This document shows, piece by piece, positions 1 through 64,000 of a stretch of DNA of 64,000 nucleotides. The DNA is from Nitrososphaerota archaeon. GTDB taxonomy: Archaea; Thermoproteota; Nitrososphaeria; Nitrososphaerales; Nitrosopumilaceae. The DNA is taken from assembly GCA_021325615.1 (NCBI GenBank), contig JAJPGU010000012.1, forward strand, positions 62,001 through 126,000. Reading direction: 5' to 3'. Each line of letters starts with the position of its first letter. Positions within the stretch are counted from its first letter, which is position 1. The notes under the pieces were generated by a model. The model had not been told where the DNA came from and searched no databases. It saw only the letters and a program-made list of their open reading frames with translations. The translations under genes and the position numbers were made by a program.

Positions 1-1226
1 ATGAAAATGGACCTTATCGCAATCGCAAAATCGCAACACCCGTTTAACGAGAAATATCCCACGGCGCCCGCATATGGCCCCCGTGCGTCCGGCTCAAGTT
101 CGTCGATAATCTCCATCGCGCGAATCTTGGGCGCTCCCGAGACGGTACCTGCTGGAAACACGGCTCGCATGGCGTCATACATGTCGTATTTCTTGTCAAG
201 GGTGCCCACTACGTGTGTGACGATGTGCTGGACATGGCTGAACCTTTTTACCGCCATCAATTCCCGGACACGAACCGAACCGTATTTGCAAACTCGTCCT
301 ATGTCGTTGCGCCCTAGGTCTACAAGCATGGTATGCTCAGCTAGCTCCTTCTCGTCATGGAGCATCTCCTCCTTCATCTCCTGATTTTTTGTCTCATTGT
401 CGGTTATGGGCCTTGTCCCCGCGATGGGGAATGTCTCGACATTGCTTCCGGTAATGCGGAGCAGCATCTCGGGGCTTGAACCTATGATTGCCCTCTCGCC
501 TAGCCGCATGTGGTATAAGTAGGGCGACGGGTTGATCTGCCTCAGGTGCTTGTACACCCTAAGAAGCTCCCCGCTTGCCTCAAATCTGAACTTTCTTGAG
601 AGTACTACCTGGAAGATGTCTCCGTCATGGATGTATCGTTTGGCCTTTGTAACCATTTTTTCAAAGGAATCCCTGTCGATGTTCTCAGATATCTCTGATA
701 TGGTGAATGCTCCGAGAGGAGACTCGGTCTGGGATAAGGTCTGCAGCCTGTTGTTGTCATAATAGAAATAAAACGACTTTTTCTCTTTATTGTCGTAAAT
801 TATCCCGTCATCGTATACCCCAAACTCCATGAGCGGCACACCACTGTCCCCGTGCGAATCGGGAATCTTTTCCCAGAGCCTGATGGCATCATAGTTGATA
901 ACCCCGACTGCACCTCCTACATAACGGTACTTTTGATCTGGCACCTTGAGGATGAACTTTTTGATTTCTGAGAGCGGGTCCTCTGTTTTGATGGTGGTCG
1001 AAGTTCCGTTCTTGTAGTGGAGGGTCACCCTGTCCGCGTAGCCTCTGACCACGATGGGGGGGTCAAAACCCATTATCGAAGTTTCTGCAAGTTCCTCCGG
1101 TCCTGTGAGCGACTCGAAAAGGAACGAATACTCGTAATTCCTTGAAATCTTGGAATACAGGTCAAATTGGGAGCCAGAATAGTCTAGAGGTATTATCTTA
1201 AGGCTAGAATGCCCAAATGTGGCCAC
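1..1226 (-). CDS. trpE: Anthranilate synthase component I, 3' end off the left edge
   Basis: Makes anthranilate from chorismate and ammonia supplied by TrpG, the first committed step of tryptophan synthesis, in the cytoplasm. About 408 codons are visible; the reading frame is still open at base 1, so only the last few dozen residues should be missing. The N-terminal FESLTG (about residues 37-42) corresponds to the usual tryptophan-site LLES region, and the C-terminal chorismate-binding core shows FPAGTVSGAPK followed by AMEIIDELE and YAGAVGY. The start is the GTG at 1226: an in-frame TGA lies just upstream and AAGGAGGT sits at 1237-1244. A TATA-like element near 1252-1260 would instead give a nearly leaderless mRNA, so RBS and promoter disagree slightly. 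Family assignment is firm. Confidence 0.93.
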   Translation of the reverse strand, partial: MATFGHSSLKIIPLDYSGSQFDLYSKISRNYEYSFLFESLTGPEELAETSIMGFDPPIVVRGYADRVTLHYKNGTSTTIKTEDPLSEIKKFILKVPDQKYRYVGGAVGVINYDAIRLWEKIPDSHGDSGVPLMEFGVYDDGIIYDNKEKKSFYFYYDNNRLQTLSQTESPLGAFTISEISENIDRDSFEKMVTKAKRYIHDGDIFQVVLSRKFRFEASGELLRVYKHLRQINPSPYLYHMRLGERAIIGSSPEMLLRITGSNVETFPIAGTRPITDNETKNQEMKEEMLHDEKELAEHTMLVDLGRNDIGRVCKYGSVRVRELMAVKRFSHVQHIVTHVVGTLDKKYDMYDAMRAVFPAGTVSGAPKIRAMEIIDELEPDARGPYAGAVGYFSLNGCCDFAIAIRSIF

Positions 1227-1283
1227 CCATGCATGAACCTCCTTTCAGACCATATTTAAAACCATCACTGGGGAAGGGTATAA

Positions 1284-1300
1284 TACCGTATCGTACGGTA
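1284..1300. promoter_or_regulatory. 17-bp inverted repeat (7-bp arms) between trpE and the small zinc protein
   Basis: TACCGTA-TCG-TACGGTA is a perfect inverted repeat with a 3-bp spacer. It ends two bases before the TATA-like TTTATATG at 1303-1310 that serves the rightward gene at 1333, so it covers the BRE position, and it lies about 25-45 bp upstream of the leftward trpE TATA element. This is a good place for an operator of either gene. No regulator can be named. Confidence 0.45.
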
Positions 1301-1332
1301 CCTTTATATGCGATCTGTCCGATCCATATGTC

Positions 1333-1548
1333 ATGTCACAGGTACTAGTAAGGAGAAAGGACCTGACAAACAAGGTCTTGCTTCAGGATCTCTATTTCCC
1401 AAGGAAAAAGACAGAGGTTGCATCCACAGTTAGGGAGGCATCGTGCGTTATATGCAGCAAAAGCCTTGGCGACGGGGTTTCTGTCACGGCAAAGAAAATT
1501 GGCCAGAGGATGAGGCTTTTCTGCCAGTATCATTTACCTGGCGAATAA
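1333..1548 (+). CDS. Small CxxC...CxxH zinc-binding protein, function unknown
   Basis: A 71-residue basic protein with C38-x2-C41 and C64-x2-H67, a plausible single zinc site; the N-terminal 30 residues are rich in Lys/Arg and may contact nucleic acid. The ATG at 1333 lies 27 bp after the centre of TTTATATG (1303-1310), the spacing expected for a leaderless archaeal mRNA, which favours this strand over an overlapping antisense frame. It stands alone between divergent trpE and convergent ilvD (stops 4 bp apart). I do not recognise the family; a role as a small transcription or RNA-binding factor is only a guess. Confidence 0.6.
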   Translation: MSQVLVRRKDLTNKVLLQDLYFPRKKTEVASTVREASCVICSKSLGDGVSVTAKKIGQRMRLFCQYHLPGE

Positions 1549-1552
1549 GGTT

Positions 1553-3229
1553 TTACCACTTGGGTTTAGTTATTGCCCCTTCTGCCGCAGAGGTTACTAG
1601 GGAGGCAAACTTTGCCAGTGCGCCCCTCTCATAATTTGGCTTCCTTGGATGCCACTGCTTCCTACGTTCCGCAAGCTCGTTCTCTGAAACCATCACGTCT
1701 ATGCTGTTCCTTGCAATGTTTATCCTAATCTCATCCCCGTCCTTTACCAATGCGATGTTTCCACCTATGGCCGCCTCTGGTGCGACATGGCCTATCATGA
1801 GGCCTCGGGTAGCGCCGGAAAACCTCCCGTCTGTGATGAGGGCGACCTTCTCCCCCAGTTTCTGTCCAACGAGCGCTGCGGTGACGCCGAGCATCTCCCG
1901 CATTCCAGGTCCGCCCTTGGGTCCCTCGTACCTGATAATGACGACGTCGTGCTCCTTTATCTCGCGCCTTGATATTGCACCAAAGGCGTCCTCCTCCCTG
2001 TCAAAAACTCTTGCCTTGCCGACGAATTCAGTAGTATGCATTCCGGCAACCTTGACAACTGCCCCCTCTGGCGCGAGGGATCCCCTGAGGATGGTGAGCG
2101 TGCCAACATCATGAATGGGACTTTCGATGGGTTTTAGGACCTTTTGGTTCTCGACATGCGAGAGCTGGATGGCGTCTAGGTTCTGTCCTATTGTCTTGCC
2201 TGTAACCGTAAGTGCCTTTTCATTTAGCAGGTTCTTTTTCTGGAGGCTTTTCATTACGAGCGGGATTCCGCCTATCTTGTCAAGATCCAGCATTACGTAA
2301 AATCCTCCGGGCCTCATGTCTGCAATGTGGGGGGTGCGCCTTCGAATTTTTTCGAAATCATCGAGGTCAAGCTTCACCCCTATCTCCCTTGAAAGTGCAA
2401 GGAGGTGGAGGACGGCGTTGGTCGAGCCTCCTATGGCATTTGCTATTGTAATTGCATTTTCAAAGGCCTCGTAGGTTAGTATGTCCCTTGGGCGGATGCC
2501 GGTCTCAAGCAAGTTCATCACGGCCTTTCCACTGTCGTGCACAAACTTCTCCCTCCTTGGATCCTCGGCAGGGGGAGACGCGCTACCCGGCAGAGCAAGC
2601 CCTATTGCCTCGCTGATTGAGGCCATGGTGTTTGCAGTGTACATTCCACCACAAGATCCTGCGTTGGGACACGCCACATTTTCGAGGTTCTTGAGGGCCT
2701 CCAGCGTAAGTTGTCCGGCCTCGTAGGCCCCAACTGCCTCGTAAACATCCTGTACCGTGACCTGCTTGCCCTCATAAATTCCAGGCATGATTGTACCGCC
2801 GTAGACAAAAACGGAGGGAATGTTGAGCCTTGCCATCGCCATCATTGACCCTGGGAGGCTCTTGTCACAACCTGCAATGCCCACAAGGCCGTCGTACTGG
2901 TGTGCCCTCACCATGAGCTCTATGGAATCTGCGATTATCTCCCTGCTCACAAGGGAAGACTTCATTCCCTCATGTCCCATTGCAATCCCGTCGCTAACGG
3001 CGATGGTCGAAAACTCCCTTGGGGTCCCTCCTGCCTCGGTCACGCCTGCCTTGGCATGTAGTGACAGCCTTCCTAGGTGGATGTTGCAAGGTGTTGCCTC
3101 GTTGCCGGTGTGAGAAACTCCGATAAACGGCCTGCCAAGGTCATTGTCTGTCAAACCCATGGCCTTGTACATCGCCCTGTGGGGAGCCCTTGACGGGCCT
3201 TCAACTACGTTTCTGCTTGATATCTCCAT
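1553..3229 (-). CDS. ilvD: Dihydroxy-acid dehydratase
   Basis: Dehydrates 2,3-dihydroxy-isovalerate and -methylvalerate to the 2-keto acids in valine/isoleucine (and, via ketoisovalerate, pantothenate and leucine) synthesis. The 558-residue length matches the IlvD/Edd family. Cys48 (in TPCNIH), Cys121 (in AGCDKSLPG) and Cys193 (in [12 protein letters not shown]) are the three conserved iron-sulfur ligands, and the C-terminal half has [14 protein letters not shown]. The start ATG is followed by a conventional N-terminus, and a TATA-like AAAATTATACC lies upstream on this strand near 3255-3265. It is not in an operon with the next leftward gene, which is convergent. Confidence 0.97.
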
Positions 3230-3308
3230 AACGTGATAACGGAGCTACATTCTGGTATAATTTTAGCCTTCTTCAGACTCGCAGTGTTGGTTTTACGGTC
3301 TCTCATCA

Positions 3309-4475
3309 TTATGCCTTGGATCCGTTGGCTTGGGATTTTGGAAGCACCAAGGTGAATGTAGTGCCCTTGTCGATTTCCGAACTAACGCATATGCTCCCTC
3401 CGTGCCTCTCCACTATGCTTTTGCAGCTTACAAGTCCAAGGCCTGTCCCAACCTGCCTTGTCGTAAAGAGTGGCTCGAATACCTTGGGGATGAGATCCTG
3501 GGAAATGCCATGGCCCGTATCCTCGACCGTCATCCTGACGGACTTGTCGTCGTCCCATGTTCTGATGTATATGTTTCCCACCCCTTCCATGGCTTGTACT
3601 GCATTTAGGAGGAGGTTTGAAAAAACTATCTCGAGTTTTGCGCCATCGCAGGAAAGAGTTGTATCGGAATCGGGAAGTTCTACCTTGACCTGCTGAAGGT
3701 TAATCTTTGAAATAACGGACTTGAGGATCCTGAGCAGCGAATCCTCTGAAATAGCGAGGGGCTTTGGCCAGACATATTCCAATACTTCGTCGATTTGGTG
3801 CGCAATCCGTACTGTGGCCCTGTCTATTCTCTCATAATGCTTCTTTGAGGCCTCATCGTCGGGAGATAGGCGCATCTTCAATAGTTCGACGCTGTTCTTT
3901 ACCACGGAAAGCGGGTTCTTGAGGTCATGGGCAATCCTAGACGAGAGTGCTCCCATGTCCTTTATCCTCTTGGCTTTCTGCTCTTCAACCTCCTGCCTTG
4001 CAGTGTGGATGTCTGTTATGTCTCGAATGGTGGTGTTGCTGCCCACCAGGTTGCCGTCCGAGTCGTAAAGGCTTGTGGCGCTAAGCAGGGTCGGGAATGC
4101 GGTGCCGTCCTTCCTTCTTAGCCATATTTCGCGATCGTGTACGTTGCCGGTATCCCTCCACACCTGGTATGATTCCTTCTGCTGCTCCATGCTCCGTTCG
4201 TCTACATGCTCGAAGATTGAGGCCCCGATAATCTCGTCGCGCGAATATCCCAAAGAATCAGAATAGGTCTTGTTGCAATCGATGATTATCCCTTCACGGT
4301 TTATGGTCCTTAGTAGGTCGGGAGAGTTGTCATACAGGCTCCTGTATTTTTGCTCAGCTTTGTGGTACCGTTCTATTATCGCGTCTAGGTTCTTTTCAAT
4401 AAAATCCTCGTAATTTCTTGCCCCATTTTCAGTCCTGTACCTAGTAAACGGTTCCGTATCAAGCCCGCCTGGCAT
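3309..4475 (-). CDS. PAS-domain sensor histidine kinase
   Basis: A soluble two-component kinase of 388 residues. A PAS/PAC module occupies about residues 45-160, followed by a HisKA helix with the phospho-acceptor His183 in IAHDLKNPL, and a HATPase domain with N291 (N box), DTGHGI (319-324) and GTGLGL (343-348). There is no membrane segment, so it senses a cytoplasmic signal or redox state through PAS; a short coiled coil (about 25-45) precedes PAS. No response regulator is adjacent. It lies downstream of a secreted protein and NDH-2 on the same strand, suggesting a possible link to respiratory or envelope status, which is inference. Confidence 0.9.
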   Translation of the reverse strand: MPGGLDTEPFTRYRTENGARNYEDFIEKNLDAIIERYHKAEQKYRSLYDNSPDLLRTINREGIIIDCNKTYSDSLGYSRDEIIGASIFEHVDERSMEQQKESYQVWRDTGNVHDREIWLRRKDGTAFPTLLSATSLYDSDGNLVGSNTTIRDITDIHTARQEVEEQKAKRIKDMGALSSRIAHDLKNPLSVVKNSVELLKMRLSPDDEASKKHYERIDRATVRIAHQIDEVLEYVWPKPLAISEDSLLRILKSVISKINLQQVKVELPDSDTTLSCDGAKLEIVFSNLLLNAVQAMEGVGNIYIRTWDDDKSVRMTVEDTGHGISQDLIPKVFEPLFTTRQVGTGLGLVSCKSIVERHGGSICVSSEIDKGTTFTLVLPKSQANGSKA

Positions 4476-4623
4476 ATGTGCACCCCTCTGAACCGATAGG
4501 AGAAAGTATCATTCGTTTTTTCACAGCTTTTCCTACCCGTCTTCTATAATCAACAACAGGGTTTCCATTCTGAACAAGCTTGGTACGGGTATCAGTACCA
4601 CGGCAAAACTTGCGTGGCCAGCG

Positions 4624-5919
4624 CTAGGATACGGGGATCTGGATGGTCACAGGGGGCGATAACGCGTTGGGGTTCGTGACACCCTCCCATACGAAAATCT
4701 GTGCGGTATACTGCCCTGGTGACTTGGGAGCCCATGACTGGCTAAGGCTCATGCTCTGGTTGGGGGCAAGCGACCCGGTAATCCATGAAAGGGAAACAGC
4801 TATGCCGTTAGAGTCCTGTACCTGCACAAGATATGCAAATGCTTGGTTCCTTGCCATGTTGTTTGTAATGTCGGATACAATCCCGACCTGTTGTCCTGTG
4901 CTGATGTTTTCAAGCACCTTGCCGGTAGAATCGACCAGTTTTGGACTGCCGACCGTGACTCTGTCAAGGGGAGGCAACGTCTGCCCCACGGTGGTCGTGG
5001 CATCGATTTTTTCCTGGTCGGAAGGAGAGGCTGGAAGCGGCAGTGTCCTGTCCGTATACTCGCCGGTTATGGTGTCCCCATCTGAAACGTGTAGCCTGTT
5101 TCCGGAGGACGGGTACTGGGTAGCGAAATCGGCGGTTCCCTGGAAGATGCCGGACCCGGGAGCTGTCTCGGTCATGGTGAGCTTAATTCCACCCGAGTCC
5201 GAGGTCGACCATACGTTGGCATCAAACTTGTTGATTGCATCTGGGTTGATGCTCATGTCTGGGTCGGTAATCTGGAGGATCCCCTGCCCGTCGGCTGGAT
5301 AGTTAGGTTGTAGCCATTGTACTTGGCCCAGGTGCCAGCGGATCAGGGCAGAGCCTGTGACTGTCTGGTCCCGCGAATATTCGAATGAGACTGAGATGCC
5401 GTCGTTTCCAGTCGAGGGAAGCATTCCACCAGTAGGCCCGCAGGTGGGGCTGCAAGAAGACATGTATCCAGTGGGGTTGAGGCCGCTGCCGTCAATTCCT
5501 GAATCCCCCTTCTGGGTGGGGTCGCCTGTGAGGTCGACATATCCTGTGAAAATACCCGTGTCCGTCCCTGTCTCGGTCAGCCTGTATGGTATGCAGTGGC
5601 CCGTTGTGCAGACTGTTACCTTGTCGTCTGCCGTGTCCCCAATCGTGTCTACCAGGTTGGGATCGGAGTTAAAGTCGGGCGCATATATCGTAATGTAAAC
5701 CCTGTCGGTCCACGAGAATACCTTCTTGTTGAACTGGATGGGGCCTCCGCCTGAGGATGTTGACACCTGGCCATGGGCGGCATGGAAATCAAGCGTAACA
5801 AACGACGGAAAGAGGCAGAGTATGAGGGTGAAAACTGCCACCTGTAATAAGACGCGATGCGCTGGTTTTTTCCACAATTCTGTTTTTTCAAGAAGGAGGG
5901 TCATTTTGTACTTTATCAT
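4624..5919 (-). CDS. Secreted or membrane-anchored beta-rich envelope protein
   Basis: 431 residues with an N-terminal hydrophobic segment (about 22-45, VFTLILCLFPSFVTL) preceded by positive charge, consistent with a signal peptide or anchor. The exported part contains two related modules, each with a TET..DTGIF.G type motif (about residues 115-130 and 253-265), a beta-sandwich repeat seen in large thaumarchaeal surface proteins, and a C-terminal CARDB-like domain (about 330-430: S-x-W-x-P..PGQYTAQIFVW). An alternative ATG at 5904 would shorten the N-terminus by five residues. It begins 21 bp after the NDH-2 stop, probably one transcript. Exact role unknown; a surface adhesin or S-layer-associated protein is most likely. 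Confidence 0.72.
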   Translation of the reverse strand: MIKYKMTLLLEKTELWKKPAHRVLLQVAVFTLILCLFPSFVTLDFHAAHGQVSTSSGGGPIQFNKKVFSWTDRVYITIYAPDFNSDPNLVDTIGDTADDKVTVCTTGHCIPYRLTETGTDTGIFTGYVDLTGDPTQKGDSGIDGSGLNPTGYMSSCSPTCGPTGGMLPSTGNDGISVSFEYSRDQTVTGSALIRWHLGQVQWLQPNYPADGQGILQITDPDMSINPDAINKFDANVWSTSDSGGIKLTMTETAPGSGIFQGTADFATQYPSSGNRLHVSDGDTITGEYTDRTLPLPASPSDQEKIDATTTVGQTLPPLDRVTVGSPKLVDSTGKVLENISTGQQVGIVSDITNNMARNQAFAYLVQVQDSNGIAVSLSWITGSLAPNQSMSLSQSWAPKSPGQYTAQIFVWEGVTNPNALSPPVTIQIPVS

Positions 5920-5940
5920 TTGGGCCCTAAAGGTGTGCGC

Positions 5941-7320
5941 CTATAGGTAGGTGAGGTTTTCGGATTCGTCCTTGCTTCTTTCAAGGATGGAATAGATGGG
6001 CGTTTCAAGCCTCGTGAGGGTTTTCTTCTTGATGAACCCTACCGTCATGATGTCGGCCCTGAATACGAGGTGGAGCATCCAGTCGAACGCTACCTTGACC
6101 TTCTTCTCGTTTGTGGGCAGGTTCATCCAGTAAAAGGTCCTCCATAGAAGCCATGCCGCGAACCCGTGGATCTTTCTGCCGTTGATAAGGGCAACGCCAA
6201 CGCGCTTTCCAATTGTTGCCATGACTCCCTTGTTCTTATAGTCAAAGGAGACCATAGCGGACTCATTGCCGCCGATGGATGCAGCCAAGTTTCCTGCGAC
6301 TGCCTTTGCCTGCCTTATCGCAATCTGGGCGGTGGTGGGGTATACCGTATTGCTGTTGCGCTCAACAAGGTGGGCGCAGTCCCCAAGAGCAAAAATTTCA
6401 TGCCTGTCCTGAACTCTGAGGTATTGGTCCACTACAACCCTGCCGGAGGGCCCGTGCTGGCATTTGAGGTCGGCAATCAGAGGCTCGACAACCACCCCGC
6501 CTGCCCAGATGAGCGTGGCGCAGGGGATTATCGTATTGTCACTTAGGAGTACGTGGTCCTCGCCTGCGTCTACCGCCTTTGTGTTTGTAATGACTTCGAT
6601 TCCGGACTTGCGGACATAGTCCAGCGCAAAGTTGCCGAGTTCTTCTCCCACCTCGGGCAATATCCCGTTCCTTGCCGAGACGACTATTACCTTTATCCTT
6701 TCGTGGTCTATGTTCTTGTAAAATTCCCGCGCGGCGTCATGCATAAAGTGGTTGATTTCCGTTGCAATTTCTATACCTGCAAAGCCTCCGCCAACAACTA
6801 CAAACCGGAGAAGCTGCTCCTGAAGGACCTTGTCATGCTCTTGGTCTGCACACTCGAGGACGCTTACTACGTGGTTTCTGATGGCAATCGCATCCTCCAG
6901 GGTTTTTACAGTGAATGCAAACTCCTCGATGTTGACATTCCCAAAAAAGTTGTCCTTGCTCCCCATGGCAAGGACGAGGTAGTCGTACTCGATTACCATC
7001 TCTTTTTGATCAAATATCCTCACAACCTTCACCTCCTTGGAATCCAAGTCTATGGAAAGGACCCTGGCATGGCAGAAGTTGGCCGTCTTGCAAAAAGTCC
7101 TGATGGGGGTGGATATGTCGCTTGGATGCAACATCCCGGAGGAAATTTCAGGGAGCATCGGGGTAAACAGGAAAAAGTTGTCTTGGCTCACAAGGGTTAT
7201 CTCGGCACGGGTTCCGAGGGTCTTTTGGGCCTCGCGCAGCACGTTGCTTCCGGCAAATCCCCCGCCCAATATGAGCACCTTTGGAAGGCGCGTTTCTGAG
7301 GTTCCTGCCTTGCGTATCAT
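5941..7320 (-). CDS. Type II NADH:quinone oxidoreductase (NDH-2)-like flavoprotein, core copy
   Basis: A 459-residue two-dinucleotide-binding-domain flavoprotein that would pass electrons from NADH to quinone on the inner face of the membrane without pumping. GGGFAG (19-24) binds FAD; VVVGGGFAGIE (about 175-185) binds NAD(P)H; IFALGDCAHL near residue 310 is the conserved second FAD site. The C-terminal 80 residues (WRTFYWMNLPTNEKK, then an amphipathic tail) fit a membrane-association region. A close paralog lies in the island at 52902-54302, with shared stretches such as DNFFLFTPMLPE. Substrate could also be sulfide (SQR relatives), but the architecture and C-terminus favour NDH-2. Confidence 0.88.
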   Translation of the reverse strand: MIRKAGTSETRLPKVLILGGGFAGSNVLREAQKTLGTRAEITLVSQDNFFLFTPMLPEISSGMLHPSDISTPIRTFCKTANFCHARVLSIDLDSKEVKVVRIFDQKEMVIEYDYLVLAMGSKDNFFGNVNIEEFAFTVKTLEDAIAIRNHVVSVLECADQEHDKVLQEQLLRFVVVGGGFAGIEIATEINHFMHDAAREFYKNIDHERIKVIVVSARNGILPEVGEELGNFALDYVRKSGIEVITNTKAVDAGEDHVLLSDNTIIPCATLIWAGGVVVEPLIADLKCQHGPSGRVVVDQYLRVQDRHEIFALGDCAHLVERNSNTVYPTTAQIAIRQAKAVAGNLAASIGGNESAMVSFDYKNKGVMATIGKRVGVALINGRKIHGFAAWLLWRTFYWMNLPTNEKKVKVAFDWMLHLVFRADIMTVGFIKKKTLTRLETPIYSILERSKDESENLTYL

Positions 7321-7540
7321 CCTGGCTATCTCCCGGCCTGTCCCAAGGTAATTGCTGGAGCGGTATTCATGGTTATAGCTAAATGTGTCTCCAAAGCCAA
7401 TAAATCTGTAGCTTCAGTACCATGAACAAACTACGCAGAATCTCTCCACAAGGTCACCATGGTCAAATATTTCTAATCCATTTAACATCTCTTCACAATT
7501 CTACGTGTTTTTAATAATTTTCGAACAATAAGACATCTGT

Positions 7541-8329
7541 ATGGCAAGGCCACTGATGTTGATACCGGCGGTATTCTCCCTTGTGTTCACGCTAATTCCT
7601 GCGTTTGCAGAGGTGGAGACGCTGCAGACGGACAGGCAACTTTATTCAGTTGACATGTATATCAAATTCTCCGGGACCGTAGACAGTACAGATGCAGGGA
7701 AACTCGTCAACCTTATGGTCTTCAACCCTGATGGCAAGCTGGTACTTGTGACGGGAGACCTCTCGGCTGCTAACGGAACATTCCAGATTGTGGCAAACAC
7801 CAACGACCCAACCCAGTTCGGGAACAAGGGTGCCTACGGTGCAACTGCGTTTGTCAACACACAGGCAACTGGCAAGACCATTTACTTTGACTTTTCTCCG
7901 GACGGCTCACCTGTGACACATGTAACGCAGTCAAACCAGACCGCACAGGAGGGAAGTGCCCCCATTGCATCGCAATCGCCAGGAGCAAGACATTTCGAGT
8001 CAGTAATCGGAGAAAACCTGTCTGCACAAGACCTTACTAACATGTCGATGGGTCAGGGCTCGCCAACTGCTGCAGAAACCCCGCACGGTGTAGGAATATC
8101 TGACGTAATCTATCCAGCCATGGCAGCATGCGGCGCAGCAATTGTAGGTGTTATAACATACCGGAAGGTGAGGTCTAGGAAGGTAGCACCGACACAACCC
8201 CCGGCCAAGCAGGAAGAAGGCGAGGGAATGCATGACCCTGCAATGGTGATACTGAAAAACAGGCTGGCAAAGGGCGAGATTACTCTTGATGAATTCAAGG
8301 CGACGCGGGACGCGCTGGCTGAGCCCTAG
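7541..8329 (+). CDS. Secreted membrane-anchored protein with C-terminal SHOCT domain
   Basis: 262 residues: signal peptide (1-23, cleavage after AFA), an extracellular beta-sandwich domain (about 25-130, VDMYIKFSGTVDS and LVLVTGDLS), a low-complexity linker, one transmembrane helix (about 188-207), a basic stop-transfer patch, and a cytoplasmic SHOCT module (about 230-260, MVILKNRLAKGEIT and FKATRDAL). The TATA-like TTTTTAATAA near 7507-7516 supports this start. Function is unknown; SHOCT modules are usually short interaction or oligomerisation elements. Its TAG stop shares the CTAG at 8326-8329 with the stop of the convergent neighbour. Confidence 0.75.
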   Translation: MARPLMLIPAVFSLVFTLIPAFAEVETLQTDRQLYSVDMYIKFSGTVDSTDAGKLVNLMVFNPDGKLVLVTGDLSAANGTFQIVANTNDPTQFGNKGAYGATAFVNTQATGKTIYFDFSPDGSPVTHVTQSNQTAQEGSAPIASQSPGARHFESVIGENLSAQDLTNMSMGQGSPTAAETPHGVGISDVIYPAMAACGAAIVGVITYRKVRSRKVAPTQPPAKQEEGEGMHDPAMVILKNRLAKGEITLDEFKATRDALAEP

Positions 8330-8925
8330 GAAAGCGTGAAGGAATCTAACTTGGCAAGCTGGGACGTAATCTGTGTGGCGTTCTCGTTCCCGTATGAGAT
8401 GAGGATCCTGTCGTTGTCCTTTGCAACATAATTCCTCAGGTCCTGGACTTGGTGGTGGTTGATGAAGAACTTTAGGCTGTATTTGTCATCGGTACAGAAA
8501 CTTCGTTTGTCTGGGAACGTAAAGCACTTGTCCGTCAGGCCTATGTTCAGCGAGTCAAAGAGAAAGCCCATGGTGACGTTTGAAGCGTGGATGTGCACTG
8601 TCTGCCCATCGCCCTTCTCAAAGTCGATATATCTGCTCTTTACTTGGTATGCGGGCGAAGAATAGTCGAATTGCTGTCCGTAAATCATGGTAAGCAGGCC
8701 TGCATGTGTGTTTATTCCACCAAGGGCACCTGCGCCAGGAGGCATTCCTTGGGGTACAACATGAGATGACAACTCGTAGAAATTATAGCTTGAAACGACA
8801 AGCACGGCCACGATCCCGGCAAGCACGCCGATTCCTATCGCTTTGTACTTGAACTGCTGTTTCTGGTGCTTTTCATAAAAGGTCTCACGCTCTTGCTCGC
8901 GCTCCTCTCTCTCTTTTTTGCCCAT
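8326..8925 (-). CDS. Single-pass membrane protein with extracytoplasmic domain, unknown function
   Basis: 199 residues. A very charged cytoplasmic N-terminus (about 1-30, runs of E, R and K) leads into one transmembrane helix (about 31-50, AIGIGVLAGIVAVLVVSSY). The remainder, outside the cell, has HIHASNVTMGF and a possible disulfide pair (CFTF...SFCTDD). The pattern of a small domain with a His pair and two cysteines recalls cupredoxin-like or COX2-like folds but no full copper site can be assembled, so this is only a resemblance. It overlaps the convergent gene by its stop codon. Confidence 0.62.
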   Translation of the reverse strand: MGKKEREEREQERETFYEKHQKQQFKYKAIGIGVLAGIVAVLVVSSYNFYELSSHVVPQGMPPGAGALGGINTHAGLLTMIYGQQFDYSSPAYQVKSRYIDFEKGDGQTVHIHASNVTMGFLFDSLNIGLTDKCFTFPDKRSFCTDDKYSLKFFINHHQVQDLRNYVAKDNDRILISYGNENATQITSQLAKLDSFTLS

Positions 8926-9036
8926 TTGACGATAAAAGTCAAAATTTCACCCTAATTAACGGTTCTGATAAATCTTAACATCCCATGATGGTATCTTTGA
9001 GGGTCGTAAAAAAAGTTGTAAGACTTGGGGAGTTTT

Positions 9037-9645
9037 CTAATGGTATGCAAACGGAACATACGATATGTTCAGTGCATTTGCTACCTTTGCAGTTGTCACG
9101 GATAGCTGGTTGTCCCATGCTGTCAGTATTATCCAAGATGTGCTCATAGGCTTGTTCGGGGTGAGGTGGAATGTTACGTACATGAACTTTTGGTCATACT
9201 TGACATCTACCTTCACAGTCCCTAGTATGTTGTGAGGATCGTGCACTGTAGTCCCGGTTATCTTTGAGTACTGGATCCATGTGTCGCTGCTGGATGGATT
9301 TGGGTCATATCCTCTAACGTTGAGGAACATCGTCAAGCCTTGGATCTTGTACGTGCCTCCATACTCCCAAAGTTTGGCAGTGATGGTAGAGGCGGCTCCA
9401 ACATAGATCGTTTCAGTCGGGATGTGTTGCACGTTCTTTGATATGTCAAAGGTGTCACCATTGATGGTGAGTCCATCGTGGTAGTACAGCGTAGTGCTAC
9501 CAAGTGCAGAGCCTGCACCCATTGAGCCAAATGACGGTCCATAGGATGCACCGTGTCCTGCTAGAGCGTAAACAGCTGAGTTTGCTCCCACAAGCGTAAG
9601 GGCTAGCGTAGCTACAATAGCGCTTGTAATTACTCGCTTGTGCAT
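9037..9645 (-). CDS. Small secreted protein, unknown function
   Basis: 202 residues with a clear signal peptide (1-28, TSAIVATLALTLVGANSAVYALA). The mature part begins with a Gly/Ser-rich stretch (GPSFGSMGAGSALGS) and then a beta-rich domain with several Trp and Tyr residues (IQYSKITG, STSWIILTAWDNQ). No cysteine and no anchor, so it is probably released or held by the S-layer. A TATA-like A/T run at about 9672-9682 lies about 25-35 bp upstream of the ATG. The family is not recognised. Confidence 0.62.
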   Translation of the reverse strand: MHKRVITSAIVATLALTLVGANSAVYALAGHGASYGPSFGSMGAGSALGSTTLYYHDGLTINGDTFDISKNVQHIPTETIYVGAASTITAKLWEYGGTYKIQGLTMFLNVRGYDPNPSSSDTWIQYSKITGTTVHDPHNILGTVKVDVKYDQKFMYVTFHLTPNKPMSTSWIILTAWDNQLSVTTAKVANALNISYVPFAYH

Positions 9646-9752
9646 TAACGAGGGTTGGATTTGTCGTATACATAAGCCTTTTTAAAAAAGGCCGCATGGT
9701 TTCAAAACTTGGGAATGACTATCTGGTCTTGCCGTGAAGGTAATGATCATGT

Positions 9753-9787
9753 TGCCTCGGGGCGAGGCAGAGTTGGCTGGTGCCAAC
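9753..9787. promoter_or_regulatory. Two adjacent perfect inverted repeats upstream of the HIT gene
   Basis: TGCCTCG-GGG-CGAGGCA at 9753-9769 (7-bp arms) is followed two bases later by GTTGGC-TGGT-GCCAAC at 9772-9787 (6-bp arms). They end about 13 bp before the TATA element CTATAAATAA (9801-9810) of the HIT-family gene. Either operators for that promoter or stem-loops of an unseen transcript; their position just upstream of TATA favours regulator binding. Confidence 0.4.
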
Positions 9788-9831
9788 GCCGGCTCCCATA
9801 CTATAAATAAAATACAAGGACGGATGATTTC

Positions 9832-10245
9832 ATGAAGTGCATTTTCTGCGAGATTGCGGCAGGAAAGATGGATGCACACCGGATCTTTGAGGATGACACA
9901 CACATAGCCATACTTGACAAGTATCCAATCCAGCGGGGCCACACACTTGTGATACCAAGAGATCACCACGAAAAAATAATCGACTTGCCTACAGAGGGAG
10001 TTTCGGCACTCTTTTCAAGGGTCCCAAGAGTGGCAAGGGCGATATTGAAGGCTACGGGGGCTGACGGTTTCAACATAGGGCAGAACAACGGAAGGGCCGC
10101 CAACCAGATAATCCCCCACGTCCATGTCCACATCATCCCAAGGTATGAAAAGTCCGGAAATCCTTGGAGGAGCAGGATGATTGCCAAAGACGAGGATCTA
10201 AGGGAACTTGCAGAAAAGATCCGAGCCCATGTAAAGTCAGGCTAG
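9832..10245 (+). CDS. HIT-family nucleotide hydrolase/transferase
   Basis: 137-residue histidine-triad protein. HVHVH at residues 96-100 is the catalytic triad, with His98 the expected nucleophile, and the N-terminal C3-x2-C6 with downstream His gives the zinc site typical of the HinT-like subgroup. Such enzymes hydrolyse AMP- or lysyl-AMP-type nucleotide conjugates in the cytoplasm. CTATAAATAA at 9801-9810 sits about 26 bp before the ATG, supporting a leaderless start. The last 9 bp overlap the 3' end of the convergent thioredoxin gene. Confidence 0.93.
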   Translation: MKCIFCEIAAGKMDAHRIFEDDTHIAILDKYPIQRGHTLVIPRDHHEKIIDLPTEGVSALFSRVPRVARAILKATGADGFNIGQNNGRAANQIIPHVHVHIIPRYEKSGNPWRSRMIAKDEDLRELAEKIRAHVKSG

Positions 10246-10557
10246 TTCCCTTGCTAGGGATTCCAAGTCAGACCGAGTAAGCCCGATGGATTTTTTCGCA
10301 TCCCTTCTTGCAATCGCCTTCCCGTTCTCAAAGGCTATTATTGTTGGGACTGCCTGGATGTCAAACCTGTCCCATAGGGGATTCTCATCCTCATCTACCA
10401 GCGCCCCAACCTTCCTTGCACCGCCGATGCTCGCAGCCTCAAAGGAAGGCTTGAAATTCGAGCAGTATGGACACCAGCTGGCATAAAAGAGGACTATCTT
10501 TCGTTCGCTGTCCTTCAGTATGCTTGAATCAAACTCGTCGGGCGTTACGTGTTCCAT
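10237..10557 (-). CDS. Thioredoxin-like protein
   Basis: 106 residues with the thioredoxin fold and active site WCPYC (Cys29, Cys32); a cis-proline follows in AVPTIIAF. The sequence around the site (FYASWCPYCSNFKP) and the length fit a cytoplasmic thiol:disulfide oxidoreductase. CPYC is more usual in glutaredoxins, but the flanking sequence is thioredoxin-like. It lies 21 bp downstream of nothing on its own strand except the FAD oxidoreductase stop side, so it is probably transcribed from its own promoter. Family is certain, exact client unknown. Confidence 0.92.
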   Translation of the reverse strand: MEHVTPDEFDSSILKDSERKIVLFYASWCPYCSNFKPSFEAASIGGARKVGALVDEDENPLWDRFDIQAVPTIIAFENGKAIARRDAKKSIGLTRSDLESLARELA

Positions 10558-10578
10558 GGAATGTGTTATACTTGCAAA

Positions 10579-11925
10579 TTATTTAGGGTTACCAGATCCC
10601 GGCGTATTCTCCTTCTGCCTGTATTTTGCCCATGCGTTATTCACGGTAAATACAATCCTCTTTCCAAGGATGCTTTCGAGCCAGACCGGAAGGAAAAAGC
10701 TTCGGTTGGGGGAAAAGTATTGGTAGAACTTCTCGCTGTCGATCTCCCTGTCATCCATGACGTTTCTTGCCGCGAAATCACCGCAAAATGTAGCCCAAGG
10801 AAGCCCTACGCAGCCGAGGACAAAGTGGGCCCAAGGATGCTCCGGGTCTACAAGGACTGTCGGGATGAGGTCTCTTGTCATGTCTATTCTACCCTGCCAG
10901 TACTGGATGAAGCGAAGCGGCTTCAACGACGGTATTGTTTCCTTTAGGCCGTTGATAACCTTGTCCATGACACGCGGCGTGGTCGTATCGTTCTTTGCGT
11001 ATGTGGTTAAAAGGTCTCCGCCACCCACCAAAAGCCTCTTTGTCCCGGTGAGTCGGAAGTACGTGTAGATTAGGTCCGAGTCCCAGCATTGCAATGGCCC
11101 GTCGGGAAAGAGTTTTGCAATGTCGCTGTCCCCAAGAGGCTCGCTTATTGAAAGGAAGGTCTGTGCGTGATAAACATCCCTGCTAAACTTTGTTATGTTG
11201 GGCTTGGGCTTGTCTATGCAGAAGATTATCTTCTCCGCAGTCACAGAACCAAGGTGGGTAAAGACCGTATTGCCCTTCCATGAAAGGACGTCTGACGACT
11301 CGAAGATCTCGATGTTTCCTTCGAGAAGAACCTGTTTTACTCCTTGCGCATAAAGGAGTGGGTTGACACCGTAGGTTCCCTTGTACCTTATCGCACCGGA
11401 GTATGCATTAGACCCAATCACCGATGGAACCTCGGCCTCCTTGTAGACCGTGCTGGAGTAGCCAAGCTTTGCCCTTGCATCCACCTCGTCCTGGACATCC
11501 TTCCATCCGCTTGCTCCCTTCCCAAGGAAAAGGCAGTCTTGGACCTGGAGATCACAGTCTATCTTGTGCGTCTTGATGGTATCCACCATTATGTCCACCC
11601 CCTTTGCGGCAACCCCCCAGAGGTCACGGGCTCCCTGATGGCCATATTTCCGTAGCAGCTGCGATAGCTCAAGCTCACTGTCAGGGGTAAGAAAGCCCGC
11701 ACTCTTGCCGGTGGAGCTTCCGCCGAAAATGTTTTTTTCAAGCATTATCACCATCTTCCCAGATTTTACCAGCCGGAGCGCGGCGGCGATGCCGGCAGCG
11801 CCGGCACCAACTATGAGAACGTCGCATTTGACGTCGCCTTTTAACGGCGGACGTATGGGATCCCGGGTGCCTAAAAGGGTGGTAAACCACCAATCTTGAA
11901 GAATCATAAGATCAAACCTTGTCAT
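10579..11925 (-). CDS. FAD-dependent oxidoreductase (DAO/glycine oxidase superfamily)
   Basis: 448 residues. GAGAAG at 40-45 is the FAD-binding Rossmann motif, followed by the acidic end of beta2 (MLEKN) and GGSSTGKSAGF, typical of D-amino-acid oxidase/sarcosine oxidase relatives. The C-terminal part has GCVGLPWATFCGDFAA, the second FAD contact. Substrate cannot be read from sequence; the family oxidises amines of small amino acids. An internal ATG (residue 7) is a possible alternative start. Its stop lies 21 bp from the thioredoxin start on the same strand, so the two may share regulation. Confidence 0.85.
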   Translation of the reverse strand: MTRFDLMILQDWWFTTLLGTRDPIRPPLKGDVKCDVLIVGAGAAGIAAALRLVKSGKMVIMLEKNIFGGSSTGKSAGFLTPDSELELSQLLRKYGHQGARDLWGVAAKGVDIMVDTIKTHKIDCDLQVQDCLFLGKGASGWKDVQDEVDARAKLGYSSTVYKEAEVPSVIGSNAYSGAIRYKGTYGVNPLLYAQGVKQVLLEGNIEIFESSDVLSWKGNTVFTHLGSVTAEKIIFCIDKPKPNITKFSRDVYHAQTFLSISEPLGDSDIAKLFPDGPLQCWDSDLIYTYFRLTGTKRLLVGGGDLLTTYAKNDTTTPRVMDKVINGLKETIPSLKPLRFIQYWQGRIDMTRDLIPTVLVDPEHPWAHFVLGCVGLPWATFCGDFAARNVMDDREIDSEKFYQYFSPNRSFFLPVWLESILGKRIVFTVNNAWAKYRQKENTPGSGNPK

Positions 11926-12047
11926 TGGCTATGAGGTATGGTATTTCTGTGTCACGGTGATTCTCACTTTATCCCATGCCTAAAAATTGGAACTGCAAGG
12001 GCTCTGCGCCGAAATAGGTGGTGCACTCTTGTTGGTAGCCGCCAACC

Positions 12048-13322
12048 TCATTGGTTTGGATTGTATCTCAAAAAGGCGCCTACTTTCCCGATGCTTGACA
12101 GCATTGCCCCGTGTTCGGTGGTACCTGAAATCACTTCTATTTTTGTGCCAGCCTCGTCTGCAAGGAGCGAGAGATAATCTACAATGTCCCTCTCGGAAGA
12201 CTCTAGGTCCATGCTCTTGCAGTTGGGACAGGGCTTGCCTATGAGTTCCTGAATCCTTGCAATTACCTTTGGCCTCTCGAGGATCTCGGATTGGACGTGT
12301 TGGCACCTCTTGCATGTTATCTCAATCCTGCGGAGGTTGGTGTCGTCAGTTATCAGTATGGTATCTACCACGTTCCGCTTGAGAAGGTCGATGATGTCGT
12401 TTAGACCGTAGGTGGCAAGGCCCCTGTTGTTATGTATGTCATAGAAAAGCTTCTCTACCAGTTTCTTCTCCTCGACCATCCTAAAGTCGGTCAGGACGTC
12501 CTGGGCCCTTGCAAAGGCCTCCCGGACCCCTTCGGCTCCCGCGTATGAGGTGTCAAGTGTGGCAATTATCATTTTTTGAAGCCTGTACTCGAGGTATTCC
12601 TCCTTGATGAAATTTTCCTTTGTAGGACCGGGCCCTGAAACTATGAGGCCCTTGATGGGATATATGTCGATAAAGTATTCTTTTGTTGTATGCGCTACCC
12701 TGTTGTAATAGTCGTTCAACTCCATCTCCCTCAACCTCTCGAACCTTCTGGCCGACTGGCCTCCCTGCCTGTGCTTTCCTGCGACGCCGGACGATGTTTC
12801 CGACAGTACGTCTAGTTTGTCCCCATGGAGAAGTCCCCAGCCTGCATCCTTTGCATCTATTGCAAGGAACCCTATCATGTTCTCCTCCTTGAGCATGTCC
12901 TTTAGAATGTCCACGTGAAAATGATCATCGCATCGGTAAAGGAAGGTCTGCAGCTCCTTTGGGGGTTCTATCTCGTACATCTTTATGACCTCGCTGCCAA
13001 TTGGGCCGCCTCCTTCGGGGGGCAGAGCTCCGCAGAACATTACAAGGCCGTTGTCCGGAGTCTTCTTGTAGAGTTTCAGCCTCTGTATTACCCTTGAAAG
13101 GGCGTCAACGACATGGGTGCGTGTAAGGTCGGACTTGATGTTGTCGGCAGTTCCCTGCTCTTCCCTGAGACCGTTTGTGACCTCGTGAAGGGCCTTCTTT
13201 GGCGGAACATACAGCGAGATAAGCTCCGTCCCTCGCCCGCTCTTGTCTGAGAGCTCCTCCAACGTCTTGCGTAGTCGGTATAATTTTACAGAATCATGCT
13301 TTTCGATTTTTGGCTTGACCAT
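12048..13322 (-). CDS. prf1: Archaeal peptide chain release factor 1 (aRF1)
   Basis: Recognises all three stop codons and triggers peptide release on the ribosome. 424 residues in the eRF1 three-domain order. The stop-codon decoding loop shows NIKS (61-64) and YRCDDHF (129-135, the YxCxxxF motif), the GGQ catalytic loop is at 187-189 in GKHRQGGQSARRF, and the C-terminal domain contains the CxxC pairs (KRCQH..., PNCKS) of archaeal/eukaryotic factors. The ATG at 13322 is followed by the expected N-terminal helix. A highly conserved core gene and a good marker for archaeal ancestry. Confidence 0.97.
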   Translation of the reverse strand: MVKPKIEKHDSVKLYRLRKTLEELSDKSGRGTELISLYVPPKKALHEVTNGLREEQGTADNIKSDLTRTHVVDALSRVIQRLKLYKKTPDNGLVMFCGALPPEGGGPIGSEVIKMYEIEPPKELQTFLYRCDDHFHVDILKDMLKEENMIGFLAIDAKDAGWGLLHGDKLDVLSETSSGVAGKHRQGGQSARRFERLREMELNDYYNRVAHTTKEYFIDIYPIKGLIVSGPGPTKENFIKEEYLEYRLQKMIIATLDTSYAGAEGVREAFARAQDVLTDFRMVEEKKLVEKLFYDIHNNRGLATYGLNDIIDLLKRNVVDTILITDDTNLRRIEITCKRCQHVQSEILERPKVIARIQELIGKPCPNCKSMDLESSERDIVDYLSLLADEAGTKIEVISGTTEHGAMLSSIGKVGAFLRYNPNQ

Positions 13323-13343
13323 TGTGAAAATTCCTTGTGTGTG

Positions 13344-13988
13344 TTAGATGTTGTTAAGCACTTGCTCAAAAGCCGAAATTGGCTGCGCGCCCTCCAACTT
13401 CATGGCTTTTTTGTCGTTGAATATGATGAAGGATGGGGTTGCATTGATGCCTATCTGCTCCCCGAACTTTTGGTTTTCCAAGACCTTGTTCTCGTACTTT
13501 TTGTCGCCGAGGCACTGGTTGAACTGGCCAAGATCAAGGCCGACATCGTTTGCGAACTTGTCAAGGGACTTTTGGTTGACCCAGCCGGTATTCTCTCCTC
13601 CCCAGTTATTGTAAAGCTCGTCGTGATATTGCCAGTATTTGTTCTGGTCGCCTGCACAATACGCCGCCTCGGCGGCAAGGACAGAGTCGGCACCGTTCAA
13701 AGGAAAGTCGCGGAAGACAAAATTCACCTTACCTGTGTCTACATATTGTTGAATTATCTGGTCCTTGGTATTCTGGTGAAAAAGATGACAGTAGGTGCAC
13801 TGGTAGTCACCCCATTCAACTATTGTTATCTTTGCATTGGGGTCTCCTAGTACGGGGGATCCGTTCTCAACCAAGGCTTGGGCCGAGTCCGGGCTTTGGC
13901 CAGACTGGCTCTGGTTGGGATAAAACACGAATATTGAAACCGCTATTACTGCCGCCGCGACGGGTATAGCAAAAAACTTCTTTTTCAC
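13344..13988 (-). CDS. DsbA-like thioredoxin-fold protein, membrane-anchored
   Basis: Extracytoplasmic thiol oxidoreductase or disulfide isomerase. The frame opens at a TTG (14012), but a GTG at 13988 (MKKKFFAIP) places the hydrophobic anchor (about residues 6-22) at the very N-terminus and lies about 28 bp after a TATA-like CTAATATT, so I prefer it. The active site WGDYQCTYC gives Cys64 and Cys67 in this numbering, with the cis-proline in INATPSFIIF. Length and the helical insert fit the DSBA/thioredoxin_4 family common in this phylum. It is 21 bp upstream of prf1 on the same strand, though functionally unrelated. Confidence 0.88.
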   Translation of the reverse strand: MKKKFFAIPVAAAVIAVSIFVFYPNQSQSGQSPDSAQALVENGSPVLGDPNAKITIVEWGDYQCTYCHLFHQNTKDQIIQQYVDTGKVNFVFRDFPLNGADSVLAAEAAYCAGDQNKYWQYHDELYNNWGGENTGWVNQKSLDKFANDVGLDLGQFNQCLGDKKYENKVLENQKFGEQIGINATPSFIIFNDKKAMKLEGAQPISAFEQVLNNI

Positions 13989-14111
13989 ACTGTCTGCTTT
14001 ATCCGATGCCAATATTAGGATTTTCGAGCCTGTCCGAAGGATCTACTCTCAAACCCAACCACCACGTTCATCCCATCCACGTCACAGCAGAGCGAGGTCT
14101 GTGTTCCAAAC

Positions 14112-14447
14112 TCACGAGTCGTGGTTTGGGGTAAGTGTAATTGCAGGCTCGGGCTTCCTTATGCTGATGTCGGCTTTGCTAATCCTGCTCCTGTAAACCT
14201 TGAACCTCTTGCCTGTTTCAGAAAGCTCCCACTTTTCCACCTTTACCAGCGCAATCGCCTCCAAATCCGTTATTTTTTTGTAGACTGAACTTAGAGGTAT
14301 CCGGTATTTTTGTGACAACTCGATGGCAGTTTTACCCTCCCGGACAATTGAAAAAAGTATGGTCCTTGACTGAGCATCGGAAAGGGCCTCGAGGACCTTT
14401 TGATTCACATCGTATTTCTTCAGCTGTGAGAACGAAATTTTCTTCAA
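14112..14447 (-). CDS. Winged helix-turn-helix transcriptional regulator
   Basis: 111-residue protein built around one winged HTH (about 18-90): ALSDAQSRTILFSIV, then the recognition helix region PLSSVYKKITDLE and a wing GKRFKVYRSRIS. It is divergent from the ZIP transporter, and both promoters hold the same palindrome just after their TATA boxes, so it is a natural candidate for the local regulator, although those palindromes resemble sites of the DtxR family, to which this protein does not belong. A relative with the same ending (GKRCHYYQSKIS) lies in the island at 39012. ArsR/MarR-like in general terms only. Confidence 0.82.
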   Translation of the reverse strand: MKKISFSQLKKYDVNQKVLEALSDAQSRTILFSIVREGKTAIELSQKYRIPLSSVYKKITDLEAIALVKVEKWELSETGKRFKVYRSRISKADISIRKPEPAITLTPNHDS

Positions 14448-14455
14448 TTTTTCTA

Positions 14456-14473
14456 AGTTAGGTTCGCCTAACT
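14456..14473. promoter_or_regulatory. DtxR-like palindromic operator 1, winged-HTH promoter
   Basis: AGTTAGG-TTCG-CCTAACT, perfect 7-bp arms. It lies directly downstream of the leftward TATA element (TTTAAATA on the minus strand, 14474-14481), so it covers the transcription start of the regulator gene beginning at 14447. It matches operator 2 in 14 of its 18 positions or better and resembles the TTAGG..CCTAA sites of DtxR/IdeR/MntR-type metal regulators. Confidence 0.7.
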
Positions 14474-14528
14474 ATTTAAACCAAATGAGACGTTCTAAGA
14501 ATTTGGAACAATTCTCTCGTTTAAATAA

Positions 14529-14546
14529 AGTTAGCTTATCCTAACT
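14529..14546. promoter_or_regulatory. DtxR-like palindromic operator 2, ZIP transporter promoter
   Basis: AGTTAGC-TTAT-CCTAACT, the same 18-bp element as operator 1 with one broken arm pair. It starts just after the rightward TATA element TTTAAATA (about 14520-14527) and ends 8 bp before the transporter ATG at 14554, so bound protein would block transcription start. The mirror-image arrangement with operator 1 implies coordinated, probably metal-responsive, repression. Confidence 0.7.
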
Positions 14547-14553
14547 GAGTAAG

Positions 14554-15399
14554 ATGGATTACTGGCAACTTCTGACGCTTGGTGCTATTGCAGGCTTTAC
14601 AATTTTCCTCGGACTTCCTCTTGCCCTGATGAAAAACCTCAGCGCAAAAAAGAAGGGATTCCTCAACGCTGTGGCACTGGGGATTCTCGTGTTCCTGATA
14701 ATTGACGTCTTTAGCCACGGTTATGAGACCGCATCGGATGCAGCCACTGCAGCCCTTGCAGGAAAGGAGCCGCTTGGCAGCGCGATTGTTGATCTTCTTG
14801 CCCTCTTCGGAGGGATTGCGATAGGGCTACTAGGCCTGTCATGGTTTGAGCACAAGAGCATGACAAAAAACATTCCAGACATCCTCTCGCTTGAGAACAT
14901 ACAAAAGGGCGACGACCACCTCAAACAGGCCTTCCATGATACAAATGCCTATCGGCTGGCAATGATGATTGCCGTCGGCATTGGCGCACACAATTTTAGC
15001 GAGGGACTCGCGATAGGGCAGTCCTACGTTGCAGGGGAAATCGGGCTTGCGATACTGCTAATCATCGGGTTTGGTGCCCACAATACGACTGAGGGCTTTG
15101 GAATCGCGGGACCGCTGACCGGAGTGCTTAGAAAGCCCACTTTAAAGTTCCTGCTTATTGCGGGACTTGTGGGGGGAGGTCCTACTTTTCTAGGTACTGT
15201 TCTTGGAAGCCTGGTGTTTTCAAGCATTGCATACATCCTTTTCCTATCGATTGCCGGCGGGGCGCTCATTTACGTTTCATTGCTTATGTACCACGCTGGC
15301 CGCAGGCAGACGAGCAACAATATACTCATGATGGGAATCTTTGTGGGGGTCTGTGCTGGCTTTGTGACAGACCTGATTGTTACCCTTGGCGGGGCTTGA
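14554..15399 (+). CDS. ZIP-family divalent metal transporter
   Basis: Imports Zn2+, Fe2+ or Mn2+ across the cytoplasmic membrane. 281 residues with about eight hydrophobic helices and a His-containing cytoplasmic loop between helices 3 and 4 (about 100-130). The paired metal-site motifs of the family are present: HNFSEG (146-151) in helix 4 and HNTTEG (176-181) in helix 5. Expression is very likely controlled by the palindrome at 14529-14546. Metal choice cannot be read from the motifs; control by a DtxR-like site would suggest iron or manganese. Confidence 0.92.
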   Translation: MDYWQLLTLGAIAGFTIFLGLPLALMKNLSAKKKGFLNAVALGILVFLIIDVFSHGYETASDAATAALAGKEPLGSAIVDLLALFGGIAIGLLGLSWFEHKSMTKNIPDILSLENIQKGDDHLKQAFHDTNAYRLAMMIAVGIGAHNFSEGLAIGQSYVAGEIGLAILLIIGFGAHNTTEGFGIAGPLTGVLRKPTLKFLLIAGLVGGGPTFLGTVLGSLVFSSIAYILFLSIAGGALIYVSLLMYHAGRRQTSNNILMMGIFVGVCAGFVTDLIVTLGGA

Positions 15400-15424
15400 C
15401 CTGGAATCCAGTGCTGGGTACCGG

Positions 15425-16297
15425 ATGTGCCTGCACGAAGGCCATGAAATGAAAAACGATTTACGCGGGTTATCTGGTAGGTCCATGTATATGAAGGACA
15501 AGTATGCCCTCGGTGACTCTAAAGGGGAAATAATGCGCCTGTCTCTTCAGGCCTCATTCTTTGAGCCTATGGCTGAGACTGCCCTCCTTGCGGGGGGGTT
15601 GCGCCCGGGGTCGAAATGCCTCGATGTTGGATGCGGCGCAGGACACGTCACCCGCCTAATGGGAAAAATAGTTGGCAGGACGGGAAGGGCGGTGGGGATA
15701 GACCTGAGCGAGAGATATGTCGATTACTGCAACCAGGTGAACACCAGGGGAAACACCAGGTTCGTAAAAGGGAACATAATTTCCGATGACTTGGGCCTTG
15801 ACGGATCCTTCGACGTGGTGTACTCTAGGTTCATGTTTGTCCACCTAAACGACAAGAGGCGAGCCCTGGACTCGATGGTCAGGCTTGCGAAAAAAGGCGG
15901 GACCATAATAATCCAAGAACTTGACCATGCGCCGGATTCCTGGCTTTCGCATCCGACGACTGGTTCGTTCGAGGTCCTGCGAAGGTGCTACACGAGGATA
16001 GTAAAGGAAATGGGAGGGGACCCGCTAGCCGGCAGAAAGCTCTACAAACTTTTCATGGACGCCTCGCTTGACGCAAACGTTGACTGCACATCACCGTGCA
16101 TAAGGATGGGGAGGGGCCCATACAATGTCCTTGGTTGGAGGCTTGCAGAGAGCCTAAAGCCAAAAATTCTCTCTCTTGGACTTATGAATGCAAGGGAGTA
16201 TTCTTGCCTGCTCCGTGATCTGAAAGATATGGCCAATGACAGGAATAGCTTTGCCACCTACGCAAGGGTGTTTACTGTCACGGGCACAAAAAAATAG
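15425..16297 (+). CDS. Class I SAM-dependent methyltransferase
   Basis: Rossmann-fold methyltransferase of about 290 residues. Motif I is CLDVGCGAGH, followed by the acidic ribose-binding end of beta2 (VGIDLSERYVDYC), SFDVVYSRFMFVHL (motif IV) and a C-terminal substrate region. The frame opens at a TTG (15377) inside the transporter's 3' end, but ATG at 15425 or 15449 is more likely; the conserved fold begins around ALGDSKGEIMRL. Substrate unknown (UbiE/COQ5-like sequence type). It ends with TAG at 16295-16297 and the next gene continues in the same frame. Confidence 0.82.
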   Translation: MCLHEGHEMKNDLRGLSGRSMYMKDKYALGDSKGEIMRLSLQASFFEPMAETALLAGGLRPGSKCLDVGCGAGHVTRLMGKIVGRTGRAVGIDLSERYVDYCNQVNTRGNTRFVKGNIISDDLGLDGSFDVVYSRFMFVHLNDKRRALDSMVRLAKKGGTIIIQELDHAPDSWLSHPTTGSFEVLRRCYTRIVKEMGGDPLAGRKLYKLFMDASLDANVDCTSPCIRMGRGPYNVLGWRLAESLKPKILSLGLMNAREYSCLLRDLKDMANDRNSFATYARVFTVTGTKK

Positions 16298-16298
16298 G

Positions 16299-17188
16299 AT
16301 GCGAGACGGGTTGAGAGCGGACTGACAATTTACAAGACAGGCGCTGGGGGGATAAACGCAATTGAGCACCTTCCGCCAAACCCCAAGGCAGTTGTAATCT
16401 GCATCCATGGGCTCTGCAGTGATGCAAGGATTTTCAACTATCTGGGCCAGAAGCTCTCAGAAAGGGGCGTGGGAGTAGTAAGCATCGACGTTCCCGGACA
16501 CGGCAAGTCGGGAGGCGAAAAGGGAAATACTGACTTTGAACAAAGCCTTCGGGCAATCCATGAAATTGTCCAGAAATACAAGGCCCTTGGGAAGACATTT
16601 CTTCTTGCGCACAGCATGGGTTGCACATATGCCCTGTGGTATGACCATGAATTCAAAAACGACATGGACGGACTGATACTCATGGCGCCATATGTGAGGG
16701 TGCGAACCCTGAAGAAAAGAAGCCACATGGAACCGGACGTGGGTCTCTTTTTGAAGATACTGCTGAGGCGCATGCTGACCCCTGATGTCAAGGTCAATGT
16801 GGCAAAGGCCCTTCCTGGATTTGTAAAATACGGCGGCTATGAGATGGCACAGATACTGCAAGACCGGGATCTGAATGTCGATTATTCCTACAGGTACATA
16901 ATAGACGTGCTTGCAAAGAGGAACGACGACATCAAGGCACTCTCGTCCACAACCCTGCCGCTGCTTCTCATCCATGGAAAAAATGACCAGAACATATTTC
17001 CCACAGTGAGCGAGGAATTTGCCAAGATTGTGGGCTCGAAGGACAAGACAGTTTATTTGCCCGCCTCAGACCATTGGTTCTTCGATGCCGTTTTCTATAA
17101 CCAAGACTCGGAAAAGTATTCGGAGCTTGAAAGACAGGAAATCATCGGGACAATCGAGAAATGGATCCTTTCACACTGTCAAACATAA
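16299..17188 (+). CDS. Alpha/beta hydrolase (monoacylglycerol lipase-like) with a frameshifted start
   Basis: Serine hydrolase: the oxyanion strand VVICIHGLCSDARIF (encoded from 16391), VPGHGKSGG, the nucleophile elbow AHSMG, the acid in HGKNDQNIFP and His in ASDHWFFD are all present. The frame carrying these motifs has no ATG, GTG or TTG between the preceding TAG (16297) and GTG 16469, and starting at 16469 would lose the first strand and oxyanion loop. ATG 16299 is one frame off; adding a single G to the GGG at 16308-16310 would give MRDGVESGLTIYKTG and a perfect start two bases after the methyltransferase stop. So it is either a recent frameshift, an assembly error or a non-standard start. 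Coordinates here give the presumed ancestral gene. Confidence 0.72.
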
Positions 17189-17288
17189 AGGTGACCGGAC
17201 AAAAACCGAGAATATTGAAATGACGTATCAATATACTTAAATCTGCATTTTTAATAAACGCCGATAATTGCACTTATTGAATGGCGGC

Positions 17289-18773
17289 ATGCGGATTTTA
17301 GGCATCGCGATTATTGTGTTGATCCTTTCAAACTCTGTTTCGCTTCTCCCGAACGTCGTACCGGTACTGGCGATGGAGGGCCTCCTGCCCCAATACGAGC
17401 CCATCCAACACGTTTCCTCAAATCCAAATCTCTATGTCTCGGTTGAAAACCCGCTCTTCAAAAATTATTTTGCTGGCCCAATGGTGGTGGAGGTAGTGGT
17501 AAGCGACCCAAACATTAACAGACTTGACGAGGCGTACGGAGAACCACTAGTGACGGTTAACGGCCACAGGCTCAGGCTTGCCCAGGCAACCGACGGGAAC
17601 TGGTACGGGTACTTTGCAGACCGTAACCAAGCCGAGATAGCAGCAAGGACCGCCCCGGTATCAGGCCATGGCCTGAACTTTGGATGGTTCTGCGGGCCGG
17701 ACTCTAATGTGGGCGGCATAGCTGCAGGCCTTTCCTTCTCAGAAACCAAGGGTTTCACCATGGCAAGACAGGCGTTCCTTAGCACCGGCATTGCCTCAAA
17801 CGTCACCTCATCCGACTTGTATTCCAGCGGCTATGTCAAGCCCGCCTCGCCCTTCCTTGCAAACTTTCCAGAAGGCGGGTCACTTGTCAACAACTGCGAC
17901 CTCGGAACCATTACCTCCGTTACAACCCACGTTGCGACAACAACAGAGCATGTTGTAAGGTATAACAAGACACTGAACGCAAACTCCCCGGGGTTTGCAG
18001 CCTCTGCCGCCTATGAGGCGGCATGGCCAATCATCCAGTTGTACGACTTTTCGGCAATTCCAACTCCGGTGGCAGTGGATTATCATGCAGCAGGCGGGGA
18101 TCAAATCGTCAACCTGACATTTGACAGGATACCCTCAAATGAAATTGCGATTGTCAGCAACAGGCCGGACTTTCCACGGGGTGCCCAGGTGCAGGGCGAC
18201 CTAATTGACCCGCAGCTTAACGTCGACCCGACGGACCTAGATTCATGGACGTGGGGTACGTCTCCTTCAAACAATACGCTCTACTACATGGCATTTGATG
18301 ACAACGGCAAGGCAGATTCAGACGGACTACTGGGAACCGGAAGCGCAGTAATGCCCTCGCCTACCTTCACCCAGGCATATGCGATGCAGAATCTGATAGG
18401 AAACCTCACATCTATGATGTTCAACCACAACGGCAGGCTGCTTGAGGACGCAGCGCCTCAGGGTGTCATCGTGGCGGCACTCCAGAGCAATGGCATCCAA
18501 CATCTGTTTCCAGACAGCAACGGCTACATGCGAACGCAGTCCATCAGCGCCTTCTCGATTCCAATTACAGGCCGTGAGATTTCGCCAAATGCGGGAATCT
18601 TTGGAGACTATGACGCCGGAGGGATATCAGACCTGGTGATTTTGAACGACGCACCGCGTGACAAGTCGTTTACAATCACCTACAACGACATATCCTACAG
18701 CATAGTGGTCAAGTTTCATGATGCCACCCTTACCATGGGATGGCCACAGCCTTCCAAGAACGGGACCAAATAA
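17289..18773 (+). CDS. Large secreted protein, unknown function
   Basis: About 494 residues. A hydrophobic signal segment follows the start directly (MRILGIAIIVLILSNSV, then VPVLAM), and no C-terminal anchor is present. TTG codons at 17268 and 17277 extend the frame, but the TATA element TTTTTAATAA (17248-17257) puts the likely mRNA start close to ATG 17289. The mature protein has aromatic and Asn/Gly-rich beta segments (VTVNGHRLRLAQ, NWYGYFAD) and an Asp-rich section (DPQLNVDPTDLDSW, DDNGKADSDG) that could bind calcium. The family is not recognised; surface or S-layer-associated function is likely. Confidence 0.68.
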   Translation: MRILGIAIIVLILSNSVSLLPNVVPVLAMEGLLPQYEPIQHVSSNPNLYVSVENPLFKNYFAGPMVVEVVVSDPNINRLDEAYGEPLVTVNGHRLRLAQATDGNWYGYFADRNQAEIAARTAPVSGHGLNFGWFCGPDSNVGGIAAGLSFSETKGFTMARQAFLSTGIASNVTSSDLYSSGYVKPASPFLANFPEGGSLVNNCDLGTITSVTTHVATTTEHVVRYNKTLNANSPGFAASAAYEAAWPIIQLYDFSAIPTPVAVDYHAAGGDQIVNLTFDRIPSNEIAIVSNRPDFPRGAQVQGDLIDPQLNVDPTDLDSWTWGTSPSNNTLYYMAFDDNGKADSDGLLGTGSAVMPSPTFTQAYAMQNLIGNLTSMMFNHNGRLLEDAAPQGVIVAALQSNGIQHLFPDSNGYMRTQSISAFSIPITGREISPNAGIFGDYDAGGISDLVILNDAPRDKSFTITYNDISYSIVVKFHDATLTMGWPQPSKNGTK

Positions 18774-18815
18774 TGTCTGTCCTTTGTTGATTGGTGAAAA
18801 AACAGTCCTTCTATC

Positions 18816-19850
18816 CTAGGTTACTACCTGCTGCAGCCTTCCTTCCTTTTCGGCATTCTTAATTTCGCGCGCGATCCTGCGCCCCATGCTCATCGGCTCG
18901 TTGTAAAGAAACGCGGAATAGGGCGAACCTTCGACATAGAGGTTCGTGCCGGCAACTATCCTTGATGAGAACTCGAAAGTTGTAAACTTGGCATTCTCGT
19001 CGTAGACGCCCTCGAGGCAGAATGGCCCATTCATCCCTGGAGAAACAAGCCTCCTCGCAGCCTCGACAAACCTCTCGCCCATCGAATAGACCTCGTCAAG
19101 CAGCGACTCTCGGAGGACCAGCGGGCTGTTGCCGACAACATTGAAGGAGGGAATCTTGTCTATGCCAATCTGTTCCTTGGATGGGATTCTCCCAAGGCCA
19201 TCGATATCTGATTCGTACCTCCTGTCCACGCCGAAAAACTCCAGTTTGTCGTCAAGTGGGGAATAGAAGTATTGTAGGTAAGCCGAAACGCCGAAGGCGT
19301 ACTCCTGAAGGTAAAGGTCGGCATCGCCCTTGATTATCCCCTGCACAATAAGTTTGTCCCTCTTTTCCTCGTAGTCGGACTTGGATGTGGCAAGGAAATA
19401 GCCCTTGCCCCCTGCCGCCCCATGTCTCTTGGCAATGACAAGGCCGACAATATCGGACGGGCTTGCCAAGGACCTAGGGATGTGGAGGCTTGACTCTACC
19501 ATGAGCTTCTCCTTCATGTTTCTGTCCGACTCCCATCTGAGTATCCACTTGTTTCCAAAGATGGGGACGTCCAGCGATTCTATCTGCGACGAGTCCATTT
19601 GTGAGATTAATGTGCCATGAGGGATTATGACGGCTTGTCTTTCCTTTAGCCTTGATCTGGTTTTGGGTTCTAGTATCTCCTTAAACGAGTCGACAAGAAC
19701 CAAGTCGTCAATAAATGAAAACCTCCTGTAAAGTCTCTCCCTCTTTTTCTCGCATACCAGCAAGGTGTCAAACCCCTCGTCCTTTGCGCCTTTGAGGACT
19801 TGGAGGGCGCAGTGCGAGCCGAGGGTGGAGATTGTAGTCATACCGCACAT
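18816..19850 (-). CDS. purP: PurP-like ATP-grasp ligase (FAICAR synthesis)
   Basis: Archaeal formate-dependent 5-aminoimidazole-4-carboxamide ribonucleotide ligase family, step 9 of purine synthesis. The N-terminus ISTLGSHCALQVLKGAKDEGF matches the family's substrate-binding start, followed by an ATP-grasp core (AKRHGAAGGKGYF glycine loop, EFSSRIVAGTNLY near the C-terminus with metal/ATP contacts). The frame opens at TTG 19859; ATG 19850 or 19841 is more likely. Archaea often carry two or three PurP paralogs, only some catalytically proven, so specificity is inferred. Confidence 0.86.
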   Translation of the reverse strand: MCGMTTISTLGSHCALQVLKGAKDEGFDTLLVCEKKRERLYRRFSFIDDLVLVDSFKEILEPKTRSRLKERQAVIIPHGTLISQMDSSQIESLDVPIFGNKWILRWESDRNMKEKLMVESSLHIPRSLASPSDIVGLVIAKRHGAAGGKGYFLATSKSDYEEKRDKLIVQGIIKGDADLYLQEYAFGVSAYLQYFYSPLDDKLEFFGVDRRYESDIDGLGRIPSKEQIGIDKIPSFNVVGNSPLVLRESLLDEVYSMGERFVEAARRLVSPGMNGPFCLEGVYDENAKFTTFEFSSRIVAGTNLYVEGSPYSAFLYNEPMSMGRRIAREIKNAEKEGRLQQVVT

Positions 19851-19869
19851 TTTACACAATCGGGGGGAT

Positions 19870-20085
19870 TTATGAGGGTTCCATGTGGTTGGTCGAGATG
19901 AACGCGAAAATCTCGTCTATCATATCCATCGAGAGACTTTTCCTATGCTGCTCCGGGATGCTTTTCAACACAAAATCAATAATGGACTGGTGTTCCGGGA
20001 TATTTCCCTCTTGCATATGTACAGCGTAGAGCGTCATTGCCTGGGATATCAGGGCTGCAATTTTTTCCCGTTCCGTTAGAGACAC
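19870..20085 (-). CDS. Small helical protein, unknown
   Basis: 71 residues from a GTG start (MSLTEREKIAALISQ), predicted all-helical and acidic with two helix pairs. An AT-rich TATA-like stretch on this strand at about 20100-20112 fits the start. It lies 10 bp beyond the frame opening of the purP-like gene on the same strand, so the two are probably cotranscribed, this gene first. No motif is recognised and no function is proposed; operon position is the main support together with clean coding character. Confidence 0.55.
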   Translation of the reverse strand: MSLTEREKIAALISQAMTLYAVHMQEGNIPEHQSIIDFVLKSIPEQHRKSLSMDMIDEIFAFISTNHMEPS

Positions 20086-20245
20086 ACGGTAGTATTCTCA
20101 ATTTTTAATTTGAATTTATTGCCGTGATGACCAACCTTTTGGAGGGAGCATGGTAGCAGGAGAACATGCCAGGGCCATTTATATAATGACGAGCCCGATT
20201 GGCTAAAAAAGGGAAATTATGTAGGGGAATTACACTCTACAGGTA

Positions 20246-21241
20246 ATGTATAAGTACGACCTGAGATTTAGTAGAATAATGAAGCGCCAGATGTCTCCAA
20301 ACCTAGCATATGGTGAGGAAAGTTCTGCCATAGGAAAACTGCTTCAGGTGGAGAAATCGCCACAACTCGTAACTAAACTGGCGGATACTCTGTCCATTCT
20401 GTCAAAAAACGATGCCTTGCTAATCTTTCTTACTGCAAAGGACGGGCTTGCATCTGAACTTGACACCCCGCAAAAGATCGGGTTAACAAAAAAGCAGTAT
20501 TACACTAGACTAAAGCAGCTTGTAGAGTACGGCCTTCTTAACAAGAACGACAACAAGTACTTCCACACTGCGTTTGGAAGCATAATCTACAACAGGCACC
20601 TCTTGGGCCTCGTGGACAGCATGAAGATCTCAAAGGAGCTGGAAATGATTGATCTTCTCAAGCGAAGCTCCAAGTTCAAGACTGACGAAATTTCCAACTT
20701 TGTCGCAAAACTAAACCCTGAGATGGGCCGTGTGGACGGAACTGTAACCTCACACTTTACCGCAGTCGTATCATTTGACTCCATGGTAAGGAAAGTAATC
20801 GAGATGATAGAGTTTGCAGAAAAGGAGATAATTCTTGCTACCAGATTCCAGAACGAGCTCATCATAAACTCGATCCTCAAGAAAGCACAGACAGGGATGG
20901 AGATAAAGATACTTTCAGATGTAGGAATGGTCGAAAACTACTTCCAGTCTGAAAAGGAAAAGATGAAGGTAAACGACAAGAATTCAAAGGAAAGAATGAA
21001 CGTGGTTGCAAACCCCTTCTACCCAGCAAGGATAGAGCGAAGATACGCAAAGGTACCATACTGTATTTTGATAATCGACCAAAAGGCCGTTGGAATGGAA
21101 ATCATAAACAACTACGAGCCTGCCAAGTTCAAGATGGCGATATTTGGAAAGGACGGAGAATTGTCCTCGCAGATTAAGAACGAGTTTGAGGCGCTATGGC
21201 AACACTCTTCAGCCAGCCCTCCAATCGCAAAGAAAGCCTAG
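20246..21241 (+). CDS. Winged-HTH regulator with phospholipase D-like C-terminal domain
   Basis: 331 residues. An N-terminal winged helix (about 45-115: LSKNDALLIFLTA, LTKKQYYTRLKQLVEYGLL) is followed by a linker and a domain (about 165-325) resembling the PLD-like effector domain found in TrmB-type and related archaeal regulators (EKEIILATRFQNELI, GMEIKILSDVG), here without HKD catalytic motifs. That fits ligand sensing rather than hydrolysis. The TATA-like TTTATATAATGA at about 20176-20187 gives a short leader. No target can be named. Confidence 0.78.
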   Translation: MYKYDLRFSRIMKRQMSPNLAYGEESSAIGKLLQVEKSPQLVTKLADTLSILSKNDALLIFLTAKDGLASELDTPQKIGLTKKQYYTRLKQLVEYGLLNKNDNKYFHTAFGSIIYNRHLLGLVDSMKISKELEMIDLLKRSSKFKTDEISNFVAKLNPEMGRVDGTVTSHFTAVVSFDSMVRKVIEMIEFAEKEIILATRFQNELIINSILKKAQTGMEIKILSDVGMVENYFQSEKEKMKVNDKNSKERMNVVANPFYPARIERRYAKVPYCILIIDQKAVGMEIINNYEPAKFKMAIFGKDGELSSQIKNEFEALWQHSSASPPIAKKA

Positions 21242-21292
21242 CAAGTCGACTGGATAGAAACGGTAAAAGACTGCCTAAAGATCAGAGAATTT

Positions 21293-22228
21293 CTAAGGAA
21301 TTCCTGCAATTATTGCACCGATCATCAGGGAGACTTGGCATGCAAAAATGCAGTAACGTATGGAACGCCTGCACCTTCTCAACTCGTTCTTGTCTTGATA
21401 TTTTTTCGATACTGATGCAATCCTTGAAAGCATGAATCCTGTGACGATGATCCCGAGGCCTACTCCTACGGCGCTTATGCCGAGAATCATGTTGGATATT
21501 AGGAATATCGACAGGATTGCAAAGATCGAAGCCACCGTTACAAGTAGGGATTTTTTTACGCCGATGATGATGGGGAATGTCCTCCTACCGTCCTCCTTGT
21601 CGCCCTTCATGTCGCTGATGTCACCAAGTGGGCCTAGGATGAAGTAAAAGCAAAAGGGAATAACTGATGCAAGAAGGCCAAGGTAAGAGAAGCCCCCGGA
21701 TGAAAAGCACCCCATCATGCCTACGAGGAACCCACCTGCTCCAGTTACGGCAGTCTTGACTACAAACATGCTCTTGAGATTGGTTCTCGGGTGGGAATAC
21801 AATACTGCAAGACTCGAGAAGCCAAGTGATGCAATGCCGGTGTAATAGTTGATGGAAAAGGCAAGGATCGTGGAAATGGCAAAGAACGCTAGTGTGTAAT
21901 ATCTTGTCATCCTCTGTCTGGCATCACCAAGGCTGTATACTGTGGCTCTCTTGTTTACTAGGTCAGTCTTGTAGTCTGTGATGTCGTTGTAAAGGTACGT
22001 TGCAAGGGCGAGCAGGTATGCCGAGATGCCTAGCCTGATTGGGACGGTGATGTCCGTTACCTTTCCTCCAGTAACCACCAGATACACCCCCAGGGCGGAA
22101 ACGGCAAAGGCGTAGACGAGGGTCCTAGACCTTATGAGGCTGACAAGCGCGGCTAACCAAAGGCGTATCGTTGCCCCAGCGGGCCTCCTCTGGTATTCAC
22201 AAGCTGCCGTGGATTCTAACCTCCACAA
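21293..22228 (-). CDS. UbiA-family prenyltransferase (ether-lipid type)
   Basis: Membrane prenyltransferase of 311 residues and about eight to nine helices. The two Asp-rich substrate/Mg motifs are clear: NDITDYKTD (81-89) and GDISDMKGDKEDGRR (about 203-217). In archaea this type includes digeranylgeranylglyceryl phosphate synthase, which adds the second C20 chain in membrane lipids; quinone or heme prenylation are the alternatives. The frame begins with TTG 22228 (MWRLEST) and no ATG occurs near the N-terminus, so the start is uncertain. Divergent from aspS across a 270-bp intergenic region. Confidence 0.85.
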   Translation of the reverse strand: MWRLESTAACEYQRRPAGATIRLWLAALVSLIRSRTLVYAFAVSALGVYLVVTGGKVTDITVPIRLGISAYLLALATYLYNDITDYKTDLVNKRATVYSLGDARQRMTRYYTLAFFAISTILAFSINYYTGIASLGFSSLAVLYSHPRTNLKSMFVVKTAVTGAGGFLVGMMGCFSSGGFSYLGLLASVIPFCFYFILGPLGDISDMKGDKEDGRRTFPIIIGVKKSLLVTVASIFAILSIFLISNMILGISAVGVGLGIIVTGFMLSRIASVSKKYQDKNELRRCRRSIRYCIFACQVSLMIGAIIAGIP

Positions 22229-22499
22229 CCCCTGTGTTTAACCAGAACACAAACAAGTAAATATTCTCCATATATGGTAAATAATGACATACATTATAAC
22301 TTTTTGGGGAAGAATGACATCTTTCAAGAAAAAATGTATCACCAGCATTGATTTTTATGAAAATTTCTATGGTTGACAGATTTGTGACACCCAACCCAGA
22401 ACTGTCCCTTATGGGCACAGCAAAACCATAGTACGAAACTCTTACGATACATTTCTACTACCTACGATACACAAATTAACACTATGTAGGGCACATCTG
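22229..22499. other. Divergent promoter region between ubiA-like gene and aspS
   Basis: AT-rich and non-coding in all frames beyond about 20 codons. It holds a direct repeat ACGATACA (near 22444 and 22465) upstream of aspS and TATA-like stretches on both strands (GGTTAAAC on the minus strand near 22235). I see no tRNA-like or riboswitch structure. Confidence 0.4.
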
Positions 22500-23819
22500 A
22501 TGAAACAGATGATAGAGACCGAACTTGGAAATTGGCGGAGAACCGCTTATTCAAAAGATATCTCGCCTTCAATTGAGGGGAAGGATGTAACGGTAATGGG
22601 CTGGGTTTCGAGCGTAAGGGACCATGGAAACCTGGTTTTTGTGATGTTAAACGACAAAGAAGGCGAGATTCAGATTACGGCAAAGGCAGGTGCCTGCCCA
22701 GATGAAATCAGGCAGGCCATTGTAAAACTAAAAGAACACTCGACGATTGCAGTCCGGGGTAACGTCAAACCATCCAACAAGGCACCAAACGGGGCAGAGA
22801 TAGTGCCAGTAGAGATGAGGATATTTTCCGCAGTGGAAAAGATAGCCCCCTTTACCTGGCAGACAAAAACCGTGCCAAACATAGACACTAGGCTTGAAAT
22901 CCGGGCAATTGATCTGCGCCGAAATGTCCTGCAACAGGTCTTTAAGATGCGAGGGCTAGTGCTCAAATCCGTCCGGGACTACCTATGTGAGCAGGGTTTT
23001 CTTGAGGTCAACACGCCGAAGATGATCGCTACAGCCACAGAGGGCGGCGCTGCACTCTTTCCAATCTTTTACTACAACAAGGAGGCATTTCTTGCCCAGA
23101 GCCCGCAGCTCTACAAGGAGCAACTTACGCTGAGCTTCGAGAAGGTCTTCGAGATAGCGCCAATCTTCAGGGCCGAGCCTTCAAGGACAAACCGTCACCT
23201 GTCTGAGGCCATTTCGATAGACCTTGAAGAGGCGTTTGCGGATTACAACGACATCATGAGGCATATTGAAAACATAATCATAAGATCAATTCGCGCGGTC
23301 AACGATTATGTCAAGACACTCAAAGGATCGGAATACAAAGTACCGGATCTACCGTCAAGCATCCCGCAACACTCCTATTCTGAACTTGTCGAGAAAATCA
23401 AGAATGCGGGGGGAAAAATAGAGTGGGGGGATGATCTCTATCCGTCACAGCTGAAGAAGATAAAGGTGGAGGGATTCTACTTTATCAAGGACTGGCCCAT
23501 TGCCCCGAAGCCTTTCTACGTCAAGGCAAGATCCGATGATTCCAGGATTTCTGAGTCATTTGACTTGATGTTTGGTGACCTTGAACTCTCCTCTGGAAGC
23601 ACGAGGATCGAGAGGAGGCACGAGCTTGAGGAGAGGATGAAGAACAAGGGGTTCAAGCTGGACCCCTTTGATTACCACCTACGGGTGTTTGATTATGGGG
23701 TGCCGCCCCATGCTGGATGTGGGATAGGTCTTGAGAGGCTTATGATGGCGCTCACCGGCACAGAAAACATAAGGGACACCACCTTTTATCCAAGGGACGT
23801 CGACAGGCTTACTCCGTAG
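22500..23819 (+). CDS. aspS: Aspartyl-tRNA synthetase, archaeal type, probably non-discriminating
   Basis: Class IIb synthetase of 439 residues: OB-fold anticodon domain (about 20-110), motif 2 FRAEPSRTNRHLSE and motif 3 GIGLERLMMALTG. In the anticodon domain the place of the discriminating Trp (GWVW in Thermococcus) is GWVS and the discriminating Lys loop is replaced by a Pro (KAPNGAE), a pattern reported for enzymes that also charge tRNA-Asn. That fits the gatCAB genes starting 6 bp downstream, which would convert Asp-tRNA-Asn to Asn-tRNA-Asn. Discrimination is inferred from sequence only. Confidence 0.95.
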   Translation: MKQMIETELGNWRRTAYSKDISPSIEGKDVTVMGWVSSVRDHGNLVFVMLNDKEGEIQITAKAGACPDEIRQAIVKLKEHSTIAVRGNVKPSNKAPNGAEIVPVEMRIFSAVEKIAPFTWQTKTVPNIDTRLEIRAIDLRRNVLQQVFKMRGLVLKSVRDYLCEQGFLEVNTPKMIATATEGGAALFPIFYYNKEAFLAQSPQLYKEQLTLSFEKVFEIAPIFRAEPSRTNRHLSEAISIDLEEAFADYNDIMRHIENIIIRSIRAVNDYVKTLKGSEYKVPDLPSSIPQHSYSELVEKIKNAGGKIEWGDDLYPSQLKKIKVEGFYFIKDWPIAPKPFYVKARSDDSRISESFDLMFGDLELSSGSTRIERRHELEERMKNKGFKLDPFDYHLRVFDYGVPPHAGCGIGLERLMMALTGTENIRDTTFYPRDVDRLTP

Positions 23820-23825
23820 TGACAA

Positions 23826-24104
23826 ATGATGGTAGACAGGAAAGAAATAGCACATCTTGGGGACTTGGTCAAGGTTGACCTAAAGGACCCTGAAAAGTAC
23901 ATTGCGCAGGTTGAACAAATCCTGAACTATTTTGAGGGTCTTGACAAGGTTGACTTCAAGTCCGAGAAAACGCTCAGGAACGAAATCCAATACGACGACC
24001 TCAGGGAGGACAAGTACGAAAAGTTTTCAAGCGACGGCAGGCCGCTTGTAGACTTTCTCAAGAAGGCACAGGACAACTTCGTAAGGGCGCCAAAGATGAT
24101 CTAA
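23826..24104 (+). CDS. gatC: Asp-tRNA(Asn) amidotransferase subunit C
   Basis: Small belt subunit of the GatCAB transamidosome, 92 residues, with the typical N-terminal IAHLGDLVKVDL helix, the central EQILNYFEGLDKVD and a C-terminal extended tail (PLVDFLKKAQDNFVRAPKMI) that wraps GatA/GatB. It begins 6 bp after aspS and its TAA is immediately followed by the gatA ATG. Stabilises the complex and has no catalytic residue. Confidence 0.94.
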   Translation: MMVDRKEIAHLGDLVKVDLKDPEKYIAQVEQILNYFEGLDKVDFKSEKTLRNEIQYDDLREDKYEKFSSDGRPLVDFLKKAQDNFVRAPKMI

Positions 24105-25556
24105 ATGAGCCTTGATATCTCCGCAACAGAATATCTCTCGCTTGTACGGGAAGGGGGCCTGTCGGTCGAGGAATTTGTCGCAAAGACGCTTGAAAGGATT
24201 GCCAAGGTGGAGGACAGGCTTCACGCCTTCATCACTATCGACAGCCAGAAATCGGCTGAGAGGGCGCGCGCAATTGACAAGAAGATAAAGGCGGGGGAAA
24301 GGACGGGTGTGCTTGCAGGGATGCCAGTGTCCGTCAAGGACAACATCTGCTCGACTGGGATGCGGACAACATGCGCGTCTAAAATGCTTGAAGGGTTTGT
24401 GCCGCCATACGACGCCACGGTGGTATCTCGGCTCAAGGCAGAGGACGCAATAATTCTGGGAAAGGTAAACCTTGACGAGTTTGCAATGGGCTCTACGACC
24501 GAGTTCTCGTGCTTTGGACCGAGCCGAAACCCGTGGAACACCGACTACGTGCCGGGAGGCTCGTCCGGAGGGAGCGGCGTGTCAGTAAGCGCGCTTGAAT
24601 GCATGGCATCGCTTGGCTCCGATACCGGAGGCTCCGTCCGCAGCCCGGCAAGTTTTTGCTCGGTTGTGGGGCTCAAGCCTACCTACGGCCTTGTAAGCCG
24701 ATACGGCCTGGTCTCATATTCAAACAGTATTGAACAGGTGGGCCCTGTTGCAAGGAGGGTTGAGGACATTGCACTGCTCATGAATGTCATTGCAGGGCAC
24801 GACCCTCATGATGACACCACGGCAAAAAGAAAGCCCGATGACTATGTGCAAGACCTTGACGCCGGAATAAAGGGGAAGAGGATAGGCCTGGTCAAGCAGA
24901 TGGCAGGAGAGGGACTCGAAAAGGAGGTCTCGTCTGCAACAGAGGCCGCCCTTGCACGTCTGCAGGATCTTGGGGCCGAGTGCGTTACGGTATCCCTTGA
25001 TGCAATAGAACACTCGGTCGCCGCATACTATACCATCGCCTCTGCAGAGGCAAGCAGCAACCTTGCCAGGTATGACAACCTCAGGTACGGGTTTGATTTC
25101 GGGAATGAAGGGTACGAATTCAAGGCATACGTGTCAAAGGTGAGGGGCAACTTCGGACCTGAGGTTACGCGAAGGATGCTTCTTGGGGCCTTTGTGCTGT
25201 CCGCCGGATACTATGGCAAGTACTACCTCAAGGCCCAGCAGGTCAGGGCAATGATAAAATCCCAGATAGACGACGCGTTCAAAACGGTAGACCTTCTGGT
25301 ATCGCCCACTATGCCAATCCTTCCATACAAGATAGGGGAGAAAATAGACGATCCCCTCAAACTATACCTCTTAGATATCAACACCATTACTGCCAACCTT
25401 GCTGGAATCCCCGCAATCTCTGTACCTTTTGCAATCTCAAGCGCCGGCCTGCCAATCGGCATGCAGCTGCTGGCAAACTCTTTTGAAGAAAAGGCGCTTT
25501 TGCAGGCGGCCTTTTCGCTCCAGCAGTCAACACGTCTTCCCGGAGTGCCGATATGA
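24105..25556 (+). CDS. gatA: Asp-tRNA(Asn) amidotransferase subunit A
   Basis: Amidase-signature glutaminase subunit, 483 residues, releasing ammonia from glutamine for the GatB reaction. The Ser-cisSer-Lys machinery is visible: Lys in MPVSVKDNIC, the glycine/serine loop GGSSGGSGVSV and the nucleophile region SLGSDTGGSVRSPASF. Starts on the base after the gatC stop and overlaps gatB by ATGA. In Archaea GatCAB is normally used for Asn-tRNA, while GatDE serves Gln-tRNA. Confidence 0.97.
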   Translation: MSLDISATEYLSLVREGGLSVEEFVAKTLERIAKVEDRLHAFITIDSQKSAERARAIDKKIKAGERTGVLAGMPVSVKDNICSTGMRTTCASKMLEGFVPPYDATVVSRLKAEDAIILGKVNLDEFAMGSTTEFSCFGPSRNPWNTDYVPGGSSGGSGVSVSALECMASLGSDTGGSVRSPASFCSVVGLKPTYGLVSRYGLVSYSNSIEQVGPVARRVEDIALLMNVIAGHDPHDDTTAKRKPDDYVQDLDAGIKGKRIGLVKQMAGEGLEKEVSSATEAALARLQDLGAECVTVSLDAIEHSVAAYYTIASAEASSNLARYDNLRYGFDFGNEGYEFKAYVSKVRGNFGPEVTRRMLLGAFVLSAGYYGKYYLKAQQVRAMIKSQIDDAFKTVDLLVSPTMPILPYKIGEKIDDPLKLYLLDINTITANLAGIPAISVPFAISSAGLPIGMQLLANSFEEKALLQAAFSLQQSTRLPGVPI

Positions 25557-26956
25557 CGAAGATAGGGCTTGAAATCCACTGCCAGCTGACTAGGCTTGAA
25601 AGCAAACTCTTCTGTCCGTGCAAGGCAGACTATAGGAATCTTCCGCCAAACACAAACATCTGCCCTGTGTGCGCAGGGCTGCCAGGCTCGCTTCCCATAC
25701 TTAACAAAAAGGCAGTCGAGAAGGCCGCGATGATATCGCTCGCGCTTGACTGCAAGGTTCCAGACAAAATAAGCTTCTTCAGGAAGAACTACTTCTACCC
25801 AGACCTTCCAAAAAACTTCCAGATAACACAGTACAATGCATACGGCCCTACGAGCATCGGCTCAGACGGAGCAGTCCAGATAGAGGGCAAGGAAATCAGG
25901 ATAAGGAGAATACAGCTGGAGGAGGATCCTGGCAGGCTCGTATACGAGGGAAGCTCCGAGAAGACCCAGATAACACTAGTAGACTATAACCGCGCCGGAA
26001 CGCCGCTTGTCGAGATAGTTACGGAACCGGACTTTGAAAACCCCAGACAGGTCCGAATCTTCCTCAATGTCCTTGCAGATCTTGTTGAAAACCTCGGCGT
26101 CTCCGACCCATACCTGGAAGGGGCAATGAGGGTGGACGGCAACATCTCCGTCGGAAGCGGAAACAGGGTGGAGATAAAAAACGTCGGATCGTTTAGGGAT
26201 ATAGAAAAGGCGCTGCACTTTGAAATAACAAGACAGCAGAGCCTCGTTGAACGAAACATCGAGGTTGCTGCAGAGACAAGACACTGGGACGAGGCCAGGA
26301 AAATAACGGTATCGGCAAGGTCAAAGGAGGAGGAGCAGGACTACCGGTACCTTCCGGAGGCAGACATCCCCGTGATATCTATTACAGGGGGCCAGATAGA
26401 AAAACTCCGGACCCAGATGCCTGAGAGCATAATGGCAAAAAGGGAGCGGTATGTCAAAAAGTACGGCATCCCGGCCCAGGTGGCGGAAGTCCTGTCTTCT
26501 GACAAGTTTTACTCTGACCTGTTTGAAAAATCCCACTCGGCGGGCAACGCAAAGGCGATTGCAAACATAATTACCACAGACCTTATGGGTTTTGCCGACA
26601 CGCGGGAGAAAAAGATGGAACTCAAGGTCACACCTAGGCACATTGCAGACCTTGCCGACGCAATAGTAGGCAACAAGCTCACGAGGAACTCTGGCAAGGC
26701 AGCCCTGTACGAGATGATTAAAACAGGAAGGCCCCTTGCCGAGGTCGTATCGAGCCTCGACCTGGGCAACCTTTCCGACGCATCCTCGCTTGAGAAAATA
26801 ATCGACGAGGTCTTCAAGGAGGAGGAAAAGGCGGTAGCGGAGGCCCGCCAGAACCCGTCTACGATAAACTATCTAGTGGGAAAGGTCATGCGGAAGACAA
26901 AGGGCAAGGCAGACCCTGCCATCACCCTTGAGATTCTGAAGAAGCGGCTTTCCTAG
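25553..26956 (+). CDS. gatB: Asp-tRNA(Asn) amidotransferase subunit B
   Basis: 467-residue kinase/transamidase subunit that phosphorylates the tRNA-bound aspartate and transfers ammonia. It has the GatB cradle signature (GLEIHCQL, CPVCAGLPGSLP with a zinc-type CPC...CPVC arrangement, DYNRAGTPLVEIVTEPD) and the C-terminal YqeY/tail domain (about 315-467) that grips the tRNA. ATG overlaps the gatA TGA (ATGA at 25553-25556), implying translational coupling. Ends the aspS-gatCAB operon. Confidence 0.97.
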   Translation: MTKIGLEIHCQLTRLESKLFCPCKADYRNLPPNTNICPVCAGLPGSLPILNKKAVEKAAMISLALDCKVPDKISFFRKNYFYPDLPKNFQITQYNAYGPTSIGSDGAVQIEGKEIRIRRIQLEEDPGRLVYEGSSEKTQITLVDYNRAGTPLVEIVTEPDFENPRQVRIFLNVLADLVENLGVSDPYLEGAMRVDGNISVGSGNRVEIKNVGSFRDIEKALHFEITRQQSLVERNIEVAAETRHWDEARKITVSARSKEEEQDYRYLPEADIPVISITGGQIEKLRTQMPESIMAKRERYVKKYGIPAQVAEVLSSDKFYSDLFEKSHSAGNAKAIANIITTDLMGFADTREKKMELKVTPRHIADLADAIVGNKLTRNSGKAALYEMIKTGRPLAEVVSSLDLGNLSDASSLEKIIDEVFKEEEKAVAEARQNPSTINYLVGKVMRKTKGKADPAITLEILKKRLS

Positions 26957-27051
26957 GAATTACTAGAACCTTGTCATGCATTCCATTTCAATCGGTTAGT
27001 CAATACTAATAATCCTATAATTTATAAGTAGAATTTGTAATTTTTGTATAT

Positions 27052-27219
27052 ATGCGAATAGATTCCTGTAGGACCTGTGGCGAAGATATGCAAGAATTTC
27101 AACGCTGTGACGAATGCAACGAGGTAACCAGCATGATATGCAGATCCTGCAACAGGACAAGCGAGTCAATAGTCCATGCGAATTGTGGAACAATAGACGG
27201 AAGGCTCATCCTCAACTAG
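27052..27219 (+). CDS. 55-residue protein with three CxxC pairs
   Basis: A small gene below usual length cut-offs. Cys6/Cys9, Cys19/Cys22, Cys30/Cys33, His42 and Cys45 could form two zinc sites (double zinc ribbon). TTTATAAGT at 27021-27029 is centred 27 bp before the ATG, the spacing of a leaderless archaeal promoter, and the frame ends in TAG before a new promoter. Resembles the many tiny zinc-ribbon proteins of this phylum; possible roles in transcription or RNA binding are unproven. Confidence 0.72.
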   Translation: MRIDSCRTCGEDMQEFQRCDECNEVTSMICRSCNRTSESIVHANCGTIDGRLILN

Positions 27220-27290
27220 GGTCTAGTCTGGCCTAAAAGGCATTAACAAAGTTAACTCAGCGATAAATACTTCCATAAGAATTGTTAGTT

Positions 27291-27357
27291 GACGAGAACG
27301 CATCTGCTTACTCTTGACCTGTTACCAACCCTGTGGCGTTCTCGCCATTACTTTTTT
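27291..27357 (+). ncRNA. Candidate structured small RNA (about 67 nt)
   Basis: GATAAATAC at 27262-27270 is a TATA-like element whose expected start falls at about 27291. From there CGAGAACGC (27293-27301) pairs perfectly with GCGTTCTCG (27336-27344), enclosing a 34-nt loop, and a run of six T at 27352-27357 follows, as in archaeal termination. The downstream agmatinase gene has its own TATA (about 27388-27400) at leaderless spacing from its ATG, so this unit is not simply its leader. No C/D or H/ACA box is seen. Function unknown. Confidence 0.5.
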
Positions 27358-27423
27358 GAGGATACCCTCCGGTCAAGGGATTTTCCATAAAATTATATCC
27401 ATGTTACAGCGTGAGCGTCACTG

Positions 27424-28296
27424 ATGAGTTTTGTAGACCTTTACATGAACCGGAACCCGCTTATCACAAGCCCAAACGAGGAGGGCGAGGTCTCGGCAAT
27501 CGTGTACGGAATTCCGTTTGACTCGACGCACTCCTTCAGGCCTGGAACAAGGTTCGGCCCCGACGCGGTAAGGCTGGCATTTAACAACATTGAGATCTTC
27601 TCGAACAGGTTTAACGTAGACCTCGAATCAATAAACGTGGAGGATCTTGGAAACACGAGGCATACCGTTGTGGCAACCGAGGTCCTTGACATGATAGGCA
27701 AGATAACAACCGAGCTTATCCCAAGAAACAAGCAGCTCATAATCCTTGGAGGCGAGCACCTTATCACATATGGGACATACATGAGCTTCCCAAAGGATAC
27801 GGGCTACATTGTTTTTGATGCGCACTACGACCTGCGCGACGAATACGCCGACATCAAGCTAAGCCATGCCGCCTATCTCAGGAGGATTATCGAAAAGCGC
27901 GGCGCAGACAACATCATTCATGTAGGCGCAAGGTCCTATGTCAAGGAGGAACTTGCGTTCAAGACGGAACACAAGGTAAGGACTATTACCGACAAGGACA
28001 TACGGGAAGGACTGGGACCCAAACTTGTAAAGGACGCGCTTTCTACCTTTGACAGGGTATATGTGAGCATAGACCTTGACGTGCTTGACCCGGCATATGC
28101 GCCAGGAGTGGGAAATCCAGAGGCCATGGGAATTACATCCCGCGAGCTTTTTGACATGATATATGCAATGGAAAACAATGTCATTGCGTGCATGGACATT
28201 GTGGAACTCTGCCCGCCATATGACAACGGGGCGACCGCGTCCCTTGCGGCAAAGCTCATGGCCGAAGTGATAGCCATGACAGTATCGCGCAAATAA
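27424..28296 (+). CDS. speB: Agmatinase/arginase-family ureohydrolase
   Basis: 290-residue binuclear-manganese ureohydrolase. The metal ligands are in GGEHLITYG, FDAHYDLRDEY (DAHxDxxD), and SIDLDVLDPAYAPG (DxDxxDP). GIPFDSTHSFRPGTRFGPDAVR is the family N-terminal signature, as in archaeal agmatinases that hydrolyse agmatine to putrescine and urea; arginase or guanidinobutyrase activity cannot be excluded. The second ligand motif has Tyr in DAHYD, within family range. TATA at about 27388-27400 supports ATG 27424. Confidence 0.9.
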   Translation: MSFVDLYMNRNPLITSPNEEGEVSAIVYGIPFDSTHSFRPGTRFGPDAVRLAFNNIEIFSNRFNVDLESINVEDLGNTRHTVVATEVLDMIGKITTELIPRNKQLIILGGEHLITYGTYMSFPKDTGYIVFDAHYDLRDEYADIKLSHAAYLRRIIEKRGADNIIHVGARSYVKEELAFKTEHKVRTITDKDIREGLGPKLVKDALSTFDRVYVSIDLDVLDPAYAPGVGNPEAMGITSRELFDMIYAMENNVIACMDIVELCPPYDNGATASLAAKLMAEVIAMTVSRK

Positions 28297-28325
28297 CCAG
28301 CAAGACAGTCCCAGTACCGGGAAGC

Positions 28326-30176
28326 CTAGACCATTATCTGGGGCCTTTTTGAGATGTACCTTGACATGTTCATCTTGATGAAGGGCTTGCCTTTTGTCTC
28401 CGTTTTAATCTCGCCAATCAACTCGTCCACTGAGAGCTCCCTTACTCCTCCGGTCTTCCTGTCGCGGATGCTAATCTTGGATGCGTTTGCCTCCTTTTCG
28501 CCAATAACAATGATGTACCTTATCCATTCGGTCTCAGCATCCCTTATGCTCTTGCCTACGCTCTCGTTCTTGTCGTCAATGTCTGCCCGAACGTCGCTTT
28601 CGGTGAGCTTCTCCGCAATCTTCTCACAGTGTGCCAGGAACTCGGGCTTGACAGGTATGACCCTGACCTGTGTCGGTGCAAGCCAGAGCGGAAGCCCGGG
28701 CTTTCTGCCCTCCTTCTGGTCCTTTGCAGCCTTCTCAAGCAGAGCGTAAATCACCCTCTCGACTGCCCCGCTTGGGGAGTTGTGGAGGATGATGGGGTTC
28801 TGAGGCCTGTTTGACTCGTCGATGAACTCTATGTTGTACCTCTTGCCGTTCTCGACGTCAATCTGGTCAGTCGAGAGGGCAGACGCCTTGCCCAGGTTGT
28901 CGATGTAGTTGAACTCCCATTTGAGCACAAAGTAGAAGAACCTCTCCTTCCACATCTCGACCAAGACTGGCTTGCCAATCTTGGATACAAGCTCCTCGAT
29001 AAGGGGTTTGTTGCCGTTGTAAAACTCCTCAGTAAACCTGATTGCCATCTCGAAATCTGACTCGTCAAGGCCTAATCCCGTGATGACCTCGCGTGACAGG
29101 TCGAACCTTTTCCGGAATTCCTCCTTTGCCTGCTCCATGTCCTTGCACATTGCGTGGCAGTCAGGCATGGTAAACGCCCGGAGCCTTCTCAGCCCTACAA
29201 GCTCGCCTGACTGCTCCCTCCTGAAGCTGTACCTTGTAAGTTCGTAGAGCCTCAGCGGGAGGTTCCTGTATGACATCTGAAAGTCCTTGGCCATGAGGAA
29301 CTGGCCAAAGCATGCGGCAAACCTGAGGAAGAGGTGCTTGCCTTCCGAGTTGACGTTGTACTGCCTAGCCGGGAACCTGTTAAAGTAGCTCTCCATGCTT
29401 GGATGGTGCGAATCGTACATGATTGGAGTCTCCACCTCGAAGCCGCCGTAGTCTACCACCTTTTCCGTGACATACCGCTCGATAAGGGACTTGATCAGCC
29501 TCCCGTTTGGAAAGAACCTCATGTTGCCGGCATCGGAGGCGGGCTCATAATCTGCAATTGCAAGCTTTTTCATTAATTTTACATGCGGCGGCGGCTCGTC
29601 CACCGAGCGCTTTTTTGCAGCCTCATATTTTGCAAGAACCTCGAGGTTGGCATGCTTTGCAAAGTTGAAACTGCCGACGTCATGCATCTTGCCGTCGGTG
29701 GTCATGATGTACCAGAACGACTGGATCTTTGACTCTGCCTTGAGCGCCTCGGAGGTCGCCTCCTTCTCCTCGCCCGCGGTGATGGTCTTGGAGTTCTCTG
29801 CAAGGGGGTGGCCCTTTACCTGCACCTTGTATGACTTGGTCCAGCCAAAGGGAGCCCTATGGACCTCAAGCCCGTCGGCTTTGGCCTCCATCTCCCTCAG
29901 CAGGGAGAGGGCAGTGCTTGGAGAGGCAAGCTTGGAACTGAGGTGGGCATACGGGTAGAGGAGGAGCTTTTTACAGCCTACCTTTTTCATTGATTCGGAT
30001 ATCTCAAACATGGCTTTTTTTGCCACCTCGGAATTGTCGCCGTCCTCCACTGCAACAAAGGCCACAACCACCTCGTCCAAATGCTGCGGCTTTGGGTCAA
30101 TCTCCTCGGCTGATTTTATTTCCTTTTTGACGGGTGAAAACTCGATATAGTCACAGTGAAGCTGCAAAATTCGCAT
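28326..30176 (-). CDS. thrS: Threonyl-tRNA synthetase, archaeal type
   Basis: Charges tRNA-Thr. The N-terminal 140 residues (MRILQLHCDYIEFSPVK start) form the archaea-specific editing domain related to D-aminoacyl-tRNA deacylase, followed by the class II catalytic core (RFAACFGQFLMAK, LTRYSFRREQSGELVGLRRLRAFTMPD motif 2 region) and the C-terminal anticodon-binding domain (VRVIPVKPEFLAHC, DIDDKNESVGKSIRDAE). The frame opens at GTG 30185; ATG 30176 matches the usual archaeal N-terminus and is preferred. About 616 residues, normal for the family. Confidence 0.95.
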   Translation of the reverse strand: MRILQLHCDYIEFSPVKKEIKSAEEIDPKPQHLDEVVVAFVAVEDGDNSEVAKKAMFEISESMKKVGCKKLLLYPYAHLSSKLASPSTALSLLREMEAKADGLEVHRAPFGWTKSYKVQVKGHPLAENSKTITAGEEKEATSEALKAESKIQSFWYIMTTDGKMHDVGSFNFAKHANLEVLAKYEAAKKRSVDEPPPHVKLMKKLAIADYEPASDAGNMRFFPNGRLIKSLIERYVTEKVVDYGGFEVETPIMYDSHHPSMESYFNRFPARQYNVNSEGKHLFLRFAACFGQFLMAKDFQMSYRNLPLRLYELTRYSFRREQSGELVGLRRLRAFTMPDCHAMCKDMEQAKEEFRKRFDLSREVITGLGLDESDFEMAIRFTEEFYNGNKPLIEELVSKIGKPVLVEMWKERFFYFVLKWEFNYIDNLGKASALSTDQIDVENGKRYNIEFIDESNRPQNPIILHNSPSGAVERVIYALLEKAAKDQKEGRKPGLPLWLAPTQVRVIPVKPEFLAHCEKIAEKLTESDVRADIDDKNESVGKSIRDAETEWIRYIIVIGEKEANASKISIRDRKTGGVRELSVDELIGEIKTETKGKPFIKMNMSRYISKRPQIMV

Positions 30177-30301
30177 GTTCTGCACTTGATCCTGTTATCG
30201 AATTAAACCTTATGTCACTTTCCGGCGGGGAAAAGGGCCCATCGCCTGAGGTTTTGGGATTATTGCAAAGACAAAATAGGTACTTACTTTTCAAAAGGCT
30301 T

Positions 30302-30374
30302 GGATCGGTGGTCTAGCTGGTAGGATACCGCACTCACACTGCGGTGGTCAGGGGTTCGAATCCCTTCCGATCCA
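30302..30374 (+). tRNA. tRNA-Val (anticodon CAC)
   Basis: A 73-nt cloverleaf: acceptor GGATCGG/CCGATCC, D arm GTCT/GGAT, anticodon stem CCGCA/TGCGG with loop CTCACAC giving anticodon CAC at 30335-30337, T arm AGGGG/CCCTT with TTCGAAT, discriminator A at 30374. No intron and no encoded CCA. Its 3' end is the attachment site for the adjacent integrase, and the gene stays intact after integration. Confidence 0.96.
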
Positions 30375-30375
30375 T
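30359..30375. repeat. attL: tRNA-Val 3' end
   Basis: AATCCCTTCCGATCCAT, the 3' T-arm/acceptor strand plus one base. Matches 15 of 17 at 60048-60064 and 16 of 17 at 60576-60592. Confidence 0.82.
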
Positions 30376-30376
30376 T

Positions 30377-30396
30377 CCGATATCGGTTCGTTTTTT
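30377..30396 (+). terminator. Possible tRNA terminator
   Basis: Self-complementary CCGATATCGG (30377-30386) starts two bases after the tRNA, followed by TTCG and six T (30391-30396). Could end tRNA transcription, or be part of the integrase-binding arm of the attachment site. Confidence 0.3.
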
Positions 30397-30414
30397 GGAT
30401 TCAGGCTCTGAGTA

Positions 30415-31716
30415 GTGAAAAATTTGAAAAAACCGGAAAAGTATCCGAAAAAATCGCAAGCGCATAGCATGGACGAGTTGCAAAATTTAAGGCACCATAA
30501 GTTGGGATCTTCTGGGTTCCGTGCCGATACCGGTCCTTTTATTGGATCCAGCCATAAAATAAAGTTGGAAGAAATAGAGCAGGACCCGCTTGCAAACTTT
30601 GCATATGCATTGATGGCACCAGGAACTAAAAGGCACTATACTGCAAAACTCAAGGTGTTTTTTGATCACGCGGGCCTCGAAGGCAGCTTTGAAAAACAGG
30701 CAAGAGATTTTGTCAGGCGCGCCATGCAGGACAATGCTTGGGCCCTTTCATCACTGATGAAATTTCTCGTGTTTCAAAAGGAGCGCCAGGCAAGGGGCGA
30801 GATAACGGCAGGCACCGTGGCAAATTATTTCAAGCCAGTCAAGCTCTTCTGCGAGATGAACGATATCGTCTTGCGTTGGAAGAAGATCCGGGTAGGCCTG
30901 CCAAGGGCAATGCAGGCCTCATCTGACAGGGCCCCGACTGTTGACGAGCTGAGAAAAATCTGCAACTATCCGGACAGGAGGATGAGGGCGATTGTATGCC
31001 TCATGACATCATCCGGCATAAGGCTTGGCGCATGGGACTATATCAGATGGGGCCACATCAAGCCGGTTGTATCAAACGGTCAAGTTGTAGCAGCAAGGCT
31101 GGTGGTATATCCCCAGACTCCGGACGAATACACTACATTTCTTACGCCTGAGGCATACGACGCTGTAAAATCATGGATTGACTATCGCGCCGAGAAAGGC
31201 GAGCGGATAACTGATGACACTTGGGTCATGCGCGACCTGTGGGAGTGCGAGAACCCGCGCCGCGGAACGGCAACATATCCGGAAAAGCTAGAGTGCAACG
31301 GTATCAAGAGGCTTGTAGAGCGTGCGCTCTGGGCCCAGGGTGTGCGAAAAAAGCTGGAACGTGGCAAGAAAAGGCACGAGTTCAAGGCAGACCATGGCTT
31401 TCGCAAGTTCTTCAAGACAAAAGCCGAGCAGGCAATGAAGCCAATCAATGTCGAGTTCCTCATGGGTCACTCGACTGGTGTTTCAGATTCGTACTATCGT
31501 CCGACAGATCAGGAAATTTTGGCAGACTATCTCAAAGCAGTTCCGTCGCTGCAGATCTCTGAAGTCGCGCAAGCAAGGGAGGAGTTTGCAGAGGCCGAGA
31601 GGGGGTGGAAGGACCGGTTTGAAGAGATGAAGGGCATCGTTGAGAAGATGCAGACCCAAGTGAACTCTCTAACTGGTGCAATTGTCGCTGCAAAGCTGTC
31701 AGCCTCTCAAGGATAA
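30415..31716 (+). CDS. int: Tyrosine recombinase/integrase
   Basis: 433-residue site-specific recombinase. The catalytic set is readable: Arg203 in SSGIRLGAW, His327-x2-Arg330 in DHGFRKFF, His352 in FLMGHSTG and the nucleophile Tyr360 or Tyr361 in DSYYRP. A SAM-like core-binding domain (about 60-160) precedes it and a coiled coil (about 385-420) ends it. GTG start, 40 bp past the tRNA. Location and the downstream att copy show that it integrates at the tRNA-Val 3' end. Resembles integrases of archaeal elements of the pNOB8/thaumarchaeal type rather than bacterial phage integrases. Confidence 0.95.
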   Translation: MKNLKKPEKYPKKSQAHSMDELQNLRHHKLGSSGFRADTGPFIGSSHKIKLEEIEQDPLANFAYALMAPGTKRHYTAKLKVFFDHAGLEGSFEKQARDFVRRAMQDNAWALSSLMKFLVFQKERQARGEITAGTVANYFKPVKLFCEMNDIVLRWKKIRVGLPRAMQASSDRAPTVDELRKICNYPDRRMRAIVCLMTSSGIRLGAWDYIRWGHIKPVVSNGQVVAARLVVYPQTPDEYTTFLTPEAYDAVKSWIDYRAEKGERITDDTWVMRDLWECENPRRGTATYPEKLECNGIKRLVERALWAQGVRKKLERGKKRHEFKADHGFRKFFKTKAEQAMKPINVEFLMGHSTGVSDSYYRPTDQEILADYLKAVPSLQISEVAQAREEFAEAERGWKDRFEEMKGIVEKMQTQVNSLTGAIVAAKLSASQG

Positions 31717-31887
31717 AGTCAAAGTCAAGGTTGCATCTTGCACACTTGTCAACCCGCTTAAATTTGACAGATGTAATGTTTTTCTTTTCTATTGCCACAC
31801 TCACACAATCTATTTGGCATCTGTCTTTAAGGCCAGACTTTATCAAAACCTCTTCCTACGCCTTACCTTTCCTTCCCATGTGATAAC

Positions 31888-32062
31888 ATGATTCCAATGT
31901 TCTCAAGCATCTTGGTTGCAAAGTGGCCAAGATGTGGTACAGTTACAAACGCCTTGAGGTAAAGGCCCGCGGGGTGTCATGATGAAAACTACTCATGTTC
32001 CAAAAAGGGACAAGTGGGAGACAACAGACAAACCCTCAGGCATTGGAGAATTTTCTTCTTGA
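31888..32062 (+). pseudogene. Possible frameshifted small gene remnant
   Basis: Between the integrase and the first RHH gene (31717-32120) there is no full gene. One frame reads MIPMFSSILVAKWPRCGTV to a TAA at 31960; a second frame then reads GKGPRGVMMKTTHVPKRDKWE to a TGA at 32060. Together they look like one 55-60-residue basic protein broken by a frameshift near 31955. Evidence is only the protein-like character of both parts. Confidence 0.25.
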
Positions 32063-32120
32063 TTCATTTTATGAATATGAAAAAAGAGAAAAGACCAACT
32101 GATGGTTAGTCCTGCATCAT

Positions 32121-32732
32121 ATGCGGATTCACGCCTTTTCCAACCGTGATCATTCTTATATGATAAATTCTCACAATATTGTTTTACGGAAGAAGTTGGG
32201 ATTGGTAGTAAATTCATCAGGTCAAAAAAATAGAACTGTATCCTTTAGAATACCGCAGGAACTTGTCAAGTCCATAGAGACAGAGTCGACCGTAAAAAAT
32301 ATTCCAACAAGCACTCTGCTTGCCCAAATTCTTGCCAACCACCTCGGTTTTGGTGGAAAGATGGGCAATGCTGGTTTCGTTTCCTTTTCAAAGACACTCT
32401 TGGTTCGACTGATTGAAAGTTTTCCCGAGAAGAAGATAATAGAGATGGCAGAGTACGTTTCAGGCGAGCCCATGGTGGACAGGATGTATGCCGTCAAAGG
32501 CGAGTATACCCTTGAAAGTTTTCTTGGCATGATTGAGGACTGGGCAGGAAGCAACAAATTTCCGCTAAGGAAGGGATCAAAGGACGACCTTACAACATAT
32601 ACCATCCAGCTTGACCTGAGCAGGAACTGGTCAGTGTACTTTGCCCATATCTACAAAAATGTCATTGAAAATCTTACCGGCAAGAAGGTAGCGATTGATA
32701 CGACAGGAAATACCGTGTGGTTTCAGTTTTGA
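32121..32732 (+). CDS. Ribbon-helix-helix family protein A
   Basis: First of four paralogs in the island. An N-terminal ribbon-helix-helix DNA-binding segment (TVSFRIPQELVKSIETE, then TSTLLAQILANHLGF) is followed by a conserved region of about 130 residues: SNAGxVSxxKxLLVxLxExxPExK in the middle and, near the end, a module with LDLSRNWSVYFAHIYKNVIE. Close paralog B follows after 77 bp. By alignment with the other copies, TTG 32202 (MVVNSSGQKNRTVSF) may be the true start instead of ATG 32121. Probably a regulator with a ligand-sensing C-terminal domain; unproven. Confidence 0.72.
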   Translation: MRIHAFSNRDHSYMINSHNIVLRKKLGLVVNSSGQKNRTVSFRIPQELVKSIETESTVKNIPTSTLLAQILANHLGFGGKMGNAGFVSFSKTLLVRLIESFPEKKIIEMAEYVSGEPMVDRMYAVKGEYTLESFLGMIEDWAGSNKFPLRKGSKDDLTTYTIQLDLSRNWSVYFAHIYKNVIENLTGKKVAIDTTGNTVWFQF

Positions 32733-32809
32733 GATTACAGGCTTGGAATGCAGTCTTTCGGATCACTTGTAATGTATCGCGGTATCACGGATGATCTAGG
32801 TGGCATGGA

Positions 32810-33331
32810 ATGGATGGCGTAAAAAAGACATTAAGAATCTCGGTCAGAATTCCAGAAGAGATTGCAGACGCATTATCATCTGAGGCCGTAGAAAAAAAGA
32901 CAAATCAGGATGCACTCCTTGCCCAGATACTTGAGCGCTACTTTGGGTTTGAGGCCAACATGAGCAATGCTGGGCTTGTCTCCATTCCAAAGCCACTCCT
33001 TGTGAAGCTGATGGCAGAATTACCCGAGAGAAAGGTCATTGCTTTTGCAGAATACATCTCGCAGGATATCATCACGGACATGATGGCAGTACTGCAAACA
33101 GAGTACACCGTAGAATCGTTTCTAAGGGTAATCGAATCCTGGGCAATGGTATCCAAGATACCATTTCGCAGGATAACAAAGGGGAGCCTGAACACTTGCG
33201 TTCTACAGCATGATCTGGGAAAAAATTGGTCCGTCTATCTTGGCCACCTGTTCAAGAACGTAATAGAGGAGGTTGCCCAGAAGAGGGTGGCGATAAACCC
33301 GACCGAGAACACGCTGAAGATAATGTTCTAA
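32810..33331 (+). CDS. Ribbon-helix-helix family protein B
   Basis: 173 residues, paralog of A over the full length. RHH strand and helix: LRISVRIPEEIADALSSEA, TNQDALLAQILERYFGF; then MSNAGLVSIPKPLLVKLMAELPERK, an EYTVESFLRVIESWA helix, and the shared C-terminal motif HDLGKNWSVYLGHLFKNVIEE ending in TENTLKIMF. The ATG sits close to the RHH strand, as expected. Tandem with A, so likely a duplication. The C-terminal His-x-Leu-Gly-x2-W-Ser pattern resembles small ligand-binding output domains of archaeal regulators, but I cannot name one with confidence. Confidence 0.75.
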   Translation: MDGVKKTLRISVRIPEEIADALSSEAVEKKTNQDALLAQILERYFGFEANMSNAGLVSIPKPLLVKLMAELPERKVIAFAEYISQDIITDMMAVLQTEYTVESFLRVIESWAMVSKIPFRRITKGSLNTCVLQHDLGKNWSVYLGHLFKNVIEEVAQKRVAINPTENTLKIMF

Positions 33332-33364
33332 CTGTCTTTTTTTGGCAGCAAGAATGGAGGCAGG

Positions 33365-33499
33365 TTACTGTCCAGAGTCGTCAGATCTTAGTTGCAACTT
33401 TGTCAAGTCGCCAAGTTTGTGGATTCATTCCTCAACTGACTCCATCTTTTCCATTATCTTCTCAAGTGTCTCTTTTGGCATTGTTATTGTATCACTCAT
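33365..33499 (-). pseudogene. Tiny ORF interrupted by an in-frame TGA
   Basis: Starting at ATG 33499 the minus strand reads MSDTITMPKETLEKIMEKM..., a charged helix of 24 codons, to TGA at 33427-33425, and the same frame continues with IHKLGDLTKLQLRSDDSGQ to TAA at 33365. A CGA-to-TGA change would explain it. The gene follows the ATPase stop (33523) on the same strand. It resembles small coiled-coil or antitoxin-like proteins. Could equally be a genuine 24-residue peptide. Confidence 0.3.
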
Positions 33500-33522
33500 G
33501 CCAGTTTATCACAAAAAGAGTT

Positions 33523-35904
33523 TTAAGACCAGTTTGTTTTTTTCCTAAGGTCTACTTTGCCATCCATTATCGAAACTTCGTTGCCCCTGTTCTCAAGAAG
33601 CTTCTTTGCAAAACTACCGCATCTTGGATGAAGGACGAGATCCTTCAGCTCCGTGTCCGAAAGCTTGCTAAAATCGAGAGGTTCTGAAATGGGGAGATTG
33701 GCAACCTGCTTTGACACAAAATATTCCTTACGCCTAGTCTCAGTCGATTTCATGCCACTTACAAGGTTGACCTCTGCCTTTTTTGTCTCAGCATATCCGC
33801 GCTCTGCCAGTCCTTTCTGCTCTAGCCTCCAAAGTATTGCCATGACATCATATGACGACAGCCCCACTCTTTCCGCAACCGATTTTGCAGTCCTGCCTCT
33901 CCCAAGTGCATTGTAGATCTCAAGCTCTTCTCTTGTAAGATGTGCTACAGAATTATTCTGAACATTTGACAGGCGTTCAACCGACTCGGGCTCTACAATC
34001 GATATTTTGTAAAGTTTTCTGTCAACTCTGTTTTTTTCCAACAGTTCAGTGATATACTGTCTGTGTTTCTCAGAGAATACTACAAACCAGGTATCATGTC
34101 CAAACTCAAAATTTTTTTCAAAGTTTTCAAGCACCTGCAAACTGTGCTTTGTAGGATCTGTCTCTACCTCCACGGCAATTACCTTGTTTGACCACTGCAA
34201 GGGATCGTACATTGTTTCGCTGCTAGAATTTTGAATTTTTTGTGGCTCAAAGACCAGGAGATCCGGCCTTTGCTTTCCACTGTCTCCAAGGTCCGGTATG
34301 CAGAACTTGAAGCTTTGTTGCTGCATCGCCATTATCATAAATATTGTGGCCAAATGCAAGTCAGAGCCTGCACGCCTTCCCATGGCGGCCTGCGAGAAGA
34401 CGCTGTTGTATGCAAGACTGGAGAGCACGTAGCGTGTAGCAAGGTTTCTGTCACCGTCGCCTGTTCTGACATTTTTTCTTTCAACAAGGCGCAGCCTGTT
34501 CATCAGGATGTCTTCAAGCTTTTCAAGGACTTCCTTTCTTGGCACATCAAACATTTTTTGGATAAAATCGCACAACTCGTCCCTTGTCATGTCCCTGTTC
34601 TCGTTATACAACAGGAGCAGGATTGCAGCTTCAAGTGGGGATACTTGTGGGCCGTCGCCTTCTTTCTTTGTCGGCGTGATATACTTTTCAAGTGATGTCT
34701 TCTCACCATACTGTGCCACGCTTTGCCTTGCAAGGTCCATCCAGTCTCTTTTTCTGTCAACTATTGGAAAAACCCGGAGGAGGCCTGAAAGAGGCGGGTC
34801 GCCCTGAGAATAGAAGGCAAATCTTCCATGTGATAGAGATGTGAGAACTTCTATAGGTACAGGCATGACCGTCTTGAACATGCTTGCAGTCTCGATGTCA
34901 ACTTTGAAGCAGACTATGGTTCTCACAAGGGCGGAAACCTCTTTTGCAAAATCTCTTGGAAATGTATTGAGCGTCTGTGACGTGATTGCCACCTTGACAT
35001 TTGCCTTTCTCATGGTATTGAGCAGCTCACGCAGCGCAAATGGGGCAAAGAGGTGCGCCTCGTCGATATACATGAAAAATGGCTTGTGGTCAGCTTCGGT
35101 ATTACCAAATCTTTTCTTTGCCTCGACGTATACCATGTTGATAAGTATGGTTCCAACAAACGATACCACGTCATCAGACCCTCCGCTTGACAAATCAATT
35201 ACCACCCACTTGCCAGACTCGATGACATTCTCAAAGTCAATAGTTGACCTTGGAGTGTCAAGCATGGCAGCAACTTGCGGAGTTGCAAGAATCTTGTCAA
35301 GCTTGTTGTATGCAGCACGTCCTGCATCCTTTTGGTAATATTGCTCGTATAGCACGGACCAGAAATTCCTCACATCTGGGTTTGCCACCCTGTTGAGGTA
35401 TACGGACCGCATCCTTGGGTCCGTGATGATTTTTACCATGTCGCGAAGTGTCGAGCCTTCAATCTCGACTAGGGCGTTTGCTGCGTTTCTCAGGATCATC
35501 TCAAGCTGCGGCCCCCATGAGTCGCGATAGATGTTCTTGAGTGCCTGTACGAAGTTCATCACAATGACGTATCTTTCCTTTAGATCTTTTACCTCAAGCG
35601 GGTTTATTTTGATAGTCTTGCCCCAGCGTGTTACAGAGTCAAGGCTAATGTATACCAGTTTGTGTTTTTTTGATTCCGGTATCATCCTGATAACATCTTG
35701 GGCAAGCGAGCCGTGAGGGTCAAGCACTAGGAATCCCTCGCCGCGGTTTATGTTCTGGTTTATCATAATTGTATTTACCGTACTCTTGCCAGAACCCACC
35801 TCGCCAAAGATTGCGGTATGAATCTGATCCTTTCTTGGAATTCCAGCGGCCTTGTTGTTGTCATCAAAACCTAGGATTGTGATTAAGGAACGCTGTGGTC
35901 TCAC
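33523..35904 (-). CDS. VirD4/HerA-like DNA-translocating ATPase with nuclease-like and winged-helix domains
   Basis: 793 residues. P-loop GEVGSGKST (34-42) and Walker B FFMYIDEAHLF (Asp281, Glu282) define an FtsK/HerA-VirD4 ATPase that pumps DNA, with TSQTLNTFP as the sensor region. A winged helix follows (about 425-480). Then Pro547-Asp548 (RPDLLVFEP) and Glu579-x-Glu581 (IAVEVETD), with a trailing WFVVFSEKH strand, look like a PD-(D/E)XK-type nuclease fold, and a second winged helix (about 655-705) precedes the tail. No transmembrane helix is seen, unlike classical VirD4. Starts at GTG 35904, with TATA CTTTTTAAGC upstream. Likely the element's conjugation or replication/partition motor. Confidence 0.82.
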   Translation of the reverse strand: MRPQRSLITILGFDDNNKAAGIPRKDQIHTAIFGEVGSGKSTVNTIMINQNINRGEGFLVLDPHGSLAQDVIRMIPESKKHKLVYISLDSVTRWGKTIKINPLEVKDLKERYVIVMNFVQALKNIYRDSWGPQLEMILRNAANALVEIEGSTLRDMVKIITDPRMRSVYLNRVANPDVRNFWSVLYEQYYQKDAGRAAYNKLDKILATPQVAAMLDTPRSTIDFENVIESGKWVVIDLSSGGSDDVVSFVGTILINMVYVEAKKRFGNTEADHKPFFMYIDEAHLFAPFALRELLNTMRKANVKVAITSQTLNTFPRDFAKEVSALVRTIVCFKVDIETASMFKTVMPVPIEVLTSLSHGRFAFYSQGDPPLSGLLRVFPIVDRKRDWMDLARQSVAQYGEKTSLEKYITPTKKEGDGPQVSPLEAAILLLLYNENRDMTRDELCDFIQKMFDVPRKEVLEKLEDILMNRLRLVERKNVRTGDGDRNLATRYVLSSLAYNSVFSQAAMGRRAGSDLHLATIFMIMAMQQQSFKFCIPDLGDSGKQRPDLLVFEPQKIQNSSSETMYDPLQWSNKVIAVEVETDPTKHSLQVLENFEKNFEFGHDTWFVVFSEKHRQYITELLEKNRVDRKLYKISIVEPESVERLSNVQNNSVAHLTREELEIYNALGRGRTAKSVAERVGLSSYDVMAILWRLEQKGLAERGYAETKKAEVNLVSGMKSTETRRKEYFVSKQVANLPISEPLDFSKLSDTELKDLVLHPRCGSFAKKLLENRGNEVSIMDGKVDLRKKTNWS

Positions 35905-36028
35905 GAGGCTAGATGGAAGGTTGCTTAAAAAGGAAAGTACGTTTCAAGAAATATCCTTATGCATTATCTTCTCATATGTGAAAATCAACGAAATAATTTT
36001 AAGCAAACTTTACCATATTTTAGGACTA

Positions 36029-36547
36029 ATGGTCAAAGTAACCAACGAGAAACGACTTCCTCTGGCAATCAGGAACCCCTGGCTTGAACCATACTACACG
36101 CCCTGGTCTGACATGCCTGTATTCAGGGATATGGAAACTGCGTTTAATCACTTTTTTGACGGGTTTGATCAAATGTACGAGATGTTCCCAAGATACATGC
36201 GTCAGTTCCCAAGGGACATCTGTTGTGACCTTGCAGACAAGGGGGACAGATATGTTCTCACTGCTGACCTTCCAGGGATTGAGACCGACGATGTAAAGGT
36301 AAATGTCTCCGGAAGGCAGGTGGAGATAACTGCGGAACACACGGACACACGGGAGGAAAAATCAAAGGATTTTATTAAAAATGAGAGGTCCTTTGTAAAA
36401 TATCAGCGAGTTCTTACAGTGCCAGAGAAGATAAGCGAGTCTGACATAACAGCAAGTGTAAACAATGGTATCCTAACGGTGGAGTTGCCCAAAAGATCAA
36501 CGTCACCAAAAAAAGAACCACCGACGCCTCAAACAAAGAGGCAGTAA
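36029..36547 (+). CDS. Small heat shock protein, Hsp20/alpha-crystallin family
   Basis: 172 residues. N-terminal aromatic region (WLEPYYTPWSDMP, FNHFFDGFDQMYEMFP) that binds unfolded clients, then the alpha-crystallin domain (about 68-160) with RYVLTADLPGIETDDVKVNVSGRQ split over strands and the A-x-x-x-N-G-I-L-x-V-x-x-P signature (SVNNGILTVELPK). ATP-independent holdase. The frame is open upstream, but ATG 36029 follows a TATA-like TAATTTTAAG (about 35993-36002). The C-terminal I-x-I/V oligomerisation motif is not evident in the short Pro/Lys-rich tail. Confidence 0.92.
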   Translation: MVKVTNEKRLPLAIRNPWLEPYYTPWSDMPVFRDMETAFNHFFDGFDQMYEMFPRYMRQFPRDICCDLADKGDRYVLTADLPGIETDDVKVNVSGRQVEITAEHTDTREEKSKDFIKNERSFVKYQRVLTVPEKISESDITASVNNGILTVELPKRSTSPKKEPPTPQTKRQ

Positions 36548-36579
36548 TTCCTTATTTTTTGTCCAAAGACAAGCAACTC

Positions 36580-37338
36580 TTATTCACCACAGTATGAGGA
36601 CCACAGGTCACAAAAAAATACAGGATATGCTTCCTTACTGTCAAAACTGTGATATGGCCATGTTCTTGAATCAACATCAAGTCTCTTAAAACAAGCCCTC
36701 AGCTGGTGAGGCAATCTGATTAAAACCTCTTTGCCTATTATCAGCTGGTTTGGCCTGCCCAGCGCCTGCATCTTTGCAGCAAGATTGATCGAGAGGCCTA
36801 TTATGTCAATATGTGATCTTTGTTTGTCCGAACCATATCTGACTATGCTGTTCTCTCCAAAATCTGAGCTCATCTTAATTTGAAGAGCAGGATATCCATC
36901 TTCGATCAAAATAGGATTTATGGCATCTTCGATTACAGATGTCACTGCACGGGCGCAGTACACGACCTTTTTGGCAGTGATTGTTTTGGTATTTTCTGAA
37001 GGGAAGTAGCCAATTACGGCATCTCCTACGTATTTTAAAACATACCCACCAAAATGTTCAATAACGTATGCCATTTCCTGGGAATAGATTCTGATAATCC
37101 TTGCCAAGGCATCAGGAGACAACTCTGAGCTCATCTTTGTAGATTTGCCCAAATCTACAAAGAGTATGAACATCTTCAATCGCTCAGAATCGTGTTTTTT
37201 CAGAAACTGGATTGACCTTTCAATGGCAAAGTGATGGTATTCAAAACCTTCCTTTAAAGAGGACGCAATTCTCTTCTGACTTTTGCTAGCAAGCGGTGTT
37301 ATTTTTGTTTTTTCTTGGCGACCAACTAGTAATTTCAC
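36580..37338 (-). CDS. Class III nucleotidyl cyclase domain protein
   Basis: 252 residues, soluble. The cyclase homology domain spans about 55-235: metal-binding Asp62 in ILFVDLGKST and Asp106 in GYVLKYVGDAVIGYFP, followed by IIGLSINLAAKMQALGRPNQLIIGKEV, the conserved purine/transition-state region with Asn and Arg positions. It begins at GTG with a basic 45-residue leader. It would make cAMP or cGMP, or act as an inactive sensor. No receiver or membrane domain is attached, and no cNMP receptor is seen in the window. Unusual cargo for an archaeal element. Confidence 0.85.
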   Translation of the reverse strand: MKLLVGRQEKTKITPLASKSQKRIASSLKEGFEYHHFAIERSIQFLKKHDSERLKMFILFVDLGKSTKMSSELSPDALARIIRIYSQEMAYVIEHFGGYVLKYVGDAVIGYFPSENTKTITAKKVVYCARAVTSVIEDAINPILIEDGYPALQIKMSSDFGENSIVRYGSDKQRSHIDIIGLSINLAAKMQALGRPNQLIIGKEVLIRLPHQLRACFKRLDVDSRTWPYHSFDSKEAYPVFFCDLWSSYCGE

Positions 37339-37402
37339 AATTCACCTACCTCGTAGATATTCCATTTAGATTTTATATCTCTAAAACAATGAGTTTTAGA
37401 AC

Positions 37403-37726
37403 TCAATTTTTCCTTCTGATTAGAATGTCGTTCCCCTGTACCTTTACCTCATAGCTTGGTACTGGCGTCTCTGCCGGCGGAGACAAGACTTCTCCTGATC
37501 TGACATCAAATCTTGCTTGGTGCCAAGGACATTCAACCTCATATCCATCAAGTGTTCCCTCGTTGAGTGGACCCTGTTCATGAGTGCAAACGTTACCTAT
37601 GGCATAATAATTGTCTTTGATGTTGGCAAGACAGACTTGTTCCTCACCAAGCTCAACTAGCTTCATCTGACCTTCCGCAAGATCCTTTCTTTCTGCAACC
37701 TTTGCAAAATTCGCGGTGGATACCAT
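37403..37726 (-). CDS. Rieske-type [2Fe-2S] ferredoxin
   Basis: 107 residues, soluble. Cys47-Thr-His49 and Cys66-Pro-Trp-His69 are the cluster ligands, and the size and sequence match dioxygenase-type or NirD-type Rieske ferredoxins, small one-electron carriers. Last gene of a tight leftward operon DUF488-USP-Rieske (3 and 4 bp gaps). The obvious partner is the ferredoxin reductase-like flavoprotein encoded at 39330-40571. No oxygenase component is present in the window, so the final acceptor is unknown. Confidence 0.92.
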   Translation of the reverse strand: MVSTANFAKVAERKDLAEGQMKLVELGEEQVCLANIKDNYYAIGNVCTHEQGPLNEGTLDGYEVECPWHQARFDVRSGEVLSPPAETPVPSYEVKVQGNDILIRRKN

Positions 37727-37729
37727 GAT

Positions 37730-38161
37730 TTATTTCACTACCAGTACAGGCATCTTGCATTTATGAAGAAGTGCGTTTGCAACACTTCCAAGAAAGATCT
37801 CTCTTGCAGTAGTGTGTCCGCGATGTCCTATCACCACTAGATCAAAGTTCTTCTTGTTTGCAAAGTCGGCTATATCCAGTGTGGCAACGCCAAAAATTAT
37901 CTTGTCATTAAATTCCACGCCATTTTGAGCACAAACTTTTTTTGCCTTTACCATGAACTTCTTTGCCTCTTTTGCAATCCTGTCTCTGTATGAGCTCTGT
38001 ACTCCGATAAGGGGAATGGGGGGATAAATTGGAACACAGCACAGCCCGGTGATTGTGGCACCACATTGCCTTGCAATGTATACTGCTTCATCGAGGCCGG
38101 CAAAGGCCCTGTCAGAGCCGTCCAGCGGAACAAGTATCCTTGAAATTTTATTTGCAACCAT
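37730..38161 (-). CDS. Universal stress protein, copy 1
   Basis: 143-residue UspA-fold protein. It has the ATP-binding pattern G-x2-G-x9-G-S (GHRGHTTAREIFLGS, near the C-terminus) and the N-terminal ILVPLDGSDRA strand with Asp, so it is of the nucleotide-binding class. Strong paralog of copy 2 at 49351 (shared IARQCGATITGLC and PVLVVK). Middle gene of the DUF488-USP-Rieske operon; expression with redox carriers suggests an oxidative or energy-stress role, which is inference. Confidence 0.93.
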   Translation of the reverse strand: MVANKISRILVPLDGSDRAFAGLDEAVYIARQCGATITGLCCVPIYPPIPLIGVQSSYRDRIAKEAKKFMVKAKKVCAQNGVEFNDKIIFGVATLDIADFANKKNFDLVVIGHRGHTTAREIFLGSVANALLHKCKMPVLVVK

Positions 38162-38163
38162 AC

Positions 38164-38508
38164 CTACCGAACCGTCTCCATTATCTCTTTTAGTGCTACC
38201 GCATTATTATGTATATTGTCTTTTGCAGAATAAAGTAGCGTAATACTCTTCTTCTTTTTTTCCAAGCTTTTCAGCTCTTGTAATAATGCTCGCTTGTCCT
38301 TGAGTTCATCTGCATATCTTGATTTGAATCCTTGCCATTTTTTTGGGTCATGGGAGAACCATTTTCTGAGATTATCACTTGGGGCAATCTCTTTTAGCCA
38401 CAGGTCTACCCGGGCCCTTTCTTTTGATATTCCACGCGGCCACAACCTGTCAATCAATATTCTGTATCCATCCTCGTAATCTTCGTAGATGCGTTTTATC
38501 ACTATCAA
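38164..38508 (-). CDS. DUF488-family protein (YeaO type)
   Basis: 114 residues with the family signature: YRILIDRLWPRGISKERA, then WFSHDPKKWQGFKSRY and ITLLYSAKD. YeaO-type DUF488 proteins are of unknown function and usually travel with stress genes. First gene of the operon with USP and Rieske. The frame opens at TTG 38508; GTG 38502 is an equally plausible start. A second, different-subfamily DUF488 protein is encoded at 50754. Confidence 0.9.
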   Translation of the reverse strand: MIVIKRIYEDYEDGYRILIDRLWPRGISKERARVDLWLKEIAPSDNLRKWFSHDPKKWQGFKSRYADELKDKRALLQELKSLEKKKKSITLLYSAKDNIHNNAVALKEIMETVR

Positions 38509-38629
38509 ACATAATCACGGCAATTGAAATCAACCTCTACACAATAATTAAGCATAATGCAAGGTTTGTATTAATTTTCATGCAAGTGTGTGCAAAACTT
38601 TTTTTCGTTTATCTACGTAAGGTGTAACA

Positions 38630-39010
38630 GTGCCATTTGAAAGTAGTTTGATACCAAAGCTGGAAGAAATATCCGATCCAAGTATAAGGTATCTTGGAAT
38701 AATCAATGAACAAGGGAGAATTCAAAAGATAAAGTCTGACCTTACACTACCAAAGGAAAAAGAAGATATGCTGGCCATGCAGATAAGGCTTATCCATTCC
38801 ATGGCTGGGGACCTCAACGATGAGCTGGGTTTGGTGGATAATATTGTGACCCTCAGGGGCAATTCAAAGTTTATCTCTATACCGATATCAAAAGAGGTCA
38901 TAACGTTAGTAACAGACAGAAAAACACCACATCATAACATAGTTAAAAAGATAAAAAAGAAAATTTCTAATTTTGAATTACAACGTGAGCCGCTAGTAAT
39001 ACAAGGTTAA
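38630..39010 (+). CDS. Small alpha/beta protein, unknown
   Basis: 126 residues from GTG 38630. Pattern is helix, strands IRYLGIINEQGRIQ and KFISIPISKEVITLVT, helices between, reminiscent of roadblock/profilin-like sensor folds found in small thaumarchaeal proteins, but the resemblance is structural guesswork. Its stop is directly followed by the winged-HTH start (39012), so it is in the operon with that regulator and the flavoprotein. Could be a signal-input partner for the regulator. Confidence 0.65.
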   Translation: MPFESSLIPKLEEISDPSIRYLGIINEQGRIQKIKSDLTLPKEKEDMLAMQIRLIHSMAGDLNDELGLVDNIVTLRGNSKFISIPISKEVITLVTDRKTPHHNIVKKIKKKISNFELQREPLVIQG

Positions 39011-39011
39011 A

Positions 39012-39326
39012 ATGAGTCTGACTAAGAGTGAACATCTTACGGTTGCCGAGGAAATTAAGACATGTGAAAAACAAACTAGTCAGATGACAGAGATTCCAGG
39101 AGATGTGAAGTTTAGAATGATACTTTGTGCCATAATTGAAAAACCAAGATCCGTCCGGGAGATCATGCTCATGACATGTATTCCAATCAGCACCGTGTAC
39201 CACAGGATGAAAATTTTAGAATCTCATGATCTTGTTAGAAAAAACTTTCTCATAACAAAGGATGGAAAGAGATGCCATTATTACCAAAGTAAGATAAGTA
39301 TCTACCCTGACATTGGGATGCGATAA
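39012..39326 (+). CDS. Winged-HTH transcriptional regulator, island copy
   Basis: 104 residues: winged helix about 30-95 (FRMILCAIIEKPRSVREIM, PISTVYHRMKILESHDLV, wing GKRCHYYQSKIS). Same small family as the core regulator at 14112, sharing position of the recognition helix and the ending. Sits between the unknown small protein and the ferredoxin reductase (3-bp gap), so it probably controls this operon and perhaps the divergent DUF488-USP-Rieske operon on the other side of the 120-bp intergenic region at 38509-38629. Confidence 0.82.
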   Translation: MSLTKSEHLTVAEEIKTCEKQTSQMTEIPGDVKFRMILCAIIEKPRSVREIMLMTCIPISTVYHRMKILESHDLVRKNFLITKDGKRCHYYQSKISIYPDIGMR

Positions 39327-39329
39327 AAA

Positions 39330-40571
39330 ATGCAAGTTATCGACTATCTCATAATAGGGGGTGGACTTGCCGGTGGATATGCAGCTGAGACAGTTAGGTC
39401 AAATGACCCCTCAGGCAGTGTTACGATAATTACAAGTGAGAATCACAGACCGTATGACAGAGTTCCCCTATCAAAGAATTATCTTCTTGGAAAGATGAAA
39501 AGAGATGTACTATATATCAAAAAAGCAGAATTTTACCAAGAAAAAAAGATCGAAATTCTGATAGGTCACAAGGTAGCATCAATTGATACTCTAAAGAGGG
39601 CAATTAGGCTTGATGATGGCCAGGAATTTGGATTCAAAAAATTACTCCTTGCCACGGGCGGACAGGCACGGAGGCTTTCGATTCCGGGTTCGGAATTGAA
39701 CGGTGTCTTTTATCTTCGCACCGTTGATGAAGCAGAGGCAATTCAAAAGACCCTCGAAAGATCAAAAAACGCCGTAATTATAGGAGGCGGCTTTATCGGC
39801 TGCGAGCTTGCGTCAACATTTACAAAAAAGGGGATCAAATCCACAATAATCGAGGTAGGGCCCAGGATTCTTGGTAGAGTCTTTGATGAAGATACTGCAA
39901 TGTGGCTTGCTTCATTTCTTGAAAGCAAGGGCGTTAAGATACTTACAAAGACAATACCAAGCAGACTTGCAGGAAACAATGGTACAGTACAGTATGTGGA
40001 GACTGAGACTGGCAACAAGATACCGACAGATTTTGTCTGTGTGGGGATTGGCATCTTGCCCAACGTCGAGCTTGCAAAGAATTCTGGACTGAGTACAGAT
40101 AACGGCATAGTGGTAAACGAGTACTTGGAGACCAGCGTTTCAGGAATTTATGCTGCGGGCGATGTGGCCAGATTTTACAGCCCTGTCTTTGGAAGGCATC
40201 TGAGGCTTGAACACTATGATCTGACAATAAAACACGGCAAGATTGCAGGAGAAAATATGTCAGGCAGTGTTAAACCATTTGATGATCTGCCGTACTTTTT
40301 TTCATTCATATTTGAACTTAGAATAGAGGTATATGGCGATATGAGCAAGTACGACAAGATAGTTGTACGCGGAAGGACTGATGGCAAGGAAGGATTTGTC
40401 AAGTTCTACGCTGACGGCGGTGTGGTAAATGCAGTGATGCTTGTAAACAAAAAAGAAGATGTTGCTGTGATTAAAGATCTCATACTATCAAGAAAGAAAT
40501 TCGACGATTTGAGTATCTTGGGTAACGAGTCCATAAAATTAAACGAGCTTGTATTAGTAAAAAAATCTTAA
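39330..40571 (+). CDS. NAD(P)H:ferredoxin reductase-like flavoprotein
   Basis: 413 residues, two Rossmann domains. GGGLAGGY (about 10-17) for FAD, ENHRPYDRVPLSKNYLLG typical of rhodocoxin/putidaredoxin reductases, VIIGGGFIGCELA (about 150-162) for NAD(P)H, and GIYAAGDVARF (about 272-282) for the second FAD contact. This class passes electrons from NADH to small [2Fe-2S] ferredoxins, so the Rieske protein at 37403 is the natural partner. Third gene of the operon begun at 38630. Confidence 0.92.
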   Translation: MQVIDYLIIGGGLAGGYAAETVRSNDPSGSVTIITSENHRPYDRVPLSKNYLLGKMKRDVLYIKKAEFYQEKKIEILIGHKVASIDTLKRAIRLDDGQEFGFKKLLLATGGQARRLSIPGSELNGVFYLRTVDEAEAIQKTLERSKNAVIIGGGFIGCELASTFTKKGIKSTIIEVGPRILGRVFDEDTAMWLASFLESKGVKILTKTIPSRLAGNNGTVQYVETETGNKIPTDFVCVGIGILPNVELAKNSGLSTDNGIVVNEYLETSVSGIYAAGDVARFYSPVFGRHLRLEHYDLTIKHGKIAGENMSGSVKPFDDLPYFFSFIFELRIEVYGDMSKYDKIVVRGRTDGKEGFVKFYADGGVVNAVMLVNKKEDVAVIKDLILSRKKFDDLSILGNESIKLNELVLVKKS

Positions 40572-40578
40572 AAAAACT

Positions 40579-41097
40579 TTAAGACTGGCGGTCTTCGAGG
40601 AATGCTCGCAGCATCCAGGCCATCTTCTCGTGCTTTTCCATGAGGTCTGTAAGAAAGTTGTTTGTGCCCATGTCGGAATGTTTTGAGGCGCATGTCTCAA
40701 GGTCCACTCTCAAGGTGCGAATTATTGACTCGTGTCCTTCCAGCAGACTCGATATCATTCCAGCTGCTTGAGGATACTTGCGGGGATCCTCCTTTAATCG
40801 ACCATTTTGTACAAATTCTTCAAGGGTGGCAATGGTGTCACCGCCAAGTGATTGCACGCGCTCCGCAACATCGTCTATTATATCATCAAGTTGCTCATAC
40901 TGTGCCTCAAAGAACTTGTGGAGATCATTGAATTGCATGCCTTTAACGTTCCAGTGATACTTTCTTGTCTTGGTATAAAGCACATATTCGTCTGCCAACA
41001 GCGCATTAAGTATCTGAACTACTCCGTCGCGCTGCTCTTGTGATAGTCCAATACGTGGTGTGATCTGGCTTTTTTCTGTAACTGGTTCTAGGGTCAT
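40579..41097 (-). CDS. dps: Dps-like ferritin
   Basis: DNA-protection/iron-storage protein of about 172 residues from ATG 41097. The Dps ferroxidase region is clear: YHWNVKGMQFNDLHKFFEAQYEQLDD (split over helices A-B) with His and Asp/Glu ligands; the C-terminal helix has HEKMAWMLRAFLEDR. It oxidises Fe2+ with H2O2 and stores it. The frame opens 28 residues earlier at ATG 41181 with a non-conserved extension; CATAAATAA near 41118-41128 gives leaderless spacing to 41097. Convergent with the flavoprotein gene (7 bp between stops). Confidence 0.92.
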   Translation of the reverse strand: MTLEPVTEKSQITPRIGLSQEQRDGVVQILNALLADEYVLYTKTRKYHWNVKGMQFNDLHKFFEAQYEQLDDIIDDVAERVQSLGGDTIATLEEFVQNGRLKEDPRKYPQAAGMISSLLEGHESIIRTLRVDLETCASKHSDMGTNNFLTDLMEKHEKMAWMLRAFLEDRQS

Positions 41098-41218
41098 TGG
41101 ATAATAATTGGAGAGGAAATTATTTATGTAATGTGCAAGAGGTATCTTAAAATTCATGCAGTTATTTGCAGTTTTTGCCATGTTTTTTATTCGATGTGTG
41201 TTTTAGCTGCCGTGTAGT

Positions 41219-41238
41219 GATATCAGATTATTGATATC
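41219..41238. promoter_or_regulatory. 20-bp inverted repeat upstream of dps
   Basis: GATATCA-GATTAT-TGATATC, perfect 7-bp arms. On the minus strand it lies just after a TATA-like TTTTTTAAAAA (about 41240-41250), so it would cover a start site of a distal dps promoter. Candidate operator for oxidative- or iron-stress control. Confidence 0.45.
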
Positions 41239-41309
41239 GTTTTTAAAAAATTAGTCGAGCGTAGATAAAGGATTGAAAAACTAAAATTTATTTTCTTGTT
41301 ATTACCCTC

Positions 41310-41453
41310 ATGCAATCTGATTTTTACAAAAAGATTCAACACGATACCGATAGCTTCTCACTACATATTGATTCAATGACAGATGAGGACATATCAAAAA
41401 TAAGGGCTGCTACAGGTTATCAAAACGAACAAGTCAATAGTGGCCCTTGTTAG
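41310..41453 (+). CDS. 47-residue acidic protein
   Basis: Short frame MQSDFYKKIQHDTDSF... to TAG 41451-41453, ending in Cys. A TATA-like AAATTTATT at about 41284-41292 lies roughly 22-26 bp upstream of the ATG, consistent with a leaderless gene. Codons look coding, and the protein is predicted helical with DSMTDEDISKIRAATG resembling a small helix-turn pair. It lies in the dps-RHH C intergenic space and is otherwise unsupported. Confidence 0.42.
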   Translation: MQSDFYKKIQHDTDSFSLHIDSMTDEDISKIRAATGYQNEQVNSGPC

Positions 41454-41496
41454 CTCATGAAAGTTCAACATGGTATTTCTTGTCTTTAGTATTCGG

Positions 41497-42045
41497 TTAC
41501 TCTTTGAGTTTCAATTCAAAGACCACAGCATTGTTAGTAGACATGATTCTGGGATTTCCCCTAACAAACTCTTTGAACATCAATGAAAAACCACTCTCAA
41601 AGTACAGGGACCATTTTCTTCCCATTTGATGCTGTATTGTATAAACGTGCTTGTTTCCATCTTTTTTGTGTTCGTATGGGAAACCTGAGACCGAGAGCCA
41701 GGAATCAAGAGTTGAGAGCTGTTCTTCAAAACTGTATTTGCCCCTCATGGAAATAATAGTACCTTTCATTACGTTCTCTACAACATATCTTGCAATATCT
41801 TCTATCATCTTATCGGGGATAGAATCCATCATCTTCACAAGCAGCTGCTTTGGAAGATATATCAGTTGAGCTTGAATTGCACGACTGTGAAAATCCACAT
41901 GATCCTTGAAAATACGGTTGCCAAGGATGGACAGATTGACTCTTTTTTGTCCAGCTTCTTCAAGCAATTTTGTTAATGTTTCGTTATCAATTCTGAGTGT
42001 AACCGTTTTCTTGGAATTATGTTTTTTGCCATGGTCAGTAACCAT
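41497..42045 (-). CDS. Ribbon-helix-helix family protein C
   Basis: 182 residues; third paralog. RHH region TVTLRIDNETLTKLLEEAG and LSILGNRIFKDHVDF, middle region LIYLPKQLLVKMMDSIPDK...IARYVVENVMKGTIISMRGKYSFEEQLSTLDSWL (read in pieces), and the C-terminal module QHQMGRKWSLYFESGFSLMFKEFV. Lys/His-rich first 14 residues. Divergent from copy D, with only 161 bp between their starts, so the pair may regulate each other through a shared intergenic region. Confidence 0.74.
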   Translation of the reverse strand: MVTDHGKKHNSKKTVTLRIDNETLTKLLEEAGQKRVNLSILGNRIFKDHVDFHSRAIQAQLIYLPKQLLVKMMDSIPDKMIEDIARYVVENVMKGTIISMRGKYSFEEQLSTLDSWLSVSGFPYEHKKDGNKHVYTIQHQMGRKWSLYFESGFSLMFKEFVRGNPRIMSTNNAVVFELKLKE

Positions 42046-42206
42046 TTTAAATTATACTCATCAGAATTATTTTTGTTTTATCATTTCACATGTAATCTTC
42101 ATTTACAGATATCATCATGCAAATAATTGCATTAAATCTCTTGCAACTATCGATCTATGTTACATTATTATAACAAGATGGGATACACATCTGAAAGGAA
42201 TAAGCA

Positions 42207-42731
42207 ATGAAAAACTCTAAAACGGTTTCCTTCAGAGTTCCAGAAAATGTGATATCAGAAATTGAGAAGGAGGCCAAATCAAATATGATCTCAACCAATG
42301 TCTTGATTAACCAGATTCTTCACGACTATGTCGAGTTCTACAGGCACAGGAAGAGGATGAGGTTGCTTCCTACACCGGAGGATTCCATAAAACATGTTTT
42401 AGAAAAAATTACAGATTCTGAGATAAAAGAGTTGACAGATATTTCTTTTAATAGCATCAGAGATTGGGCGCTTGTTTCAAAGATGAGGTTTGATTTGGGC
42501 GCCTGCCTCGATGCCATAGAACAGTACTGCAGGATAGGAGAAATTGGTTTTGAATATTCCACTGTTGGAGGGTCTTATTCCTTTGTCATAAGGCACGAGT
42601 TGGGTAAGATATTTTCACTTTTCATCAGCGGATTGATTGAAAAAATCTTCTGGGAGTTAAAAAAGGTAAAAACAGATTCGGAGATTACTCCAACAACTGT
42701 ATTGATAAAGACTCGTTCAAGAATAGACTAG
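42207..42731 (+). CDS. Ribbon-helix-helix family protein D
   Basis: 174 residues; the most divergent of the four. RHH: TVSFRVPENVISEIEKEAK and STNVLINQILHDYVEFY. The middle is shortened and charged, then SIRDWALVSKMRFDLGACLDAIEQYC aligns with the ESFLxxIExW helix of A-C, and IRHELGKIFSLFISGLIEKIFWEL with the HxLGxxWSxY module. The Trp-Ser pair is replaced by Phe-Ser. Divergent from C. The 44% or so AT-rich codon use fits the island. Confidence 0.72.
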   Translation: MKNSKTVSFRVPENVISEIEKEAKSNMISTNVLINQILHDYVEFYRHRKRMRLLPTPEDSIKHVLEKITDSEIKELTDISFNSIRDWALVSKMRFDLGACLDAIEQYCRIGEIGFEYSTVGGSYSFVIRHELGKIFSLFISGLIEKIFWELKKVKTDSEITPTTVLIKTRSRID

Positions 42732-42737
42732 GTACAA

Positions 42738-42848
42738 TCATTCCCAGTTGTCCAGATATTTTAGGCAATAAGAGCATATTGGAAAGCCAGTGTTCTCTTC
42801 ATATTCTGTCTTGCATCTTTTGCATATCTTCTTGGTTTTTTGACTCAT
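42738..42848 (-). CDS. 36-residue zinc-ribbon peptide coupled to ferredoxin
   Basis: Encodes MSQKTKKICKRCKTEYEEN... with C9-x2-C12 and C22-x2-C25, a complete four-Cys zinc ribbon in 36 residues. Its ATG overlaps the ferredoxin stop as ATGA (42845-42848), so it is translated with that gene. Too short for usual gene callers, but the motif spacing and overlap make it convincing. May assist cluster or metal handling; function unknown. Confidence 0.72.
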   Translation of the reverse strand: MSQKTKKICKRCKTEYEENTGFPICSYCLKYLDNWE

Positions 42849-43351
42849 TTTCCAAATGACAATTTTGCATTTTCATGGAACTGTGTGTTTGACTGCTCTA
42901 CCTTGATTGCAGTTACCGGGCAGACTGTCACACAAGCCATGCACCAGATGCAGTCCTTTTCCCTTATTGGGTCTGACTTGTCGGTGTAGTCTTTTCGTCC
43001 CTCCTTTGCGTGCGATTCACCATTTCCTGGACTGGTAGTATTTGGTACATCCTTGGCAGGAACATCGACCGCAGTCCTGTACCATTCATAAACCTGGACT
43101 GGGCAGACCTCGATGCATCCCCCGTCTGCTATGCAGACATCCCAGTCAACAGAAACAAATGTTCCATGGACTCCAAGTGGTACTATCTCTTCATCACGAG
43201 CAGCATAAGCATTCTTTACATTCTCATCGTCTGATGCGTCAGCAAGTCTGCCCGGTCCCCAGACAAAGTGAAAATAATCTGGATTTGCATGCCTGTGTAT
43301 GCCGGTTACTTTGTGATTTTTAGGAAAATCTGGATCTATTGGCATTTTCAT
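42845..43351 (-). CDS. Zinc-containing-type ferredoxin with N-terminal extension
   Basis: About 168 residues. N-terminal extension MPIDPDFPKNHKVTGIHRH holds the His residues that bind zinc in Sulfolobus-type ferredoxins; the core has CIADGGCIEVCPV and CIWCMACVTVCPV, i.e. [3Fe-4S]/[4Fe-4S] sites, separated by a long loop. Carries electrons for 2-oxoacid:ferredoxin oxidoreductases and similar enzymes. The frame extends to ATG 43381, but the TATA CTTTTATAA (43391-43400) places the mRNA start near 43370, and GGTGG precedes ATG 43351, which I take as start. Followed by the coupled zinc-ribbon peptide. Confidence 0.9.
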   Translation of the reverse strand: MKMPIDPDFPKNHKVTGIHRHANPDYFHFVWGPGRLADASDDENVKNAYAARDEEIVPLGVHGTFVSVDWDVCIADGGCIEVCPVQVYEWYRTAVDVPAKDVPNTTSPGNGESHAKEGRKDYTDKSDPIREKDCIWCMACVTVCPVTAIKVEQSNTQFHENAKLSFGK

Positions 43352-43579
43352 CCACCAAATTTTTTGTGGCAGATCGCACATTCCCAGTGGTCTTTTATAA
43401 CTATCCCCCTGTGTTCATGTTGTAAGTCTTCTTTGAATATTTTCTTCAACATCTCAGTTGCACAAGAAACTAATTTCGTCATCGAATTATTTATGGTGTG
43501 TGCAACATGTGCATTTGATTGCATGAAATTTCAACATCATATTCAAAAGGGCGAATTTATTACATTGATCAAGATTTCG

Positions 43580-44203
43580 ATGATGTACACAAAGACAAAA
43601 GAAGAAAAAAATGGCAATTATCCAAGTGGTACTCAACCTACAAAAAGAGATGTTTGTTCGATTTGTGGAACGGATATTGTTAATGATGACAAAAACTGTC
43701 CAATATGTTTTGATGAACAGTTTAACAAACTGAAGAATGCTTACAGCAAAAACATCAACAGTCTGACTGCACTATACAAGGACCTATTCAAGTTTTGTCT
43801 TGATTTGTCCGATGAGTATGCAAAATCGATGCACGGTGCAATCAACGGATTCTTAGAATTGCAGAGAAAGGTAGAACCTCTCAATCCATCCTGGCATTAT
43901 GTTTCAATGTCATATCAGGCTCTATGGAACGGATTTTTTGCAGAAACAATTCAGAATACAGACGTAACATGTGCCAATCTTGCCCAGATCTATAAAACCA
44001 CTCTTTCAATCACATCAAATTTTGGCGATGCTACTGCGAATAATGCAGGCATGCTGTGGGACTTGTACCAATCTATATTTCAGATCAGGCAAAAGCATGG
44101 TCTTTCAGAGGAGGACATGAATCTTGTTCAAACAATCTCAAATGTCAATAAATTGTATGAGTCGTACGACAGGGACAGACAAAAGGGTGTTAACAGGAAA
44201 TGA
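43580..44203 (+). CDS. Zinc-ribbon plus long helical domain protein, unknown
   Basis: 207 residues from ATG 43580 (or 43583; TATA AATTTATTA at about 43554-43562 fits either). A short N-terminal zinc ribbon CSICGTDI...NCPICFD (about 25-45) leads into some 150 residues of predicted helix with repeated heptad-like spacing (YKDLFKFCLDLSDEYAKS, LELQRKVEPLNPSWHYV) reminiscent of phasin-like bundles. The frame is open further upstream, but that part is hydrophobic and unlike a protein start. Overlaps the next gene by ATGA, forming the operon 43580-44924. Confidence 0.65.
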   Translation: MMYTKTKEEKNGNYPSGTQPTKRDVCSICGTDIVNDDKNCPICFDEQFNKLKNAYSKNINSLTALYKDLFKFCLDLSDEYAKSMHGAINGFLELQRKVEPLNPSWHYVSMSYQALWNGFFAETIQNTDVTCANLAQIYKTTLSITSNFGDATANNAGMLWDLYQSIFQIRQKHGLSEEDMNLVQTISNVNKLYESYDRDRQKGVNRK

Positions 44204-44487
44204 GACTAGGAAAGAAATTTTCTTGTGACCAATGCAAGGACAAGTTTGGGAGCTATCTGGAATTAATCAATCATGCACGCCATAAACATCACCATCCAAT
44301 TGTAAGATGTGATGAATGTGGACAGGAATTTATTCATGAGGCAGACAGGCTACACCATGTAAGAAAAGAACATGAGCAGAAAATGGCAAAGCGTATTCAC
44401 AAATATGAACACAGGCATGAGATCAAAAATCCGACGCCGCAGGACGAGGTTGACGCACATACACGTAATTTCGGCGACAATTTTTGA
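44200..44487 (+). CDS. Two-finger C2H2 zinc finger protein
   Basis: 95 residues with two classical fingers: CDQCKDKFGSYLELINHARHKH and CDECGQEFIHEADRLHHVRKEH (each C-x2-C-x12-H-x3/4-H; sequence quoted in parts), followed by a His/Lys-rich tail. Probably binds DNA or RNA. ATG overlaps the upstream TGA (44200-44203), and its own TGA overlaps the TTG start of the hemerythrin gene (TTGA, 44484-44487), so three genes are translationally coupled. C2H2 fingers are frequent in thaumarchaeal elements. Confidence 0.85.
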   Translation: MRLGKKFSCDQCKDKFGSYLELINHARHKHHHPIVRCDECGQEFIHEADRLHHVRKEHEQKMAKRIHKYEHRHEIKNPTPQDEVDAHTRNFGDNF

Positions 44488-44924
44488 ACGATAATTTTCA
44501 TACTGTTCACAGAATTAACTTTGATGAGCCGATTGTAGAGATGGTAGCAAGATTGGAAAGGGAGCACCAAGATTTTAGGTCAAAACCTGAAACATCGTTG
44601 AGTATGCTGGTCTACAACCGGGATGGTTCTATCCGGATACTAGATGAGCTTGGTGAGAAGATCATCCAGCACGCAGTAGAGGAGGAAGCAAGACTGATGA
44701 GGATAATCATGGAGAAGGCAAGGTCAGACTCTGAGAGATCCATTCATGTTATGCAAGAGCACAACCATGTAGTTACTTTTATCAAAAATACTCTGCCTCA
44801 ATTGCGTTTGGTGCCAGAAGATAAGGCAAGGGAGCAGATAACCCAATTTGCTGATGCCCTAAAAGAGCACTTTTCGGAAGAGGAAGTGATAGTCTTTCCA
44901 CTTGTGCGCAAGATTGCAACCTAA
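44484..44924 (+). CDS. Hemerythrin HHE-domain protein, island copy
   Basis: 146 residues, four-helix bundle with di-iron ligands: His in LEREHQDFR, HAVEEEARL, EHNHVVTFI, and HFSEEEVIVFP. Binds O2 or NO or senses iron/oxygen. The start appears to be TTG 44484 in a TTGA overlap with the zinc-finger gene; no ATG occurs before the first helix. A longer-linked relative lies in the core at 63461. Ends convergent with the RelE gene, overlapping it by 4 bp. Confidence 0.85.
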   Translation: MNDNFHTVHRINFDEPIVEMVARLEREHQDFRSKPETSLSMLVYNRDGSIRILDELGEKIIQHAVEEEARLMRIIMEKARSDSERSIHVMQEHNHVVTFIKNTLPQLRLVPEDKAREQITQFADALKEHFSEEEVIVFPLVRKIAT

Positions 44925-45190
44925 TCATTTCCATAGGATTGCTTGTGATCGCCTACATGAATCAACTCGATTACGTGTTTTGGCTGAATGTCTCGATAGA
45001 TTATCCTGTAATTTCGTCCAATGTGATATGAGAATGCACCACCATAGAGATGTGGTTTGTAAACTCCCAGCAATCCGGGATTGTTCGTATTGGCCAATTC
45101 CAAGAGGGCCTGCCTCACCCTGTTTTGTAAATCCGGGCTGAGGTTCTTGAAGCGACTCTTGAATGTATGGTCTATCACAAACTGCCACAT
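44921..45190 (-). CDS. RelE/ParE-superfamily toxin
   Basis: 89 residues. The pattern of FKSRFKNLSPDLQNRVRQAL helices followed by a beta sheet (YHIGRNYRIIYRDIQ, VIELIHVGDHKQSY) is that of RelE/YafQ-type ribosome-dependent mRNA endonucleases, including basic residues and a C-terminal His/Tyr. The start lies 2 bp after the stop of the antitoxin-like gene upstream, the usual antitoxin-first order. Inhibits translation until neutralised; here it may stabilise the element. Confidence 0.88.
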   Translation of the reverse strand: MWQFVIDHTFKSRFKNLSPDLQNRVRQALLELANTNNPGLLGVYKPHLYGGAFSYHIGRNYRIIYRDIQPKHVIELIHVGDHKQSYGND

Positions 45191-45192
45191 CC

Positions 45193-45315
45193 CTACTCCT
45201 CTAAATGCCTTAGCAGCTCGTGTACGCTTGGAAACTTCAAATGCCTCTTCTTAGGGGAATAAAAGTTTTTTATTGCCTCAATCTCAGCTTCTGACAGGTC
45301 ATTTTCTTTCTCCAT
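45193..45315 (-). CDS. Short antitoxin for RelE-like toxin
   Basis: 40 residues from ATG 45315: acidic helix EKENDLSEAEIEAIKNFY, then a basic segment SPKKRHLKFPSVHELLRHLEE. The frame is open upstream, but an A/T-rich TATA-like element at about 45335-45345 supports this leaderless start. It has no DNA-binding domain, so autoregulation by this pair would be incomplete. Identified by position and character, not by family. Confidence 0.65.
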   Translation of the reverse strand: MEKENDLSEAEIEAIKNFYSPKKRHLKFPSVHELLRHLEE

Positions 45316-45463
45316 GCCAGAAACGTCAAGAATAGTAAATATATTTTTGATGGATCTCAAGCTATATGGTGGACGAGAAAATACCAAATCAGTTGATAAC
45401 GCATCAATTCCTATGAAAATCTTTATCCGTCTTTTGATATGATTGTAATGTGAGAACAGTTCC

Positions 45464-47191
45464 TTGACAAAGAAGGTTTCTGATATAGTAGTAGAATCGC
45501 TTATTGCTGCAGGAGTTAAGAGAGTGTACGGCGTCTCCGGTGATTCTCTAAACGGTATCACAGATTCCATCCGCCAACACGGTGGGGACATTTCTTGGAT
45601 TCATGTTCGCCATGAGGAGACAGCAGGTTTTGCCGCAGGGGCTGAGGCCCACCTCACAGGAAACCTTGCTGTATGTGCAGGCAGTTGCGGCCCTGGGAAC
45701 ATGCATCTTATCAATGGATTGTACGACTGTTATCGCAGCAGGGTACCGGTCCTTGCAATTGCTGCGCAGATACCAAGCAGTGAGATAGGAAGTACCTACT
45801 TTCAAGAGACGCATCCTGAATTTTTGTTTAATGAATGCAGCCATTACTGCGAGACCATATCTCACGCTGATCAGGCTTCCCGTATTTTGGATATGGCAAT
45901 ACGAACATCTCTTTCTCTACTCGGAGTTTCAGTTATTGTACTCCCAGGAGATATTGCATTACAAGAAGCCGTTCCCGCTAGACCAGTTATGCCGGTGACA
46001 CAATCAAAGAGCGTCGTCTGTCCCTCCAAAGAAGAGATTGCAAGGTTTGCAGATGTTCTTAACACGACAGAGAAAATTACCATTCTTGGCGGTGCTGGTT
46101 GCGCCGGCGCACACTCTGAATTGATACAAGTTGCAGGTCTACTCAAGGCACCAATAGTTCATGCGTTGAGGGGAAAAGAGTTCATCGAATATGACAATCC
46201 TTACGATGTCGGTATGACAGGTCTACTTGGATTTTCATCTGGATACTATGCAATGATGAATTGTGACTTGCTACTTATGCTGGGTACTGACTTTCCATAC
46301 CAACAGTTCTATCCTCCACACGCATATATCGTTCAGGTAGACATTAGGGGCGAGCAGATAGGAAGACGCACGAAAGTAGATTTTGGACTTGTTGGAGATA
46401 TCCGCGAGACACTTGCAGCTGTAAGACCGATGCTAAAGCAAAAGATAGATAATGGTCATCTTGAGGTATCGCTCTCACACTACAAGAAGACCAGAAAAGA
46501 ACTGGACTCTTATGCAGTAGGCAAAGCTGGCAAGATTCCAATACATCCACAATACGTGGCAAAGATAATAGACGACATCGCATCACCTGATGCAATTTTT
46601 ACATGTGACGTTGGCACTCCCACTGTCTGGGCCGCGCGTTATCTCCATATGAATGGCATGCGGAGGTTGGTGGGATCTTTCTCTCATGGTTCCATGGCAA
46701 ACGCCCTGCCGCAGGCAATTGGAGCACAAGAAGCATTTCCTGGTCGCCAGGTGGTTTGCCTTTCAGGCGACGGAGGATTTTCCATGCTGATGGGGGATTT
46801 TCTTTCGTTGAAGCAGTTGAAGCTACCAATCAAGACTATCGTGTTCAACAATAGTTCTCTTGATTTTGTAGAACTTGAGATGAAGTCATCTGGATTTCTC
46901 ACCTATGGCACTGATTTGGTAGAAACGGACTTTGCAAAGTTGGCAGAAGCGGTTGGTATCCTAGGACTGCGGGCAGAAAGGCCAGAACAGGTAGAGTCGA
47001 TGGTAAGACAAGCTCTAGAGCACGACGGCCCTGCCTTGGTAGACATTGTTGTGAATAGGCAAGAACTGGTCGTTCCGCCGAGCATCAACCTAGCTCAGAT
47101 AAAAGGCTTTACTCTGTACATGATAAAGGCTGTGCTCAACGGCAGAGGGGATGAAATTGTGGATCTGGCACGTACGAATCTGTTCATGTAG
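45464..47191 (+). CDS. poxB: Pyruvate oxidase, quinone-dependent (E. coli PoxB type)
   Basis: Converts pyruvate to acetate and CO2 at the membrane, giving electrons to quinone. 575 residues with the three ThDP-enzyme domains: catalytic Glu in VRHEETAGFAAGAEA, FAD-binding middle domain (about 185-340), and the ThDP motif SGDGGFSML...TIVFNNSS. The last 25 residues (KGFTLYMIKAVLNGRGDEIVDLA, quoted to show region) match the lipid-activated C-terminal tail of E. coli PoxB, which separates it from acetolactate synthases. TTG start. Bacterial in character; convergent with malic enzyme (17 bp between stops). Confidence 0.92.
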   Translation: MTKKVSDIVVESLIAAGVKRVYGVSGDSLNGITDSIRQHGGDISWIHVRHEETAGFAAGAEAHLTGNLAVCAGSCGPGNMHLINGLYDCYRSRVPVLAIAAQIPSSEIGSTYFQETHPEFLFNECSHYCETISHADQASRILDMAIRTSLSLLGVSVIVLPGDIALQEAVPARPVMPVTQSKSVVCPSKEEIARFADVLNTTEKITILGGAGCAGAHSELIQVAGLLKAPIVHALRGKEFIEYDNPYDVGMTGLLGFSSGYYAMMNCDLLLMLGTDFPYQQFYPPHAYIVQVDIRGEQIGRRTKVDFGLVGDIRETLAAVRPMLKQKIDNGHLEVSLSHYKKTRKELDSYAVGKAGKIPIHPQYVAKIIDDIASPDAIFTCDVGTPTVWAARYLHMNGMRRLVGSFSHGSMANALPQAIGAQEAFPGRQVVCLSGDGGFSMLMGDFLSLKQLKLPIKTIVFNNSSLDFVELEMKSSGFLTYGTDLVETDFAKLAEAVGILGLRAERPEQVESMVRQALEHDGPALVDIVVNRQELVVPPSINLAQIKGFTLYMIKAVLNGRGDEIVDLARTNLFM

Positions 47192-47208
47192 CTAGCCTAT
47201 CTTGAGAT

Positions 47209-48894
47209 TTATTTTTTCGACCTGCTATATTTTCTATATTCTGCAGTCCAGAATTTTTTGTGTATCAGCTGAGATACATTATCTTTGCTCATTTCTTGTG
47301 CCACACCGTCTTGCTGCGCTTGAATTGCAACCTTTATTGCAATATTGACAGCAATTTCTTGCATGCTCTCTATTGGAGGAAGCAGTGATTCGTTGTCGTC
47401 ATTACCCTGAAAATCACTTAACGCGGCAGCTGCTGCTACCATCATGTTATCAGTTACACGACTTGCTCTTGAAGCAGATACCGCAAGACCTATGGCAGGA
47501 AAGATGTAAAAATTATTGCATTGAGCTACCTTGAATGTCTTGCCGTTGTATGAAACTGGCTGAAATTCTGTACCAGTTGCTATGAGGGCACGACCGTCTG
47601 TCCATCGAATGAGATCTTCTGGTACAGCTTCTGCTCTGTCATAGGGATTTGACAAAGGAAGAATAATTGGCCTGTACACCTTGCTTGCCATAATATTGAT
47701 AATTGATTCAGTAAAGATCCCTGGATGACTTGATACGCCGATAAGAATGGTAGCTTGAATTTTATTCATGACTTTGGCCAAGTCTATCTGTCCGTCTGTT
47801 CCTTTCCAATCGGTGACTTTTTCAAAGGGTTGTGCAAATTTCTGTTGTACAGGTGACAGATCAGTCCGACCTTTATGCAACAGACCTTTACTGTCAAGGA
47901 GAAAGAAGCGTTCAAGGGCTTGTTTCCCGTCCATACCTTCAGCAGCCATTGCCGCCAAGATGTAGTCAGATATTCCAGTTCCTGCGCTACCTGCTCCTAC
48001 AATTACAATCTGTTGATCTGAAAATTTTTTCTTTGTAATTTTCAATGCGTTGTATAACACGCCTAGCGTTACTGCAGCTGTGCCCTGAATATCATCATTG
48101 AAAGTACAGAGGCTGTTACGATATTTGTCAAGAATCGGACGAGCGTGTGATTTTGAAAAATCCTCCCACTGTAACAATACATTTGGAAGCTTTTTTCTGA
48201 TACAGCACACAAACTTGTCCACAAAATCCCAGTAGGGTTGTCCCGTTATTCTTTGATGACGCCATCCTATGTATTCTGGATCCTTCAATCTCTCCTCATT
48301 GTTGGTACCAACATCAAGTAAGATTGGAAGAGTTCGTTGCGGATCTATTCCGCCAATTAGAGTATAGAGTGAAAGCTTTCCAATAGGAATTCCCATGCCG
48401 CCGGATCCCTGGTCGCCTATGCCAAGCACTCTCTCCCCATCAGTTACAACAATTACGTCAACATCCCTGTAGAGTCGATTTTCTATTATTTCGTCCATCT
48501 TGTTGGCAAGTGGGTATGACAAGAACAGTCCTCGCGGACGGCGATAAATGTGGGAAAAATAAATGCAACCCTGTGCCACAACCGGCGTATAGATTATAGG
48601 GGCCATTTCTCTGATGTGGCGGTAAAGCAACGCGTAAAAGAGTGTCTCATTTGTATCCTGCAACGCCCTCAAAAATATGTGTCTCTCCAAGTCATCGTCC
48701 TTTCTCTTGTACGCTTCATATGCGCGAACCAGTTGCTGTTCTAGTGTTTCAACAACCGGCGGCAGCAATCCATGTAATTCAAATTCGGTTCTTTCCTTGT
48801 CGGTAAAGGCCGTCCCTTTGTTGAAAATTGGATCTGATATCAGATCCTTTCCAGCTAATTTCATCACAATAGTTGAGTCTTGATCTAGCTCCAT
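47209..48894 (-). CDS. maeA: NAD-type malic enzyme, long bacterial form (MaeA type)
   Basis: Oxidatively decarboxylates malate to pyruvate. 561 residues, the long eukaryote/E. coli SfcA form rather than the short archaeal form. Signatures: GLLPPVVETLEQQ, LQDTNETLFY, MAPIIYTPVV, VVTDGERVLGIGDQGSGGMGIPIGK, CTFNDDIQGTAAVTLG, and the dinucleotide loop VGAGSAGTGI. The C-terminal FWTAEYRKY matches the bacterial end. Makes the substrate of the adjacent pyruvate oxidase. Strong candidate for transfer from bacteria. Confidence 0.94.
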   Translation of the reverse strand: MELDQDSTIVMKLAGKDLISDPIFNKGTAFTDKERTEFELHGLLPPVVETLEQQLVRAYEAYKRKDDDLERHIFLRALQDTNETLFYALLYRHIREMAPIIYTPVVAQGCIYFSHIYRRPRGLFLSYPLANKMDEIIENRLYRDVDVIVVTDGERVLGIGDQGSGGMGIPIGKLSLYTLIGGIDPQRTLPILLDVGTNNEERLKDPEYIGWRHQRITGQPYWDFVDKFVCCIRKKLPNVLLQWEDFSKSHARPILDKYRNSLCTFNDDIQGTAAVTLGVLYNALKITKKKFSDQQIVIVGAGSAGTGISDYILAAMAAEGMDGKQALERFFLLDSKGLLHKGRTDLSPVQQKFAQPFEKVTDWKGTDGQIDLAKVMNKIQATILIGVSSHPGIFTESIINIMASKVYRPIILPLSNPYDRAEAVPEDLIRWTDGRALIATGTEFQPVSYNGKTFKVAQCNNFYIFPAIGLAVSASRASRVTDNMMVAAAAALSDFQGNDDNESLLPPIESMQEIAVNIAIKVAIQAQQDGVAQEMSKDNVSQLIHKKFWTAEYRKYSRSKK

Positions 48895-49173
48895 AACCTT
48901 CTAATGCAATATCATCCATCAGCGATAACAACTTTTTGATTATTCCTTTAGTTCAGATTGAAACTAGGAATGAAAATATTTTAATTAACAAATCAAACCT
49001 AGAAAAAATGATAAATTTAGAGATAAATTAAATATAGAATAGGATTGTTTTTTGGGCATGTTGCTGAAATTTCATGCAATCAAATACACTTGTTGCACAT
49101 TTCATAAATAATCTGCAGGCCTATTGCATCCTAATGACAATAGATTTAGATCTCTTAAAAACCTGAGGTAAAA
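48895..49173. other. AT-rich intergenic region
   Basis: Long A/T tracts (for example around 48975-49035) and no coding frame. Holds the leftward maeA promoter and the rightward promoter of the zinc-ribbon/USP pair (CTCTTAAAAA at about 49152-49161). Otherwise I see nothing specific. Confidence 0.4.
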
Positions 49174-49347
49174 ATGACTGCGATTCATAAACTTAAAAAT
49201 AAAAAACAGCAAGACAGAAGGCTGGAAGAAGAAAAGATAAGATGTCCCAAATGTGGCAGTAGGAATATACTTACTATAGGTGAAAGAGGTGATAAGACCT
49301 TTTCTTGTCTTGATTGTGATTATACTGAAGGTGTGGGAACGAATTAG
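49174..49347 (+). CDS. 57-residue zinc-ribbon protein
   Basis: A basic, helical N-terminus (KNKKQQDRRLEEEK) followed by a four-Cys ribbon CPKCGSRN...FSCLDCDY with the TFIIS/TFIIB-like spacing. GAGGT lies 5 bp before the ATG. It ends 3 bp before the universal stress protein start, so the two are an operon. Probably a nucleic-acid- or protein-binding accessory factor; function unknown. Confidence 0.72.
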   Translation: MTAIHKLKNKKQQDRRLEEEKIRCPKCGSRNILTIGERGDKTFSCLDCDYTEGVGTN

Positions 49348-49350
49348 CAT

Positions 49351-49788
49351 ATGGAAAGACAACGAATCAAAAAGATACTTGTACCGCTTGATGGTTCCAA
49401 AAATTCCTCAAGAGGCTTGGACAAAGCAATTTATCTTGCAAGACAGTGCGGGGCGACTATAACCGGACTATGCGTTATCCCATTGTACAGCATAAAACTT
49501 GGAAATCCGGGGAGGATATTGACTCCTCTCAGAAACGAGACTGCAAAACAGGCCAAAAAATTCATGGCCGAAGCAAAAAGGGCCGCTGCTCAGAGAGGGA
49601 TCGTATTTAACGAAAAACTGCTCTATGGCAACGGAGCTTGGGAAATTGTAGAGTTTGCAACAAGCAAAAAATTTGACTTGATTGTAATTGGATCAAGAGG
49701 CCTCAATCCAATAAAACAGGCCTTCTTGGGAAGTGTTACAAATGCCGTAGTTCACAGATCAAAGACACCAGTACTTGTTGTAAAATAA
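49351..49788 (+). CDS. Universal stress protein, copy 2
   Basis: 145-residue UspA-fold protein. ATP-binding pattern GSRGLNPIKQAFLGS (G-x2-G-x9-G-S) and N-terminal ILVPLDGSKNS. Closely related to copy 1 at 37730, sharing LARQCGATITGLC and the PVLVVK ending, so the two are probably a duplication within the element lineage. Cotranscribed with the zinc-ribbon gene just upstream. Confidence 0.93.
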   Translation: MERQRIKKILVPLDGSKNSSRGLDKAIYLARQCGATITGLCVIPLYSIKLGNPGRILTPLRNETAKQAKKFMAEAKRAAAQRGIVFNEKLLYGNGAWEIVEFATSKKFDLIVIGSRGLNPIKQAFLGSVTNAVVHRSKTPVLVVK

Positions 49789-49992
49789 GAAAATCTGTTT
49801 TCCTTGAAATAATGAATTATCTGACAAACCTAGAAAGCATTACTTTTCAGGTGCAAACCTGCATTGTGTTGGAAATCCTGTCTGCATACATTGAATTATA
49901 GTCTGGGGCAAAAAGTTTCAAACTGCGGACTCTGGCTTTATGTACTCCATAGGAAGTGGAATTCCTAAAATTGTGCAATTGAAATAACCCTT

Positions 49993-50601
49993 GTGACATG
50001 GAAAAATATGATAGACATGTTCAGTGATCTTTTCAAGGCCGTAGTAGCATTACTTGTGGTAATTGATCCAATTGCTACCGTTCCTGTAATAATTGCATTG
50101 ACAGACAAAATGGAAAAGAAGCAGAGAACGTCGACTTCAAACATAACCATCATAACCGTGGCTGCACTACTCTTTGTTTTTGCCTTTATAGGAAGTACAA
50201 TCTTTTCTACATTTGGAATATCTATATACAGCTTTATGATTGCGGGAGGGATTCTTCTTTTTCTTGTATCAATGGAATTGCTTACACATGGAGAATGGAA
50301 ATTTGGCAGTCAAAATCTCCAAGATGAATCAGGAATTGTTCCACTTGCCTTTCCTCTTCTTGCAGGACCAGGAGCCCTTACTCTGGTGGTTCTTTCTTTT
50401 GAAACCTATGGTATACTCGTAACTGTACTTTCAATCATAATTGTATTAGGTATTACATATGCAATACTTCGTCTAGTGGAACCCATTTATCGACTCTTGG
50501 GAAAAAGAGGTTCGATGATTGTGACCAGAATATTTGCAATTATCATAGCTGCTTTTGCAGTTCAGTTTGTGATTGATGGTGTAAAACAAGTTTTTCATTG
50601 A
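49993..50601 (+). CDS. MarC-family integral membrane protein
   Basis: 202 residues and six predicted membrane helices. VIDPIATVPVIIALT near the start and PLLAGPGALTLVV in the middle are characteristic of the MarC/UPF0056 family (NAAT-like), whose transport substrate is unsettled (small neutral amino acids are proposed for some archaeal members). Start is GTG 49993; ATG 50008 is an alternative. The preceding 200 bp (49789-49992) contain no convincing gene. Confidence 0.88.
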   Translation: MTWKNMIDMFSDLFKAVVALLVVIDPIATVPVIIALTDKMEKKQRTSTSNITIITVAALLFVFAFIGSTIFSTFGISIYSFMIAGGILLFLVSMELLTHGEWKFGSQNLQDESGIVPLAFPLLAGPGALTLVVLSFETYGILVTVLSIIIVLGITYAILRLVEPIYRLLGKRGSMIVTRIFAIIIAAFAVQFVIDGVKQVFH

Positions 50602-50753
50602 AATTAGTCTAGATGAAGAATATGAAGATTTAAGGGACTAGGCGTTACAAGATCAAAAATGTTTGAGAAAAATTCATGCCTATCTCAAATTTATTGCAAA
50701 ACGAGTTGAGAGTACAGTTAAAAATGTATTTGTGTTTACTTCTTAAAAGAACC

Positions 50754-51275
50754 ATGTCTGAGGTATTTGTTGTGGGGCACTCTACAAGGACAGTAGAATT
50801 CTTCATAGATTTACTGAAGGCGCATACAATCGATCTTCTTGTAGATATTAGGACCATCCCAAAGTCAAGGCACAATCCCCAGTTCAATGAGGACAATCTT
50901 GAGAAAGTACTAAAAGAAAACAAGATAGGCTATCTACACATGAAGGGTTTAGGTGGCTTGAGGCATCCAGCTAAAGATTCGGTTAACCTAGGATGGCGTA
51001 ACGCATCGTTTCGTGGTTTTGCAGACTACATGCAAACAAAGGAGTTTGATTTGTCACTTGGAGAGTTGATTGCATTAAGCAGAAAGCATACGGTTGCAAT
51101 CATGTGTGCAGAAGGAAACCCGTTTCGTTGTCACAGGTCGCTCGTAGCAGACGCATTGCTAGTAAGGCATGTTAAAGCGCTTCACATATCAAGCAAGAAA
51201 TCATCTCGTGAACACGTGCTGACACCGTTTGCCAAAGTAAAAGGTCGAAGTATTACCTATCCTGAAGTATCATGA
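50754..51275 (+). CDS. DUF488-family protein
   Basis: 173 residues. VVGHSTRTVEFFIDLLKAH, LLVDIRTIPKSRHNPQF, YLHMKGLGGLR and IMCAEGNPFRCHRSLVADAL are the family motifs; the CAEG...CHR portion suggests a redox- or metal-sensitive site. Function unknown. Translation is coupled to the downstream DNA glycosylase through ATGA (51272-51275), hinting at a nucleic-acid repair or defence link. The frame is open upstream to 50676, but TTAAAAATG (about 50718-50726) as TATA supports ATG 50754. Confidence 0.9.
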   Translation: MSEVFVVGHSTRTVEFFIDLLKAHTIDLLVDIRTIPKSRHNPQFNEDNLEKVLKENKIGYLHMKGLGGLRHPAKDSVNLGWRNASFRGFADYMQTKEFDLSLGELIALSRKHTVAIMCAEGNPFRCHRSLVADALLVRHVKALHISSKKSSREHVLTPFAKVKGRSITYPEVS

Positions 51276-51784
51276 TAAAATACAAGGTATCAAAAGGAAT
51301 GATGATTCTATTTGTTGGCATCAATCCTCACCCTGGCACATATCGACGCGGGGTGCCGTTTTCAAACAACAAGACATTCTGGTACTTGTTAAACAGGACA
51401 GGATTGATCAATGAAAAGGTTTCAGATCTGAGAGATGATATAAAACTCAAGCAGATCTACAACTTCAAGTTTAACAAGATTTACAAATTTGGTCTGCTCA
51501 ATGTTATCAACAGACCTACAATAGATGTGTCAAAATTAAAAAGAGGGGAAGAAAAGATTGGGAGAAAGAAGATTTTAGTCGCAATAAGGATATACAAACC
51601 GCAAGTAGTTTGTTTTGTGGGAAAGATAACATACGAGAAATTCTCGCATCCGAAGAGGTTCAAGTTTGGGCGCCAGGTTGACATCTTTGGATCAAAATCA
51701 TTTGTGATGCATTTCCCACTTCATGGAAAAGCCTCTGTTCGAATTAGTGAACTTCGAAAAGTCATGAAACTATCTCAAAAATGA
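51272..51784 (+). CDS. Uracil/mismatch DNA glycosylase (MUG/TDG-like)
   Basis: 170 residues. The N-terminal active-site strand reads LFVGINPHPGTYRRGVPFSN then FWYLLNRTGLI, matching the family motif GINPG..S...G..F; the C-terminal part has VCFVGKITYEKF and a His-containing motif MHFPLHGKASVR. Removes uracil or thymine from G mismatches in DNA. Catalytic Asn is present in GINP. Coupled to the DUF488 gene by ATGA. A repair enzyme is a reasonable stress cargo. Confidence 0.85.
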   Translation: MIKYKVSKGMMILFVGINPHPGTYRRGVPFSNNKTFWYLLNRTGLINEKVSDLRDDIKLKQIYNFKFNKIYKFGLLNVINRPTIDVSKLKRGEEKIGRKKILVAIRIYKPQVVCFVGKITYEKFSHPKRFKFGRQVDIFGSKSFVMHFPLHGKASVRISELRKVMKLSQK

Positions 51785-51819
51785 CCATTGTTTGATTTTC
51801 ATAAAAAGACGTCATGGCC

Positions 51820-52905
51820 TTACGTAAGGACTTGCTCGGTATCTTTTTCCCCCTTTTCAATCAGTTTTCTTATGGTTTCCGACGAGAAATCAGCGTCCTC
51901 GAAGAGAAAGTGCACGTCCTCTTTTCGCTCTATTCTTGTTATCTTTCTTATCACGGCCCCTTGCTCAAACACAAGCCTCTGGTATTCTTTTTTTATCTCT
52001 TCAAGCTTTGATTTGCTCTTGTCGTCAAGGATACTGTTTTGTAATATGTCATACATCTTTTGCATGAGATCAATGTGATTCTCAGTTCTTTTTGACACCT
52101 CAATTGCCCACTGTGTCTTGTCTGCAAACATGATGTCCCGGGCTCGATGCCACGATTCCATCATGTTCTTTGGTAGATCATCTTGCTCGTGAGGAAAGAG
52201 ATCTGTCACAAAGACATTCTTGTCCTTTTTTGGTGAGGCGTCCATGACTGCAATTAATGGAGTGTTATTGAGTAATGCTCCATCCCAAAAGTATCTACCG
52301 TTTATTTCCGTCCATGCTATTCCGTAGAATGGATAGCCTATGCTTGCAAGTATGTTTTCTATCTGGATGTCGTGACGCCTGCTATCAAATACCACGCGTG
52401 TTCCTTTTTTTATGTCGGTCGAAGTCACAACAAGACGCGGTCTTCCAGATTCCTTTAACTTGCTAAAATCTACGAATTCTCCTAGTGTTTCTTTCAGTGG
52501 GGTAGTGTCATAGAGATACGGGTGATTAAATGAAGAGCCAAATAGCCATGGATTGAACCACATGGCGGTAAAAGCATTTGGGTTTCCATAAAAACTTGAA
52601 TATGCTGAAGACAACATGGACCTAAATTTCTGTGATGGAAATGATGGAATCGGCTTTTCGATTAGAGTAAGCCAGAAATCTTCGAGATCCTTTACCGGGC
52701 TATCATGCTTGCTTGCTGTAATTATTGATGCATTGATTGCACCAATCGATGTACCTGCCACGATATCAAATTTTATACTGCGTTTATGTAGCGCCTTGAA
52801 AACCCCGCACTCGTATGCGCCAAGCGACCCTCCTCCTTGTAACACAAGAACATTTTCAAGACGGGCATCGTCTTTTTTTGATGTAATGACATCCTGAGAT
52901 TTCAA
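51820..52905 (-). CDS. Patatin-like phospholipase
   Basis: 361 residues. Oxyanion GGGSLGAYE, nucleophile GTSIGAIN and the catalytic Asp in WDGALLNNTPL (DGA) make a complete Ser-Asp dyad. Acyl hydrolase acting on lipids, located in the cytoplasm as no signal or anchor is seen. That is odd for an archaeon with ether lipids; substrates could be fatty-acid esters or storage lipids. TTG start in a TTGA overlap (52902-52905) with the NDH-2 stop, so translationally coupled to it. C-terminal 80 residues are a charged coiled coil. Confidence 0.9.
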   Translation of the reverse strand: MKSQDVITSKKDDARLENVLVLQGGGSLGAYECGVFKALHKRSIKFDIVAGTSIGAINASIITASKHDSPVKDLEDFWLTLIEKPIPSFPSQKFRSMLSSAYSSFYGNPNAFTAMWFNPWLFGSSFNHPYLYDTTPLKETLGEFVDFSKLKESGRPRLVVTSTDIKKGTRVVFDSRRHDIQIENILASIGYPFYGIAWTEINGRYFWDGALLNNTPLIAVMDASPKKDKNVFVTDLFPHEQDDLPKNMMESWHRARDIMFADKTQWAIEVSKRTENHIDLMQKMYDILQNSILDDKSKSKLEEIKKEYQRLVFEQGAVIRKITRIERKEDVHFLFEDADFSSETIRKLIEKGEKDTEQVLT

Positions 52906-54302
52906 GTTGTCTCACTTTTAGTTTTAGATTCTGATGACACATTCACGTCGCCTGAAAAAGTCTTTGTTTGCGCCTCTTGGCCTTCCGTAAAGATTTTCAA
53001 TCTAGTAATGTCGGGTTTGAAGAATAAATCAATGAACCAATCTGCCAGTACTCGCAACTTCTTTTCAAAAGTAGGCAGGTGGCTGAGGTAGTAATATCTC
53101 CATATCATCCAGGCAAGCAGACCATGAGTCTTTATGCCAAATAATATTCCGACGCCCTTTCTTTTTCCTATCTGAGCCATTATTCCTCTTGATTTGTAAT
53201 TGAAATTAACCTTGTTTCCACCTCTTACTGCTGATATTAGATTATCTGCCACGACTTTTGCCTGCTCTACCGCGTTTTGGGCGGTAGGCGGGTATGGTCT
53301 TCCAGTATGCTTGTCAGTGATAGACGCGCAGTCCCCAAGTGCATACACGCCATTCATTCCATTGAGTTCAAGAAATTCATTGACCGAGATTCGCCCCCCT
53401 CTGTCATGTTCGCATTGCAACTCTTTGACAATCTTTTCTGGGGTCACACCTCCTGCCCATACTAACGTATGAGTCCCTATGGTGGTACCATCCTTTAGTT
53501 TCATATTTGATGGCGTTGCCGTACTGACTGGACTTTTCAGGATTATCTCTATTCCAGATTCTTTTAGCTTCTGGGTGGCAAATTTTGAAAGGTCATTGCT
53601 TACTTCAGGCAGTATCTCATCCATAGCATCAACAAGAATCACTCGAATATCTTTGATATTGATGTCATGATAAAAGTCCCTGACCGCATCTCTGACTAGC
53701 GCATTCAATTCGCCCACTGTCTCCACACCTGCAAATCCAGCACCGACAACAACAAAGGTCATTAGACTTTTTCTTAATTCCACATCTTGTTCAATACTGG
53801 CTTGCTCTAGCATGTCAATGACGTGATTACGCAGAACAATTGCATCACCAAGACTTTTCATGGTATGCGAGTATTTTTTGACATCTTCCATACCAAAGAA
53901 GTTAGTTTCTCCTCCAAGAGATATTACGAGATGGTCATAATCCAAGACATGGTCATGCCACTTTGTCTGGTCGTTTCCGCTGTCTATTACATTTGCTATT
54001 GTGATCTGCCTCTTTTGAAAATCGACCGATCTTATCGTCGCCTCGTAGAATCTTGCTCTTTTACAAAATGCCCTAATAGGCGTCACTATATGTCTGGTTT
54101 CTATCATACCTGAAGATACCTCTGGCAGCATTGGAGTGAATAGAAAGAAATTGTCCTTGCTTACTATGCTAACATCTACAGTGAAATCATTTTCAAACTT
54201 GCTCTCCAGTCTTCTCAAAACATTGATTCCGCCAAATCCTCCTCCTAAGATGACGATTTTTCTTCGATCCTTTACCTTAATGTTGCCTTGGCTGTCTTTC
54301 AT
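52902..54302 (-). CDS. Type II NADH:quinone oxidoreductase-like flavoprotein, island copy
   Basis: 466 residues, paralog of the core gene at 5941. GGGFGGIN (about 18-25) for FAD, VVVGAGFAGVE (about 178-188) for NADH, VYALGDCASI (about 315-324), and the same C-terminal WRYYYLSHLPTFEKK region. The extra copy would raise capacity to oxidise NADH made by malic enzyme, ALDH and ADH encoded around it. Coupled to patatin downstream by TTGA. Confidence 0.9.
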   Translation of the reverse strand: MKDSQGNIKVKDRRKIVILGGGFGGINVLRRLESKFENDFTVDVSIVSKDNFFLFTPMLPEVSSGMIETRHIVTPIRAFCKRARFYEATIRSVDFQKRQITIANVIDSGNDQTKWHDHVLDYDHLVISLGGETNFFGMEDVKKYSHTMKSLGDAIVLRNHVIDMLEQASIEQDVELRKSLMTFVVVGAGFAGVETVGELNALVRDAVRDFYHDINIKDIRVILVDAMDEILPEVSNDLSKFATQKLKESGIEIILKSPVSTATPSNMKLKDGTTIGTHTLVWAGGVTPEKIVKELQCEHDRGGRISVNEFLELNGMNGVYALGDCASITDKHTGRPYPPTAQNAVEQAKVVADNLISAVRGGNKVNFNYKSRGIMAQIGKRKGVGILFGIKTHGLLAWMIWRYYYLSHLPTFEKKLRVLADWFIDLFFKPDITRLKIFTEGQEAQTKTFSGDVNVSSESKTKSETT

Positions 54303-54447
54303 ACATGAGATCTCAAGTTTTAGCGGTTTAATAACTTGTGAGAATTTGGACGGATACTACATGATGAAAAAACAAAAAATTGCAAATTACTCAGATGCAA
54401 TAGAAAGAAGATAAAAAGTATAATAATGGTGATTCAGCTACAACGTC

Positions 54448-55833
54448 GTGGCAATTAAGACAATTAATCCTGCAACCGAGGAAGTTTTAGCCGAATATGA
54501 GAATATCACAAAGGAAGAACTGGAGAAAAAGACAAAGAGAGCGCAAACCACTTTTTTGGATTGGAAAAAGGACATCAAAAAAAGATCTGATTTCATTCAT
54601 ATTTTTGCCGATGTATTGAGAAAGAACAAACAACAATTGGCACTAGTTGCTACAAAAGAGATGGGAAAGGCAATCAAAGAGTCTCTATCTGAGGTTGAAA
54701 AGTGTGCATGGGTGATGGAGTTTTATGCTGACAACGGGGCGACATTTCTCCACGATGAGTCGATAAACACTGATGCAAGGAAGAGCTTTATTGCATTTGA
54801 ACCACTTGGCGTGATAGGAAGCATCATGCCATGGAATTTTCCATACTGGCAGGCCTTGAGGTTTGCTGCACCATCACTTATGGCTGGCAACGTAGTTGTG
54901 TTAAAACCAGCAAGTGCTACAATGCAGTGTGGGATTGAGATTGAGAATATGTTTCGTAAAGCAGGGATTCCAGACGGGGTATTTCAAACTGCAATTGCGG
55001 ACTCTACAATGGCAGAACAACTAATAGACTATGTTAACGCAGTGACGTTTACTGGAAGCAATGTGGCAGGCTCGAAGGTAGCCCAACGCGCTACCTCCAA
55101 AGTAAAAAAATGCGTCTTGGAGCTTGGAGGCAGCGATCCTTTCATCGTGTGCTCTGATGCAGATGTAGAAAAAGCAGCAAGCGGGGCTGTAAAGGGACGC
55201 TTTATCAACTGCGGTCAGAGCTGTATAGCATCAAAGAGGTTTTTTGTTACAAAAAATCTCGCAAAGGAATTTGTCGAAAAGTTTGTTCAAAAAACTGAAA
55301 AATTGGTTGTAGGTGACCCCACATTGGAATCTACAGACATCGGACCTCTGGTAAATTCAGCAGGTCTTGAAAAGATAGAGGATCTTGTAAAGGACGCTGT
55401 CGACAAGGGAGCGCAAATATTGGCCGGAGGAAAAAGAGTTGGAAGTAAGGGGTATTTTTTCAGCCCTACCATTCTTGGAAATGTGAGCCCCAAGATGCGT
55501 ATAGCACAAGAAGAGGCTTTTGGACCAGTAGCTCCCGTGACAGTTGTGCAAGATGAGGCAGAAGCAATACGTCTTGCAAACGAATCGCAATACGGACTTG
55601 GAGGGAGCATATGGACCCAGGATCTTGACAAGGCAGACAAGATATCAAGAATGATAGAATCGGGCATCATCACGGTGAACAATGTAGTCGTGTCTGACCC
55701 CCGAATACCATTTGGTGGAGTAAAGCAGAGCGGGTTTGGAAGGGAACTCTCTCGATATGGCATGCTAGAGTTTGTCAATATAAAATCAGTAAGATTCTAT
55801 GATCAGCTAGTAGTCAGTCACCATGTAGAATAA
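54448..55833 (+). CDS. Aldehyde dehydrogenase (succinate-semialdehyde type)
   Basis: 461 residues. Catalytic Cys in FINCGQSCIASKR, general base Glu in LELGGSDPFIV, PWNFPYWQALRFAAPSLMAGN, and FGPVAPV as the C-terminal signature. This length and sequence type is the short succinate-semialdehyde/lactaldehyde-like group; substrate cannot be fixed. GTG start at 54448. Divergent from NDH-2. With the downstream alcohol dehydrogenase it could oxidise alcohols to acids. Confidence 0.93.
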   Translation: MAIKTINPATEEVLAEYENITKEELEKKTKRAQTTFLDWKKDIKKRSDFIHIFADVLRKNKQQLALVATKEMGKAIKESLSEVEKCAWVMEFYADNGATFLHDESINTDARKSFIAFEPLGVIGSIMPWNFPYWQALRFAAPSLMAGNVVVLKPASATMQCGIEIENMFRKAGIPDGVFQTAIADSTMAEQLIDYVNAVTFTGSNVAGSKVAQRATSKVKKCVLELGGSDPFIVCSDADVEKAASGAVKGRFINCGQSCIASKRFFVTKNLAKEFVEKFVQKTEKLVVGDPTLESTDIGPLVNSAGLEKIEDLVKDAVDKGAQILAGGKRVGSKGYFFSPTILGNVSPKMRIAQEEAFGPVAPVTVVQDEAEAIRLANESQYGLGGSIWTQDLDKADKISRMIESGIITVNNVVVSDPRIPFGGVKQSGFGRELSRYGMLEFVNIKSVRFYDQLVVSHHVE

Positions 55834-56107
55834 ATTTCAAACATGATAACATTCTGGTGTTGAATGTTGATAGATTTCTCATAATTTTTAGCCATTCATT
55901 TTTTCACATGAAATAATCATACGTGTTTAGGTCGTGCCTGAAATTTGATGCTTCATGTCAAATTTTGTTCCCAAAATGGCACTTCACGTAAACACATACA
56001 AACTATTTTATCCCATATGGATTAATGCTCGCTTATTTTATTTCATACAAAAATGCACTAGTGCAATTAATTGTTACCCTTATATGGTATGATAATCAAC
56101 CAGTGAC
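55834..56107. other. ALDH-ADH intergenic region
   Basis: No coding frame. Contains the palindrome at 56054-56065 and the ADH TATA element (CTTATATGG at about 56080-56088), which is about 24 bp before the ADH ATG, so that mRNA is nearly leaderless. Confidence 0.45.
56054..56065. promoter_or_regulatory. 12-bp palindrome upstream of the ADH promoter
   Basis: TGCACTAGTGCA, perfectly self-complementary, 15 bp upstream of the TATA element. Candidate operator; short enough that chance cannot be excluded. Confidence 0.35.
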
Positions 56108-57160
56108 ATGGAAGCAGCAAGAATTGTCAGAGTAAAAGAACCATTAGAGATACAAACACTCGAGACCCCAAAGCCAAGAGGCTCGCAAGTTTTGATTAAA
56201 GTTCAATCGGCCGGTGTCTGCCACAGTGACATACATTTGTGGGAAGGTGGTTACGAGGGTCTGGCAGGTCAATTTATGAAGACTACTGACAGGGGCGTAA
56301 AATATCCACTCACTCCTGGTCATGAAGTGGCTGGAATAGTTGATTCCATGGGTGAGGATGTGGAGGGGTTTGTCAAAGATGAGAAAGTTCTTGTTTTCCC
56401 ATGGATAGGAGAGGGTCTCTGCCCCGCCTGCAGAATCGGAGAAGAAAATCTTTGTGACAAGCCAAGATCTTTGGGGGTATACCATGATGGTGGTTACGCT
56501 GAATACTTGCTTGTCCCAAGTTACAAATATCTTGTAAGACTTGGTGACATGGACACTGACACTGGAGCACCGTTGTCATGTGCTGCACTTACAGCCTATG
56601 GTGCCGTGAAAAACACGCACCTAAAACCTAACGATAATGTTGTTATTGTGGGGACAGGCGGCCTCGGTCTGATGGCAATCCAGCTTGCAAAAGCAGTGAC
56701 AGGAGCGAGAATAATTGCAATGGATATTGATGATGAAAAATTAAAAATCGCAAAACAAAATGGAGCAGATTTTACTGTAAATTCAAAAAATCAAGACGCG
56801 ACAAAATCCATAATGGAACTGACAGATAATCTTGGAGCTGACGCTGTCATAGATTTTGTCAATGCCAGCAAAACGGTCGAAACAGATATGCAAATACTTC
56901 GAAGAAGGGCAAGAGTCGTGCTTGTAGGACTCTTTGGAGGTGCATTACAACTAAACTTGGTATCAATGCCTACAAGAGCATACAAAATAATTGGTTCCTA
57001 TACAGGTTCGTTGACCGACATGATTGAACTAGTCTCCCTCACCAAAAGAGGAATAATCAAACCAGTAGTCTCAAATAGATTCAAGCTAAGTGAGGCAACA
57101 ACAGCACTGACAATGCTAAAAGAAGGCAAAATTACAGGAAGGGGAATAATCAACCCTTAA
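56108..57160 (+). CDS. Zinc-dependent alcohol dehydrogenase (medium-chain)
   Basis: 350 residues. Catalytic zinc ligands Cys38 (GVCHSD), His72-Glu73 (PGHEVAG) and Cys near 160; structural zinc by Glu102, Cys105, Cys108 and Cys116 (GEGLCPAC, ENLC), with Glu replacing the first Cys just as in Sulfolobus ADH. NAD-binding VGTGGLGLMAIQLA (about 180-193) with Asp after beta2 favouring NAD. Oxidises primary or secondary alcohols; works with the ALDH upstream. Confidence 0.94.
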   Translation: MEAARIVRVKEPLEIQTLETPKPRGSQVLIKVQSAGVCHSDIHLWEGGYEGLAGQFMKTTDRGVKYPLTPGHEVAGIVDSMGEDVEGFVKDEKVLVFPWIGEGLCPACRIGEENLCDKPRSLGVYHDGGYAEYLLVPSYKYLVRLGDMDTDTGAPLSCAALTAYGAVKNTHLKPNDNVVIVGTGGLGLMAIQLAKAVTGARIIAMDIDDEKLKIAKQNGADFTVNSKNQDATKSIMELTDNLGADAVIDFVNASKTVETDMQILRRRARVVLVGLFGGALQLNLVSMPTRAYKIIGSYTGSLTDMIELVSLTKRGIIKPVVSNRFKLSEATTALTMLKEGKITGRGIINP

Positions 57161-57180
57161 TTCCACTTTTTGATTTACTC

Positions 57181-57624
57181 ATGGATTATTTAGAACTCGT
57201 TATAGTTGGTATCCTTACCTGCATACTTGCAATCTCTTTATGGCAATTTTCAACAGTAAAAAAAGAGATGCGCATTCAGACTGAGCAGCAGATCTATGCA
57301 AGGATAATCGAGGCAAGACTTAACCTTGAAAAGACTGAAACTTTTACAAAAATGGCAAAAGAAAGCCCCGTGTTTGCCGAACGTTTTTCTTTAGTAGATA
57401 ATACTGACGAGTATTATACGGCCGTGGCGTTTCTTGATTTGTTTGAATTTCTGTACCTCATGAATAAAGCAAAAACGATAGAAATTAGCATATGGTTGCG
57501 ATGGCAAGAACTAACAAAAACAATGATGACTATACCTAAATTTAAGAAAGTTTGGGAAAAAACAAAACAGGCACACATGAAAGACTTTGTTGATTTTCTT
57601 GACTCTACAACAAGAGAAAGATGA
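57181..57624 (+). CDS. N-terminally membrane-anchored helical protein
   Basis: 147 residues: one transmembrane helix (about 5-24, LVIVGILTCILAISLWQF), then a cytoplasmic, almost entirely helical region with repeated Lys/Glu (YARIIEARLNLEKTETFTKM, FLDLFEFLYLMNKAKTIEI). Architecture resembles DUF4760-like proteins; no catalytic motif. Starts 20 bp after the ADH stop and may be cotranscribed. Confidence 0.68.
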   Translation: MDYLELVIVGILTCILAISLWQFSTVKKEMRIQTEQQIYARIIEARLNLEKTETFTKMAKESPVFAERFSLVDNTDEYYTAVAFLDLFEFLYLMNKAKTIEISIWLRWQELTKTMMTIPKFKKVWEKTKQAHMKDFVDFLDSTTRER

Positions 57625-57658
57625 ATAATGGAAATCATGGTGTTTATTTATACAAAAT

Positions 57659-57841
57659 ATGCGTCAAGCCAAATTATTGACTATCATAGATCTCATTGAA
57701 GAAGAAATTAAGATACTTGTAGCAATATTGCAGTTTTCTATTACCGCATGCCCATTAGATAGTGTCAGCCAAGATGTTGAGATTGATTCTGAAAAGCTTG
57801 AAAGGTTGATCTCAAAATTACAAAAAGAGTCAGAACCCTAA
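57659..57841 (+). CDS. 60-residue helical protein
   Basis: Two predicted helices (LLTIIDLIEEEIKILVAIL and DSEKLERLISKLQKE) with a central Cys. The ATG is 34 bp after the preceding gene and no promoter is obvious, so likely in that operon. No family is recognised; coding potential is modest. Confidence 0.42.
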   Translation: MRQAKLLTIIDLIEEEIKILVAILQFSITACPLDSVSQDVEIDSEKLERLISKLQKESEP

Positions 57842-57856
57842 GATCACGCGACATCA

Positions 57857-57949
57857 TCACGTGACTGACTTCCTATTACTTTGTTCATATCTACTTTCGT
57901 ATTGCCTTTTTCTCTCGTAGTGTTTGAGTTTTTTCAGATGATCATTCAA
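57857..57949 (-). CDS. 30-residue charged peptide in a TTGA overlap
   Basis: TTG at 57949 overlaps the CDGSH stop as TTGA (57946-57949). The frame reads MNDHLKKLKHYERKRQ... for 30 residues, strongly Lys/Arg/Glu-rich and helical. The same overlap type is used by clear genes in the island, which is the main support. May be a chance frame. Confidence 0.3.
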   Translation of the reverse strand: MNDHLKKLKHYERKRQYESRYEQSNRKSVT

Positions 57950-58170
57950 CTGAAATTCTTGTATGTTTCATCTGACTGTTTGATTTCTATGCCGTTCCCT
58001 TCTTTGGTATACATGTAAAGTCTACCTGCTTCTTCTCCAGATGTTTTTTTGTGTGAGCCATCGCAATATGGTTGATTTTTGCTCAAACCGCACATGCAGA
58101 TCCACTTGGATTCATTTCCTACTTTGATCTCCATTGGTCCAGTAGCATCTTTTCTTACTAATCTTGCCAT
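57946..58170 (-). CDS. CDGSH iron-sulfur domain protein
   Basis: 74 residues with one complete CDGSH motif: Cys25-x-Cys27-x2-Ser30-x3-Pro34-x-Cys36-Asp-Gly-Ser-His40. Binds a redox- and pH-labile [2Fe-2S] cluster by three Cys and one His; such small single-motif proteins act in electron transfer or cluster donation. No membrane anchor. Fits the oxidative-stress cargo of the element. Confidence 0.95.
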   Translation of the reverse strand: MARLVRKDATGPMEIKVGNESKWICMCGLSKNQPYCDGSHKKTSGEEAGRLYMYTKEGNGIEIKQSDETYKNFS

Positions 58171-58306
58171 TTCTATGACTTTGCAATATAAGCAACTTGG
58201 ATAAAAATTGAATGATGATTCTTAGAAGTTATTACAATCCTATTTCTATCATGTGGTGCTTAAATACAAATTTAACAATGAAGTTCTGTCCGATTGTAGA
58301 AGGAGG

Positions 58307-59950
58307 CTAGGAATTTTTTCCTAGTCTTTCTTTTTTTATTACCTTTGGTATGAATTGTTTTATCCTATCTTCTAATTCTCTTGCATGCCACTGGATATCA
58401 TTACGCTTTTTTAGAATAAAAAATCCGGTAACTGGTCCAGCAATTACTAGCATCAGATATGTGAAATCTTGCCTGTAGACTGCAGTTACAAAGAGATTGT
58501 CTTTTGCAACAAAACTTGTGTCGTTTGTCTTGGAATCAAATGGGAGATCGTTTCCTTCCCAGTGGTCAAAGACTTGGCGTACAAGAAATGAGAGCTGCCA
58601 TTTGTCTGGCGCATGCAGTGTTACTATTGTGCCATATGGATATTGCCCACCTCCGTCTGCGTTTGTTGCATTGATCTGTATCATGTGGTAATAGTTTGCT
58701 TGGATCCTTGAATCATCTGCAAGAAATAGATCTATCTTTCCGCTTGTGAACTTTTGGCCAGAAATGTCCACGTAATCTAGAGCATAGTTTTTGCCGGTCT
58801 CGTTAAACTGTAGAGGTACCTCGATGTGTGCAAGCCCTGCGTTTGCTGTCTGGTCAAATGGAATGCTTCCACTAAGGGTTTGGTTGTGAATTGATATGAT
58901 AGGTATAACATAAAGATCTGAACCGTAATTTCCTGTAGCTGAAAATGTGATCTCGATTATCTTTTTTGCAATGAAGTGAAGCGTATCAGTTATTGGCCTA
59001 AAACCATCCTTGTTTGCAAATATCGTAACATCAAACTCTCCTTCCCTGCTAGGCAATACAGAATATTGACTTGGTCCTTGCTGCGTTACTTGAAACGGAG
59101 ACTGGAAGCTGTAACTTGCATTCTCGATATCCGATGTGATACCAAACAGATTTTGTTTTCCTACCTTGACTACAGTATTGTTTGCATCGATGGTAACATG
59201 CATTGTATTGTAAAATGATTCGACTGGTTCCATTACAACTCCGTTTGGCGATAACATTGCTATGGTTTCATTGCCCTCGGTCGATATGGTCAGATACTTG
59301 CCTGAGGGCTCAAGTATCACACCTCCAACAGCTGACAGCTCTTCTGCCGTATCAAGTTGTAGCGGCACCCCAAATGAATTGGTCTTGTATACCACAAATG
59401 GAAATTTCTCACCAACATGTACTTTTGATGGAAGGTCAAACTCTACACTTGTTGCGGTATCCTCAGGAATGAAAGAAGAACTAGTTGGAGGAAGACCTGC
59501 AATGGATGCCGATATCTCTGTCTTCTGAGATATATCTCCTGAAAGGATAAGATTGGTTGAGTCAAACTGGACTTTGCCTGGAATGTCCTTTATTGTACTC
59601 TTGATTGTAACGTCGGGAGGTTCTGCAAATACAGTTGATGGTTCCACCATTGCACCGGAACCATCATAGATGTACATTATTCCAATATCCTGTGCAATTC
59701 CAGATCTTGCCGGCAGAGGCGTTATTCCAATGTGATATGAATCGTGGCATCTTGGCATGATACTAATCTGCGCGGATCCTTGTATCTTACCTGGTCCTGA
59801 TGCGGTAACGGTGTAATTTCCCATCCCGCCTGCGCCAATATCAAACTGGACCGAGCTTGCAAGGCCATCGTCCTGGTTTGTCCCTGGAATGTGCTCTGGA
59901 ACCATCTCTAGTTCCTTTGGATACTTGAGGTCCAAGCTATCCGATGACAC
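58307..59950 (-). CDS. Extracellular multi-domain protein with C-terminal anchor, N-terminus missing
   Basis: 547 residues of beta-rich domains with many N-x-S/T sites, a C-terminal transmembrane helix (about 500-520, YLMLVIAGPVTGFFIL) and a basic cytoplasmic tail, so the body should lie outside the cell. Yet there is no signal peptide: the frame starts abruptly with GTG 59950, an in-frame TAA lies about 20 bp upstream, and the right attachment site is only 98 bp away. It is therefore probably the 3' remainder of a longer gene cut by the element boundary. The stop codon lies in a hairpin CTAGGAA-TTTT-TTCCTAG (58307-58324). Confidence 0.7.
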   Translation of the reverse strand: MSSDSLDLKYPKELEMVPEHIPGTNQDDGLASSVQFDIGAGGMGNYTVTASGPGKIQGSAQISIMPRCHDSYHIGITPLPARSGIAQDIGIMYIYDGSGAMVEPSTVFAEPPDVTIKSTIKDIPGKVQFDSTNLILSGDISQKTEISASIAGLPPTSSSFIPEDTATSVEFDLPSKVHVGEKFPFVVYKTNSFGVPLQLDTAEELSAVGGVILEPSGKYLTISTEGNETIAMLSPNGVVMEPVESFYNTMHVTIDANNTVVKVGKQNLFGITSDIENASYSFQSPFQVTQQGPSQYSVLPSREGEFDVTIFANKDGFRPITDTLHFIAKKIIEITFSATGNYGSDLYVIPIISIHNQTLSGSIPFDQTANAGLAHIEVPLQFNETGKNYALDYVDISGQKFTSGKIDLFLADDSRIQANYYHMIQINATNADGGGQYPYGTIVTLHAPDKWQLSFLVRQVFDHWEGNDLPFDSKTNDTSFVAKDNLFVTAVYRQDFTYLMLVIAGPVTGFFILKKRNDIQWHARELEDRIKQFIPKVIKKERLGKNS

Positions 59951-60047
59951 TCCAACAATGGAACCGTCTTACCAAAGACTTACATTCTACAATGTGATAT
60001 GGGGATCAGAGCCAAACAAATCCCAGAAACGTACCGCTATCGGCACG

Positions 60048-60080
60048 GATTCCTTCCGATCCATGGATTTTTTATTTTTG
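60048..60080. repeat. attR copy 1 (tRNA-Val 3' end plus T-rich flank)
   Basis: GATTCCTTCCGATCCAT followed by GGATTTTTTATTTTTG. Shares the exact 13-mer CCTTCCGATCCAT with the tRNA (60052-60064) and matches 27 of 33 bases with copy 2 at 60576-60608. Confidence 0.78.
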
Positions 60081-60088
60081 TTGCGAAA

Positions 60089-60304
60089 TCAGGCTTTCTT
60101 CAAAAACTCTTCTCTATTAATTCCACAATCTCTAAGAATTACGCCCAGTAGACCCACCCTAATTTCTTTCATGGGGACGGTAACGTAGGTTGATCCATTT
60201 GTTAATGTTACATGGCTACCTTTTTGTCTTATTGCAATAAACCCAAATTTGTTACAAAGAATCTTGACCAGATCTTTTCCTTCTATTGGCCTAAATTTGT
60301 TCAA
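60089..60304 (-). CDS. hicA: HicA-family mRNA interferase toxin
   Basis: 71 residues. The dsRBD-like HicA fold is clear: PIEGKDLVKILCNKFGFIAIRQKGSHVTL, with the catalytic His in KGSHV, then VTVPMKEIRVGLLGVILRDCGI. Cleaves mRNA unless bound by HicB. TTG start overlapping the HicB stop (TTGA, 60301-60304), so antitoxin and toxin are coupled. Lies between the two right-hand att copies. Confidence 0.92.
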   Translation of the reverse strand: MNKFRPIEGKDLVKILCNKFGFIAIRQKGSHVTLTNGSTYVTVPMKEIRVGLLGVILRDCGINREEFLKKA

Positions 60305-60495
60305 ATTGTAATTGCTTCTGTGGCCTTTTCTTTGAGTACTGACAGGTGAAGATTAAGTGCCTTTAGGTAATTTTTCTTGGCATCCTTCATGTTTTTGCCA
60401 TTGCTATACACTCCTAATGCAGAACATGCTATGGAATAAGAGCCATCATCCTCTTTGATTACCCTAGCTTTGACATCTTTTACCTTGACAGACAT
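60301..60495 (-). CDS. hicB: HicB-family antitoxin
   Basis: 64 residues with the degraded RNase H-like HicB fold (ARVIKEDDGSYSIACSALGVYSNGKNMKDA, then KKNYLKALNLHLSVL). No C-terminal HTH/RHH extension, so DNA binding would need another partner. First gene of the pair, upstream of hicA. Confidence 0.9.
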   Translation of the reverse strand: MSVKVKDVKARVIKEDDGSYSIACSALGVYSNGKNMKDAKKNYLKALNLHLSVLKEKATEAITI

Positions 60496-60575
60496 GTATT
60501 GTTCAATAACATTGTTAATTATTTAAGTTTCGATTCATGGCGTACTGGATCCTAAACTAGAATGCCACAGTATCT

Positions 60576-60608
60576 AATCCCTTCCAATCCATGTGTTTTT
60601 TATTCTTG
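60576..60608. repeat. attR-like copy 2
   Basis: AATCCCTTCCAATCCAT plus GTGTTTTTTATTCTTG. 16 of 17 match to the tRNA 3' end. With copy 1 it brackets the hicBA cassette in direct orientation. Confidence 0.72.
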
Positions 60609-60870
60609 ATTAAATTCAAATTCTACCTTTAAAATACAGTAACTTGTTAGATGATATCATTTCTAATTTCAAAGACGCCTGGACACTACCAAATGAGTAT
60701 TACAAATCTTGGTTCGGTTCCTTCTAAAGTGAATCCATGTTGCCAAATCTTTATCATTCGAAATTTCCGTAAGACATGTAGAGTTACCGATTCTGAAAAT
60801 CGACCGATATGGGCACGGTTCCTTTCCGTTGTCTCATTTCCAGAAATGATAATCATTCATCATTCTAATA
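60609..60870. other. Non-coding boundary region with degenerate att-like sequence
   Basis: No credible gene. ACCGATATGGGCACGGTTCCTTTCCG at 60803-60828 resembles the stretch leading into attR copy 1 (ACCGCTATCGGCACGGATTCCTTCCG at 60033-60058), so further old recombination scars are likely here. Confidence 0.4.
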
Positions 60871-61953
60871 TTGCAGATAGCGGATTTTCATGTATTGGAT
60901 ACGGAAGCAGTCCTTTATGAAAGGTTGCCAAACGACAAGGTAAGATGTCTGGCATGTGGGAGATATTGCGAGATTGGAAGGGACCAGGTAGGCCTGTGTG
61001 GAATTCGCGGAAACAAAGATGGAAAGCTCGCCCTATACGTATACGGGAAGGTTGCCGCATGTCATGTCGATCCGATAGAAAAAAAGCCCGTTACTCATTA
61101 TAGGCCAGGATCACGCATATTTTCCATAGGTACAACAGGTTGTAACTTTCTATGCAAGTTTTGCCAAAATTACGACCTGAGCCAACGAAGAAAAATCGAG
61201 GGGGAGGATATATCGCCAGAACGGGTCGTTGACCTTGCCTTGCATTACAAAACGCAGGGAATTGCTTATACTTACAACGAGCCCAGTATTTTTTTGGAAT
61301 ATGCAAGGGATTGCGGGGTTCTTGCAAGGAAAAAAGGCCTATTCAACGTCTTCGTATCCAATGGATATGGGACGCCGCAGGCCGTTAAGATGATGAACGA
61401 GTTTCTTGATTGCATCACTGTTGATTTCAAAGGTAATGGGGAGCAGAGGTTCGTAAGACAATATATTGGAATACCAAGCTCACAATGGGTCTTTGACACG
61501 TTAATAGAACTACATGACAAGACAAACATACATGTGGAAATCACAGATCTCATAGTTCCTAAGGTTGGTGACGATCTTGAACATGCCGAAAAGCTATGCA
61601 AGTTCATTTTTGACCTTTTTGGACCTGAGATGCCTGTTCATTTTTTAAGGTTTTTTCCACACTACAAAATGATGGAATTTCCGGAAACTCCTATTCTAAC
61701 ACTTGTAAAGCACCATGCAATAGCAAAGAAGGTTGGATTGAAATATGCTTACATTGGAAACGTGCCAGGGCACCCCCTTGAGAACACATATTGTCCAGAA
61801 TGCAACAAGGTAGTAATACATCGGTTCAACTTTGACATATTGCGATGGGACCTCGATGATAATAACAGATGCAAGAATTGCGGAAACAAAATTCCAATTG
61901 TAGGAAAACTCGATAAAGGTTACAAAGAAAAACGATTCGAGTTCGTGCTTTAG
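60871..61953 (+). CDS. Radical SAM enzyme of the AmmeMemoRadiSam / PflA-like family
   Basis: 360 residues. Radical SAM Cys91-x3-Cys95-x2-Cys98 (TTGCNFLCKFCQN), preceded by an N-terminal CLACGRYC...GLCG cluster-like motif and followed by a C-terminal CPEC...CKNC zinc ribbon, the layout of the enzyme that accompanies Memo and AMMECR1 proteins. Substrate unknown; possibly a protein or tRNA modification. TTG start at 60871 is the only candidate near the N-terminus besides TTG 60895. Its partners are not adjacent in this window. Confidence 0.88.
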   Translation: MQIADFHVLDTEAVLYERLPNDKVRCLACGRYCEIGRDQVGLCGIRGNKDGKLALYVYGKVAACHVDPIEKKPVTHYRPGSRIFSIGTTGCNFLCKFCQNYDLSQRRKIEGEDISPERVVDLALHYKTQGIAYTYNEPSIFLEYARDCGVLARKKGLFNVFVSNGYGTPQAVKMMNEFLDCITVDFKGNGEQRFVRQYIGIPSSQWVFDTLIELHDKTNIHVEITDLIVPKVGDDLEHAEKLCKFIFDLFGPEMPVHFLRFFPHYKMMEFPETPILTLVKHHAIAKKVGLKYAYIGNVPGHPLENTYCPECNKVVIHRFNFDILRWDLDDNNRCKNCGNKIPIVGKLDKGYKEKRFEFVL

Positions 61954-61958
61954 AGGAC

Positions 61959-63161
61959 CTATGCCACCAAAGCTCTGCCAGACATCAGATACTTGCAGAA
62001 GTCGTCTATTTTAGACAAGTTTTCTTCAATGATGTTGTTTATTTGAGGTACTTGGATTGACTCTTTTTTTGTGACTGGCTGGACCACTATTGCCTTTGGT
62101 TGGTTCATCGGTTGACCTATGGCACTATACATCCAAATGAACACTTCGTCAAGGTCTGGAACCTGTCTGTATATCTCATCCGCCATCTTAAAACAGAGCA
62201 TATTGTAGATCTTTCCAATATGGCTGACGGCGTTTTTACCTGCAATCGCCTCAGAACCGGAAGGCCTGCTCAGGGAAATCAACTGATTAGCGCGATTTCC
62301 CCTCCCTACCTGGCCAGAGTCGGAGCTGTCGGCAGAGGTTCCAAGGACAGTGAGGTAAAGGCCGCCGAGACCCCTGTTTTTCTTGTCAAGATTATTTAGG
62401 ATTATCTTAGGATCTGGAAACTTGCCCAGTTTCTTGTGGAATTCACTTGTTGCTTGAATCATCTCGTCCTTTCTTTCAAAGTATTTTTGTTCAGAAGAAA
62501 CGTGCATGTCAACAAACGCCATGGCAATCGTAATTTCAAGAGATTTTCCGTTTCTAAAGCCCATCACCTTGATGTCTTCGCCCGATTCATTAAACTCGGA
62601 CTTGAACTCCTTGGAATTGAGGTATCTTTCCGTCTGGAGTACTGCATCCTCGGTGTCTGTCAAGGGCGCATATCCGACCAGAGCGGATGTATCGTTTGCG
62701 CCAATCTCTTCCGGTCTGCCAAAGATGGACCTAAGCTCAGGTGATGCCTGGCCTATTTCTAGCTGGTATTGTATGTGCTCCTCTTTTAGATACCTTAGAT
62801 GCTTCTCAAACCATGAATTGGCAGTTCTTGTAACGATATCCTCGATTTGCTCTTTAGGTAAGTTTTGACCAAATGTCGCCCTGTCGCCAACCACAAGCTT
62901 TAGTGGTTTTGTTATTCTCCCCCCGCCGAATCTATTCTCACTCTGGCCTGCAACAAGTAGTGCCTTGTCCATGTTGTGGTGTTGGACCGTGCCAGTTTTT
63001 TGCAAGTACAATTGTGATAGAGAAACCTCAATTTCCTCTACGACCAGGTCGCATATGGTGTCTGGGTGACCCAAACCCTTTCGTTCAACAATCTCAAACC
63101 TTTTGTTAAAAGTGGGCGTATCGAGAGATAATTCCACAAACATTTTAGATTTTTGATTCAT
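61959..63161 (-). CDS. metK: S-adenosylmethionine synthetase, archaeal type
   Basis: 400 residues of the archaeal MAT family, unrelated in sequence detail to bacterial MetK. N-terminal VERKGLGHPDTICD, QHHNMDKALLVAGQSENRFGGGR and later GRGNRANQLISLSRPSGSEA are family signatures. Makes SAM from methionine and ATP for the methyltransferases and radical SAM enzymes, including the convergent neighbour (5 bp between stops). Clear chromosomal core gene marking the end of the island. Confidence 0.97.
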   Translation of the reverse strand: MNQKSKMFVELSLDTPTFNKRFEIVERKGLGHPDTICDLVVEEIEVSLSQLYLQKTGTVQHHNMDKALLVAGQSENRFGGGRITKPLKLVVGDRATFGQNLPKEQIEDIVTRTANSWFEKHLRYLKEEHIQYQLEIGQASPELRSIFGRPEEIGANDTSALVGYAPLTDTEDAVLQTERYLNSKEFKSEFNESGEDIKVMGFRNGKSLEITIAMAFVDMHVSSEQKYFERKDEMIQATSEFHKKLGKFPDPKIILNNLDKKNRGLGGLYLTVLGTSADSSDSGQVGRGNRANQLISLSRPSGSEAIAGKNAVSHIGKIYNMLCFKMADEIYRQVPDLDEVFIWMYSAIGQPMNQPKAIVVQPVTKKESIQVPQINNIIEENLSKIDDFCKYLMSGRALVA

Positions 63162-63460
63162 GGATGTGGTGCTTCGTCCTGCGTCACATGATAGGTTTGC
63201 AAGTTTTTGCTCATTCCAATCCTGCAGAATTTTTTGAATGTCAGAACTATCACAGAAAAATTAATCAATAATGTCATAAAAATCATCAATCACATTATCA
63301 AAGATGGTAATCTGGCCGATCCCTAGTCCGTGCCAAGTACGTCATTTCCAACTATGATAATCTGAATCCTATCAAAATATCCGCCAAATGGAGGAGTGAC
63401 CTAAATTCAAGGTTGAAAATCGACATTTATCTTAAAAATTAGGAAGGGCCATGGGAAGTC

Positions 63461-64000
63461 ATGGTGGAGTCGGCCGATAGCCTCGCATACCTGAGGAAGG
63501 AGCACGAAATCATCCAAATGGTATCTGGTATGATGAAGGCTGTTTCAGTCAGGTTGGCAGCCGGAGATGCAGTGTCGCCTTCTGACCTTGACAAGATGAT
63601 GACAGTCCTTGAAAATATGGACAAGTGCCACCGCGTGGAAGAAGACCAAGTCCTGTTTCAACTTAAGGTACGAAGCCATAACTTTGATGGGCCAATCCGA
63701 TCCCTTCTGGCAGAACACGACAGTGCGCGACAAATCTTCAAGAATCTTAAGACCGAGCTGGACAAGTGGAAGGCTGACAAGAAATCGACACAACTCCTCA
63801 TAAAGTATATCCAAGATTATGCAGCTTCACTGGGGGAGCACGTAAGAAAGGAAGAAGAGGTGTTCAAATCCAAGGATGTAGGCCTCCTCACGGAAGAAGA
63901 CCACAGGAACATAGTGGACCGATTCAAAAAAGTAGAGGCAAACGTTCTTGGAACACAAACCAAGGGAAAGATGATTTCCACAATAATTGAGCTTCAAAAC
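63461..64000 (+). CDS. Hemerythrin HHE-domain protein, cut by the right edge
   Basis: 180 codons visible, still open at base 64000. Di-iron ligand helices: LRKEHEIIQMV, CHRVEEDQVLF, LLAEHDSARQIF, LGEHVRKEEEVF. Binds O2/NO or iron, or acts as a redox sensor; additional C-terminal sequence beyond the domain suggests a longer protein, perhaps with a PAS or second HHE domain. ATG 63461 follows a TATA-like ATCTTAAAAATT (about 63429-63440). Core relative of the island hemerythrin at 44484. Confidence 0.88.
   Translation, partial: MVESADSLAYLRKEHEIIQMVSGMMKAVSVRLAAGDAVSPSDLDKMMTVLENMDKCHRVEEDQVLFQLKVRSHNFDGPIRSLLAEHDSARQIFKNLKTELDKWKADKKSTQLLIKYIQDYAASLGEHVRKEEEVFKSKDVGLLTEEDHRNIVDRFKKVEANVLGTQTKGKMISTIIELQN

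Follow-up and report, generated by a model that had tools for sequence, protein, structure and literature searches.

A half-kilobase hicBA toxin-antitoxin cassette, probably a separate and earlier insertion beside an integrase-bearing island at an archaeal tRNA-Val gene

Toxin-antitoxin genes hicA and hicB, bracketed by two degenerate copies of a tRNA-Val(CAC) 3' end, form a 0.53-kb cassette in a Nitrososphaerota archaeon of the family Nitrosopumilaceae. Here, we report an analysis of this cassette within a 64,000-nucleotide stretch of contig JAJPGU010000012.1 (assembly GCA_021325615.1, positions 62,001 to 126,000), referred to below as the window, whose coordinates are used throughout. The reading that we favor, and hold to be rather more probable than its competitors together, is that the tRNA-Val gene served as a repeated attachment site, at which the hicBA cassette would have arrived first and an integrase island second, the cassette having been moved in trans. 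The features that define the site and the cassette are as follows.

30301..30375, plus strand: tRNA-Val(CAC), the attachment target (ARAGORN; 3' end matches)
30357-30375: attL core, the last 19 nt of tRNA-Val(CAC)
60046..60064, plus strand: tRNA-Val 3' end, left copy (17/19 identical), within the repeat at 60049-60080
60065..60592, minus strand: hicBA cassette with its attR (0.53 kb), bracketed by repeats, with homologous cassettes at other targets
60089..60304, minus strand: hicA, HicA-family toxin (71 aa; PF07927; GSH motif present)
60301..60495, minus strand: hicB, antitoxin (64 aa; family profile match), overlapping hicA
60515..60527, minus strand: TTAATTATTTAAG, A+T-rich, 5' of hicB, kept in most related cassettes (from the flanks of related loci)
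60573..60592, plus strand: tRNA-Val 3' end, right copy (18/20 identical), within the repeat at 60577-60608

The direct repeats (60049-60080 and 60577-60608) are 32 bp long with 27 identical positions and lie 528 bp apart, start to start. An earlier reading of the sequence only had described two such repeats with the tRNA-Val 3' end around hicBA (27/33 identical), and this description was confirmed apart from the length. Both repeats open with a degenerate copy of the tRNA-Val(CAC) 3' end and continue into a common T-rich stretch. Across 98 kb (the 64-kb window and the adjoining contig sequence on its right), the left and right copies were the top non-self matches to the 23-nt tRNA-Val 3' end (19/23 each, against 17 for the runner-up), and no match of 19/23 or better arose in 300 second-order Markov simulations of 44.7 kb. 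The alignment score of the repeat pair (39) was reached by none of 200 shuffles and by 1.3% of 3,000 random control intervals. Both repeats are tRNA-derived, beyond chance. It is very improbable that they are chance matches or common transcription terminators instead of attachment sites; T-runs do follow the tRNA-like part in both, as in terminators, and equally good repeats occur in that 1.3% of random intervals, but the two best tRNA-end matches in 98 kb, where none was expected, and independent cases with empty sites at other RNA genes (below) speak against it.

Only hicA and hicB, both intact, lie between the repeats, with no integrase or transfer genes, so that related att sites flank a unit without recombination genes inside, as in cis-mobilizable elements. 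The G+C content of the cassette is 35.8% (60065-60573). HicA matched the Pfam HicA_toxin family (PF07927; E value, 1.2e-11; 45 bits; cut-off, 27) and is a predicted RNase. A Pfam search with HicB returned no match; its relatives within the family are 69 to 84% identical, and the family profile matched solved HicB antitoxins weakly (6g1c; E value, 0.012). The pair thus combines a HicA-family toxin domain with an adjacent HicB, the latter by a weak profile match, as in HicAB systems. PADLOC and NCBIfam searches gave no matches for either protein, and no virus-borne relative of hicBA was found in IMG/VR. The position and retention of TTAATTATTTAAG point to a probable promoter/operator.

To the left of the cassette lies an integrase-bearing island of 29.7 kb and to its right a second acquired block, with the following features.

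30376..60064, unstranded: island; integrase gene beside the tRNA, left repeat read as attR (absent from empty sites; G+C content)
30372..30387, plus strand: candidate recombinase-binding motif at the left end, abutting the tRNA (14/16 to CCGTGCCGATANCGGT)
30415..31716, plus strand: tyrosine recombinase (integrase) of the island, 433 aa (weak profile matches; homologues)
30519..30534, plus strand: candidate recombinase-binding motif at the left end, in the 5' part of the integrase gene (16/16 to CCGTGCCGATANCGGT)
60033..60048, minus strand: CCGTGCCGATANCGGT motif, inverted, abutting the left repeat (16/16)
60593..64000, continuing to ~75,040 beyond the window, unstranded: second acquired block (between tRNA-Val and the gene next to it in relatives)
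60803..60828, minus strand: motif (15/16) with a degenerate att-like sequence, aligning to 60033-60058

The extent of the inserted DNA was set by comparison with relatives, to which the side with the threonyl-tRNA synthetase and tRNA-Val genes is syntenic. Four relatives in the same genus (G005, G018, G019, and G029) have an empty tRNA-Val site, lacking the island and carrying a 65-aa membrane-protein gene within about 50 bp after tRNA-Val. The same gene lies at C30:137077 in the window genome (window coordinate 75,077), 44.7 kb from tRNA-Val, and alignment to relatives restarts there. The nonsyntenic block therefore measures ~44.7 kb (30,376 to ~75,040), both repeats are internal to it, and at tRNA-Val an empty-site counterpart exists for the combined insertion only. 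The G+C content is 50.2% left of the island, 41.7% in the island, and 45.2% in the right block. The earlier placement of the repeats at the right end of the island thus held in part: the left repeat fits the island attR, but foreign DNA runs about 14.4 kb further to the right of the hicBA cassette. An island end at 60.6 kb was rejected on the basis of the conserved downstream gene. A radical-SAM gene at 60871 was rejected as a conserved chromosomal flank; it has a second genomic copy (C24), and in relatives its closest homologues lie in other contexts. A search of the far end of the 44.7-kb block for an att copy of the tRNA end found none, and the flank right of the right copy, which would predate the cassette, matches no relative.

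Other inserts occur at the tRNA-Val gene in four relatives (G017, G020, G030, and G034), and in a fifth, G026, a clean 12.6-kb element carries the core ATCCCTTCCGATCCA at each end and is followed by the ancestral flank; by these comparisons, tRNA-Val is an insertion hotspot. The integrase of the window island gave weak matches to Pfam Phage_integrase (E value, 9.2e-4, below the curated cut-off) and to an NCBIfam XerA-type/integron-integrase model (E value, 7.9e-6, below the cut-off), and its homologues adjoin tRNA genes in relatives.

Several further observations concern the content of the two blocks. A pair of DUF488-like and uracil-glycosylase-like genes is present as two paralogous copies, at 50676-51784 in the island and at 70181-71205 in the right block (L076 10682-11706), and ferredoxin and Usp genes likewise occur in both; the island and the right-hand block may share an origin. 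The island also contains a 63-nt inverted repeat (84% complementary) at 43486-43548 and 49050-49112, 5.5 kb apart. Homologues of the radical-SAM gene (window 60871-61953), at G000:C24:62446-63243 and in G006, G007, G016, and G022, are single open frames of ~660 to 710 aa, interrupted near residue 86 by some 350 additional residues, possibly an intein.

Which repeat belongs to which element is indicated by the 16-bp motif CCGTGCCGATANCGGT, which is direct at 30372 and 30519 and inverted at 60033 and 60803. Three of these four sites are the strongest in 98 kb; the copy at 30372 ties with one at 26305 on CCGTGCCGATANCGGT and is the best in 98 kb (11/12) on the palindrome ACCGATATCGGT, the palindromic half of CCGTGCCGATANCGGT. 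We infer that the integrase binds this motif. If the island were joined into a circle, the left copy would be flanked by inverted motifs, as an island attP should be; the right copy has no such motif. Because the inverted motif stands at the left copy and none at the right, the best reading takes the left copy as attR of the 29.7-kb island, which also bounds the cassette on the left, and assigns the right copy to a separate, earlier-inserted hicBA cassette as its attR. The motif and att-like sequence at 60803-60828 are possibly a relic of a further, decayed attR.

This arrangement bears on the role of the toxin-antitoxin pair. The sequence-only reading held that hicBA, placed between the repeats, would punish loss of the boundary. 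That argument is weak, and a toxin guarding the island is not supported: since hicBA lies outside 30376-60064, ordinary excision at the left repeat would leave it behind, and its removal would require recombination at the right repeat. Probably, hicBA makes its own loss costly. Toxin-antitoxin pairs often stabilize mobile elements and hicBA adjoins the island, so hicBA could be a terminal stabilizing module of the present island, with the two copies as alternative attR sites; with the inverted motif paired with the left copy only, which puts hicBA outside the element, and with homologous cassettes occurring in the absence of any island, we regard this as improbable.

HicA and HicB searches identified ~33 related loci, nearly all in the same taxonomic order and one in a Woesearchaeota metagenome-assembled genome (MAG). 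No relative in the genus was found to carry the cassette alone at tRNA-Val, the arrangement for which a search had been proposed, but two species, G035 ("Candidatus Nitrosotalea devanaterra") and G028, carry it alone at another gene. In both, hicBA directly follows tRNA-Arg(TCG), convergent as in the window, and a second copy of the tRNA-Arg(TCG) end closes the cassette at a spacing of 594 and 609 bp, respectively. Empty tRNA-Arg(TCG) sites with the same flank and the same gene directly after occur in G025, G015, G010, G031, G032, G033, and others, and comparison with them shows a precise insertion of this homologous cassette. The G028 and G035 loci are orthologous (88% identical across the whole 1.8 kb).

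Further cassettes are found at other targets. The bracketing repeats in two other species, G273 and G347, match the 3' end of tRNA-Arg(GCG), and these two cassettes are 89.8% identical over 557 bp, the alignment ending at the repeat on both sides and the flanks being unrelated. In G030, a 71-bp repeat around hicBA matches the end of a conserved RNA-like sequence, and the end of this RNA-like gene occurs without the cassette in relatives; an Rfam search with this target gave no match. The RNA-like sequence itself (L244 1501-1652 and L245 to L250) is ~100 to 150 nt long, has a T-run at its end, and is present in seven species of the genus. The repeats in G162 resemble a tRNA end, with no tRNA on the stretch examined, G006 has hicBA with a broken hicA after tRNA-Ser(GGA), and the Woesearchaeota locus (L239) has a bracketing repeat too, with copies ~860 bp apart. 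At different RNA genes, bracketed hicBA recurs alone with a repeat spacing of 528 to 624 bp. Its orientation relative to the target is convergent at tRNA-Val and tRNA-Arg(TCG) and codirectional in G030 and G162. Such a difference would not be expected of a single site-specific mechanism, and the mechanism may therefore not be uniform.

Bracketing repeats scoring at least 39 were present at 6 of the ~33 hicBA loci, compared with 1.3% of the 3,000 random intervals; because the controls were unmatched for position or G+C content and G028 and G035 are orthologous, this excess is indicative, not exact. At two of the six loci (G153 and G102), the repeats recur in arrays, and about two-thirds of the related hicBA loci have no detectable bracketing repeat. 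Judged by simple criteria of motif and length, HicB had an intact frame at 30/33 loci and HicA at 22/33, as expected if toxins decay first, which suggests that toxin loss precedes antitoxin loss. Loci with a frameshifted or truncated hicA and an open hicB include L161, L173, L179, and L166.

Of the two explanations previously offered for the paired repeats, a second small tandem element at this tRNA or an older attR preserved beside a newer one, the first is better supported, since hicBA cassettes of this kind occur alone at another tRNA in some relatives and others have empty sites; the earlier interpretation as a whole is partly supported. In the history that we propose, a 0.53-kb cassette (promoter, hicB, hicA, and one att site) would first have entered the tRNA-Val 3' end, giving the order tRNA, hicBA, right copy. 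The 29.7-kb integrase island would later have entered the restored tRNA and displaced the cassette, the order then being tRNA, island, left copy, hicBA, right copy. As the cassette has no recombinase gene, and in view of its targets, a tyrosine recombinase of another element would have acted in trans. HicA, as a putative RNase, and HicB, as its putative antitoxin, would make loss of the cassette costly, and not loss of the island. Cassette first and island second would be the most economical history, needing no further assumptions.

Another origin, which we consider unlikely, would make the cassette a remnant, the right-hand part of a larger and older island that lost its integrase end by deletion; hicBA would then be the last cargo before the attR of that older island (the right copy), with the newer island inserted next to it. 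Deletion and accretion are a known origin of cis-mobilizable elements (PMC3146451), and nearby relics (the degenerate att-like site at 60803-60828 and the 14.4-kb block without a far att copy) would suit it; random deletions, however, would give varied sizes and contents, whereas hicBA recurs alone at 528 to 624 bp at different RNA genes, in different contexts, and with homology that ends at the repeats.

Larger arrangements of end copies were also detected. On one contig (L281; G273:C23), region 951-9280 contains five tRNA-Arg(GCG) 3'-end-like copies in one orientation, separating another hicBA pair unlike that of the window, two genes for large secreted/TPR (surface) proteins, the hicBA of the window family, and a caspase-TPR gene. 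Elsewhere (L275 to L278 in G153, L279 in G167, and L283 in G102), a repeat of about 40 bp, CCCCGGCGGAGGCGCAATGAACCCTTATGCATGG, is present in ~37 copies that all point the same way within a contig and lie 0.5 to 3 kb apart, with hicBA among the intervening units; these are integron-like arrays whose repeats are not recognizably attC. A first reading of the G153 and G102 repeats as tRNA ends was dropped, and they could be assigned to no gene. The array contigs, which are fragments, gave no full-length recombinase match with queries that did not include IntI. A tentative, somewhat doubtful extension is that Nitrososphaerales exchange small cassettes in an integron-like manner between tRNA/RNA 3'-end copies, with a recombinase acting in trans; hicBA would be prominent among them, and surface-protein and caspase-TPR genes would, just as tentatively, be cassettes as well. 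The window would then be a minimal one-cassette case, and G273 contig 23 and the G153 arrays larger ones.

If the favored history of cassette first and island second is right, one toxin-antitoxin operon and an att site suffice as a mobile unit, near the smallest integrative element that could be expected, and chromosomal toxin-antitoxin pairs beside tRNA genes would be explained. It would also offer a testable system for integrase-less DNA movement in archaea, with defined junctions, empty sites, and the complete genome of "Ca. Nitrosotalea devanaterra." A caution follows for annotation: taking the first att copy as the boundary of an island can misplace that boundary.

Among known systems, the type II toxin-antitoxin HicAB shares with this pair a HicA domain with the GSH histidine context and, by profile, a HicB-type antitoxin; the toxin gene is typically first (PMC11594946), whereas here hicB precedes hicA and encodes a short protein (64 aa). 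In integrons and CALINs, those of archaea included (PMC9668308), small and often toxin-antitoxin cassettes are likewise arrayed between repeated sites and mobilizable in trans; unlike them, the repeats here are tRNA/RNA 3'-end copies with a T-run and not attC (judged by eye), and the hicBA cassette has its own probable promoter. A survey of integrated elements in Thaumarchaeota describes five classes (proviruses, casposons, integrative-conjugative elements, cryptic integrated elements, and IS-like transposons), with tRNA 3' ends as the main targets, short att repeats (median, 17 bp), and tandem integration (PMC6563490); the targets, the short repeats, and the tandem arrangement agree with ours, and HicA is absent from its main text. 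No report of a recurrent half-kilobase hicBA unit of this kind was found in the open-access literature searched. The ssrA islands of Dehalococcoides, which combine tandem accretion with integrase-less islands delimited by RNA-gene ends (PMC3146451), are similar in having tandem elements at one RNA gene, degenerate 3'-end copies between them, and some elements without integration genes. Those are multigene islands at one target, whereas here one 0.5-kb toxin-antitoxin operon is found at several RNA genes in an archaeal order. From its sequence, the hicBA cassette resembles cis-mobilizable elements and the products of tandem accretion but appears unusually small and recurrent.
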